From Prevotella sp. (GTDB taxonomy: Bacteria > Bacteroidota > Bacteroidia > Bacteroidales > Bacteroidaceae): DNA of 40,196 nucleotides. Position numbers and translations under genes: made by a program. Positions 1 to 40,196 of this stretch are shown one piece after another; position 1 is the stretch's first letter, and each line of letters begins with the position of its first letter. The DNA is taken from contig JAFVGS010000006.1 of the NCBI GenBank assembly GCA_017474845.1, positions 1 through 40,196 on the forward strand. The letters are read 5' to 3'. The notes below the pieces were generated by a model that ran no database searches, was not told the origin of the DNA, and saw nothing but the letters and a program-made list of their open reading frames with translations.

Positions 1-1053
1 GCCACGGGCGAAGATGGGCTGCGAGAGCTGGCCGACGAGCTGCAGCAGCAGCTTGCCGGGATTGACGAAACCGCCATTATTCGACCATCCGAGTTCTCCC
101 GTCAGCGTGATGCTGGGATAGAAGGCAGCACGGGCGGCCTGCACGTTGTAGAAGGCTTCTTCTATGTAGAAGTTGGCCAGGCGGATGTCGGGACGGCGCT
201 CCAGCATCATGGCGGGCACGCCGATCTTCATATACCGCTCTTCGAACAGGCGCTTGTCTGCAGAGGAGTGATACTCATCAGCATACCATTTCGAACGCTC
301 GATATGCTGCGGGGTGATGCAGAGCAGGCTGCAGATCTCGTTCTCGGTGGAACGGATGCTGCGCTTGATGGCGACGATCTGCAGCTTCACGTCGAGCCAA
401 GATGACTCCTGCTGGTTGACAGCCGTCGAATAGGCCTGTCCGTTCTCGTAAAGGGCCTGCTGCGTATCCAGTGAGGCTTTCCACAGACTGTCGGTCGCGA
501 TCAGGATGTCCAGCTCGCGGTCGAGCAGCTGGAGATAGAAGTACTCCTGTGCGACGCTGCTGATGAGGTTAGAGCGTGTGGACTCCTCGGCCATCTGTGC
601 CTGCAGCAGGGCGGCCTGGGCAGCACGCTTCTTATTCCTCAGGGAACCGAACAAGTCGACATCCCAGGACACATCCAGCGGGATGGTGTAGCTCCTCGTC
701 CACGACTCGCTGCCGAACTTGCTGAACGAGCCCTGCGGGGAGAAGTAGAGCGACGGCAGGAATGCCAGTTTCTTGGTTCTCAGTGAGATCTGACTCTTCT
801 CGACATTGATGCGGGCGGTGTTCAGGTCGGTGTTGTTGGCCAGGGCCTGCTCGATCAACTGCTGCAGCAGGGGGTCGGTGAAGAACTCACGCCACGACAT
901 CTCGGCGATGGATGTCTCACTCGTTGCCGACGTGATGTCCTGTGTGGTACCGAACGGATCGGCTGGCTCCTCTACAGTCTTCTCATATTTGTTATATAAG
1001 CCGCAGCCCGTGAACAGGAAACCAACGGCAAACATTAAAACTACTTTTTTCAT
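1..1053 (-). CDS. Outer-membrane efflux factor, TolC/NodT-type lipoprotein (3' end outside the window)
   Basis: Outer-membrane channel of an RND efflux system, expected to dock on the adaptor and pump encoded just upstream. The frame is open from the ATG at 1053 to the window edge (351 codons), so the C-terminal part is missing. The N-terminus MKKVVLMFAVGFLFTGC is a lipoprotein signal with the acylated cysteine at residue 17. Family signs are an early stretch typical of OEP domains (SWREFFTDPLLQQLIEQAL) and the repeated-domain signature LERRPDIRLA around residue 294. It lies 19 bases after the pump gene on the same strand and should be the third gene of the efflux operon. The assignment to the OprM/NodT class of drug-type factors is firm; the substrate is not predictable. 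Confidence 0.93.
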   Translation of the reverse strand, partial: MKKVVLMFAVGFLFTGCGLYNKYEKTVEEPADPFGTTQDITSATSETSIAEMSWREFFTDPLLQQLIEQALANNTDLNTARINVEKSQISLRTKKLAFLPSLYFSPQGSFSKFGSESWTRSYTIPLDVSWDVDLFGSLRNKKRAAQAALLQAQMAEESTRSNLISSVAQEYFYLQLLDRELDILIATDSLWKASLDTQQALYENGQAYSTAVNQQESSWLDVKLQIVAIKRSIRSTENEICSLLCITPQHIERSKWYADEYHSSADKRLFEERYMKIGVPAMMLERRPDIRLANFYIEEAFYNVQAARAAFYPSITLTGELGWSNNGGFVNPGKLLLQLVGQLSQPIFARG

Positions 1054-1072
1054 ACTTCTTATTCTTTATTCC

Positions 1073-4000
1073 TTAGTTTGTCACTTCTGCGACTTCTACG
1101 ACTTCCTTGCCCTGGAAACGTTCGTGGAGTTTCTGGAAGATGATGAAGAAGGCCGGTACGACGAAGAGCAGGGCGATGGTACCAACGACCATACCGCCGA
1201 TGACGCACATGGCGAGGGCACGGTTACCATTGGCACCGGCACCGCTGGCAATGGCGAGCGGAATCATACCGACAACCATACAGATCACAGTCATCAGAAT
1301 CGGGCGCAGACGTTCCTGGCAAGCGGCGAAGGCTGACTCAACGATGCCCTCGCCATGTTTGCGGTGCTCGGAGGCCACCTCGGTAATCAGGATGGCGGTC
1401 TTGGCCAACAGTCCGATCAGCATGACGACACCCGTCTGCACATAGACATTGTTCTCCATACCTGGGAAGCCAATGTTAGCACAAAGCCAGACGACGCAGA
1501 AGGCACCCATCAGACCGAATGGAATACTGAGCAGCACAGCCAACGGCGTGAACCATGAGTTATACAACGATCCCATAATCAGGTAGATAAGGACGATACA
1601 GATGCAGTAGATGAGGGTGGTGGTGTTCGAACCAGCCGCCTCAGCGGTCTCACGCGACATACTGCTGTACTCAAACGTAGCCGTACTAGGCATCGTCTCG
1701 CGGAACACCTCTTTAATGACCTCCTGAACCTGACCTTCACTGTAGCCGCTGGCAGGAGATACCTGACACTCAATACTTGAGAACAGGTTGAAGTGCTGGT
1801 TGTTAGATGGACCAACAATCTCCGTCAGTGAAACAAACTCTGAGAGGGGTGCCATCTTTCCGCTGCTCGTCTTCACGAAGATATTGTTGAGCGACGTGGG
1901 ATCGAGACGATATTCAGGAGCTGCGGCAGTCCATAACTGATACACCTTACCGAACTGGTTGTAGTTGGCGACATACGAACCACTACAGTAATTGCCGAGC
2001 GTGCTCAGCACTTCCTTGGCTGATAAGCCGGAGCGACTGCACTGGGTGGGATCCACTTCGACACGATATTTCGGGAATTTCTCCGAATAGGTGGACATTG
2101 CCATACTCACTTCCTTGCGCTCCATGAGCTTGGCCAGGAAGTTGTCGGTCTTCTTAGAGAACTCCGACAGGTCGCCGTCGGTGGGGTCCTCTACGACGAG
2201 GTTCACGTTGCTGCTCGTACCATAGCCTGGAATCTGGGGCATCTGGAACGGAATGACCGTGGCATTCTTGATGTCCGAACACGACATATAGAAACGATAC
2301 ATGACCGCATCTATGTAGTGTTCTATACCCGAACGCTCTTCCCAGTTCTTCAGACGGATAACCATGAAGCCATAGCTGGAACCCTGACCTGAAATCAGAC
2401 CGTAACCGCTCACCATGGCATAGCTCTCCATTTCGGGAATAACCTTCACCTTCTCCTCCACCTGCTGCAGCAGGTCGTAGGTCTGCTCCAGCGTGTAGCC
2501 TTCCGGTGCATCCACCTCAACCATGAACATACCCTGGTCTTCCTGTGGCACGAGGCCCGACGGCAGTTTCATCATAAAGAATACAAGCAGCACGGCAGAA
2601 ATGATTGTCAGTATCCACGCTGTAGCAGGACGCTTGATAAACTTCTTCACCCCCTTGCTATATTTGTCGAAGAGGGCATTATAGCTGGCGTCGTAGGCTT
2701 TCTTGGTGTAGTAGAGCAGCGACTTTCCGCCATCCTTCTTGTCCTCCGTCACCTTCAGCATGATGGCACAAAGGGCGGGACAGGTGGTCAGGGCCTGCAG
2801 ACACGACAGACCCACAGCCGAGGCGATGGTGATACCGAACTGGGTGAAGAACGTACCCGACGTACCCGAGATAAAGGTTACGGGGATGAACACTGCCATG
2901 AAGACAAGCGTACACGAGAATACTGCCATCGACACTTCGCCGACAGCCTGGCGCGTAGCCTCCTTGGCATCGGTGATACCATTCTCCATCTTTGCCATCA
3001 CGGCCTCGACGACCACAATGGCGTCATCCACCACCGTACCGATGGCGAGCACCAGCGCGAACAGCGTCAGCAGGTTCAGCGAGAATCCTGCCAAGGTGAC
3101 GATGACAAAGGTACCCATCAGTGACACAATCACCGAGATACTGGGGATAATCGTTGCCTTGACGTTCTGCAGGAAGAAGAACACCACCAGAATAACCAGA
3201 ATGATAGCGATGACGAGCGTCTCCACCACATTATGGATGGCCGCAAAGAGGAAGTCGTCGGCGTTCATCAAGGTGACGAATTCCAGTCCGTCAGGCATCG
3301 TTGCCTTCATCTCCTCGCACATCTGGTCGATGCGCTGGTTCACCTCCGTTGCATTGGAGCCTGGTGACTGGAAAATCAGCATGAAGGTACCCGGCTGGCC
3401 GCTGATATTAGACTTGAAGCTGTAGGTCTTGGCACCAATTTCCACTTCTGCCACGTCTTTCAGGTGCAGCACGTGACCACCGTCGGTGGTCTTGATGACG
3501 ATGTCATTGAACTCATCAATCTCCTTCAGCGTACCCTTATACTCCATCGAGTACTGGTATTTGTTATCTGATTGCTCACCGAAGTTGCCTAAAGAGGTCA
3601 CGAAACTCTGGCTGTTGATGGCTGTGCTGATATCGTCGGGAGTCAGACCGTATTGTGCCAGCACGTCGGGTTTCATCCAGACACGCAGGGCATAGGTGTT
3701 ACCTAACGACGTCACAGAGCCCACACCAAAGATACGCTGCATACGCGGCTTGATATTGATATCTACGTAGTTTGACACGAAGTCGTCGCTATACTTGCCG
3801 TTTGTACATTGAATACCGATGATGCGCAGAATACTGCTCTGGCGTTTTTCTGTCTCAATACCCATATTGACAACGGCAGAAGGCAGTTGCGACTGAGCCT
3901 TCGACACACGGTTCTGCACGTTTACCGTCGCGATGTCAGGGTCAACGCCCTGCTTGAAATACACGTCGATGGTCGCGGTACCCGTTGAGGTGGCCTTCGA

Positions 4001-4240
4001 TACCATATAGTCCATACCGGCCACACCGTTGATACTCTCTTCCAAGGGGGAGATCACCGACTGAATGATGGTTTTGGGGTCAGCACCCATATAGTAGGCC
4101 GTAACCTCCACTTGCGGAGGTGCGATGTTCGGATATTGCTCGATGGGCAGCGAACTCATCGAAATGAAGCCCACCAGCGCCAACACGATACTGATGGCAC
4201 ACGCCATCACGTACCTATTGATAAATATATTATTTTTCAT
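1073..4240 (-). CDS. RND-family inner-membrane efflux pump (HAE1/AcrB type)
   Basis: Proton-driven inner-membrane transporter of the hydrophobic and amphiphilic efflux (HAE1) group; 1055 residues, normal for AcrB relatives. The proton relay is present: adjacent aspartates at residues 405 and 406 in TM4 (GTVVDDAIVVVE) and a lysine at 947 in TM10 (GLLAKTAILI), matching D407/D408/K940 of E. coli AcrB. The N-terminus MKNNIFINRYVMACAISIVL is the usual TM1 start. I chose the ATG at 4240; a TTG nine bases upstream gives only MTI and falls in a tandem 7-base repeat. Order adaptor > pump > outer-membrane factor on the minus strand indicates one operon. Substrate (drug, bile salt or other) is unknown. 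Confidence 0.96.
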   Translation of the reverse strand: MKNNIFINRYVMACAISIVLALVGFISMSSLPIEQYPNIAPPQVEVTAYYMGADPKTIIQSVISPLEESINGVAGMDYMVSKATSTGTATIDVYFKQGVDPDIATVNVQNRVSKAQSQLPSAVVNMGIETEKRQSSILRIIGIQCTNGKYSDDFVSNYVDINIKPRMQRIFGVGSVTSLGNTYALRVWMKPDVLAQYGLTPDDISTAINSQSFVTSLGNFGEQSDNKYQYSMEYKGTLKEIDEFNDIVIKTTDGGHVLHLKDVAEVEIGAKTYSFKSNISGQPGTFMLIFQSPGSNATEVNQRIDQMCEEMKATMPDGLEFVTLMNADDFLFAAIHNVVETLVIAIILVILVVFFFLQNVKATIIPSISVIVSLMGTFVIVTLAGFSLNLLTLFALVLAIGTVVDDAIVVVEAVMAKMENGITDAKEATRQAVGEVSMAVFSCTLVFMAVFIPVTFISGTSGTFFTQFGITIASAVGLSCLQALTTCPALCAIMLKVTEDKKDGGKSLLYYTKKAYDASYNALFDKYSKGVKKFIKRPATAWILTIISAVLLVFFMMKLPSGLVPQEDQGMFMVEVDAPEGYTLEQTYDLLQQVEEKVKVIPEMESYAMVSGYGLISGQGSSYGFMVIRLKNWEERSGIEHYIDAVMYRFYMSCSDIKNATVIPFQMPQIPGYGTSSNVNLVVEDPTDGDLSEFSKKTDNFLAKLMERKEVSMAMSTYSEKFPKYRVEVDPTQCSRSGLSAKEVLSTLGNYCSGSYVANYNQFGKVYQLWTAAAPEYRLDPTSLNNIFVKTSSGKMAPLSEFVSLTEIVGPSNNQHFNLFSSIECQVSPASGYSEGQVQEVIKEVFRETMPSTATFEYSSMSRETAEAAGSNTTTLIYCICIVLIYLIMGSLYNSWFTPLAVLLSIPFGLMGAFCVVWLCANIGFPGMENNVYVQTGVVMLIGLLAKTAILITEVASEHRKHGEGIVESAFAACQERLRPILMTVICMVVGMIPLAIASGAGANGNRALAMCVIGGMVVGTIALLFVVPAFFIIFQKLHERFQGKEVVEVAEVTN

Positions 4241-4275
4241 AATTGTCAATTATCAATTATCAATTGTCAATTATT
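4241..4275. repeat. Tandem 7-base repeat between adaptor and pump genes
   Basis: Five units of AATTRTC/AATTATT fill the whole gap between the adaptor stop codon and the pump ATG. On the minus strand the array runs straight into the start codon, so it occupies the place of a ribosome-binding region. Related units (AATTATC, CATTGTC) recur inside the GH97 gene at 33709-33744. Confidence 0.85.
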
Positions 4276-5395
4276 GTGCCGGCGCAGACGGGAAAAGCAC
4301 CTTCTGTCCTTCATGTAAGTTGTTGGCACCTATGGTCACGATCTTATCACCGACGTTCAGGCCGCTGGTGACCATGTAATCCTTACCGTTGTAAATATCC
4401 TGTGTTGTCACCTCAACAGATGTCACCGTACTGTCAGCCTGCACCTTATACACCTGCTGCTTGTCCTGCAGCTTCACGACAGCATCCTGCGGAATCACCA
4501 TGACACCCTCTTCTTGCAGAGGAATCACAACAGAGCCCTGCATACCTGAGTAGAGCTGTCCCTTGGGGTTGGGGAAGGTAGCCTTCAGCGAGATGGTACC
4601 TGTAGAAGCATTGACCACACCCGTGGCTCTTGTAATCTTTCCCTTATGCTCATACTCCGTACCGCTCTTCATGACAAAACTTACTTCGGGCGAATACTTT
4701 GCAATCACACTGGGATCGGTGCTGAAGCCTTCAGAGACGAACAATGTCAGAATCGTCTCCGGCAGTGAGAATTCGGCATCCATATTCGCATTGCCGCTCA
4801 CTGTGGTCAGATAAGTAGCGGGCGAGACCTGATCGCCTGTGCGCACAGGAATCTCACCGATGCTGCCAGCCACGGGGGCGGTAATGGTGCAGTAGCCGAG
4901 GTTCACCTTCGCACGGTTTACCTGAGCCTTGAACTGAGCCACCGATGCCTTTGCCTGATTGTATGCGTTCTCAGCAGTGTCGAAAGTGTACTTGCTCACA
5001 ATCTTCTTCTCATACAGATTCTTGTTCGACTCATACTCGATTCTCGCACTGTTCTCCTGGGCGATGGCAGACTGGAGGCTGGCCTGTGCCGACTCTAACT
5101 CCAGCTGCGCGTTACGCTGGTCGATGACGAAGAGCACCTGTCCCTTCCTCACTTGGTCACCTTCGGTCACGCAGATCCTCATCAGCTGTCCGCTCACCTG
5201 CGGCGTGATGGTCACATCCGTCTCACCTTTGAGTTTTGCACTGAATTTCACAGGCACCTCAATGTCCGATTTCTCAATTGTCACCGTCTCATACGATGTA
5301 GGAACGACCTGGGGTACATTATTACCGCAGGAGGTCATTCCGCCGACCAATGCGCCCAGCGCAAAAGTCAACTTCAAAGCTTTCTTTTTATTCAT
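4271..5395 (-). CDS. RND efflux periplasmic adaptor (membrane fusion protein), lipoprotein
   Basis: HlyD/AcrA-type adaptor linking pump and outer-membrane factor; 374 residues. It begins MNKKKALKLTFALGALVGGMTSCG, a lipoprotein signal with Cys23. Then comes a barrel-sandwich/lipoyl half-motif (VSGQLMRICVTEGDQVRKGQVL), an alpha-helical hairpin (roughly residues 90-150), the second lipoyl half (ITAPVAGSIGEIPVRTGDQV) and beta-barrel and membrane-proximal parts. The frame extends 45 codons further upstream, but that extension covers the promoter and has no signal peptide, so I start at 5395. First gene of the efflux operon, with a well-formed promoter at 5434-5464. Confidence 0.95.
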   Translation of the reverse strand: MNKKKALKLTFALGALVGGMTSCGNNVPQVVPTSYETVTIEKSDIEVPVKFSAKLKGETDVTITPQVSGQLMRICVTEGDQVRKGQVLFVIDQRNAQLELESAQASLQSAIAQENSARIEYESNKNLYEKKIVSKYTFDTAENAYNQAKASVAQFKAQVNRAKVNLGYCTITAPVAGSIGEIPVRTGDQVSPATYLTTVSGNANMDAEFSLPETILTLFVSEGFSTDPSVIAKYSPEVSFVMKSGTEYEHKGKITRATGVVNASTGTISLKATFPNPKGQLYSGMQGSVVIPLQEEGVMVIPQDAVVKLQDKQQVYKVQADSTVTSVEVTTQDIYNGKDYMVTSGLNVGDKIVTIGANNLHEGQKVLFPSAPAQ

Positions 5396-5433
5396 ATTCT
5401 TATCTTTATATAAGTTAATGTAATATTTGGGGA

Positions 5434-5464
5434 CAAAGGTAACACATTTTTTCGATTGTCCAAA
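5434..5464 (-). promoter_or_regulatory. Promoter of the efflux operon
   Basis: On the minus strand: TTTG (5464-5461), a 19-base spacer, then TACCTTTG (5441-5434). This is a complete match to the Bacteroidetes primary sigma consensus (-33 TTTG, -7 TAnnTTTG). The leader to the adaptor ATG would be about 35 bases. Confidence 0.85.
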
Positions 5465-5526
5465 GAGAATACACACAAATTTGCATTCTTGAGCAAAAAA
5501 AATTAGAATCCGATTATCATCATTCT

Positions 5527-6198
5527 TCACTCTTCAAGCTTCACTTCGCTGACAAGCCTGCCGTCGAGGGTATAGGTCCTCGCCACGGAATAGCGGCCAC
5601 CCTCCTCATGATAGCCGTAGGCACCCAGTACCAGCGTGTCGCCGGAAGCAGCAAAGCTGAGGAGGCCTTCCGTAGAGGGGAACTGACGGGCGGTCTTCTT
5701 CTCCATGTCAATGATATAGGTCCAGATGTTCCTGGCGTCAGGACAGCCTTCGACGAGGAGCAGCTGCGGATGGCACGGTACGAAGCACACGTTGTCGGCA
5801 GCGGCAATCTGCGTGAGGGCGACCTCCACAGGACTGCCGTTCATGTCTGCCCATCGCAACTCGGCAAAGGGGTTGGTGGTGAGGAGGGAGTCCACACGAC
5901 CTGTCTTCCGTTCGTAAAACCACAGGGACTTGATAACTGCGGGATTATCCTCCGAGGCCTTCTGTATGAGCTTCGTAAAGACGAAGAGACCATTAGCCTC
6001 GGCGGCCTTGACAGAGCCGTCAGGGAGCGTCTGCGAAGGTTCCTGGGAGACCGTCTGTACGGTGTCGCGAACTTCTTCCGCGAGTATGGTATCTGCTGGG
6101 GCAGCATCCTGTGTGGAGGCCGTGCGATTGCCACAGCCTCCAACCAAGAACGCTACACTTATCAATAAAGCTTTTATGAAATCCTTATTCTTATACAT
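5527..6198 (-). CDS. Lipoprotein of unknown function following GH31
   Basis: 223 residues. The N-terminus MYKNKDFIKALLISVAFLVGGCGN is a lipoprotein signal (lipobox VGGC, Cys22). The mature part begins with a Thr/Ala/Asp-rich linker. It then has alternating beta-type segments with conserved-looking turns (KSLWFYERKTGRVDSLL, NIWTYIIDMEKKTARQFP, VARTYTLDGRLVSEVKL), which suggests an incomplete beta-propeller or similar all-beta fold; this is my reading, not a recognised family. It starts 5 bases after the GH31 stop on the same strand, so it is probably co-transcribed and translationally coupled with the glycosidase. A role as surface partner of the glycosidase is only a guess. Confidence 0.75.
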   Translation of the reverse strand: MYKNKDFIKALLISVAFLVGGCGNRTASTQDAAPADTILAEEVRDTVQTVSQEPSQTLPDGSVKAAEANGLFVFTKLIQKASEDNPAVIKSLWFYERKTGRVDSLLTTNPFAELRWADMNGSPVEVALTQIAAADNVCFVPCHPQLLLVEGCPDARNIWTYIIDMEKKTARQFPSTEGLLSFAASGDTLVLGAYGYHEEGGRYSVARTYTLDGRLVSEVKLEE

Positions 6199-6203
6199 AC
6201 AGG

Positions 6204-9194
6204 TCAGAGTTGAATGCTGACAGCCTTGCCGTTATACTGTACCATCACGCCCTCGGGATTGTCAAGGTTGAGGGCCTTGGGAGCATCCTTCGAGATGAGC
6301 ACGACATTGAAACGGCGGTTCTTCAGCATGCCGTCGAACTTACCCTTGCAGGCTCCGAAGGAGACAGTACGGGTGGCATCGTCGTAGGTGATGTCGATGG
6401 TGGCATACTTGCCCTTCTCATAGTTGTAGTTCGTGCCTTCGTCTTCGTAGAGCTGGAACGAGCCGTTCTGGCCTGCGTAGACGTAGAGGTTGATGAGTTC
6501 TGCGGGCTTCTCGTCGCTCCACTCCATCTCAGGGCCGAAGGGGATGATGGCTCCTTCACGCACGAAAACGGGGATCTGCTCATACGGTGCATCGACGATG
6601 AGACGCTGACCACCCGTGATGTATTCACCTGTATAGAGGTTGTACCAGCCACACTGCTCAGGGAAGTACACACTGCGGTTACGGGCCTTGTAACAGCCTA
6701 CAGGACAAGCCATCAGCGCAGGACCGAACATCCACTGGTTGCCGATGTTCTCCACGTTCTTGTCACCGTTGAAGTCCATCACCAGCGCACGCATCAGGGT
6801 ATAGTCGTTGAAGTGTGCCCAGCCAGCCATCGAATAGAGATAAGGCATGAGACGATAGCGCAGCTTGTCGTAATAGACAAACGACTGATAGCAGGGATGG
6901 TTATCCGGGGCAATGTTCCAGATCTCACGCAGCGGCCACTGGCCGTGGGCACGGAAGAGCGGGATGAACGTACCGAACTGGTTCCAGCGGGTCTGCAGCT
7001 CGCGCCACTCCTTCAGGTCTTCGTTCTCCACACCATTGCTGTCGAAGATCTGCTGGGCAGCCACATAACGGTTCTCCACACAGAAGCCGCCCTGGTCCAT
7101 ACCCCAGAAGGGGATGCCCGACATCGAGTAGTTCAGGCCTGCAGTCATCTGGGCACGCATATCCTCCCAGCGGGTACCGATGTCACCACTCCACGTAGCC
7201 GTAGAGAAGCGCTGCTCACCGGCAAAGCCGCTACGCGTCAACAGGAACACACGCGGTTCATTGGGCTTGCCCTTATAAACAGAACGCTGACCGTTGTAAA
7301 TGGCGTCGGCATTGACGGTGGAGTAGGCATTGAAATATTCCGTAGAGGTACCGAGGGCCGTGGGACCACTGAGGGCCTTACGATACCACATCGGCGTACA
7401 GTCGCGGACGTTGGGCTCAGAGGCATCCATCCACCAGGCATCGACACCGGGAACACCATTCTTGTTGTATTTCGTGTAGAGATTCTCGTCCATCTGACGC
7501 CAGAACATCTTACGGGCATCAGCATCGTAGGCATCGTAGAAGCCGTTCTTGTAGCCAGGACCCACCCAGTCGTGGATATCGTCCGTAGGCGACTGGTTAT
7601 ACATCCAGCCCTTGGCATCGAGTTCCTTGTAGTTGTCGGTAGTCACATAGAACTTAGGCCAGACACTGATCATGAAACGTCCGTGCATGGCATGGACACT
7701 GTCGAGCATCGCCTGCGGATCGGGATAGCGGGAGGTCTCGAACTTGTGGCTGCCCCACTGGTCCTCGGGCCAATAGTTCCAGTCCTGTACAATATTGTCG
7801 ATGGGGATATGACGCTTGCGGAACTCTGCGAGGTTCTCTTCGATCTCGCCAGAGGTCTTGTAGCGCTCCCGGCTCTGCCAGAAGCCCAGCACCCACTTCG
7901 GATAGAGCGAGGCCTTGCCCGTCAGCGTACGATAGCCAGAGATGACCTTGTCGAAGGTGTCGCCAGCGATGAAGTAGTAGTCCATGTCCTTTGCCATCTC
8001 ACTCCAGATGGTGAGCTGTTCACGCTCCTCCTTGCTGCGTGGCTTGCTGACGCGCAGGCCACAGTAAGCCTCACCGCCGTCAGGACGCCACTCGATACGC
8101 ACCTGGGCACGCTTACCCTTCGCCAGTTCCTTGGAGAACTTATACGTGTTCGGATTCCATGCTGTGCGCCAGCGCTCAGGCACGACCTCCTCGCCATCAA
8201 TGTAAACCGTCACGTAGCCGGAATAATAGAGGATGAACTGGTATAATTGGGTCTTTCCCTTACATTTGCCACAGCACTCGGGCTCGATGAAGCCTTCGTA
8301 GGTGACATTCGCACCCATCAGGTTGATCTCCTTCGGGAAGTTCTTGATGCCGCCATTGTCCGTCTTCAGGGCAATCTCTGATTTCTCGGGTGTACCGTAC
8401 TCGTAATAGATGGAGTCTTCGTCGCGCACCAGTTTCTTGCCGAAACGGTCTACATAGGTACCCGTGAGATGTCCTTCCCTACCCTGCTTGTCGTAGAGCT
8501 TAAAGGCGCGGTTCAGCTGGAGGTAGTCCTCAGGATTACCGAAACGGCAGTAGCTGTAGGAGTCCCACAACAGGCCATAGCCCTTGTTAGAGAGGACGAA
8601 CGGGATGCTGACCTTGGTATTGTACTGGAACAGATCCTCGTTCTTGCCCTTCATGTTGAACTCCTCCGATTGGTGCTGACCAAGACCATAAAAAGACTCA
8701 TCCTCGGGCGAGTCGAAGGTCATCTGCCAGGTAAGGCCGTGCTTCATCTCCTCGGTGATGGGTGCACCTCCCTTGATGCCGTATTCACGCTCTGGAACGG
8801 TGAAGTCCTTGAACTGCTTGCTGTTCTCCACCTCCTTGAGCAACTCCTTACCCTCGGCGTCGTAGAACTTGATACGTCCGTCATCCTTCTTTACGACGGC
8901 CTTCACGTTACTGGCCTTCACAATCACCTCGTCATCATTCTCCGTGATGCTGTACGAGCCCTTGGCGGGGGCTGTCTGCGGCACAATCATTAGCGAGGCC
9001 GGCTTCTCGGGCAGTGCCTCCTTCGATGTGGCACGCACACGGATGATGTTGCCGTTCATTACTTCCAGGCGAATCACCTTCGCCTGTCCACCGTCGGGAC
9101 GGATGGTCACCTGGTTCTCACTGGTCTGCACGTCTGCTGCCAGCGACGTCATCGCCGCCATCAGCACAGACCCTAACAAAAAGATTCTCTTCAT
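6204..9194 (-). CDS. Glycoside hydrolase family 31 with inserted PA14 domain, probable alpha-xylosidase or alpha-glucosidase
   Basis: Secreted retaining alpha-glycosidase of 996 residues. The signal peptide is MKRIFLLGSVLMAAMTSLAA. Order: N-terminal GH31 beta-sandwich; an insert (about residues 280-390, ending AQVRIEWRPDGGEAYCGLRV) that reads as a PA14 module; the (beta/alpha)8 barrel; and C-terminal beta domains of the DUF5110 type. The catalytic nucleophile should be Asp590 in WWMDASEPN and the acid/base Asp671 in TWSGDIGTRW; their 81-residue spacing fits the family. GH31 enzymes with an inserted PA14 include the Bacteroides ovatus xyloglucan alpha-xylosidase BoGH31A, so xyloglucan oligosaccharides are a reasonable substrate guess. 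It lies downstream of the two sensor genes and just before a lipoprotein, with no SusC/SusD pair nearby. I see no own promoter in the 55-base gap upstream. Confidence 0.93.
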   Translation of the reverse strand: MKRIFLLGSVLMAAMTSLAADVQTSENQVTIRPDGGQAKVIRLEVMNGNIIRVRATSKEALPEKPASLMIVPQTAPAKGSYSITENDDEVIVKASNVKAVVKKDDGRIKFYDAEGKELLKEVENSKQFKDFTVPEREYGIKGGAPITEEMKHGLTWQMTFDSPEDESFYGLGQHQSEEFNMKGKNEDLFQYNTKVSIPFVLSNKGYGLLWDSYSYCRFGNPEDYLQLNRAFKLYDKQGREGHLTGTYVDRFGKKLVRDEDSIYYEYGTPEKSEIALKTDNGGIKNFPKEINLMGANVTYEGFIEPECCGKCKGKTQLYQFILYYSGYVTVYIDGEEVVPERWRTAWNPNTYKFSKELAKGKRAQVRIEWRPDGGEAYCGLRVSKPRSKEEREQLTIWSEMAKDMDYYFIAGDTFDKVISGYRTLTGKASLYPKWVLGFWQSRERYKTSGEIEENLAEFRKRHIPIDNIVQDWNYWPEDQWGSHKFETSRYPDPQAMLDSVHAMHGRFMISVWPKFYVTTDNYKELDAKGWMYNQSPTDDIHDWVGPGYKNGFYDAYDADARKMFWRQMDENLYTKYNKNGVPGVDAWWMDASEPNVRDCTPMWYRKALSGPTALGTSTEYFNAYSTVNADAIYNGQRSVYKGKPNEPRVFLLTRSGFAGEQRFSTATWSGDIGTRWEDMRAQMTAGLNYSMSGIPFWGMDQGGFCVENRYVAAQQIFDSNGVENEDLKEWRELQTRWNQFGTFIPLFRAHGQWPLREIWNIAPDNHPCYQSFVYYDKLRYRLMPYLYSMAGWAHFNDYTLMRALVMDFNGDKNVENIGNQWMFGPALMACPVGCYKARNRSVYFPEQCGWYNLYTGEYITGGQRLIVDAPYEQIPVFVREGAIIPFGPEMEWSDEKPAELINLYVYAGQNGSFQLYEDEGTNYNYEKGKYATIDITYDDATRTVSFGACKGKFDGMLKNRRFNVVLISKDAPKALNLDNPEGVMVQYNGKAVSIQL

Positions 9195-9222
9195 AAAATG
9201 TTCTAGTTTATAATTTTTTTAC

Positions 9223-9249
9223 AACGAATTTCACGAATTACACGAATTT
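9223..9249. repeat. Tandem 9-base repeat between sensor and GH31 genes
   Basis: Three 9-base units (AACGAATTT, CACGAATTA, CACGAATTT) end exactly where the stop codon of the upstream sensor gene begins (9252-9250 on the minus strand). Two units of the same type (AACGAATTA, AACGAATTG) occur 30 kb away at 39937-39954. Confidence 0.8.
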
Positions 9250-12200
9250 TTATTCCTCGTCCATCAAGACAGCTTCTTCCACTTCCTCCGGCTGTTCCAG
9301 GGGCAGGGTGATGGTGAACACCGAACCGCCACCGGCATTGTTGTCGCCTGTGACAGTGCCGCCATGAGCCATGACGATATCTTTCACGATAGAGAGGCAT
9401 ACGCCGGGATCGTCATCGCTCACCACCGGGTCGAACATGTGTTCCTTCGCACCCTCGGGCAGGCCGATGCCGTTGTCGGAGATGCGGATGGTGCCTCCGG
9501 AAGGCGTCTTATCGACAAACACCTTGATGACACAGTTGCTTGGAGAGAACATCACCGCGTTGTTCAGCAGGATCTGGATGGCCTGACCCATCAAGTCACG
9601 GTCGAAAGGCATCAAGAGATCGTTGGCAAGGGGGAAGAACGAGAACTTCAACTTCTTGCCCTCCGGTGCCTTAAACTGGGCACACTGCTCTTTCATAAAC
9701 TCCTGGAGGTCGGCAGGCTGACGATTCAGGTCGGTAATCTCCCACTCCGGAGCAGCAGGCTTGGGCTTCTGGACTTGTTCCGTAGCGGGACCGCTGTTCA
9801 TCATCTGGGTCTTGATCTCGTTCATCCACTGCTTCTTCTCCACCTCACGGCGCAGATACTCGAGTTCGGCCTTCTCATTCTGTTTCTTCATGAACTGCTT
9901 GCGCCAGTACCAGATGCCTCCAGCGACACACGCCAGGAAAAGCAGCATGAGCCAGCGGTTACGCAGCAGCGGCGGCGTGATGGTCAGTTCGAGGACAGCC
10001 TCCTCCTTTCCCATCGTACCGTCGTCGTTCAACATACGCACATGCAGGATATAGTTGCCATGGCGCAGCGACATGTATGTGATGTTGGGGTCGTTCTCCT
10101 CCGTCTTCATCCACTTGTCGCTGAAGCCTTCCAGCTGGTAGATGAAGCGTGAGGGATTGTGCATTTCACCCTTGTTCGTGGCGAGCTGGATGGTGAACTG
10201 GTTCTCGTCATGTCGCAGCACGAGTTCCTTACACTCGTCGAGGGCCTTCTCAAGGATCACACGACCCTCGTATTCCTGTCCGACGCCCATCTGCTGACCG
10301 AAGAGCTTCAAGCCGCTGAGTATCGGACGCTCGTTGTTGTTCACATTCGTAATGAGTTTGGGGTTGATGACGTCCACGCCGCCCAGGCCGCCCACGAGGA
10401 TCATGCCGTCGTGGGTACGGCAGACGGAACGCTGGTTGTAGGGTCCCTGCTGCAGGCCGTCCTTGCTGCTGAAACTGCGTACGAGGAACGACCAATCACC
10501 GTTCTCCTCCTTCTTCGGGACAACGTTCGAGATACCGTGCTCAGTAACCACCCACATCGTGTGAAGCAGATCCTCAGCGATACCCACCACGCTCGATCCG
10601 AAGAGTCCTGAGTTCATGTCGAGCAGCTTCTGACGTCCGGTCTTCGGGTCGAAGATGCAACAGCCTGCCGTCGACCCCTGCCAGATCAGCTCCCGGCTGT
10701 CTTCCACCACACAGACGGTGTTGGCCACTGCCGCCTGCTGTCCCGGCACGGCGGGGATGGTGAAGTTCATCACCTTGCCGCTCACGGGATTGATGAGCGA
10801 ATAGTAGTTCGAGTGTCCCACCAGCAGCCAGCCTTTCCGGGTCCACGAGGCCGAGGTCATGAAGTTCTCCGGCATCTTCCCGTTGTAGGAGTTCCAGGTC
10901 AGGAACTTCCCCGTCCTCTTCTGTAGCTTCTGCACGCCACTGCCGAGGGTACCGATCCAGATGTCACCCCATTTGTCTTCCGTCACCGACCACACATTAT
11001 TGTTCAACAAGCTACCGTCGGCATTCGAAGCCAGGTAATTCGTCACCTTGCCGTTGTCGAGATGAATCAGACCACCGTTATACGTACCGAACCACACTGA
11101 TCCGTCCTTGGCTCCATAGCTGGCCACCATGATATCTGACGCGAAGCCGCTGCGGGCCTTGTCGTAGACCTCCGTCTCACCCGTCTGGGGCATATATTTG
11201 ATGACACCCCGGTTGTCGGTACCAAACCAGTAGTTACCCTCCTTGTCCTCCGTGGTGGTGTTAATATCGCCCAACTCCAGGGTCCTGAAGCCGGAGAGGT
11301 TCTCGATATATTGGTTCAGGCCGTTACGGTAGCCTGAGATCCAGACATTGCCGCTGTGGTCGGTCATCAGGTGCCTCACGGTGTTGTCGCTCAGCGAGGT
11401 CTCGTCGAACTTATTGTTCAACAAATGCTTCACCTCCTTGCTCTTCGGGTCGATCACAAACACACCCTCGTGGTCTGTGCCTATCCAGATCCAGCCGCGG
11501 TTGTCGGCCATCACGTCCCAGACCTGCAGGGGATCAGGCAGCGGTGTGATGCCATGGGCCTCCAAGAAACTGTTCACCGACGGATGCCACTGCTTGGCCT
11601 TCTGGTCGTAGACGAACGTCTTCAGGTTCGTCATCACCCAGTAGTTGCCCTCCTGGTCGACGACGATGTTATAGGCCTCGCTGGTCTTGCCGCCATGTTC
11701 GATCATGTATCTGTCCTTCCATCTCACCTTACCTGTCTCCGTATCCACGCCGATGAGCTCACCGTCGCTGGAGGCCACGAGCAGGGTACCGTCCCAGTCG
11801 GCCATCGAGGAGAAATAGAACTCCTTGGGCAACTGTCCGTCCTCGTAGCCGTACTTGGTCAGCGTGTGCTTCTTCCTGCCGTAGACATTACAGTAAAGAC
11901 CCTCATCATAGGTCTTCACCCACATATTCTTATGGGAGTCGATGTAGAAGCGGTCGATACCACCGATGACACCGTATTCCGCCAATTGCTTCGAGGGATT
12001 TCTCACCGTGCGCTCCGTCACCGGGTCGAAGAGTGAGTAGTTCATGCCCTGCCTCAGCCACAGCCGCCCCGCCGCATCCTCGAAGATCTGGTCTACGTAG
12101 TTGCTGCGCAGCGTCGTCGTGTCGTTAGGGTCGGAATAGTAGGTACGGAAGCGGTAGCCGTCGTAGCGGTTCAGTCCGTACGACGTGCCGATCCACACGA

Positions 12201-12351
12201 ATCCCTTCGAGTCCTGATAGATACAGTTGATGGTCGAATTGGACAATCCGTCACGCGTGTCCAGCCTTCTGAACTTCATGTCTGGGATGGCATTCTCTGC
12301 ATTTCCACACAGACATGCCAATAACAGCGTCAAGCCTATTAGTCTTTTCAT
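9250..12351 (-). CDS. Two-component-regulator propeller sensor with Y_Y_Y and HATPase domain, no receiver or DNA-binding domain
   Basis: 1033 residues. Signal peptide (MKRLIGLTLLLACLCGNAE), then the periplasmic propeller typical of hybrid two-component systems, opening with MKFRRLDTRDGLSNSTINCI and with many WIGT/WFGT blades. A Y_Y_Y domain (about 700-790), one membrane helix (797-816) and a cytoplasmic part follow. That part has an ATPase fold with N-box (ILLNNAV, near 930), G1 box (DNGIGLP, near 957) and a glycine-poor G2-like region (PGVCLSIVKDIV). I see no phospho-accepting histidine of the HELRTPL type between helix and ATPase. The protein ends 40 residues after the ATPase with an acidic tail (EVEEAVLMDEE). 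Classical hybrid sensors of this kind continue into receiver and AraC domains, absent here. It lies between its paralogue and the GH31 gene, so glycan sensing is likely; how it signals is unclear. Confidence 0.88.
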   Translation of the reverse strand: MKRLIGLTLLLACLCGNAENAIPDMKFRRLDTRDGLSNSTINCIYQDSKGFVWIGTSYGLNRYDGYRFRTYYSDPNDTTTLRSNYVDQIFEDAAGRLWLRQGMNYSLFDPVTERTVRNPSKQLAEYGVIGGIDRFYIDSHKNMWVKTYDEGLYCNVYGRKKHTLTKYGYEDGQLPKEFYFSSMADWDGTLLVASSDGELIGVDTETGKVRWKDRYMIEHGGKTSEAYNIVVDQEGNYWVMTNLKTFVYDQKAKQWHPSVNSFLEAHGITPLPDPLQVWDVMADNRGWIWIGTDHEGVFVIDPKSKEVKHLLNNKFDETSLSDNTVRHLMTDHSGNVWISGYRNGLNQYIENLSGFRTLELGDINTTTEDKEGNYWFGTDNRGVIKYMPQTGETEVYDKARSGFASDIMVASYGAKDGSVWFGTYNGGLIHLDNGKVTNYLASNADGSLLNNNVWSVTEDKWGDIWIGTLGSGVQKLQKRTGKFLTWNSYNGKMPENFMTSASWTRKGWLLVGHSNYYSLINPVSGKVMNFTIPAVPGQQAAVANTVCVVEDSRELIWQGSTAGCCIFDPKTGRQKLLDMNSGLFGSSVVGIAEDLLHTMWVVTEHGISNVVPKKEENGDWSFLVRSFSSKDGLQQGPYNQRSVCRTHDGMILVGGLGGVDVINPKLITNVNNNERPILSGLKLFGQQMGVGQEYEGRVILEKALDECKELVLRHDENQFTIQLATNKGEMHNPSRFIYQLEGFSDKWMKTEENDPNITYMSLRHGNYILHVRMLNDDGTMGKEEAVLELTITPPLLRNRWLMLLFLACVAGGIWYWRKQFMKKQNEKAELEYLRREVEKKQWMNEIKTQMMNSGPATEQVQKPKPAAPEWEITDLNRQPADLQEFMKEQCAQFKAPEGKKLKFSFFPLANDLLMPFDRDLMGQAIQILLNNAVMFSPSNCVIKVFVDKTPSGGTIRISDNGIGLPEGAKEHMFDPVVSDDDPGVCLSIVKDIVMAHGGTVTGDNNAGGGSVFTITLPLEQPEEVEEAVLMDEE

Positions 12352-12366
12352 ATCTTGTTGTTTAGG

Positions 12367-12402
12367 TTTTTCACCTTTTTACTTTTTCACCTTCTCACTT
12401 CT
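12367..12402. repeat. Tandem repeat of TTTTTCACC/TTTTTAC units overlapping the stop of the upstream sensor gene
   Basis: An array of T-rich units (TTTTTCACC, TTTTTAC, TTTTTCACC, TTCTCAC) lies in the 43-base gap between the sensor genes. It runs into the last codons of the upstream sensor gene, whose stop is at 12397-12395. The same kind of unit (TTTTTACC) occurs around the nagB-GH97 junction. Confidence 0.7.
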
Positions 12403-15010
12403 CTTCCTCTTCCATCATGACAGCCTCCTCCACGTCATCGTCCTCCTCAGGCGTCTTTTCTTCGACTTCTGCGGCCTTTTCTTTCTGACGTTGGAGACGG
12501 TTCATCTTCCTCCTGCGCCTCCAACGACGGAAGGGTTTGCGGAGGAACAAAACTGCCACAATCAATAGCACGTAACAGACGATGGCCCACCACGAACGGT
12601 ACCACGGAGAGTCGATGGTGATGTCGAGGCGGCTCTCCACCTCACCCATCGTACCGTCGTCGCGCAGCATCCTCACGCAGAGGGTATAGCTGCCCGGAGG
12701 CAGCGACATATAGGTAATGTCGGGATTGTTGCCCGACGTCTTGATCCACTTGTCATTGAACCCTTCCAACTGGTACACGAACCGCGTGGCGTTGTTGATG
12801 CCGCCGTTGTCCGAGGCCATATGGATGGTGAACTGGTTCTGTTCATACTTCAGCCTGATGCTCCGCTGCATATCCAGGGCCTGGTCGAGGATGACACGAC
12901 CGTCATATTCCTCCCCCACCTCTACTTCCTGGTCGAAGAGCACCAGTCCACTGAACACGGGGCGTTCCTTCAAATCACCATTGCCCAGTTTCAAGGTACT
13001 GATGATGTCGAGACCGTCCTGTCCGCCGATGAGCAGTTCACCCTTACTTGAACAGAAGATGGCGCGCTGGTTGAAGGGACCGGGCTGCAGACCGTCGCGA
13101 CTGTTGAAGTTGCGGATGGTGAAGGTCCACGTGCCGTCATCCTGCTTCAAGGGTGTGATGTTCGACACACCGTGGTCCGTGGCCACCCACATCGTGTTCC
13201 TCGTGTCCTCCGTCACGGAGACGGCATTAGAGCCGAAGAGTCCCGACTTCATGTCGAGGAGCGCCTTCTGCTGCGTCTTCAGGTCGTAGATCACCACACC
13301 TGAGGGTGAGCACTGCCACAACAGTCCGCGGCTGTCGATGATAGCCTGTGTCGTGGCAGTCGAGATGGTAATAGCCTTGTGGTCGTCATCCACAGGGAAT
13401 GAGCCGTTGATGATCTTGAAGTTGCCGGGATTGATCAGGGCGTAGTACTCTGAGTTTCCTAATACAATCCAGCCGTTAGAGCCCGTCGAGATACTGTTCG
13501 TCCAGACGGTATTCAGCGAGGAATTGTCGGCCGTAAAGGCGCGCTGCTGACCGGTCTTCTTGTCGATGCGCACGGCACCGCCGCCGAGCACACCCACCCA
13601 GATGTTACCCCACTTGTCTTCCGTGATGCCCCAGATGTTGTTCGTCACCAAGGCACTGCCGGCATCCGTCGTACGGTAGTTCTTCCACTGACCGTTCTGA
13701 TACCGCAGGATACCGCCCTCGTAGGTACCGAACCACAGGCTGCCGTCCTTTGCCGTATAGCTGCCCACGATGATGTCACTGGGCACACCAAGACTCTGTT
13801 TCGTGAACTGCTCCACAGACTCCAGCGTATTCGGATCCATCTTGATGATACCGCCGTCGTTACGGCCTATCCAGTAGTAGCCTTCCTTGTCTTCCGTAAT
13901 GGCGTTGATGTCGCCGATGGGCATGCTCTTGAAGTTCGTCATCGACTCTAAGCACATCGCTACGCCGTTCTTATAGCTGGCGAGCCACATACGGCCAAGC
14001 TGGTCGAGATACAGGTGCTTGATGGTGTTGTCGGGCAACGAGGTCTCGTCGCCTTTCACGTTCAGGAACTGTCGCCATTGACGGGTGTCCTCGTCAAGTA
14101 CGAACACGCCCTGGTGGTCGGTGGCCACCCAGAGGAGCCCTTTTGCATCGTAGCATATCTCCCACACAAGCACGTCGTCAGGCACGTTCTCATAACCCTG
14201 TGCCCGCATCCACTCTGTCAGCGACGAGTACCAGCGCTTCTCCTTCTTCACATAGATATATGTTCCCGTCGAGTGGGTGATCACCCAGAGGTTCTGCTGC
14301 TTGTCTGTGGTCACCCAGTAGTCGTTGTAGGCGTTCAAGGCGTTCTTCACGTACGGTTCCTTCCACAGCACCTTACCTTTCTCACCGTCGATGCACATCA
14401 GCTCACCGAATGTCGACACGAGCACCATGCCATCCTCCGTCTCGGTATAGGCTGATACTCCGAAATCCTTCGAGAACTCATACGGGCCGTAGCCGAAGGG
14501 GAAGTGCCTGAGGTTCTTCGTCACAGGGTTGAAATAGTAGAAACCTTCCTCATAGCTCTTCACCCAGTAGTTCATCTTCGAGTCGAGGTGGATGCTCTCC
14601 ATACTGCCAAGCATGCCCTGCTCGTTCAGCCAGCGTGTCGGATTACGGTCCACTTTCTCCGTCACCGGGTCGTACATCGTGTAGTTCATCCTCTGCTTCA
14701 GCCACAGCCTGCCGCCATGACCCTCCTGAATCTCGTCGATACGGTTGTTGCGCAGCGAGGTGGTGTCCTTGTCATAGCTGAAATAAGTACGGATGCGGTA
14801 GCCGTCATAGCGGTTCAGGCCGTAGCCCGTACCGAACCACACGTACCCATAGGAGTCACGAAGGATACAGAATACCTCTGAGTTCGACAGGCCCTCGCGG
14901 GTGTCCACACGGCGGAATTTCATGTCAGGGATGACTGCAGCTTCTGCCACAATCCCGATGCAAAGCATCGTCAAAAAGATCGAAAGACGTTTCACAATTT
15001 CTTGCTTCAT
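12395..15010 (-). CDS. Propeller/Y_Y_Y membrane sensor without any kinase domain
   Basis: 871 residues from the ATG at 15010 (MKQEIVKRLSIFLTMLCIGIV, a signal peptide); a TTG ten codons upstream is less likely because it lies against the promoter. Same architecture as the neighbouring sensor: the propeller opens MKFRRVDTREGLSNSEVFCI and repeats WFGT/WIGR/WVGV blades, the Y_Y_Y domain follows (FVYQLEGFNDKWIKT and so on), and a membrane helix sits at about 805-824. After the helix there are only about 45 residues: a basic stretch (RRWRRRRKMNRLQRQKEK) and an acidic tail (DDDVEEAVMMEEEEK) almost identical to the end of its paralogue. The kinase core is therefore missing while both ends match. It may be a signal-sensing subunit that pairs with the other sensor; this is inference. 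First gene of the sensor-GH31 run, with a promoter at 15038-15069. Confidence 0.87.
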   Translation of the reverse strand: MKQEIVKRLSIFLTMLCIGIVAEAAVIPDMKFRRVDTREGLSNSEVFCILRDSYGYVWFGTGYGLNRYDGYRIRTYFSYDKDTTSLRNNRIDEIQEGHGGRLWLKQRMNYTMYDPVTEKVDRNPTRWLNEQGMLGSMESIHLDSKMNYWVKSYEEGFYYFNPVTKNLRHFPFGYGPYEFSKDFGVSAYTETEDGMVLVSTFGELMCIDGEKGKVLWKEPYVKNALNAYNDYWVTTDKQQNLWVITHSTGTYIYVKKEKRWYSSLTEWMRAQGYENVPDDVLVWEICYDAKGLLWVATDHQGVFVLDEDTRQWRQFLNVKGDETSLPDNTIKHLYLDQLGRMWLASYKNGVAMCLESMTNFKSMPIGDINAITEDKEGYYWIGRNDGGIIKMDPNTLESVEQFTKQSLGVPSDIIVGSYTAKDGSLWFGTYEGGILRYQNGQWKNYRTTDAGSALVTNNIWGITEDKWGNIWVGVLGGGAVRIDKKTGQQRAFTADNSSLNTVWTNSISTGSNGWIVLGNSEYYALINPGNFKIINGSFPVDDDHKAITISTATTQAIIDSRGLLWQCSPSGVVIYDLKTQQKALLDMKSGLFGSNAVSVTEDTRNTMWVATDHGVSNITPLKQDDGTWTFTIRNFNSRDGLQPGPFNQRAIFCSSKGELLIGGQDGLDIISTLKLGNGDLKERPVFSGLVLFDQEVEVGEEYDGRVILDQALDMQRSIRLKYEQNQFTIHMASDNGGINNATRFVYQLEGFNDKWIKTSGNNPDITYMSLPPGSYTLCVRMLRDDGTMGEVESRLDITIDSPWYRSWWAIVCYVLLIVAVLFLRKPFRRWRRRRKMNRLQRQKEKAAEVEEKTPEEDDDVEEAVMMEEEEK

Positions 15011-15037
15011 TATTTGGTTGTTCGTAAATTTATGGTA

Positions 15038-15069
15038 CAAAGGTAAGCATTATATTACATATACGCAAA
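15038..15069 (-). promoter_or_regulatory. Promoter of the sensor-GH31 operon
   Basis: Minus strand: TTTG (15069-15066), a 20-base spacer, then TACCTTTG (15045-15038). It precedes the sensor ATG at 15010 by a short leader. No comparable promoter is seen in the gaps before the second sensor or GH31, so all four genes may share it. Confidence 0.82.
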
Positions 15070-15195
15070 TTTTTCGTCAAAAAAGTTATCACTCCGCCCT
15101 AATTTAAACACATTGCCGCCCATTCCGGAACTTTACGAAAATCACGAATAATCTTTACATAACGAAAACTATGCATCTTAAATTTGACGTTTTTT

Positions 15196-15227
15196 CTTGG
15201 CGGTTCGGGAAATTATTGCTACCTTTG
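15196..15227 (+). promoter_or_regulatory. Promoter of the small lipoprotein gene
   Basis: TACCTTTG at 15220-15227 with an imperfect upstream element (CTTG, 15196-15199) at a 20-base spacing. It faces away from the sensor promoter, so 15011-15253 is a divergent regulatory region. I see no other feature there except scattered ACGAAA/ACGAAT words. Confidence 0.7.
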
Positions 15228-15253
15228 TGGCATCAAAATGTTCGTATCGGATT

Positions 15254-15742
15254 ATGAAGCTATTGAAAATGTTCTTGAGCATGCTGTCACTGACGGGGAT
15301 TGCCTCGTGTGGAAGCCTGAAGCCCTGCCCTATCACGACAGGGACGACAAAGATTGTATACAGCGAGCATACCAATTCGGGAATCGCTATCTCAGCGACG
15401 TATGAGATCACCCGGGACTCGCTGGTGTGGGACTACCACGAATACCGTAACGGCCGTCACCTAAGGGACGTGGTGCGCTACGACGCACAGGACTTCGAGG
15501 CCCTGGTGACAGCCCTCTCGACGATACGTTTCTCCGCCAAGGATGCCCACGACGTCAGTTCCGGCGGTGACGGATGGGCCTGCAGCTTCGACAACGGGGA
15601 GGGCCGCTATCTGCAATTCAACAACACCTACAAGTTCTCGGGCGACTATGAGAAAGTGACGTACCTGATAAAGCAGTTCGTGGATGCGCACCAGCCGGAA
15701 GGGGTGAAACACCTTGACGAACTGGAAGACGAATCATTATAA
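15254..15742 (+). CDS. Small lipoprotein of unknown function
   Basis: 162 residues from the ATG at 15254. MKLLKMFLSMLSLTGIASCG is a lipoprotein signal with the cysteine at residue 19; upstream in-frame codons overlap the promoter and carry no signal, so they are excluded. The mature part is mixed alpha/beta with acidic and aromatic residues (SLVWDYHEYRNGRHLRD, GDGWACSFDNGEGRYLQFN) and an acidic end. I do not recognise a family. It is monocistronic, has its own promoter, and converges on the TonB receptor gene: the two TAA stops come from opposite strands of the palindrome TTATAA at 15737-15742. Confidence 0.7.
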   Translation: MKLLKMFLSMLSLTGIASCGSLKPCPITTGTTKIVYSEHTNSGIAISATYEITRDSLVWDYHEYRNGRHLRDVVRYDAQDFEALVTALSTIRFSAKDAHDVSSGGDGWACSFDNGEGRYLQFNNTYKFSGDYEKVTYLIKQFVDAHQPEGVKHLDELEDESL

Positions 15743-17722
15743 CAATTGATCGAGATCGACGGACAGGCCGATGTTGAAAGAGGTGCCCGTGGTCAACGGG
15801 GAACTGTAATAGTAAGACTTAGGCTTGTAGTTGAAGAGGTTGTCGATGGCGGTGTTGAGACGGATGCCACGCCAAAGATGGTGCTGGAGCATGAGTTTCC
15901 AGATGGTATAGCCCTGATCGACATCCGTACGGCCTGACTGCGGTTTGCCCTGACAGCGTCCTGAGAGGGCGGCATCGAGGGCATAGAGGCGCGAGAAACG
16001 GTGTTCGTAGCCTATTCGCCACGTCAGGGAGTGGGAACGGGGCTGATAGAAATCCGAATAATAGACGTTGCCCGTCTCCTTCATCCATGAATAGTTGAGT
16101 TTGAACGACGCTCCGCAATCCCAGATATGACCCAGACTGGCATCAATGCCCCAGACCGTTATACCCTCTTCGTTCCAGTAGAGCGCACTTTCCATCCCAT
16201 TGTATTCAGGCCCTTCGATGGTGGTGATACGCTTGTCGAAGATGTTGCAATAGCCCATGAGGGTGAAGTTGTAGCGTCCGTCGAGGAATCCGCTGTTGCG
16301 GATGCGGTTTGTGCGTTCAACGGCGAGGTTGAAGTTATGACTCTTCTCGGGCTCCAGGTCCGGATTGCCTATGATCATATACCCCATGTTTCCCATGTCG
16401 AAGTGCATATACATCTCCTTGAGCGTAGGAGCCCGGAAGCCACTGGCATAGTTGACACGTAAGGTCATCCACGGAATTTTGTACACGACGGCAAGACGCT
16501 CGGTGAACGCCTTCCGGGCAGAGGCTGAGAAGTAGTCGTAACGGATGCTTCCCACGACGTTCAGCCGGTCGGTGATGTTCCAGTCGAACTGAGCATAGCC
16601 GTCGATATTGTCCTGAGCGTGGCTGGCGTTGTCGAGGAACTGATAGGTGGTGAGATAGTCGTGCATGTAGTCGGCACCGAGAATCAGGTTGTTCTTTCCA
16701 AAGGAATGGCTATAGAGTGCATGGGCCACATGCTGCTGATTGCTGTAGTCGTGGTCGTGGGTTCGTGTGCCGTCGGGCAGGAAATTGGCCTTGTCATACT
16801 GGTCATAGGCATATGACAGTTCGAGATGACGGCCAGCATCCCAGGCGTAGCGGCTTTTCAGTCCGCCGCTATACGCATGGAAATGATAGTCGTAGGTGTC
16901 GCGCTCGCTGGTGCGGAAGAAATAGCCACCCCGACCGATGAGTGTCAGACGGTCCGTGGCACGGAATGTCAGCCGCTCCTTGATGTTGTAGGTCTTCTGT
17001 CCGAAGAGACGGCTGATGTTGGAGTCGTCGCTGAGCACGGACTCATCGTACGGCAGACCTTGTGCCTTCTTCATCAGCTCGATGGCAATCTCCTCGGAAG
17101 TGTGGGCCTTAGGCAGGTCGACGGGATCGATCTTGGTGTGCTGGAAACTGGTCTGGGAGTTCCATTTCTCTGTATTGAAGGAGAAACTGGCTCCGTTGCG
17201 CCATTCGTTCCCAAAGGTATTATATCGTGTATTTGCGTTGGCAGTCCAAGGTTCGAGATTCTCACGGCTGATGATGTTGACCACGCCTCCCACGGCATTG
17301 GAGCCGTAGAGGGCCGACGAAGCGCCCTTCACAATCTCGATACGTCCGACGTTATCGAGGTTCAGACGGCTGTAATCCGTGTTGTCCATGGTCTCACCTG
17401 ACAGACGTTCACCGTCAAGCAGGAAGAGCACAGCATTACCACCAAAACCACTCATGTTGAGCGAGGTCTCCTGGGTCATGGCAAAGCCAAACTCCAGACC
17501 CGGGATCTCCTGCGTGAGCATGTCCTGGATATTGGTGGCATCCACGATCTTGATGTCATGGAGGGTGATCAGCCGCGTGACGACAGGGGCATCCTTCAAC
17601 GTCTTAGGCGTATGGGAGGCCGTCACAACGACGGGTTCCAACTCTACGGAGTCGCGTATGCCCTGGGCAGAGAGTCCCATTGCCGGCATGAACAGAAGAA
17701 TCGCGCTCCCGAACAATTTCAT
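15737..17722 (-). CDS. TonB-dependent outer-membrane receptor, haem-receptor-like
   Basis: 661 residues. Signal peptide MKLFGSAILLFMPAMGLSAQ, a TonB-box-like segment (ELEPVVVTAS), a plug with the usual ending (GRIEIVKGASSALYGSNAVGG), and a 22-strand-type barrel ending in an aromatic-poor terminus. The motif FRAPTLKEMY (about 428-437), a His just after it (about 439) and GNPDLEPEKS (about 449) form the FRAP/NPDL pair of haem receptors such as Porphyromonas gingivalis HmuR. I do not see an equivalent of the plug histidine. It overlaps the preceding calycin-like lipoprotein gene by four bases (ATGA), so the two are coupled. Haem or another metal complex is the likely cargo; a cobalamin or siderophore cargo is not excluded. 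Confidence 0.88.
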   Translation of the reverse strand: MKLFGSAILLFMPAMGLSAQGIRDSVELEPVVVTASHTPKTLKDAPVVTRLITLHDIKIVDATNIQDMLTQEIPGLEFGFAMTQETSLNMSGFGGNAVLFLLDGERLSGETMDNTDYSRLNLDNVGRIEIVKGASSALYGSNAVGGVVNIISRENLEPWTANANTRYNTFGNEWRNGASFSFNTEKWNSQTSFQHTKIDPVDLPKAHTSEEIAIELMKKAQGLPYDESVLSDDSNISRLFGQKTYNIKERLTFRATDRLTLIGRGGYFFRTSERDTYDYHFHAYSGGLKSRYAWDAGRHLELSYAYDQYDKANFLPDGTRTHDHDYSNQQHVAHALYSHSFGKNNLILGADYMHDYLTTYQFLDNASHAQDNIDGYAQFDWNITDRLNVVGSIRYDYFSASARKAFTERLAVVYKIPWMTLRVNYASGFRAPTLKEMYMHFDMGNMGYMIIGNPDLEPEKSHNFNLAVERTNRIRNSGFLDGRYNFTLMGYCNIFDKRITTIEGPEYNGMESALYWNEEGITVWGIDASLGHIWDCGASFKLNYSWMKETGNVYYSDFYQPRSHSLTWRIGYEHRFSRLYALDAALSGRCQGKPQSGRTDVDQGYTIWKLMLQHHLWRGIRLNTAIDNLFNYKPKSYYYSSPLTTGTSFNIGLSVDLDQLL

Positions 17723-18210
17723 TTTTTCGCTCCTGTAAACACTCCTTCAAAGGCAAAGGGCATATTGCCGTACTTCTGTGTAAACGTCATGACAACGGTC
17801 TTGTCGTTGAAGATGACGGTGACATCACTAACGGTATAAGCCTTCTCTGAGCCATCGGCACTTATCACCGTACCCTCATACTTGTCGAGTTTGCCGGTAA
17901 TGGTATTGCCACTCTTGGTCAGGGTAATACCCTTCACAGGAAGTGCAGGAACAGTCATCATGCCCTCACCGTATTGGGGGAGAGTCACGTCAACAGACAC
18001 GTCTGTGGCTTTGGTAAACTCAAACGTCTCAGTACTTTCATCAGCCTCTCCCATCACTGTGAGAACCTCCGTACCTGTATAAGAACCAACTACCTGATTA
18101 GCGACTGGTGCCTCGGGCTCATCTTTGCCGTCATCACCACATGAACTCATACCAAACACGAGGGCCACTGCGACCATCGACATTGTCATAAAACTTTTGA
18201 ACTTCATCAT
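17719..18210 (-). CDS. Calycin-like lipoprotein
   Basis: 163 residues. MMKFKSFMTMSMVAVALVFGMSSCGDDG is a lipoprotein signal (Cys24) followed by an acidic linker. The rest alternates short strands and turns (VVGSYTGTEVLTVMG, GKLDKYEGTVISADG, VIFNDKTVVMTFTQKYG, FEGVFTGAKK), resembling the calycin/lipocalin-like domain proteins of Bacteroidales. Start could also be the second Met at 18207. It lies 8 bases after the membrane-protein gene and overlaps the TonB receptor gene by 4 bases. A role as surface ligand-binding partner of the receptor is inferred from that coupling. Confidence 0.78.
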   Translation of the reverse strand: MMKFKSFMTMSMVAVALVFGMSSCGDDGKDEPEAPVANQVVGSYTGTEVLTVMGEADESTETFEFTKATDVSVDVTLPQYGEGMMTVPALPVKGITLTKSGNTITGKLDKYEGTVISADGSEKAYTVSDVTVIFNDKTVVMTFTQKYGNMPFAFEGVFTGAKK

Positions 18211-18218
18211 TTTACCTT

Positions 18219-19004
18219 TTATTTTTTCAATTGTTGTGTTGTATAATCATATTCTGATCCGTAGGCACTGTGAGGAATACTGAAGATGACAATCATCAAC
18301 AATACCGCTAAGCAGACCACCCACTTGTTGTATTTCCACTTCAAGGTGGCCAGGGCAGCCACAAAGAACAGGAAGGAGATGAGCGTCTTGTTGTCCGTCA
18401 GGTCTGTGCCATAGGGGAATCCTGCCCACCAAGGACCGAAGGCAGCATGCTGCACAAGAGGTCCCAGGATAAAACCTCCGACGAAAAGGGTCGCAACAGT
18501 AATCTTCAGCCAACGCTTGTAATCCTTGTGCGTCATCACCAGTAAGAACGTATAGACGGCAAACAGCATAGCGCCGAACATCAACAGGATGTGGGGTATC
18601 AGGATGCTCTCAGGCACATCGTTGCGGAAACGGATGACGACAGGCTCGTCTTTCAGATAGTCCTTGCCATCAACAGTGATGTAATACTGCAACTTTCCTG
18701 CCACGGGTTGCACAGGCAAGGCTGCCTGCCACACACCGTCTTTCCATACGAAATCCGCTGTGGTATATTCGTCAGCCGACGGATAGCGACGATAATGCGT
18801 CTGTGCCTGAATGTCAGACGGGATGCCTTTCAGCATTACCATCTCATCGTGTTGCACACCACTTCTGGGCAGTTTGATCTTATAACTCTCCCCATTCAGT
18901 TCGACAGTCACCTTCATAGGATAGGTAGGACCGGTCATGCGCTGGTAAACACTCAGAACCAAGGTGATGACAATGGCTAAGAGCCAATAGACAGATTTCT
19001 TCAT
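18219..19004 (-). CDS. Conserved membrane protein of unknown function
   Basis: 261 residues. One N-terminal membrane anchor (MKKSVYWLLAIVITLVLSVYQ), then a periplasmic part of about 110 residues with beta-sandwich-like segments (KLQYYITVDGKDYLKDEPVVIRF), then four or five membrane helices from about residue 135. Within the membrane part, HILLMFGAMLFAVYTFLLVMTH, GPLVQHAAFGPWWAGFPYG and FSIPHSAYGSEYD carry histidines at helix ends, which would suit haem or metal contact, but this is only suggestive. It overlaps the M28 gene by four bases (19001-19004) and precedes the calycin-like gene by eight bases, so it belongs to the same operon. Confidence 0.72.
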   Translation of the reverse strand: MKKSVYWLLAIVITLVLSVYQRMTGPTYPMKVTVELNGESYKIKLPRSGVQHDEMVMLKGIPSDIQAQTHYRRYPSADEYTTADFVWKDGVWQAALPVQPVAGKLQYYITVDGKDYLKDEPVVIRFRNDVPESILIPHILLMFGAMLFAVYTFLLVMTHKDYKRWLKITVATLFVGGFILGPLVQHAAFGPWWAGFPYGTDLTDNKTLISFLFFVAALATLKWKYNKWVVCLAVLLMIVIFSIPHSAYGSEYDYTTQQLKK

Positions 19005-20266
19005 TTCTTGGAGGGCTTCAAGTAAACTTGGAAGGTGAGGATCTCTTCATTTCGCAACACTTTCACGGGGATGGTGGTATCTGGTTCGAGTTCCGACAGA
19101 CGCTGCATATAGTCATCCATATTCTTGACAGGCTTGCCGTCTATCTCCTGAATGATGTCACCACTACGGATGCCGGCAGTATGGGCTGGCTTTCCTGCCA
19201 CCACAATGTCGGCCCGAAGACCGGGAATGCGGCTGACACCCATCACGTCGGGCATGAGCCCCAAAGTGACCTTGAATTTCGCATGCTTCATCGTATTGCT
19301 GCTCGGCACGCTGATATAATCAGGTGTCGTCGGCATACTGGCCAGACGGGTAATCAGCGCCTTCGAGAAGTCCAGCGTCTGCTGCATACCATCGTAATTC
19401 AGTGTTGAAGGCACATCGTCAGGGGTATGATACTCCATATGACCTCCTGTGGTGAGGAAGAGCACGGGGATGTCAGCTGCCACAAACGACGCATGGTCGC
19501 TCGGGCCATAGCCGTCAGGCGTACAGCTGATGTTCAGGTTGGTCTGTTCTGCTGCTTTCTCTGCCATCGCCTTGAATTCAGAACTGGTACCTGTCCCCGA
19601 CACACTCATGGCGTTATCACGCATACGTCCCACCATATCCAGATTCACCATGGCGACAATACCTTTCTTGTCGGCAGGAAGATTGATACGCCGGTCATCG
19701 GCCTGCTTCATCCATTCCAGGAATTGCTTGGAACCGACCAGACCTTGTTCCTCTGCGCCGAAGAAAGCGAAGATGATGCTTCGTGGCTGACGTACCTTCT
19801 TAAAATACTTGGCCAGTTCGAGTACCACGGCATCACCACTGGCATTATCGTCAGCACCAGGATGAACACCTAATGTATCAGGGCGGCGTGAACCAGAACC
19901 CTGACCTCCCAGGCCAAGATGGTCGTAATGCGAGCCGACTACTATGTATTCGTTTTTGTGTTGCTTGTCTTTTCCTGGAAGCACAGCGATGATGTTATGG
20001 GTCGTCCGCTCCACTTCCTTCCCGTAGGTGAAGTTGTGATAGTAACCTGTCTTTTTCTTTCCCTTGACCACTGGTTTGAGTTTCAGGCTACGAAGTTGGC
20101 CCACGATATATTCAGAGGCCAGGGTGTCGCCCGCAGTACCCGGATATCGGCCTCCCAACTCCTGCGAAGCCAGGTATTCCACCGTTTGCCGCATATCGTC
20201 CTGTTTCTGGGCGTGTGCCTGCAGGACAAGGGCAAAAGCCAAAAATATAATCCATCTATTTCTCAT
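19001..20266 (-). CDS. M28-family zinc aminopeptidase with C-terminal PDZ domain
   Basis: 421 residues from the ATG at 20266; MRNRWIIFLAFALVLQAHA is a signal peptide. The frame continues 13 codons upstream, but those cross the promoter. Zinc-site residues typical of M28: His113 in GSHYDHLG, Asp139 in PGADDNASG, the Glu pair 172-173 in GAEEQGL, Asp210 in NLDMVGR, and a late His in GGHMEYHTPDD. A PDZ domain occupies roughly residues 325-415 (AGIRSGDIIQEIDGKPV). Predicted to be periplasmic or surface-attached. First gene of the operon leading to the TonB receptor. Confidence 0.93.
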   Translation of the reverse strand: MRNRWIIFLAFALVLQAHAQKQDDMRQTVEYLASQELGGRYPGTAGDTLASEYIVGQLRSLKLKPVVKGKKKTGYYHNFTYGKEVERTTHNIIAVLPGKDKQHKNEYIVVGSHYDHLGLGGQGSGSRRPDTLGVHPGADDNASGDAVVLELAKYFKKVRQPRSIIFAFFGAEEQGLVGSKQFLEWMKQADDRRINLPADKKGIVAMVNLDMVGRMRDNAMSVSGTGTSSEFKAMAEKAAEQTNLNISCTPDGYGPSDHASFVAADIPVLFLTTGGHMEYHTPDDVPSTLNYDGMQQTLDFSKALITRLASMPTTPDYISVPSSNTMKHAKFKVTLGLMPDVMGVSRIPGLRADIVVAGKPAHTAGIRSGDIIQEIDGKPVKNMDDYMQRLSELEPDTTIPVKVLRNEEILTFQVYLKPSKK

Positions 20267-20274
20267 TTCGGGTG

Positions 20275-20306
20275 CAAAGGTACATCGTTTCCACGACCTG
20301 TGCAAT
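20275..20306 (-). promoter_or_regulatory. Promoter of the M28-TonB receptor operon, nearly leaderless
   Basis: TACCTTTG at 20282-20275 (minus) with ATTG 20 bases upstream. The -7 element is followed by CACCCGAA and then the ATG, so transcription should begin within a few bases of the start codon. The same arrangement is seen for hflX. Confidence 0.78.
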
Positions 20307-20395
20307 CCCTATTTATATGGATTTTGCCCGGATACTGACGAAAAGGCAGATACTTCAGACAAATTGTCGGTAATCATCCCCGCGGCACGATTTTA

Positions 20396-20458
20396 GACAT
20401 AAGAACATAAGAACACAATGGCTGCGCCAGAACAAATCTGTTCTTATGTTCTTATGTC
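20396..20458. repeat. Perfect 20-bp inverted repeat made of 8-base units, upstream of clpB
   Basis: The left arm GACATAAGAACATAAGAACA (20396-20415) is the exact reverse complement of 20439-20458; the loop is 23 bases. Each arm is itself two ACATAAGA octamers plus remnants. It is far longer than a normal terminator stem and is not followed by a simple T-run; the run after it is A-rich. Confidence 0.88.
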
Positions 20459-20469
20459 AAAAAAGAAAA

Positions 20470-20541
20470 GTTAGTATGTTAGTATGTCTGAAAAAGAAAA
20501 TGTTAGTATGTTAGTATGTCTGAAAAAAAAGTTATTATGTC
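20470..20541 (+). repeat. Direct repeats of TTAGTATG octamers before clpB
   Basis: Two copies (20470-20495 and 20502-20527) of a 26-base sequence built from two TTAGTATG octamers followed by TCTGAAAAA, then a shorter relative (GTTATTATGTC, 20531-20541). The array ends ten bases before the clpB Shine-Dalgarno. Confidence 0.85.
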
Positions 20542-20551
20542 AAAATAAAAA

Positions 20552-20557
20552 AGGAGG
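20552..20557 (+). promoter_or_regulatory. Strong Shine-Dalgarno of clpB
   Basis: AGGAGG, five bases before the ATG at 20563. It is the only canonical Shine-Dalgarno I noticed in the window, where other starts have A-rich or featureless leaders. Confidence 0.75.
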
Positions 20558-20562
20558 TTAAT

Positions 20563-23070
20563 ATGACTTTAGACAAATTTACAATCAAAGCTCAGGAAGC
20601 CGTTCAGGCGGCAGTAAACACTGCCCAGATGAACGGCCAGCAGGTCATCGAACCTGTACATATACTCAAAGGAGTATTGGAGAAGGCGAAGGACGTCACA
20701 ACCTTCATCTTCCAGAAACTCGGTGTGAACGCCCAGCAGATAGAGATGCTCGTCGATCAGGAGATCAAGCACCTCCCCCGTGTACAGGGCGGACAACCCT
20801 ATCTCTCTAACGAATCTAATAATGTACTCGTGCGCGCCCAGGAGATCGCCACCAAGCAGGGCGACGAGTTCGTGGCGTGTGAGCCGGTGTTACAGGCACT
20901 TTTAACCGTGAATTCCACAGCCTCACGCATCATGAAGGATGCAGGCTGCACGGAAAAGGAGATGCAGCAGGCCATTCAGGCCCTGCGCCAGGGACAGAAG
21001 GTACAGTCACAATCGGCTGATGACAACTACCAGTCGCTGGAGAAGTACGCCAAGAACCTCGTCGATCTCGCCCGTCAGGGCAAACTCGACCCCGTGATAG
21101 GCCGTGATGATGAGATCCGCCGTCTGCTTCAAATTCTGAGTCGCCGTACGAAGAACAACCCCATCCTGATCGGTGAACCAGGTACCGGTAAGACCGCCAT
21201 CGTAGAAGGGCTCGCAGGCCGTATCGTGCGTGGGGATGTACCTGAGAACCTGAAGGACAAGCAGCTCTATTCGCTCGACATGGGTGCGCTCGTGGCTGGT
21301 GCGAAGTACAAGGGTGAGTTTGAGGAACGTCTGAAGAGCGTCATTAACGAGGTGACGAAGGCGGAAGGACGCATCATCCTCTTCATCGATGAAATCCACA
21401 CCCTGGTAGGCGCCGGTGGTGGTGAGGGCGCGATGGATGCCGCCAACATCCTGAAACCAGCCTTGGCACGTGGTGAACTCCGTGCCATTGGTGCGACGAC
21501 CCTGAACGAATACCAGAAGTACTTCGAGAAGGATAAGGCGCTCGAACGTCGTTTCCAGACGGTGATGGTCGATGAGCCGGATGAACTCAGTGCCATCTCC
21601 ATCCTGCGAGGTCTGAAGGAGCGCTACGAGAACCACCACAAGGTACGTATCCAGGATGATGCCTGTATCGCAGCCGTCCAGCTCTCCGAGCGTTATATCT
21701 CTGAACGTTTCCTGCCCGACAAGGCCATCGACCTGATGGACGAGGCAGCCGCCAAGCTCCGTATGGAGCGTGACTCTGTGCCCGAGGAACTCGATGAGAT
21801 CACCCGTCGCCTCGCCCAGTTAGAGATTGAACGCGAAGCCATCAAACGCGAGGGCGATGAGCCAAAGATTGCCCAGCTGGATAAGGATATCGCAGAACTG
21901 AAGGAGCAGGAGACCCAGTTCCGTGCCAAGTGGGAGGGTGAGCGCCAGCTCATCAACAGGATCCAACAGGACAAGCAGGAGATGGAGAACCTCAAGCTCG
22001 AAGCGGAGCGTGCCGAACGTGAGGGCGACTATGGTAAGGTGGCCGAGATCCGCTACTCGAAACTAAAAGTCCTGGAGGATGATATCAAGGCCATCCAGAA
22101 CCAGTTGGCTTCAGCACAAGGCGGAAACTCACTGGTGCGTGAGGAAGTCACTGCCGACGATATCGCCGAGGTGGTATCCCGCTGGACAGGCATCCCTGTC
22201 ACGAAGATGATGCAGAGTGAACGTGAGAAGCTGCTCCACCTCGAGGATGAACTGCACAAGCGCGTGATTGGTCAGGACGAGGCCATCACGGCTGTCTCTG
22301 ATGCCGTACGTCGTTCACGTGCAGGCTTACAGGATCCGAAGCGCCCGATTGCCTCATTCATCTTCTTGGGTACGACGGGTGTCGGTAAGACCGAACTCGC
22401 CAAGACGTTGGCAGACTATCTGTTCAACGATGAGACGATGATGACGCGTATCGATATGTCGGAATACCAGGAGAAGTACAGCGTCTCCCGTCTGATTGGT
22501 GCCCCTCCGGGCTATGTCGGCTACGATGAGGGTGGTCAGCTCACAGAGGCAGTGCGTCGTAAACCTTATTCCGTCGTGCTCTTCGATGAGATCGAGAAGG
22601 CCCATCCGGATGTGTTCAACATCCTCTTACAAGTATTGGACGATGGTCGTCTGACGGACAACAAGGGACGTACCGCCAACTTCAAGAATACCATCATCAT
22701 CATGACCTCGAATGCGACGAGGGAGCAACTGCGCCAGAACATGCGTCCGGAGTTCCTGAACCGTATCGATGAGATCATCACCTTCACCCCATTGACGAAG
22801 GAACAGATCAGCGACGTAGTCCGTCTGCAGATGAAGAGGGTATCGGAGATGTTGGAGCCTCAGGGCATCCGACTCGAATGCACGCCCCAGGCCATTGCCT
22901 ACTTGGCTGAAGAAGGGTACGATCCCGACTTTGGAGCCCGTCCCGTCAAGCGTGCCATCCAACAGTTCGTGCTCAACGACCTCTCGAAGAAGCTCCTCGC
23001 CGATGAGGTGGATCGCAACAAGCCCATCATCATTGATGACTTCGGTGATGGACTGGTATTCAGGAACTAA
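20563..23070 (+). CDS. clpB: ClpB disaggregase (Hsp100), with a shortened second AAA+ domain
   Basis: ATP-driven hexameric disaggregase working with DnaK. 835 residues, compared with about 857 in E. coli. Order: N-domain (1-145), AAA-1 with Walker [10 protein letters not shown] (near 205) and Walker B ILFIDEIH, a coiled-coil middle domain (about 390-520), AAA-2 with Walker [10 protein letters not shown] and Walker [12 protein letters not shown], arginine-finger region FLNRIDEI and the [11 protein letters not shown] sensor-2 motif. After the sensor-1 MTSN (near 717) only ten residues precede RPEFLNR, against about 30 in E. coli ClpB, so roughly 20 residues are missing in frame. The start is fixed by a strong Shine-Dalgarno. 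No clear TAnnTTTG promoter was found upstream; the region holds repeats instead. Confidence 0.97.
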
Positions 23071-23108
23071 AAGAAAGCATCCGCTGATCAGCGGATGCTT
23101 TCTTTTCT
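23071..23108. terminator. Bidirectional terminator between clpB and the M6 protease gene
   Basis: Perfect palindrome with 17-base arms (23071-23087 and 23088-23104) starting directly after the clpB stop, with a T-rich end at 23101-23106. The complement gives T-rich sequence in the other direction. The M6 gene ends inside it. Confidence 0.88.
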
Positions 23109-24602
23109 CCCGTTATGGATGTATAGCCCTTTCTGCCAGGGTTTGCCAGACAGGCGTCGGCCTTGGAGGTCGTACCAAGAATCGTGGAGACTACCCCCTT
23201 GATTCTTGATGGCTTTGATGGCAGAAGGGGGATATATAACGTCGCAGGAGATGGTGCCGTCGAGGGACTTGCGGATGTTGGTGACAGGCTTCGACATCAG
23301 ATAGACACCTTCGGCATTGGCATTGTAGAGGGTGGCGGCAGGATCAGAGTCATCCGTGAGGCGGTCGTTAACCCAAAGCGAATCGACATAGGGATAGACA
23401 GAGGTGCTGAGATAACGGTTGCGCATCCACTGGGGTTCCGTGTATTTGGACATGTCCCTGCCATTATTGTTCGGGTCCCAGTCTGCATAGGTCTTCCGGT
23501 CTGCATGGAACAGGTTATAACGGTAGTGCGAAGAGGAGGAGTTCACGGTGTTACTGCTCCACACCTCCCTGTCATAGTCGACATGGAAGATGACCAGACC
23601 TTCTCCCGGGATGCCATAGTCCCATTTGGTCTGGCGACGGTGTTCGAGGATATAAAACTCGTTGGGGTTGCCGGAGTTACGGATGATATAGGTCTCCCCT
23701 CCCTCACTCACGGCCTTTATACCCTCGAGGGTTGTGACATCGGTCAGTTCGATGGGATCCCCCCAGCCCAGATGCATCTTCTCCGTGGCAGAGAAATTGG
23801 GCGGGCACCAGCCCTTGTTGGTGTAGTTGCCGCCATCCATCAGGTCCCATTCGTCGACCACAGAGAAATCGGAGTTGTTGGTAGGATAGATGTCCGGCAG
23901 GCTCAGGCAGTGAGCAAACTCATGGCAGATCGTACCGATGCCACACCGGGAATCGTCGCGCCATAACTCACAACTGACGGAGTTCATGCCGATAGTGAGA
24001 TCACCGGGTGCCTTCATATAGGCATAGGAGGTATTGGGCCAGATAAAGCCGGACACCTGATTGCCTGAGTAGCCTGCTGCAACGAAGACCATCTGATCCA
24101 CCTCCTGATCATCGTCCCAGTCGTAGACGGAGAAATCGGCATCGGTAGTATCGGCAAGTTCCTTCAACTTATCCATGGCCTCCTTCATCGCAGCATCACC
24201 ATAATTATCCTTGGAACTGGCTTTGGCCTTGACACTGACCTTAAAGGGACCATAGATGTCGAACTGGAGGTTGAAGCGTCCGCCGGACTGATCGCGGAAA
24301 TAATCGGCCACACAACCCTGACCATAGCCTTCGTTATAGCCCCGTTCGTTAAACAGGCGCTGGTAATAGGCAGCAGGGTCGGCCATCAAGAAATCCCTGT
24401 CAGAGAAGGAGATCAGCACCACTGCCTGGCGGTAGATTCTCCCAGGATCCCAGTCCTGCGAGGGATAGCCAAGGGTACCGCGGGTCTTCGCCACATCGGC
24501 GGGGATGTTGCGGAGACAACCACGACGCTCTGATATTTGTGCATTGGCGACAGTCGCCGCCAATGCTACAAATACCAAAATTATTTGACGCAAGGTGCCC
24601 AA
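23088..24602 (-). CDS. Secreted M6-family (immune inhibitor A-like) metalloprotease
   Basis: 504 residues. Signal peptide [18 protein letters not shown]; zinc motif HEFAH (His227, Glu228, His231), then CLSLPDIY, whose Asp is the usual third ligand position in M6. The C-terminal segment [25 protein letters not shown] is the short Bacteroidales surface-protein ending that resembles a sorting or anchoring domain. The last residues (KESIR) are encoded by the terminator stem. No ATG fits: the protein starts with TTG at 24602 or a second TTG three codons later, overlapping the fumarase gene by about 22 bases, which suggests coupling. Last gene of the hflX operon. Substrate unknown. Confidence 0.88.
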
Positions 24603-26230
24603 GGTTTCAAAGTCTTAAAGAAGTCATTACCCTTATCATCGACGAGGATGAAGGCGGGGAAGTCCTCCACATCAATCTTCCAGATGGCCTCCATGCCGAG
24701 TTCGGGATACTCCACGCACTCGATGCTCTTGATGCTGCTCTGAGAGAGCACGGCTGCCACACCGCCGATACTGCCCAGATAGAAGCCACCATACTTCTTA
24801 CAAGCCTCTGTGACAACATCAGAACGGTTACCCTTGGCAATCATCACAAGGGAAGCACCCAACGACTGGAACTCGTCCACGTAGGGATCCATACGGTTGG
24901 CGGTGGTGGGACCCATCGAACCACAGGGATAGCCCTCTGGCGTCTTGGCGGGTCCGGCATAGAGCACGGGATAGTCCTTGAAGTAGTCGGGCATGGGCTC
25001 ACCGGCATCGATGCGTGCCTTCAGCTTGGCGTGGGCGATGTCACGGGCCACGATGATGGTACCCTTCAGGTTCACTCGGGTAGAAACGGGATACTTCGAC
25101 AGTTCCTTGCGCACAGCATCGATACCCTCGTTGAGGTCGATCTCGATGGTGTTCTGTCCCTCGCCGGCCTTGGCATACTCTGCCGGGATGAGCTCAGAGG
25201 GGTTCGAGTCCATCTTCTCCAGCCAGATACCGTCGGCATTGATCTTGGCCTTGATATTACGGTCGGCCGAGCAGCTGACCCCCATACCAATCGGACAAGA
25301 GGCACCATGACGCGGCAGACGGATGACCCGGATGTCGTGAGCCAGATACTTACCACCGAACTGGGCACCCAGACCGATCTTCTGAGCCTCCTTGAGGAGT
25401 TTCTCCTCGAGGTCGACATCACGGAAGGCACGACCTGTCTCATCACCTGTCGTAGGCAGACCATCGTAGAACTTGATGGAGGCCAGTTTCACGGTGAGGA
25501 GGTTCTTCTCAGCGGAGGTACCACCAATCACGAAGGCAATGTGATACGGCGGACAGGCAGCTGTACCCAGACTCTTCATTTTCTCCACAAGGAACGGGAT
25601 GAGCGTACCCTCGTTCTGAATCGTAGCCTTCGTCATGGGATAGAAGTAGGTCTTGTTGGCACTACCACCACCCTTGGCGACAAACACGAACTTATACTCT
25701 GCACCCTCCGTAGCCTCGATGTCAATCTGGGCAGGGAGGTTACAACGGGTGTTCACCTCGTCGTACATATTCAGCGGGGCATTCTGCGAATAGCGCAGGT
25801 TGTCCTGGGTGAAAGTGTTGAAGACACCCAGACTCAGGGCCTCCTCATCCTCAAAACCGGTCCACACCTGCTGACCCTTCTCACCGTGGATGATTGCCGT
25901 ACCTGTATCCTGACAGAAAGGCAGGATGCCACGGGCAGCCACCTCGGCATTGCGCAGGAACTGCAAAGCCACATACTTGTCATTCTCTGAGGCCTCGGGA
26001 TCATTGAGGATCTTGGCCACCTGAAGGTTGTGCTCACGGCGCAGCATGAACTCCACATCGTGGAAGGCCTGCTGGGCCAGCAGCGTCAGGGCCTCCTTGG
26101 AGACTTTCACGATCTGCTTTCCTTCAAACTCGGCGGTGCTTACACCTTCCTTACTCAACAGACGGTACTCCGTCTTGTCCTCGCCCACCTGAAACATCGG
26201 GGCGTACTTGAATTCAACGTTTTTAGCCAT
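24581..26230 (-). CDS. Class I fumarate hydratase, [4Fe-4S]
   Basis: Interconverts fumarate and malate in the (often reductive) TCA branch; cytoplasmic, oxygen-sensitive. 549 residues, equal to FumA/FumB. The cluster cysteines are Cys106 (PFCQDTGT), Cys226 (AACPPYH) and Cys320 (MGVSCSAD), matching C105, C224 and C318 of FumA. N-terminal alpha domain and C-terminal beta domain ([15 protein letters not shown]) are joined in one chain. It begins 17 bases after the M16 peptidase stop and overlaps the M6 gene, so it lies in the middle of an operon of otherwise unrelated functions. Confidence 0.97.
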
Positions 26231-26247
26231 ACTTGTATTTGTTTAGA

Positions 26248-29154
26248 TTAATATCCGAAAATTTCTTCTGTAGTCAGACGCTTGATGGGCCCGATCTTAG
26301 AGAGGGACTCCATGTCGAGTTCCTTCTCGTCACCGAGGATGATATAGCGATAAGCCTTGTTGGCCATCTGCGCCTTCTCGTAATCAACGATATCCTGCAG
26401 ACCAAGACCGGGGAGGGCGTTATACACCTTCTCATTGATGTCGTAGTCGATACCACGACGTTTGGCGGAGATGTAGGCATTGATGACACCCGACTTCGTC
26501 ACACGCATACTGGCCAGTTGCTTCGTCAAGGCATCCTTGGCAATCTGGAAGGCCGTCTCGCTGGCAGGCATCTCGTTCAGGATGACATGGAACTGATTCA
26601 CGGCATCCATCATCTTATCGTTCTGGGTGATGATATAGGTCTGACAGTATTCCTTATCGTCCTTCTTACCAGGTGTCACATAATAAGCCGAAGCACTGTA
26701 GGCCAGACCACGCGCCTCACGCATCTCCTGGAATACGATGCCGTTCATGCCACCGCCATAATACTCATTAAAGAGATCGACCACTGCCTCCTGCTCGGGA
26801 TGCCAGTCACGACTCTCGTTGTGATACATCATCAGATAGATATTCTTGGCATCGTAGGGAGCGATCCAAACCTCATTAGTCGTTGCCTCCTGATACTGGT
26901 AGGGTTTTCCCTTGGGGACATCGGCCAGCGTCGCAGGCGTCTTGTGGATAGCGCCCAGCGTCTCAGAGAGTTCCTCGGGCGAGAGCTTGCCATAATAGAG
27001 TACGGCATGCTTCAGATTTGGCAGGTTGGCTATCAGTGATAGCAACAGCTGAGGATCGGCCTCACGAAGCTGCTGCTCACTCATCATATCGCGGCGCGAG
27101 TTGCGCTCACCGAATATGGCATAGCTCGTAAGACGCGAGAAGTTGGTGCGCTGGTCGGTCTTATCGTCCTCACGCGACTTCAGGACCAGACCTACATACT
27201 GATCCCACGATGCCTGATCAGCCTTGGCGTTTCTGATCACGTCCTCAAGCAGGGCCAGTGCCTCAGGCATCTGCGACTGCAGACCACTTAGCGAGATGTT
27301 GAGGTTGTCGGCATTCACATTGACAGAGTAGTTACAGGCCAGCTGATAGAACTTCTGCTTCACCTCTGCTGTGGAGAACTTGTCGGTACCGACATAGTCG
27401 AGATAGCCTGCGGCAACGTCGTAGCGGTTATCATCCTGCTGTCCAAACTCATAGCGGAAGACAAGGTTGAAGAGATCGTTCTGCGTGTTCTGCTTATAGT
27501 AAAGCGGCAGTTTGTTCTTGGTCTCACCGATGACGAGGTCTTTGTTGAAGTCCACGAACTTCGGATGGATGGGCTCCACCTGCGACTCCTGGATTTCCTT
27601 CACGAAGGCACTCATCTGGTCACGATTAGCCTGAATGGGGGTGATGGCGGGCTTGTCGATCTTCTTCTGCGTGGAGTCGACGCCCATCTTCTTGAAGATG
27701 GTAGCATAGCCGTTGGTGAAGAAACGGTTGGCAAAGTCGACGATCTGCTCCTTGGTCATCTTCGACACACGGTCCAGCTTGCCCACCTTCTGCTCCCAAC
27801 TGATACCATCGATGAAGGCACTCATAAACTGACGGGCTCGCCAGAGATTATTGTCAAGTGCTTTCTGATAGTCGAGTTTCATGTTATTGATCACACTGGG
27901 CAACAGGTCGTCAGAGAAGTTACCCTTCTTCAGGTTCTCAATCTCACCCAACATCAGATTTCTCACCTCTTCGAGCGACTGCTCGGGCTTGGGCATACCG
28001 ACGAGGATGAAAGAAGAATAATCCTGTTGGTCATTCACTCCAGCCTGAGCACCTAACACCTTCATCTGCTGATTCAGATTGATGTCGAAGATACCGGCCT
28101 TGCCATTGCTCAGCATATAGCCGATCACGTCGAGGGTGTCACACTGCAGGTCGGCAGCCTTCTTGGCGAGCCATCCTACCCACACCTGTTCAGCCTGTTG
28201 TCCGATGACGGCAGTATCCACAGGTGCTGTCAGAGGCTTCTGCACAGGGAATACCGGCTGGGAGACATCAGCGGCAGGCTTCCATCCGCCAAAATACTGG
28301 TCGATGATGGCGATGGTCTTGTCCATATCGAAGTCACCCGCCATACAGATGGCCACATTATTGGGCACATACCACTTGTTGAAGTAGTTCTTGATGTTCG
28401 TGATCGAGGGGTTCTTCAGGTGTTCCTGGGTACCGATGGTGGTCTGTGTGCCATAGGGATGGGTGGGCGTGAGCTTCTCGCCCAGGGCCTTCCACACCTT
28501 GTCGCCATCGTCCGTCAGATAGATGTTATACTCCTCGTAGACGGCCTCCAGTTCCGTATGGAAACCACGGATCACCATGTGCTGGAAACGGTCTGCCTGG
28601 ATCTTCGCCCAGTTCTCGATCTCGTTTGAGGGGATGTCCTCGGTGTAGCAGGTCACATCGTTCGAGGTGAAGGCATTCGTACCTTCGGCACCGATGGCTG
28701 CCATGAGCTTGTCGTACTCATTGGGAATAAAGTACTGGGCAGCCAACTGACTGACGGAGTCAATCTCATGATAGGCCTGCTTGCGGGCCTCAGGGTCCGT
28801 CAGCTTTCGATAGGCCTCATAACGCTGCTCAATCTCTGCCAGCAACGGAGCCTCTGCCTCGGGATTGTTCGTCCCGAACTTATTGGTGCCCTTAAACATC
28901 AGGTGCTCCAGATAGTGGGCCAGACCGGTTGTCTCTGCCGGATCGTTCTTACTACCCGTACGCACGGCGATATACGTCTGAATCCTCGGCCTTTCCTTAT
29001 TCACCGACAGATACACCTTCAGTCCGTTATCCAGCGTGTAGATCCTCGTCTTCATCAGATCCCCCGCCACCTCTGCATACTTATACTCCTTCGCCTGCGC
29101 GCTCATCCCGAGCATTAAACAAGCAGCTAATACGAATCTTAATCTCTTTATCAT
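26248..29154 (-). CDS. M16-family zinc peptidase, two-domain (pitrilysin-like)
   Basis: 968 residues with signal peptide MIKRLRFVLAACLMLGMSAQA, so periplasmic or outer-membrane associated. The inverted zinc motif HYLEH (His80, Glu83, His84) and the downstream glutamate in ELEAVYEEYN give an active N-terminal half. The C-terminal half repeats the fold without the motif, as is usual for the inactive partner domain of M16 proteins (GGGMNGIVFQEMREARGLAYS is the typical substrate-side segment). Its ATG follows directly after a tandem repeat that separates it from the DUF4954 gene. In-operon position between DUF4954 and fumarase. Confidence 0.94.
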   Translation of the reverse strand: MIKRLRFVLAACLMLGMSAQAKEYKYAEVAGDLMKTRIYTLDNGLKVYLSVNKERPRIQTYIAVRTGSKNDPAETTGLAHYLEHLMFKGTNKFGTNNPEAEAPLLAEIEQRYEAYRKLTDPEARKQAYHEIDSVSQLAAQYFIPNEYDKLMAAIGAEGTNAFTSNDVTCYTEDIPSNEIENWAKIQADRFQHMVIRGFHTELEAVYEEYNIYLTDDGDKVWKALGEKLTPTHPYGTQTTIGTQEHLKNPSITNIKNYFNKWYVPNNVAICMAGDFDMDKTIAIIDQYFGGWKPAADVSQPVFPVQKPLTAPVDTAVIGQQAEQVWVGWLAKKAADLQCDTLDVIGYMLSNGKAGIFDINLNQQMKVLGAQAGVNDQQDYSSFILVGMPKPEQSLEEVRNLMLGEIENLKKGNFSDDLLPSVINNMKLDYQKALDNNLWRARQFMSAFIDGISWEQKVGKLDRVSKMTKEQIVDFANRFFTNGYATIFKKMGVDSTQKKIDKPAITPIQANRDQMSAFVKEIQESQVEPIHPKFVDFNKDLVIGETKNKLPLYYKQNTQNDLFNLVFRYEFGQQDDNRYDVAAGYLDYVGTDKFSTAEVKQKFYQLACNYSVNVNADNLNISLSGLQSQMPEALALLEDVIRNAKADQASWDQYVGLVLKSREDDKTDQRTNFSRLTSYAIFGERNSRRDMMSEQQLREADPQLLLSLIANLPNLKHAVLYYGKLSPEELSETLGAIHKTPATLADVPKGKPYQYQEATTNEVWIAPYDAKNIYLMMYHNESRDWHPEQEAVVDLFNEYYGGGMNGIVFQEMREARGLAYSASAYYVTPGKKDDKEYCQTYIITQNDKMMDAVNQFHVILNEMPASETAFQIAKDALTKQLASMRVTKSGVINAYISAKRRGIDYDINEKVYNALPGLGLQDIVDYEKAQMANKAYRYIILGDEKELDMESLSKIGPIKRLTTEEIFGY

Positions 29155-29157
29155 ATG

Positions 29158-29195
29158 TCTTGAACTCCTTGAACTCCTTGTCTACTTGTCTCCTT
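29158..29195. repeat. Tandem 8-9-base repeat between M16 and DUF4954 genes
   Basis: Units GAACTCCTT, GAACTCCTT, GTCTACTT, GTCTCCTT fill the 45-base gap. The same units occur inside hflX (31186-31223) and GH97 (34128-34241). Confidence 0.85.
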
Positions 29196-29199
29196 ATAT

Positions 29200-31053
29200 T
29201 CAATTCTCGTAGTCGATCTCGTGGTCGAGTTTCTCGAGGAAGTCATCGAAGACTTCCTTCTCCACGTCGCCCATGGAGTATTCCTTCTCGGCATCCTTAC
29301 GGATCTCGGCAATCCACGCACGACGGGCCTTGATATAGTCCTCATGGATACGGACCACATCCTCCTCGGTGATCTCCTCCAGGCCATAGTAGTCCAGGAT
29401 CATCTGGTAAGACCACGACCAGCGGTAGTCACTGTAGTTGTTGTTGATCTCCACGAAGCGGTCAAGCAGCTGCTGGATGTTGTCGATGTCACCGCTCTTG
29501 ACATCCCGTACGATACGCAGTTCCTCACTCTCCGGCAGGAGCAGTCCGCTGAGGTCCGTCCAGCGTCCCTTGCCCACGATGCTCTTCGGACGTCCGAAGA
29601 ATCCCTCCTTCTGGGCACGCTTCAGCACGGCACCCATATAGATCCTCAGGGCGATATCATAGTACTTCAGGCCCTTGCGCAGTGAGGAAGCGTTGATGAC
29701 ATACTCGTGGAAGTTATACTTCGACACGTTGTCACCCGATGCCTCACGCAGAGCTGTCAGAACCTTGATACCCTCCATGATCTCACCGACGGTGAAGGGC
29801 GAGAGCCAGTCGAAGTTAATGATACTCTTCTTCGACAGCTTCGAACGCTTGTCTCGCTTGGGCCATTTCTTGATATCACGATACAGTCCCACTGTGGTAA
29901 TGTTACGTCCGGGCACCAGATAACATTCCTCACCATAGGCCATCAGATAGCTGAAGGGCAAGTTACGGGTATCGGGATGGTGCATCAGCTTACCAAAGCA
30001 GACAGAGAAAGCTCCTATCGTAGCAGGCATCAGGATGTATGAACCCGAGGCCGTCTTCGTACCACGCTCGAGGGTGCCATAATGCAGGGGACCCATCTTA
30101 TAGGCATGGTTGGAGAAGTTCGTGTTCGAACCGGCATTATAGAACGAGAACTCACCGCCGATGAGCAGCGAGCTCTTATGGTGCGAGGCGCAGAAGGGAC
30201 CACAGAAGGCGGCACAGGCCTCACCGTTGGCCATATAGGAATTAGCAAAGAACAGGCTCGCCTCAGCCGTGAAGCCATTGGTAATCTGACAGGCCTCACC
30301 CACGAAGCAGTCCTGCATCTTCACACTGTTGTTGATCGAACAGCCGTCACAGATGATGGAGTTCTCGCAGATGACGCCCGTACCGATAAATACCGGTGCA
30401 TCCGTGGAGCTCATCACCGTACACTCACTCAACCTGGCAGCACCCGATATCTCACAGTCGCCCTTGATGACGGTGTTCATGATGTCCTTGGCATTGATGA
30501 TCTTCACGTTGTTGCCGATATAGCCACGGTCCGGACGATTCACACGGAGTTCGTCCTCAATCATCTGATGGAGGGTCTGGCGCAGGCCTTTGTCGTTGTA
30601 ATGCTTCACCATGAAAGAGGCCAGCTGGGAGTTCAGCTCACGGAAGATGGTCACGTTGCCGTCACCCATCTCGTTGAGCACCGAGATCATCGATCCCTCT
30701 CCAAAGGTGGCATCGTCGGTGGTCTCCAAGGTGCAGATGTTAGAGATATAACAGTCGTTACCGATGGTATAGTTGTTGATGTAGTTACCCACCTTCTCTA
30801 TCAGACAGTCGTTGCCGACGGTCACGTTCCTCAGCGTCGTGTCGTTGATGCCCGAGTGCTTGAAAAAGCCTTTGGTTATCTCCACCTGCTTGTTGAACTC
30901 GCCTAAGCGGATGTCACCATAGAATATCACACGGTGGAAGTTATAGGGTTTAAAACCCTCTGCCACCATCACACGATCCCAATCCTCTGCCCAGCAGACA
31001 TTGTTCTCTAATACTTCAATCTCAGCCTGTGTTAGTTGTCTGTACTCACTCAT
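29200..31053 (-). CDS. DUF4954 protein, left-handed beta-helix
   Basis: 617 residues from the ATG at 31053 (MSEYRQLTQ); the long upstream frame lies inside hflX and is not used. The central part (about 90-400) has hexapeptide-type repeats with isoleucine/valine every sixth position (TIGNDCYISNICTLETT, VICENSIICDGCSINNSVKMQD, YILMPATIGAFSVCFGKL), which predicts a left-handed beta-helix like that of sugar acyltransferases. The C-terminal third is helical and charged. Biochemical function is not known; an acyltransferase or sugar-nucleotide role is an inference from the fold. It overlaps the end of hflX by eight bases (ATGAGTGA), so it is coupled to it. Confidence 0.85.
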   Translation of the reverse strand: MSEYRQLTQAEIEVLENNVCWAEDWDRVMVAEGFKPYNFHRVIFYGDIRLGEFNKQVEITKGFFKHSGINDTTLRNVTVGNDCLIEKVGNYINNYTIGNDCYISNICTLETTDDATFGEGSMISVLNEMGDGNVTIFRELNSQLASFMVKHYNDKGLRQTLHQMIEDELRVNRPDRGYIGNNVKIINAKDIMNTVIKGDCEISGAARLSECTVMSSTDAPVFIGTGVICENSIICDGCSINNSVKMQDCFVGEACQITNGFTAEASLFFANSYMANGEACAAFCGPFCASHHKSSLLIGGEFSFYNAGSNTNFSNHAYKMGPLHYGTLERGTKTASGSYILMPATIGAFSVCFGKLMHHPDTRNLPFSYLMAYGEECYLVPGRNITTVGLYRDIKKWPKRDKRSKLSKKSIINFDWLSPFTVGEIMEGIKVLTALREASGDNVSKYNFHEYVINASSLRKGLKYYDIALRIYMGAVLKRAQKEGFFGRPKSIVGKGRWTDLSGLLLPESEELRIVRDVKSGDIDNIQQLLDRFVEINNNYSDYRWSWSYQMILDYYGLEEITEEDVVRIHEDYIKARRAWIAEIRKDAEKEYSMGDVEKEVFDDFLEKLDHEIDYEN

Positions 31054-32425
31054 AATCATTATATAAAAAATCGTTATACGGATATTTCTGGACGTGCAGC
31101 TCGCGTACCCTCCTATAGAGCACCTCTCGCAGCTCGTCGATGTTCTCTTTCTTCTTCGCACTTATGAACAGGCACTCCAGGTAATGTCCTGAACTCCCTG
31201 TCTCCTTGTCTCCCTGTCTCCCCAACTTTCCCATCCACGTGCGTTTCAATTCTTCCAGCGTAATATTCTCCCGCGTCATGGGTGTCAGGTCGTCTTCCTC
31301 CTTCTCCACCCACGTGTACGCGTCAATCTTATTAAATACCAGCATTTGCGGTTTCTCCGCACAGCCCAGTTCCATCAGCGTCTCCTCCACCACCCGGATC
31401 TGTTCCTCGAAGTCGGGATGGGAGATATCCACCACATGCACCAGCAGATCCGCCTCTCTCACCTCGTCCAGCGTCGACTTAAACGACTCCACAAGGTCTG
31501 ACGGCAACTTACGGATGAACCCTACCGTGTCTGCCAGGAGGAAAGGCAGATTGTCGATAGTCATCTTTCTGACGGTGGTATCCAATGTCGCAAACAGTTT
31601 GTTCTCTGCGAACACCTCACTCTTGGCCAGGAGGTTCATCATCGTCGACTTGCCGACGTTGGTATAGCCTACCAGCGCCACACGGATCAGACGGCCACGG
31701 TTCTTCCGCTGGGTGGTCTTCTGCTTGTCTATCTCTGCCAGGCGCTGCTTCAACAGGGTGATGCGCTGGAGGATGATGCGACGGTCCATCTCCAACTGCG
31801 TCTCACCGGGTCCACGCAGGCCTACGGAACCCTTTCCACCACCCGAGCCAGAACCACCGCCCTGACGTTCCAAGTGTGTCCAGAGCCTCTGCAGACGGGG
31901 CAGCATATAGCGGTGCTGCGCCAGTTCCACCTGGGCCTTGGCCTCGGCTGTCTGTGCCCTCATGGCAAAGATATCTAATATTAAAGAGGTACGGTCGAGG
32001 ATCTTCACCTTGAGTTCCTGCTCGATATTCCGGATCTGTTTGGCAGAAAGTTCATCGTCGAAGATCACCATGCCGACTGGCTGCGGAGCTTCCCCTCCTG
32101 AGTAGGAGGAGTGCCCGGAGGGCGGGGTGGTCTGATCCCCAAATAATGATGCATCCTGAGCATCGAGCCAGTCATCATAGTCATCCTGGCATTTCTTGAT
32201 GTATTGCTTAATCTCCTGCAGCTTGCCTGAGCCCACATACGTCGTCTGACTCGGTCCACCCACTTTCTGGGTGAACCGTTTCACGGTTACAGCGCCTGCA
32301 GTGTCGGCCAGGAACTCCAGTTCGTCGAGATATTCCTTGGTCTTGGCCTCATCCTGCTCCTTGGTGACAAGTCCCACCAGCACAGCCGTCTCGGCCTTAG
32401 CCTCTGATATTACGAATTCTTTCAT
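31046..32425 (-). CDS. hflX: GTPase HflX, carrying two repeat-encoded insertions
   Basis: Ribosome-associated GTPase, involved in splitting stalled 70S particles. 459 residues. N-terminal HflX domain (VGGPSQTTYVGSGKLQEIK, MVIFDDELSAKQIRNIE), glycine-rich linker (GSGSGGGKGSVGLRGPGETQ), G domain with G1 GYTNVGKST (near 253), G3 DTVGF, G4 NKID (near 364) and a C-terminal tail. Two stretches look inserted in frame: residues about 98-111 (TPPSGHSSYSGGE), encoded by a palindromic element, and about 400-415 (RQGDKETGSSGHYLE), encoded by a tandem 8-9-base repeat where relatives have a short loop before FISAK. All GTP-binding motifs are intact, so it should be functional. First gene of the operon. Confidence 0.95.
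   Translation of the reverse strand: MKEFVISEAKAETAVLVGLVTKEQDEAKTKEYLDELEFLADTAGAVTVKRFTQKVGGPSQTTYVGSGKLQEIKQYIKKCQDDYDDWLDAQDASLFGDQTTPPSGHSSYSGGEAPQPVGMVIFDDELSAKQIRNIEQELKVKILDRTSLILDIFAMRAQTAEAKAQVELAQHRYMLPRLQRLWTHLERQGGGSGSGGGKGSVGLRGPGETQLEMDRRIILQRITLLKQRLAEIDKQKTTQRKNRGRLIRVALVGYTNVGKSTMMNLLAKSEVFAENKLFATLDTTVRKMTIDNLPFLLADTVGFIRKLPSDLVESFKSTLDEVREADLLVHVVDISHPDFEEQIRVVEETLMELGCAEKPQMLVFNKIDAYTWVEKEEDDLTPMTRENITLEELKRTWMGKLGRQGDKETGSSGHYLECLFISAKKKENIDELREVLYRRVRELHVQKYPYNDFLYNDYE
31179..31223. repeat. Tandem 8-9-base repeat inserted in hflX
   Basis: Units GAACTCCCT, GTCTCCTT, GTCTCCCT, GTCTCCCC preceded by AGGTAATGTCC. The 19 bases AGGTAATGTCCTGAACTCC at 31179-31197 are identical to 34193-34211 in GH97. 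The frame is kept. Confidence 0.85.
32092..32131. repeat. Palindromic REP-like element inside hflX
   Basis: Two adjacent hairpins: CCTCCT-GAGT-AGGAGG (32094-32109) and GCCC-GGA-GGGC (32113-32123), then GGGGTGGT. It codes for a Pro/Ser/Gly-rich stretch between the HflX N-terminal parts. From memory, similar double hairpins are common between genes in Bacteroidales; I could not check copy number. Confidence 0.65.
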
Positions 32426-32433
32426 TTTGGGTG

Positions 32434-32441
32434 CAAAGATA
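32434..32441 (-). promoter_or_regulatory. -7 element of hflX promoter, nearly leaderless
   Basis: TATCTTTG on the minus strand, then CACCCAAA and the hflX ATG. The geometry is identical to that of the M28 gene (TACCTTTG, CACCCGAA, ATG). No good TTTG is found 19-20 bases upstream, where an inverted repeat begins. Confidence 0.75.
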
Positions 32442-32453
32442 AGAATAAAACAC

Positions 32454-32526
32454 GGATTATAAGGATTATAATGAAAGTTTTTTCAGCGAAAAGAATAAAA
32501 AATCCTTAAAATCCATATAATCCATG
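32454..32526. repeat. Inverted pair of 9-base tandem repeats between hflX and nagB
   Basis: Left arm 32454-32473 (GGATTATAAGGATTATAATG) and right arm about 32500-32526 (AATCCTTAA, AATCCATAT, AATCCATG) are imperfect reverse complements built from 9-base units, with a 26-base loop. The pair sits between the two divergent promoters. Confidence 0.8.
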
Positions 32527-32547
32527 TTTATAAAAAAAGAATTTTTG

Positions 32548-32555
32548 TACTTTTG
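32548..32555 (+). promoter_or_regulatory. -7 element of the nagB promoter
   Basis: TACTTTTG (TAnnTTTG) followed by a 36-base leader to the nagB ATG at 32592. The -33 position falls on the end of the inverted repeat and has no clear TTTG. Confidence 0.75.
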
Positions 32556-32591
32556 CAGCAGATTTTTCGAACCAAACAAAACATTAGCATT

Positions 32592-33386
32592 ATGAGAGTA
32601 ATTATTCAGTCAGACTATCAGAGACTGTCCCAGTGGGCAGCCAACCATGTCGTTGAGCGTATCAACAAGTTCAATCCCACCCCCGACCACAAGTTCGTGC
32701 TGGGTCTTCCCACAGGTTCTTCTCCCGTAGGCATGTACAATGCCCTCGTCGAGGCTAACCGTGCCGGTAAGGTGTCGTTCAAGAATGTCATTACCTTCAA
32801 CATGGACGAGTATGTCGGTCTGCCCGAGACCCATCCGGAGAGCTACCACGCCTTCATGGCCCGTAACCTCTTCGACCACATTGACTGTCCGAAGGAGAAC
32901 ATCCACATCCTGAACGGCAACGCCCCCGACCTGAACGAGGAGTGCGCCAAGTATGAGGCCATGATCGAGGAGGCAGGCGGCATCGACCTGTTCATCGGCG
33001 GTATCGGCCCTGACGGTCACATTGCCTTCAACGAGCCGGGCAGTTCACTGCGCAGACGTACCCGCATGAAGACCCTCACCACAGACACCCGCATCGCCAA
33101 CAGCCGTTTCTTCGGCGGAAGGCCCGAGAATGTGCCTGCTCATGCCCTGACGGTAGGTGTCGGCACCGTGATGGACGCCCGTGAGGTGATGATCCTGGCC
33201 AACGGTCACGCCAAGGCCCGTGCCCTGCAGGCTGCCATCGAGGGTAGCGTCAACCACATGTGGACCATCAGCGCCCTGCAAATGCATCCCCACGGCATCA
33301 TCGTCTGTGACGAGGAGGCTGCCGACGAGCTGAAGGTCAGCACGTACAAGTACTTCAAGGACATCGAGCAGGATCAGCTGCTGTAA
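32592..33386 (+). CDS. nagB: Glucosamine-6-phosphate deaminase
   Basis: Converts glucosamine-6-phosphate to fructose-6-phosphate and ammonia in amino-sugar catabolism. 264 residues from the ATG at 32592; in-frame codons further upstream lie in the promoter. The catalytic residues are at the same numbers as in E. coli NagB: Asp72 (NMDEYVGLP), Asp141 and His143 (GPDGHIAFN), Glu148 (NEPGSS). The phosphate-binding N-terminus ([12 protein letters not shown]) is present. The next gene, GH97, starts 84 bases on; a weak hairpin and a tandem repeat lie between. Confidence 0.97.
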
Positions 33387-33545
33387 AAAGGTAAAAAAGT
33401 AAAAAGGTAAAAAACATAATGAGGGCACGGATGGTGAATGATCGTTCGTGCCCATTTTAGATAAATAGTTATGAAGAATTTGTCATTGAAGGGTTTCGGT
33501 ATGAGGAAATGGATTTTACCATTTTACCTTTTTACCTTTTTACCC
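33385..33545. repeat. Inverted pair of TTTTTACC-type tandem repeats flanking the nagB-GH97 junction
   Basis: The left array (33385-33415) is GGTAAAAAAGTAAAAAGG-like; the right array (33513-33545) is TTTTACCATTTTACC followed by TTTTTACC units, the reverse complement type. The left one begins at the nagB stop codon and the right one encodes the hydrophobic core of the GH97 signal peptide. They are about 100 bases apart. Confidence 0.8.
33423..33460 (+). terminator. Possible weak terminator after nagB
   Basis: GGGCACG (33423-33429) pairs with CGTGCCC (33447-33453) around a 17-base loop, followed by ATTTTAG. The stem is short and the T-run poor, so partial read-through into GH97 is likely; GH97 has no visible promoter of its own. 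Confidence 0.45.
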
Positions 33546-35564
33546 ATATCGGCAAAGGATGTGAAAGTGATATCACCCGACAGCAGCCTGCAGGTGACGG
33601 TCAGCGATGCCGGCGGACACCTCTACTACTCCGCCACCCTCAACGGCCAGCAGATGCTCCTCCCCTCGGCCCTTGGCCTGAAGACCAGCATCGGCGACTT
33701 CACCCGGGAATTATCCATTGTCAATTCTCCATTATCCATTGTAAGCAACGCTTACCAAATGCGCGGCACCAAGGCCTCCTCTGCCGACTATAAGGCCACG
33801 AAGGCCGTCATCGATATCGAGAACAAAGACCATCAGCGCTTCAGCGTCATCTTCCAGGTCTCTGACAACGACATCGCCTTCCGCTACGCCATCCCCCGTC
33901 AGAAATGGCAGGACAAGGAGCCCAAGCGTCTGCGCATCAAAAGTGAACTGAGCAGTTTCAACTTCCCCGACGGCACCACGACGTTCATCTCTCCGCAGAT
34001 AGGTCCTGAGTCCGGCTGGGAACAGACCAAGCCCAGCTACGAGGAAGGCTACTCTGCCGATGCCCCGATGGACACCCCTTCTCAATATGGACACGGCTAC
34101 ATCTTCCCCGCCCTGTTCCATATTCATGGAGACAAGGAGACAGGTAGACAAGGAGTTCAAGACAAATCTTCCAGCGCGAAAGGTAGCCCAAAAGGTAATG
34201 TCCTGAACTCCTTGAACTCCTTGAACTCCTTGTCTACTTGGGCCTTGGTTAGTGAGACAGGCGTTGGAAGCAACTATTGCGGCAGTCATCTAAGTGACTA
34301 CCAGGCAGGTGTCGGCTACACCGTCGCCTACCCCGATGCCGGCGAAAACAACGGCTATGGCACCGACTTCGCAGCCATCCCCCTGCCCGGTGAGACGCCC
34401 TGGCGCACCATCACCCTCGGCACCTCGCTCAAGCCCATCGCAGAGACCACCATCAGCTACGACCTCGTCGAGCCCCTCTACGAGCCCTCCACCGACTACA
34501 AGCCTGGACGCTACACCTGGAGCTGGCTCATCTGGCAGGACACCTCCGTCAACTACGACGACCAGGTGAAATTCATCGACCTCGCCTCAGCCATGGGCTT
34601 CGAGTACTGTCTCGTGGATAACTGGTGGGACACGCAGATCGGCCGTGACCGCATCGAGGAACTCTCGAAATATGCCCAGTCGAAGGGCGTACATCTCTTA
34701 TTATGGTATAACAGCAACGGCTTCTGGAACGATGCCCCGCAGACCCCACGCAACTGCATGTCGACAGCCATCGCCCGTGAGCGGGAGATGACATGGCTGC
34801 AGCGCATCGGCGTCAAGGGCATCAAGGTGGACTTCTTCGGAGGCGACAAGCAGGAGACGATGCGGCTCTATGAGGACATCCTCAGCGACGCCAACCGTCA
34901 CGGGCTGCAGGTGGTCTTCCACGGCTGCACCGTACCTCGCGGCTGGGAGCGCATGTATCCCAACTTCGTGGCCTCAGAGGCAGTGCTCGCCTCAGAGAAC
35001 CTGTTCTTCGGTGAAGAGGCCACCTTCCGCGAAGGCTTCGACCTCACCCTCCATCCCTTCTGCCGCAATGCCACGGCCTCGATGGACTGGGGCGGTATCA
35101 TCCTCAACAAATATATCTCGAAGGACAACAAGAGCCGTCACACCCGTAAGACCACCGACATCTTCGAGCTCGCCTCGGGACTCATCATGCAGACCTCGGT
35201 ACAGTGCGTCGCCTTACAGCCGAACAACCTCGACGAACTGCCTGAGTTCGAACTGGACTTCCTGCGCGGCCTTCCCACCACATGGGAAGAGACCCGCTTC
35301 ATCGACGGCTATCCCGGCCATTACGTCGTCCTCGCCCGTAAGGACACTGACGGCCATTGGCACGTCGCAGGCCTCAACGCCCTCAAGGAGTCCCTGACAC
35401 TCACCCTCGACCTGCCGATGTTCGCTCCCGGTGAGACCCTCCGGTACTACGTCGACGAAAAAGACGGCTCACCGACGGTCACCACCCTCAAGATCGACAA
35501 GAAAGGCCGTGCGAAGGTCACCATCCAGCCCAACGGCGGCTTCATCATTCAAAAAGGGGAGTGA
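33471..35564 (+). CDS. Glycoside hydrolase family 97 (retaining alpha-galactosidase-like), with three repeat-encoded insertions
   Basis: 697 residues. The signal peptide is MRKWILPFYLFTFLPISA (starting at 33471 or 33501). N-terminal beta-sandwich, (beta/alpha)8 barrel and C-terminal beta domain follow the GH97 order. In the barrel, GIKVDFFGGDKQE places an aspartate (454 from 33471) where retaining GH97 enzymes such as BtGal97b have their nucleophile, and Glu503 (PNFVASEAV) is a candidate acid/base. The inverting SusB glutamate pattern is not seen. Three stretches coincide with tandem repeats: residues about 15-25 (signal core), 80-92 (LSIVNSPLSIVSN) and 220-258 (a spacer rich in Gly, Ser, Asn and Leu between FHIHGDKE and WALVSETGVGSNYCGSHL). 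All keep the frame. Stop codon lies in the terminator stem. Confidence 0.92.
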   Translation: MKNLSLKGFGMRKWILPFYLFTFLPISAKDVKVISPDSSLQVTVSDAGGHLYYSATLNGQQMLLPSALGLKTSIGDFTRELSIVNSPLSIVSNAYQMRGTKASSADYKATKAVIDIENKDHQRFSVIFQVSDNDIAFRYAIPRQKWQDKEPKRLRIKSELSSFNFPDGTTTFISPQIGPESGWEQTKPSYEEGYSADAPMDTPSQYGHGYIFPALFHIHGDKETGRQGVQDKSSSAKGSPKGNVLNSLNSLNSLSTWALVSETGVGSNYCGSHLSDYQAGVGYTVAYPDAGENNGYGTDFAAIPLPGETPWRTITLGTSLKPIAETTISYDLVEPLYEPSTDYKPGRYTWSWLIWQDTSVNYDDQVKFIDLASAMGFEYCLVDNWWDTQIGRDRIEELSKYAQSKGVHLLLWYNSNGFWNDAPQTPRNCMSTAIAREREMTWLQRIGVKGIKVDFFGGDKQETMRLYEDILSDANRHGLQVVFHGCTVPRGWERMYPNFVASEAVLASENLFFGEEATFREGFDLTLHPFCRNATASMDWGGIILNKYISKDNKSRHTRKTTDIFELASGLIMQTSVQCVALQPNNLDELPEFELDFLRGLPTTWEETRFIDGYPGHYVVLARKDTDGHWHVAGLNALKESLTLTLDLPMFAPGETLRYYVDEKDGSPTVTTLKIDKKGRAKVTIQPNGGFIIQKGE
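33709..33744. repeat. 7-base tandem repeat inside GH97
   Basis: Units AATTATC, CATTGTC, AATTCTC, CATTATC, CATTGTA in frame, coding LSIVNSPLSIVSN. The unit type matches the array at 4241-4275 between the efflux genes. Confidence 0.8.
34128..34241. repeat. Inverted tandem-repeat element inserted in GH97
   Basis: The left arm (34128-34164) and right arm (34201-34241) are reverse complements by unit (AAGGAGTTC / GAACTCCTT, GTAGACAAGG / CCTTGTCTAC) around a loop of about 36 bases. The element is close to 114 bases and keeps the frame. Relatives of GH97 read directly from the aromatic strand into the LVSETGV-type segment. Confidence 0.85.
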
Positions 35565-35587
35565 GCGCTCACTCCCCTTTCTTTTTT
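35553..35587. terminator. Bidirectional terminator between GH97 and the smalltalk gene
   Basis: Perfect 28-base palindrome (35553-35580; half-site AAAGGGGAGTGAGC) followed by a T-rich stretch, with an A-run before it for the opposite direction. The GH97 TGA is at 35562-35564, within the first arm. Confidence 0.9.
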
Positions 35588-35601
35588 AGTCATCTGGCTT
35601 T

Positions 35602-35715
35602 TTACAGCCAAATCGGTCCATGACCCATACACGACGTGGTGCCGAGTGCCGTCAGGGCTGCCGTCAGAATCGACACAATCACCTGAATGACGGTCTTCCA
35701 TTTTTCCTTCTTCAT
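35602..35715 (-). CDS. Smalltalk peptide, 37 residues
   Basis: Reads MKKEKWKTVIQVIVSILTAA, LTALGTTSC and a short end MGHGPIWL. This is the pattern of the tiny Bacteroidetes family named smalltalk protein: a charged start, one hydrophobic helix with VSILTA and TALG, and a TTSC ending that resembles a lipobox. It follows the HU-HIG gene by 47 bases on the same strand, the usual partner order. The usual third neighbour, an N-acetylmuramoyl-alanine amidase, is not here; GH97 converges instead. Function is unknown. A longer overlapping frame on the same strand (35549-35746) has no coding character. Confidence 0.88.
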   Translation of the reverse strand: MKKEKWKTVIQVIVSILTAALTALGTTSCMGHGPIWL

Positions 35716-35735
35716 ACGCTACGATTTTTTTAGTT

Positions 35736-35758
35736 CCAAGATTCAAGTTTCAAGTCTC
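35736..35758. repeat. 7-base tandem repeat between HU-HIG and smalltalk genes
   Basis: AAGATTC, AAGTTTC, AAGTCTC: three 7-base units in the short gap, just after the HU-HIG stop codon. Confidence 0.65.
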
Positions 35759-35762
35759 GCCT

Positions 35763-36401
35763 TTAGTTCACGTCGTTGCCTCCGCCGTTGCTGCCACCGC
35801 CGCTGTCTCCGCCGCCAGTGTCACCGCCAGAGGTTCCGCCGCCAGTGTTACCACCGTTGTCGCCGCCAGAGGTGCCTCCGTTCTGGGTGCCGCCATTGCC
35901 GTTCTGACTGCCGGAGCCAGAACCGCTGCCGCCTTCGCCACCGTTGGTGGGTGATGCCGGGCGACCCTCGGCCTTCTCGCGCTTCAGATCCTCAGCCCAG
36001 ATGAAGGTAGCCTTTGCCAGCACGTCTTTGGAGTTCAGACCGGCCTCGTCGCCCTGATCGGGCAGGAAGCGGATGTGCAGACCGCTGAAGGTCGTCTTCG
36101 GGTTGAACTTGTCGATGCTCACGGCACCGCCCTTCTTGTTCTCAGCCATCAGGTAGAAGGTTCCCAGTCCCTCCAGCTTGATCTTCTTCGACTCCAGCAG
36201 CATCTCCACGATGCAGGCCTCGGCCTTGGTCAGTACACCCTCGACAACATCCTGCGTGTAGATGGAACCGTGATCGGCGATGTGACGCGCCAGCTTGCGG
36301 GTGTTCAGAGTCTCAGTGTGAACGATACGGCCGAAGTACTTGCCGTAGGCCGAGTTGTTCTCGTTCTTGTTCTGATAAACATCATAAATGATTTTTGACA
36401 T
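35763..36401 (-). CDS. HU-family DNA-binding protein with glycine-rich tail (HU-HIG)
   Basis: 212 residues. Residues 1-125 form the HU-like domain of the HU-HIG group (MSKIIYDVYQNKNENNSAYGK, LARHIADHG, GVLTKAEACIVEMLLESKKIKLEGLGTFYL, GLHIRFLPDQ). Residues 155-212 are a low-complexity Gly/Ser/Asn/Thr tail (GSGSGSGSQNGNGGTQNGG and so on), as in members fused to glycine-rich motifs. Presumed nucleoid-associated or DNA-bending role. It has its own promoter with a palindrome over the -7 element and a leader of about 115 bases. The tail is repetitive DNA and could vary in length between strains. Confidence 0.92.
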   Translation of the reverse strand: MSKIIYDVYQNKNENNSAYGKYFGRIVHTETLNTRKLARHIADHGSIYTQDVVEGVLTKAEACIVEMLLESKKIKLEGLGTFYLMAENKKGGAVSIDKFNPKTTFSGLHIRFLPDQGDEAGLNSKDVLAKATFIWAEDLKREKAEGRPASPTNGGEGGSGSGSGSQNGNGGTQNGGTSGGDNGGNTGGGTSGGDTGGGDSGGGSNGGGNDVN

Positions 36402-36506
36402 AACTTAAATGATTTAGAATGTAAGATTTAAGCCTTGTCCTTGAGTCGTTTTCCTTAGTCCTTAGAAGCTGCTCCACCAATCAAAATTCGCGACTTTCTC
36501 TCCAGT

Positions 36507-36553
36507 TTTGCAACTGTGTTGCAAAGGTACGAATATTTTTTGAAACCACCAAA
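36507..36553 (-). promoter_or_regulatory. Promoter of the HU-HIG gene with an overlapping palindrome
   Basis: Minus strand: TTTG (36553-36550), a 20-base spacer, TACCTTTG (36529-36522). A palindrome TTTGCAAC-TGT-GTTGCAAA (36507-36525) covers the end of the -7 element and the expected transcription start, so it is a candidate operator, possibly for autoregulation. Confidence 0.75.
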
Positions 36554-36727
36554 CTTTTTCGCAATTATTTTTCAAAAAAATGAAAATTTCTTTGCCCCTC
36601 GCGCGGCGAGCAGCAATTTCTCAGGGAGAGAGCCGCAACGTCTCTCCATTTTATCAGTAAGCAGGCTATCCGTGAGCACGCCATTCTCTCACCTCCTGCG
36701 TTTGTTGACCGTGTGTGTCTGGCCAGA
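36554..36727. other. Intergenic stretch with nothing recognised
   Basis: Between the HU-HIG promoter and the repeat element at 36728. A short frame crosses it but has no start context, no family resemblance and a serine/leucine-rich composition of the kind produced by T/C-rich DNA. I see no RNA gene or promoter here. Confidence 0.5.
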
Positions 36728-36929
36728 CTTTCTCACTTTCTCAGTTTCTCACTTATGACAAGAGCATTCTGCGGTTTCCCTTCAAAAGAACTTTTATTAA
36801 TTATAGATTATATATAATATATAATTAATAACATAATAATTATTAAACTTTAAAACCTTGACTTCGTCGACCTTCCCCTTTCGGAAAACGTTCTTGTCAT
36901 AACTGAGAAAGTGAGAAACTGAGAAACTT
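36728..36929. repeat. About 200-bp element: inverted 8-base tandem arrays around an AT-rich palindromic core
   Basis: The left array (36728-36762) and right array (36891-36929) are reverse complements built from CTGAGAAA/GTGAGAAA octamers; each ends inward with TCTTGTCATAA or its complement. The interior holds an AT-rich palindrome (ATTAATTATA 36796-36805 with TATAATTAAT 36820-36829). It ends where a truncated gene begins. Confidence 0.82.
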
Positions 36930-36930
36930 C

Positions 36931-37248
36931 AATTTCCCCGATCCTCGTAGCATGGATGATTTCATCGCCTTCGCCAGGAATCTCCCTGCTGACACCTGGC
37001 TCCATTTTCATTGCCAGGCCGGCAAGGGGCGCACCACCTTGTTTTTGGTCGTTTATGATTTCCTCCGCAACCCTGATGTTGCCGAGAAGGATGTCGTTTA
37101 CCGGCACTACCTTCAGGGAGGTAACTTCATGTATTATCAGGGCGACGATGCTGACGAAAAGGCATGGAAGGTACCCCTGGCCAAAGAGAAGGCTGCCATG
37201 GTGCCGCTCGTCTATCAGTATATTCAAGAAAACCTGCCCAAAGACTAA
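36931..37248 (+). pseudogene. N-terminally truncated PTP-like phytase / inositol-phosphate phosphatase
   Basis: The open frame from 36907 to the TAA at 37248 encodes the active-site end of a cysteine phosphatase: DDFIAFARNLPADTWLHFHC, then QAGKGRTT. The P-loop HCQAGKGRT has the catalytic cysteine at 37012-37014, and the flanking WLHFHC and YDFLRNPD are typical of the PTP-like phytase family. The family is normally around 300 residues, with its N-terminal half before the P-loop; here only about 20 residues precede it, and upstream DNA is the tandem-repeat element. The first Met (36952) would give 98 residues. I read it as a decayed remnant; a short functional protein is unlikely because the fold would be incomplete. 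Confidence 0.8.
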
Positions 37249-37325
37249 CTCACCAGCATGTCAGGTGTGGATTATTTATGTTTTGGGGAGATTATACTTT
37301 GCTATAATAGTTTTTCAGTTCAAAG

Positions 37326-37357
37326 TTTGCATGTTTGAATAAAAAGTAGTACCTTTG
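37326..37357 (+). promoter_or_regulatory. Promoter of the gene at 37376
   Basis: TTTG at 37326-37329, a 20-base spacer, TACCTTTG at 37350-37357. The ATG follows 18 bases later, so the leader is about 10-13 bases. Confidence 0.83.
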
Positions 37358-37375
37358 GACGCAAATTTCAAAAAA

Positions 37376-38266
37376 ATGCATTTTTATATTTGTCCCTTTA
37401 AGCTCTCCAGCAACGAGATCTGGTATACCAATCCTGATGGCTTAGAACCTGAGGAAGTCCTTTCGAAGATAACTGAGAAGGACTTCCTGATGCAGAATAA
37501 GAAGATCGTGTTCAGTGACAGGCACTTGGAACATGTGTATTCACACCTTTATGTTCAACAACCCGCCGATGGCATAACACTGGTGAAGATAGCCAACAGG
37601 GTGGTAGACGACAGCGACAAGCAGTTTTGGCGCAAAACACCCTTGGAGCATAGGGCCTTTGCCACGGTAATGATGATCAGTATCAAGGAAAGCACCCGTT
37701 TCTATATTGAAGAAAACACTGCCGCCTTCAAGCGCGTGGAAGATCTGATATCGATAGTATGCCACTCGCTGAACGAGGCCCTGGCCAGAGAGAATCAGAA
37801 ATTCTGGATAGAACCATCCATACACGTTAACCGACAGAGCGACGACCTGGGCGTGATGTATGCCTGCTCTGTGATGAATAACCTAATAACAAAAGTGCAA
37901 GACATCAATGAAGGAGCAACACCTGTGATGGAGTTCGACGAAGGAGCACTGAAGATGTCGAGACAATTTGTATGTACGCTTACTGACGGACGAAGAACCG
38001 CTATGGTTATGTCGACGCTCTATTCATTATCTAAAGACAAGGGCATTCCGAAGGCAATGCTAAGTATCCTAAGAGCAGCTATGGATGCCCAGGTGATGGT
38101 GCGGCCAAGCTATAAAAACTATATAGAGGTTTTTGATTGTGGCAACATTGTGTCGAAGAAGAATTTTACATATTATACGAATCCAGGCTATCATGGTTTT
38201 CACGATGACAGACTGTATCTCAATGCCAGGAACGCGTTTCTGAAAATCAAGACGATGAAGCTGTAA
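37376..38266 (+). CDS. Protein of unknown function, 296 residues
   Basis: Starts at the ATG at 37376 (MHFYICPFKLSSNEIWYTNP); codons before it overlap the promoter. No signal peptide or membrane helix, so cytoplasmic. The middle is helical (AAFKRVEDLISIVCHSLNEA, ALKMSRQFVCTLTDGRRTAM, AMLSILRAAMDAQV) and the end is rich in Tyr, Asn and Lys (KNFTYYTNPGYHGFHDDRLY). I do not recognise the family. Its base composition is more AT-rich than the genes to the left, and it stands with a phage-type regulator and another unrecognised gene, so it is probably accessory. Single gene with its own promoter. Confidence 0.75.
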   Translation: MHFYICPFKLSSNEIWYTNPDGLEPEEVLSKITEKDFLMQNKKIVFSDRHLEHVYSHLYVQQPADGITLVKIANRVVDDSDKQFWRKTPLEHRAFATVMMISIKESTRFYIEENTAAFKRVEDLISIVCHSLNEALARENQKFWIEPSIHVNRQSDDLGVMYACSVMNNLITKVQDINEGATPVMEFDEGALKMSRQFVCTLTDGRRTAMVMSTLYSLSKDKGIPKAMLSILRAAMDAQVMVRPSYKNYIEVFDCGNIVSKKNFTYYTNPGYHGFHDDRLYLNARNAFLKIKTMKL

Positions 38267-38275
38267 AATGTTTAT

Positions 38276-38316
38276 TTTGGAACCAATTGGCATCAATTGG
38301 CTCTATTTGGAACCAA
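38276..38316. repeat. Direct repeats of TTTGGAACCAA, possible operator region
   Basis: TTTGGAACCAA at 38276-38286 and 38306-38316 (30 bases apart), with CAATTGG at 38284-38290 and 38294-38300 between them. It lies upstream of the promoter at 38374, with spacing that would suit a binding protein on one face of the helix. Confidence 0.5.
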
Positions 38317-38373
38317 ATCAGGTCAAGTTCGGAAAATACGAATTTGGCCTACTGTTTTTTTAAGTTATGTCTA

Positions 38374-38381
38374 TATCTTTG
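38374..38381 (+). promoter_or_regulatory. -7 element upstream of the gene at 38429
   Basis: TATCTTTG, 47 bases before the ATG at 38429. No TTTG at the proper spacing upstream, so the promoter may need an activator. Confidence 0.6.
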
Positions 38382-38428
38382 TGTTGCAACTTGTCGCAGG
38401 AGTCGGCAGTTGTGGTGCATCTTTCGTA

Positions 38429-38956
38429 ATGGGGCCCCATCTCTGCGAGGAGCACCGGGCAGCCCATATTACTCCCAACTCTCAAAAAAAGTTGGAAGAA
38501 ATGAGGGTTATATTTGAGAAGGGTGACAAGCCCGAAGTGAAAGAGCTGGTACGTCAGTTGCAGAAGCTGGTGCCGGGTATTGTAATCATTGAAGACGAGA
38601 CGCAGCAGGAACACTGGCTACTGAGTGACGATGAGATCAAGGAGGCAATCCTGAGTGTGATGCCTTTCTTCTCGGTGAGGTCTCAATGGGTGGCGATTTA
38701 TCGCATATTGGTGGATTACTCTGGTTTCCCGGAAGAGGTGGCTGCGTTCTGTAGCAGGATCAGTAAGCTGATGCGTGGCACTGAGATTTATTTCACCATC
38801 GACTATCAGTCGGTACAGAAGCCGTTGGCTGCGAATGGCATTTTGCAGAAGCCTTATAGCCAGTGGAAGGTGTTCTGTGCCAAGAAGGGCGACAGGATTT
38901 TCACACGTCAGAAAATGATAGCAGAAAGGCTCTTGAAAGCTCTCGGAATAGTGTAA
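38429..38956 (+). CDS. Protein of unknown function, 175 residues
   Basis: The ATG at 38429 (MGPHLCEEHRAAHITPNSQK) lies downstream of the TATCTTTG element; an earlier in-frame ATG at 38297 would translate through the promoter and is not used. The N-terminus is helical and charged, with no signal peptide. The C-terminal part (YFTIDYQSVQKPLAANGILQ, then KPYSQWKVFC and RIFTRQKMIAERLLKALG) looks compact and basic and recalls small helical or DNA-associated domains, but I cannot name a family. The neighbours suggest an accessory or phage-derived region. Confidence 0.7.
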   Translation: MGPHLCEEHRAAHITPNSQKKLEEMRVIFEKGDKPEVKELVRQLQKLVPGIVIIEDETQQEHWLLSDDEIKEAILSVMPFFSVRSQWVAIYRILVDYSGFPEEVAAFCSRISKLMRGTEIYFTIDYQSVQKPLAANGILQKPYSQWKVFCAKKGDRIFTRQKMIAERLLKALGIV

Positions 38957-39033
38957 TTTACTATAGAGATAGCGTTATTTACTTTGTAATTTACGATGCA
39001 AAGTAATTTGAATCGTGCCTTTTTTATTCTCTC

Positions 39034-39075
39034 TAATTTTGCACTGTCAACAAACGGAAACGGAGTTGACAGTGC
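39034..39075 (+). promoter_or_regulatory. Promoter and 11-bp stem-loop in the leader of the Rha-type gene
   Basis: TAATTTTG at 39034-39041 with TTTG at 39007-39010 (23-base spacing, long). Overlapping its end is a perfect stem, GCACTGTCAAC (39041-39051) with GTTGACAGTGC (39065-39075), around a 13-base loop. The stem would be at the very 5' end of the transcript or serve as an operator. The rest of the leader to 39252 contains a small hairpin (AAAGCGA/TCGCTTT, near 39120-39140) and nothing else I recognise. Confidence 0.6.
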
Positions 39076-39252
39076 TGTTTGAGACTGCGTCTCGAAAAAC
39101 GGCTGCACCTCAGCAAAGCCAAAAGCGAGCTTTCGCTTTGCATTCGGTTTGCGCGTTCTTTGACTTATTGGAACAACGAAGACAAATCTCTCGCGTATGC
39201 ACACACGTGGGCATGCGCATGTACCATAGATAATTTTAAAAGGACTAAGGAT

Positions 39253-39933
39253 ATGAAGCAAAATCAAACTTTAACAGTGATGAATGCCGGGCGCATGACA
39301 TCGCTGGAGATTGCCGAAGTTACCGGCAAGCAGCACAAAAACCTGATGCGTGACATCAGGAATATGGAGGCTGCATGGGAAAAGGTTAACGGGCTCAAAT
39401 TTGAGCTCGTTGATTACACGGACTCCAAGGGCGAGCAACGCCCTTGTTACTCTCTCTCGAAAATGGAATGCCTTTACATCGCCACGAAGTTCAACGACGA
39501 GGCTCGTGCCAAGTTGGTGATTCGATGGCAACAGCTGGAGCAGGAGCGGATCACACAGAAATGTGTCAGAAAGCTGCTGGTGACGGATGAAGATGTGATG
39601 AATGAGGCCCAGCGTATCATTGGACGCACGATAGTCTCGTTCAACAAGCACGCTGACGGCTGTATCACCGCCAGCGACATTGCAGAGGCGATAGGCATGG
39701 AAGTGAAGGACCTGAACTCGTTCCTCACGGACAAGAAGGTTCAGAAATGGACGCGGGGTCAGTACCGTCTGACTCCTGAATATGAAGGTCTCGGACTGGC
39801 ACAGGACAGGCTTTTCATCTACTACTCGAAGGACGGGAAACAAAAGGAACGCACCTATCTCGTCTGGACTACCAAAGGTGCGGAAATGATTGACAAGATG
39901 ATTTTTGATCAAGGAAAACGAAATAAGGAATAA
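39253..39933 (+). CDS. Phage regulatory protein, Rha family with KilAC-like C-terminus
   Basis: 226 residues from the ATG at 39253 (MKQNQTLTVMNAGRMTSLEI). Residues 1-100 are the Rha domain (TSLEIAEVTGKQHKNLMRDI, YSLSKMECLYIATKFNDEAR), a phage antirepressor/regulator fold. The C-terminal part (ITASDIAEAIGMEVKDLNSF, YLVWTTKGAEMIDKMI) resembles the KilAC/antirepressor C-terminal domain. Typical of prophages and integrative elements. Longer upstream frames overlap the leader hairpin and are rejected. It is followed after 25 bases by another gene on the same strand, so they are probably co-transcribed. Confidence 0.9.
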   Translation: MKQNQTLTVMNAGRMTSLEIAEVTGKQHKNLMRDIRNMEAAWEKVNGLKFELVDYTDSKGEQRPCYSLSKMECLYIATKFNDEARAKLVIRWQQLEQERITQKCVRKLLVTDEDVMNEAQRIIGRTIVSFNKHADGCITASDIAEAIGMEVKDLNSFLTDKKVQKWTRGQYRLTPEYEGLGLAQDRLFIYYSKDGKQKERTYLVWTTKGAEMIDKMIFDQGKRNKE

Positions 39934-39936
39934 GAC

Positions 39937-39954
39937 AACGAATTAAACGAATTG
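39937..39954. repeat. Two 9-base CGAATT units between the Rha-type gene and the next gene
   Basis: AACGAATTA and AACGAATTG, the same unit as at 9223-9249. Confidence 0.6.
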
Positions 39955-39958
39955 TTTT

Positions 39959-40196
39959 ATGGAAGCAACAGTAAGAATTCTGAATCAGTCGGGGCTGATG
40001 ACACGTCAGTACCTCGACAAGAAAACGGGTGACCAAAAGGTTATCAATTCTGTAACCCTGAAGTTGACCGACGGCACAGACACCTTCCTGGGTGAAATTA
40101 CGGGCGAGAGAGCCGTGAACTGTCCCAAGTATGATCCTCAGTATCTGTACAAGGTGCAGTGCTCAATGGTGGTCAGGGAGTGGAACTCACAGCAGA
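39959..40196 (+). CDS. Start of an unrecognised gene (3' end outside the window)
   Basis: ATG at 39959, open for 79 codons to the edge: MEATVRILNQSGLMTRQYLD, KKTGDQKVINSVTLKLTDGT, DTFLGEITGERAVN and onward. Mostly beta-strand-like, soluble, no signal peptide. I do not recognise it. Its position after the Rha-type regulator suggests a phage or mobile-element gene. Confidence 0.7.
   Translation, partial: MEATVRILNQSGLMTRQYLDKKTGDQKVINSVTLKLTDGTDTFLGEITGERAVNCPKYDPQYLYKVQCSMVVREWNSQQ

Follow-up and report, generated by a model that had tools for sequence, protein, structure and literature searches.

What is the repeated structure that precedes clpB in this Prevotella genome, and how did it arise? 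We analyzed it within a stretch of 40,196 nucleotides, referred to here as the window. As the original prediction stated, a perfect inverted repeat built from octamers precedes clpB. The left arm, composed of ACATAAGA octamers (20397–20415; sequence, TRF, and array detector), and the right arm (20439–20457), its perfect complement, enclose a loop of 23 bases (20416–20438; loop and right arm from sequence and RNA folding). The two octamer direct repeats expected after it are present as well, as TTAGTATG blocks at 20470–20487 and 20500–20519 (TRF and array detector), upstream of clpB itself (20563–23070, an AAA+ disaggregase gene by ORF and Pfam); all of these features are given on the + strand. 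RNA folding of positions 20390–20465 yields −31.8 kcal/mol (z −9.3), and none of 200 shuffles was equally stable. On the 3′ side of the stem (20397–20457) lies an A tract on the + strand and CTAAAATCG on the − strand, so the stem is not followed by the T tract of an intrinsic terminator on either strand, and a terminator was rejected for this reason. A terminator scan of 20250–20620, which permits loops of 3–8 bases only (23 at clpB), gave no match. A known RNA family was likewise rejected, as Rfam returned zero matches in the whole window at the gathering-score cut-off, and the clpB element had zero matches to phage records.

Array counts bear out the prediction that such elements form a class with a unit length of 7–9 bases. 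At a detector threshold of 11, the window holds 15 arrays of periods 7–9, compared to a mean of 0.025 (maximum 1) in simulated windows (40 of Markov order 1 and 40 of order 2). Across 438 kb of the same genome (the window, which is contig 25 of the draft, and 20 further stretches, out of 2.15 Mb in an assembly that is 58.9% complete), arrays of score 12 number 35, 18, and 19 at periods 7, 8, and 9, none at periods 4–6, and 4, 4, and 2 at periods 10, 11, and 12, with 0 or 1 array per period in a Markov-5 control. The arrays are not due to chance. With a looser setting, the same 438 kb yields 110 arrays of period 7–10, and the density for this genome is 25 per 100 kb. One strand is G-free in 39% of the arrays, compared to 1% of random segments. 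Locus L045 carries long 9-base collagen-like coding repeats (12262–13592) that are distinct from the arrays; it is included in the 438-kb period counts, the ORF placement of the 110 arrays, the neighbor-pair count and the density, and excluded from the tests of strand skew, array likeness, finer pairing, arm specificity, and co-directional gaps.

Some Prevotella species are dense in arrays, and arrays are absent from small samples of other species. In samples of 20–40 kb each, seven other Prevotella genomes (G001, G003, G004, G007, G008, G009, and G013) have 15–37 arrays per 100 kb and six (G005, G006, G010, G012, G016, and G017) have 0–5; in nine genomes from other families of the order the range is 0–6, with zero in six of the nine (samples of 17–60 kb). 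Samples of this size can mislead: G012 has zero arrays in its density sample, yet 16 matches to the GTAAAAAG query introduced below.

Fourteen more array sites had been listed for the window. The detector recovered 12 of these when its threshold was lowered to 9, and TRF recovered the one at 12367; the site at 39937 consists of just two 9-mers and went undetected. The heptamer array CAATTATC/CAATTGTC (4241–4272; TRF, Pfam, and ORFs) lies between genes for a membrane-fusion protein and an AcrB-type protein and overlaps a stop codon, and the 9-mer array ACGAATTTC (9224–9248; TRF and ORFs) is found immediately past one. The octamer array TTTTTCAC (12367–12400; TRF and ORF, missed by the array detector) overlaps the stop of the ORF at 12395–15040 on the − strand, the CTTGAACTC/CTTGTCTA arrays (29159–29195; TRF, Pfam, and ORFs) lie past the stop of a DUF4954 gene, and the heptamer array AGTTTCA (35737–35755; TRF, ORF, and array detector) sits just past the stop of the ORF at 35763–36401 on the − strand. 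Within the C-terminal part of a GTPase ORF we found a CTCCCTGT array (31194–31222; TRF, ORF, Pfam, and alignment). The features that follow are given on the + strand. An array pair has its left arm, GGATTATAA, at 32454–32471 and its right arm at 32499–32525 (TRF and alignment). Around the start of a GH97 gene, a GTAAAAAG array (33383–33414; TRF, ORFs, and alignment) begins at the stop codon of the preceding gene, and its inverted partner, a TTTTTACC array (33513–33544; ORFs, Pfam, and alignment), codes for the hydrophobic, signal-peptide-like N-terminal segment of the GH97 protein. Further into this gene are a CATTATCC/CATTGTCC array in a loop (33710–33740; alignment and loop survey) and an in-gene element with a GGAGACA array as left arm (34128–34159; TRF 34128–34155, extended by eye) and a TGAACTCCT array as right arm (34204–34232; TRF and alignment). 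Another pair consists of a ACTTTCTC left arm (36727–36751) and a AACTGAGA right arm (36904–36928; both from TRF and the pair test). Inside this pair (36752–36903) the inverted similarity runs on, with TTATGACAAGA on both sides, and at L034 (10454–10497) the same ACTTTCTC array is followed by ATGACAAG, which together point to a shared inner end for this family. Finally, the two ACGAATTAA-type 9-mer copies (39937–39954; from sequence, below the detector threshold) adjoin the stop of an antirepressor-like gene. A phage-type regulator gene with Rha and KilAC domains occupies 39079–39933, close to the end of the contig, and may indicate the edge of a prophage.

The clpB element belongs to these array pairs and carries additional blocks of a related word. 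The ACATAAGA family recurs in the same genome as nested arms (e.g., loci L205 and L204). Among 13 relatives in which the clpB start codon was located, the 300 bases upstream contain arrays in L006 only, where a heptamer family different from that of the window occurs with inverted copies (by eye); the other 12 have none. We do not expect a dedicated regulator at this element.

The arrays had further been predicted to cluster at gene ends and starts and possibly to affect transcript ends. Their association with gene ends was retained; a role in transcript ends finds no support at clpB, where the T tract is missing. We surveyed 312 co-directional gaps of 20–300 nt in three sets of loci; of the 62 arrays in these gaps, 43 are closer to the stop than to the start and 27 touch or overlap the stop codon, a count given without a null. 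More than half of the bases are purines on the mRNA strand in 42 of the 62 (mean 0.58, compared to 0.53 in control 30-mers), 20 are C-free (8 of 231 controls), and 7 are G-free (4 of 231). Summed over the three sets, with 59 unskewed arrays set aside, arrays between co-directional genes have more G than C on the mRNA strand in 48 cases and more C than G in 27. Within the first 90 nt of ORFs, all 13 skewed arrays are C-rich on the coding strand, and deeper in ORFs there is no clear bias (37 C-rich, 32 G-rich). In the window, the leader array at 33383 is complementary to the signal-peptide array at 33513, and a similar layout is present at 11474/11547 of L036. Arrays are not confined to gaps: 47 of the 110 lie inside and 63 outside ORFs, which were called mechanically at a minimum of 100 aa and cover approximately 92% of the sample.

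Complementary array pairs occur far more often than in control windows of this genome. With L045 excluded and a partner defined as lying within 300 bp at a score of at least 16, an inverted partner was detected for 22 of 102 arrays and a direct partner for 2, compared to 1 and 0 of 358 control windows; for most arrays no partner was detected. In 80 GH97 loci the corresponding numbers are 15 and 1 of 121 arrays (controls, 4 and 5 of 342). Counting neighboring arrays (up to 300 bp apart), 9 of 28 pairs in this genome are inverted-alike and 4 direct-alike, all four of the latter in the single collagen-like coding repeat of L045; in the GH97 loci 6 of 26 are inverted-alike and 1 direct-alike. Inverted pairing is thus evident both in this genome and across the GH97 loci. 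It is not universal, because a third set (20 stretches from other Prevotella genomes) reverses the pattern, with 4 inverted and 13 direct partners among 51 arrays (controls, 2 and 6 of 180).

Arms had been described as complementary to each other and not to other loci, which does not hold for most of them. In a 0.42-Mb sample, using partner scores of at least 14, the partner was the best match for 3 of 26 paired arms and tied for 4, and in 19 another locus outdid it. The proposal that the two arms are made or maintained together survives in part: templated copying is plausible as local or ectopic copying of words rather than as a unique pairwise event. The pair at 32454/32499, common to the window and L052, has uncompensated differences between its arms (by eye), so strict hairpin selection is not seen there. 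In L051 and L055, a TTAATCCGTG array occupies the position of the right arm at 32499 and the left arm is missing.

The prediction that the sequence changes from place to place was half correct, as words also recur. Within this genome, the element at 33383–33544 has 32 matches, that at 34125–34245 has 19 and the GGAAAGA element of L033 has 19, counts that include the query and in which one place may score twice since both arms are in the query. The GTAAAAAG query (33383–33544) matches 37 of 60 Prevotella genomes and none in the other 23; the GGAAAGA query from L033 matches 14 of the 60 and the GGAGACA query 9. Across the 60 species the words thus form patchy dialects, each species with its own. 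Among the GTAAAAAG matches listed, those besides the query itself leave positions 43–106 of its 162 bases, the middle of the core, unspanned (four enter it by at most 18 bases), so that the arms recur without the core middle. As to the conserved core expected of a MITE, the core is partly shared in the GGAAAGA family, and its middle is unmatched, among the matches listed, for GTAAAAAG. An exact 24-base word of the GTAAAAAG family occurs 23 times in the fetched loci, two of these occurrences being the same place present in two loci, which leaves 21 places, the window's own among them; the places in L067, L068, and L070 are orthologous and the remaining flanks appear unrelated. Identical 32-base GTAAAAAG tracts occupy, among the matches listed, many loci from at least a dozen species. 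Two arrays taken at random are alike in 4.9% of pairs from this genome, in 3.7% when one array is from this genome and the other from the GH97 loci, and in 4.6% when both are from the GH97 loci; the corresponding values are 0.5% when arrays are built of random genomic words and 2.3% when the words are permuted. The word vocabulary is therefore real, and composition explains part of it, since permuted words yield half of the recurrence.

Some words also match plasmid records. The CAATTATC array has 12 such records, 8 of which we take by genus to be cyanobacterial and 4 Bacteroidota; GGAGTCA has 13, presumably 12 cyanobacterial and one Pseudomonas. The TAATGGA array matches three Providencia, one Pantoea, and two more records, the latter assigned by us to Bacteroidota from their genus. 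Two more arrays match one record each (Streptomyces and Leptolyngbya), and another two match zero, perhaps owing to the low-complexity filter. Mirror controls match as well, with 2 records for one, of which one is by its genus presumably cyanobacterial, and 12 for another (8 Borreliella, with Gloeothece, Microcystis, and Segatella among the rest). As the mirror controls match too and the other arrays are weaker, this sharing of words across phyla is suggestive only.

Orthologous sites differ between species by whole arrays, which are either missing or different. The closest listed relative of the window's GH97 protein is from the Prevotella isolate Tb.RUG.304, the nearest being rumen Prevotella, and 19 of 80 fetched GH97 loci could be aligned to the window, giving 20 sequences. 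The coding site at approximately 34124–34246 is empty in 10 of the 20 and occupied in 10, by at least four different insertions at an identical position: the GGAGACA array pair (window and L056), a GACCCC-type hairpin (L051, L055, and L061), a AAGGAATC-type hairpin (L053, L054, and L068), and others (L059 and L064). At this one in-gene position (orthologs L051–L069), unrelated hairpin elements have landed repeatedly in different species. The array pairs in the gap before GH97 are of GTAAAAAG words in the window and L067, of GGAGACA in L056, and of CACAGATT in L053, and L065, L051, and L055 have single arrays there; L052 and L054 are ambiguous, and by eye 11 of the 20 sequences (L057–L064, L066, L068, and L069) have no array there. 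At a second coding site, near 31194, the CTCCCTGT array of the window is replaced by a different hairpin sequence in L051, L052, and L055, which is of the CCCCTCCTGAATAGGAGGGG type followed by a GC-rich part. A CCCCTCCTGAATAGGAGGGG-like hairpin also precedes GH97 in L051 and L055.

The GH97 loop was located by motif in 41 of 81 loci and is 87 nt long in 35 of these, 3 nt longer in five and 156 nt in one. Period-7 arrays of at least seven different words are found in 13 of the 41, at a low threshold (score 7) for which a null was not computed, and 12 of the 13 are at the common length. Words replace sequence here rather than add to it, although the outcome could not be told apart from an insertion that was later offset by a deletion under selection. 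At several sites a tract has been replaced and a clean empty counterpart is lacking. Fourteen alignments of related species contain 30 indel clusters of at least 6 bases; an array lies in 10 of these clusters, nine times in one species only, compared to 6 of 300 control segments. Shared sequences cause two of these events to be counted twice, and clusters no more than 60 columns from an alignment end were dropped.

We tentatively favor, at just short of an even chance, an origin of the arrays in slippage and template switching during DNA synthesis, with the products sorted by selection. The growing strand would slip by one unit and so generate tandem words, and a template switch to a nearby or distant copy would move a tract of approximately 30 bases, either in its original sense or as the reverse complement. 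Words would be written over tolerated sequence, often with a complementary arm placed nearby, and selection would keep arrays where they are harmless or useful, as in leaders after a stop, signal peptides, and surface loops. In a leader, an array could provide a purine-rich, poorly structured stretch between a stop codon and the next start; in a signal peptide, its pyrimidine-rich sense could supply the hydrophobic segment. We infer that replication is when the copying takes place, that the templates include distant arrays, and that arrays rich in purines act as unstructured leaders. The available text of PMC8794818 reports that template switching can make reverse-complement arms in a single event, and that of PMC3155529 that in Prevotella bryantii leader structure lowers translation and the Shine-Dalgarno sequence is unused, with which unstructured purine-rich leaders would fit. 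Against slippage and switching, the comparisons are between species and no strain-level event was caught, the third Prevotella set favors direct partners, and permuted words give half of the recurrence. The identical 32-base GTAAAAAG tracts in at least a dozen species would moreover require ectopic copying, transfer, or selection, and local slippage alone is hard-pressed to account for them. A more far-reaching proposal, which we hold with considerable doubt, is that in some bacterial lineages an active writing process overwrites tracts of 20–60 bases, even within genes and at a length conserved by selection, with tandem 7–9-base words copied out of a common vocabulary, in many cases together with a complementary arm; the words would spread themselves without a transposase, and the vocabulary would be partly common to Prevotella and Cyanobacteria.

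Selection could instead have kept the arrays as regulatory elements that adjust translation or mRNA decay, acting as repeated binding sites or as hairpins in the mRNA. The 27 of 62 gap arrays that touch a stop and the 42 that are mostly purine suggest as much, as do the folding of the ACATAAGA pair far beyond its shuffles, the other heptamer family, inverted by eye, before clpB in L006, and the proposal in the available text of PMC4679880 that TAACTGA repeats are sites for a translation regulator. We nevertheless consider this unlikely, given that 47 of 110 arrays lie inside ORFs, that the pre-GH97 gap is without an array in 11 of 20 sequences (by eye), that orthologous sites carry different words and the 32454/32499 arms differ without compensation (by eye), and that only one of 13 relatives has arrays in its clpB leader. 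Movement in trans by a transposase or reverse transcriptase, as MITE-like or REP-like elements with tandem ends, would explain why one coding site is occupied by different hairpin elements across species, why copy number is patchy (GTAAAAAG, GGAAAGA, and GGAGACA in 37, 14, and 9 of 60 genomes), and why the GGAAAGA cores are partly shared. It appears distinctly unlikely in view of the GTAAAAAG core middle (43–106 of 162), uncovered among the matches listed, and of the many arrays with no detected partner. The candidate movers, Y1 transposase and reverse transcriptase, were sought in 18 genomes, and MutS and MutL in 60, and no trans factor was found. A Y1 transposase was rejected as common mover, as it was not found in the array-bearing G003 and G008 and a different palindrome, and no array, flanks the Y1-type gene of this genome itself; reverse transcriptase was rejected since RVT_1 was not found in four array-bearing genomes (G000, G004, G007, and G008, of which G000 is only 59% complete). 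A phage vector was also rejected: exact words occur in just 5, 36, and 3 viral-contig stretches, and the clpB element matched no phage record.

Simple replication slippage, set free by a loss of mismatch repair, was suggested by G000 and by G009, which is listed as 99% complete and has the densest sample, as MutS_I was found in neither. Across the 60 genus genomes this was not supported, and we regard it as very improbable: MutS_I is present in 53 and MutL_C in 56, including the match-rich G031, G040, G004, and G065; the GTAAAAAG query matches 33 of the 53 genomes that have MutS_I and 4 of the 7 in which it was not found; and slippage alone yields neither inverted partners nor shared words. 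In G009, with the densest arrays of the sampled genomes, MutL is present.

Slippage combined with template switching can be approached further within the genus, where array-rich and array-poor species and sites that differ by whole arrays offer a natural comparison for finding the cause. Since arrays supply coding sequence, in signal-peptide-like segments and loops, they may locally give rise to variation in proteins. A literature search that covered few subscription journals and was partly aimed elsewhere found no published account of such arrays in Prevotella; nor did it find the multi-word vocabulary, the reoccupied fixed sites, or the rewritten coding loops in print.

By type, the arrays, which consist of degenerate words in tandem, belong with the STRRs, or long simple sequence repeats, whose units measure 5–11 nt. 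STRR is the name used for the cyanobacterial repeats. Tandem units of about 7 nt at numbers far above chance, as in STRRs, were found throughout the 438 kb sampled out of 2.15 Mb; as to a mainly intergenic location, the arrays are, by mechanical ORFs, enriched outside ORFs and not exclusive to intergenic DNA. As told in the available text of PMC4679880, heptamers are the most common long simple sequence repeats (Mrazek 2007), and according to what is available of this paper and of PMC4692102, an excess of heptamer repeats in bacteria was noted in 2007 and polymerase slippage proposed as its cause; neither text, in the part available, contains a demonstration of it. Unit length, abundance, and an unexplained preference for 7 nt are shared with the cyanobacterial repeats as described there, and plasmids of cyanobacteria carry arrays similar to those found here. 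The cyanobacterial repeats belong to a different phylum, and in Prevotella 8- and 9-mers are common as well.

The original prediction knew of no functional account for the arrays, whereas heptamer arrays with these habits are already known from the available parts of two papers and the cyanobacterial repeats they cite. TAACTGA direct repeats, with a proposed role in translation, are reported for Beggiatoaceae, Cyanobacteria, and some Bacteroidetes (MacGregor 2015, PMC4679880), and resemble the Prevotella arrays in having 7-nt units in few copies, mostly intergenic near starts and patchy by species. By that account one unit was followed, whereas Prevotella has many families of 7–9 (10) nt, 47 of 110 arrays in ORFs, inverted pairs, and differences inside coding sequence between orthologs; no TAACTGA array was seen by eye in the genome listing, and 43 of 62 gap arrays are nearer the stop than the start. 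GGGAATC arrays in Xanthomonas form 70 and 75 convergent inverted pairs in two genomes (Rehm 2015, PMC4692102) and, as far as that text extends, are similar as heptamers with many inverted pairs that lie closer to the upstream than to the downstream gene. There the unit is a single G-rich one of quadruplex type; here there are many units, the arrays have one strand depleted in G or C, with one strand G-free in 39%, and the genome listing shows by eye no GGGAATC-type unit, while a few other arrays there and in the neighbor-pair count do contain GGG.

Other systems share single traits, again as their available texts describe them. The P6b stem of the Nostoc trnL intron is a stem-loop built of repeats whose motif class switched repeatedly (PMC4476775), at one intron locus, unlike a genome-wide class. 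The BrickBuilt MITE of Porphyromonas gingivalis, also in Bacteroidales, has tandem repeats in an element with inverted ends (PMC4596501), but with a 23-nt unit, a fixed leader and tail, and an always intergenic position. REP elements with their RAYT are small, hairpin-forming, near gene ends, sometimes in genes, and often in opposed pairs (PMC3733652), yet they are built on a defined palindrome where the Prevotella arrays are built of tandem words. Repeats that flank a RAYT gene would be expected of such elements, whereas the Y1-type (REP-associated-like) transposase gene of this genome (L140, C24:252–3611) is flanked by a TGTAACAGAGGGACGG palindrome and by no tandem arrays. A TGTAACAGAGGGACGGTTC palindrome lies on either side of this gene, in three copies within 3.4 kb (by eye), and looks like an ordinary REP family that is separate from the arrays.
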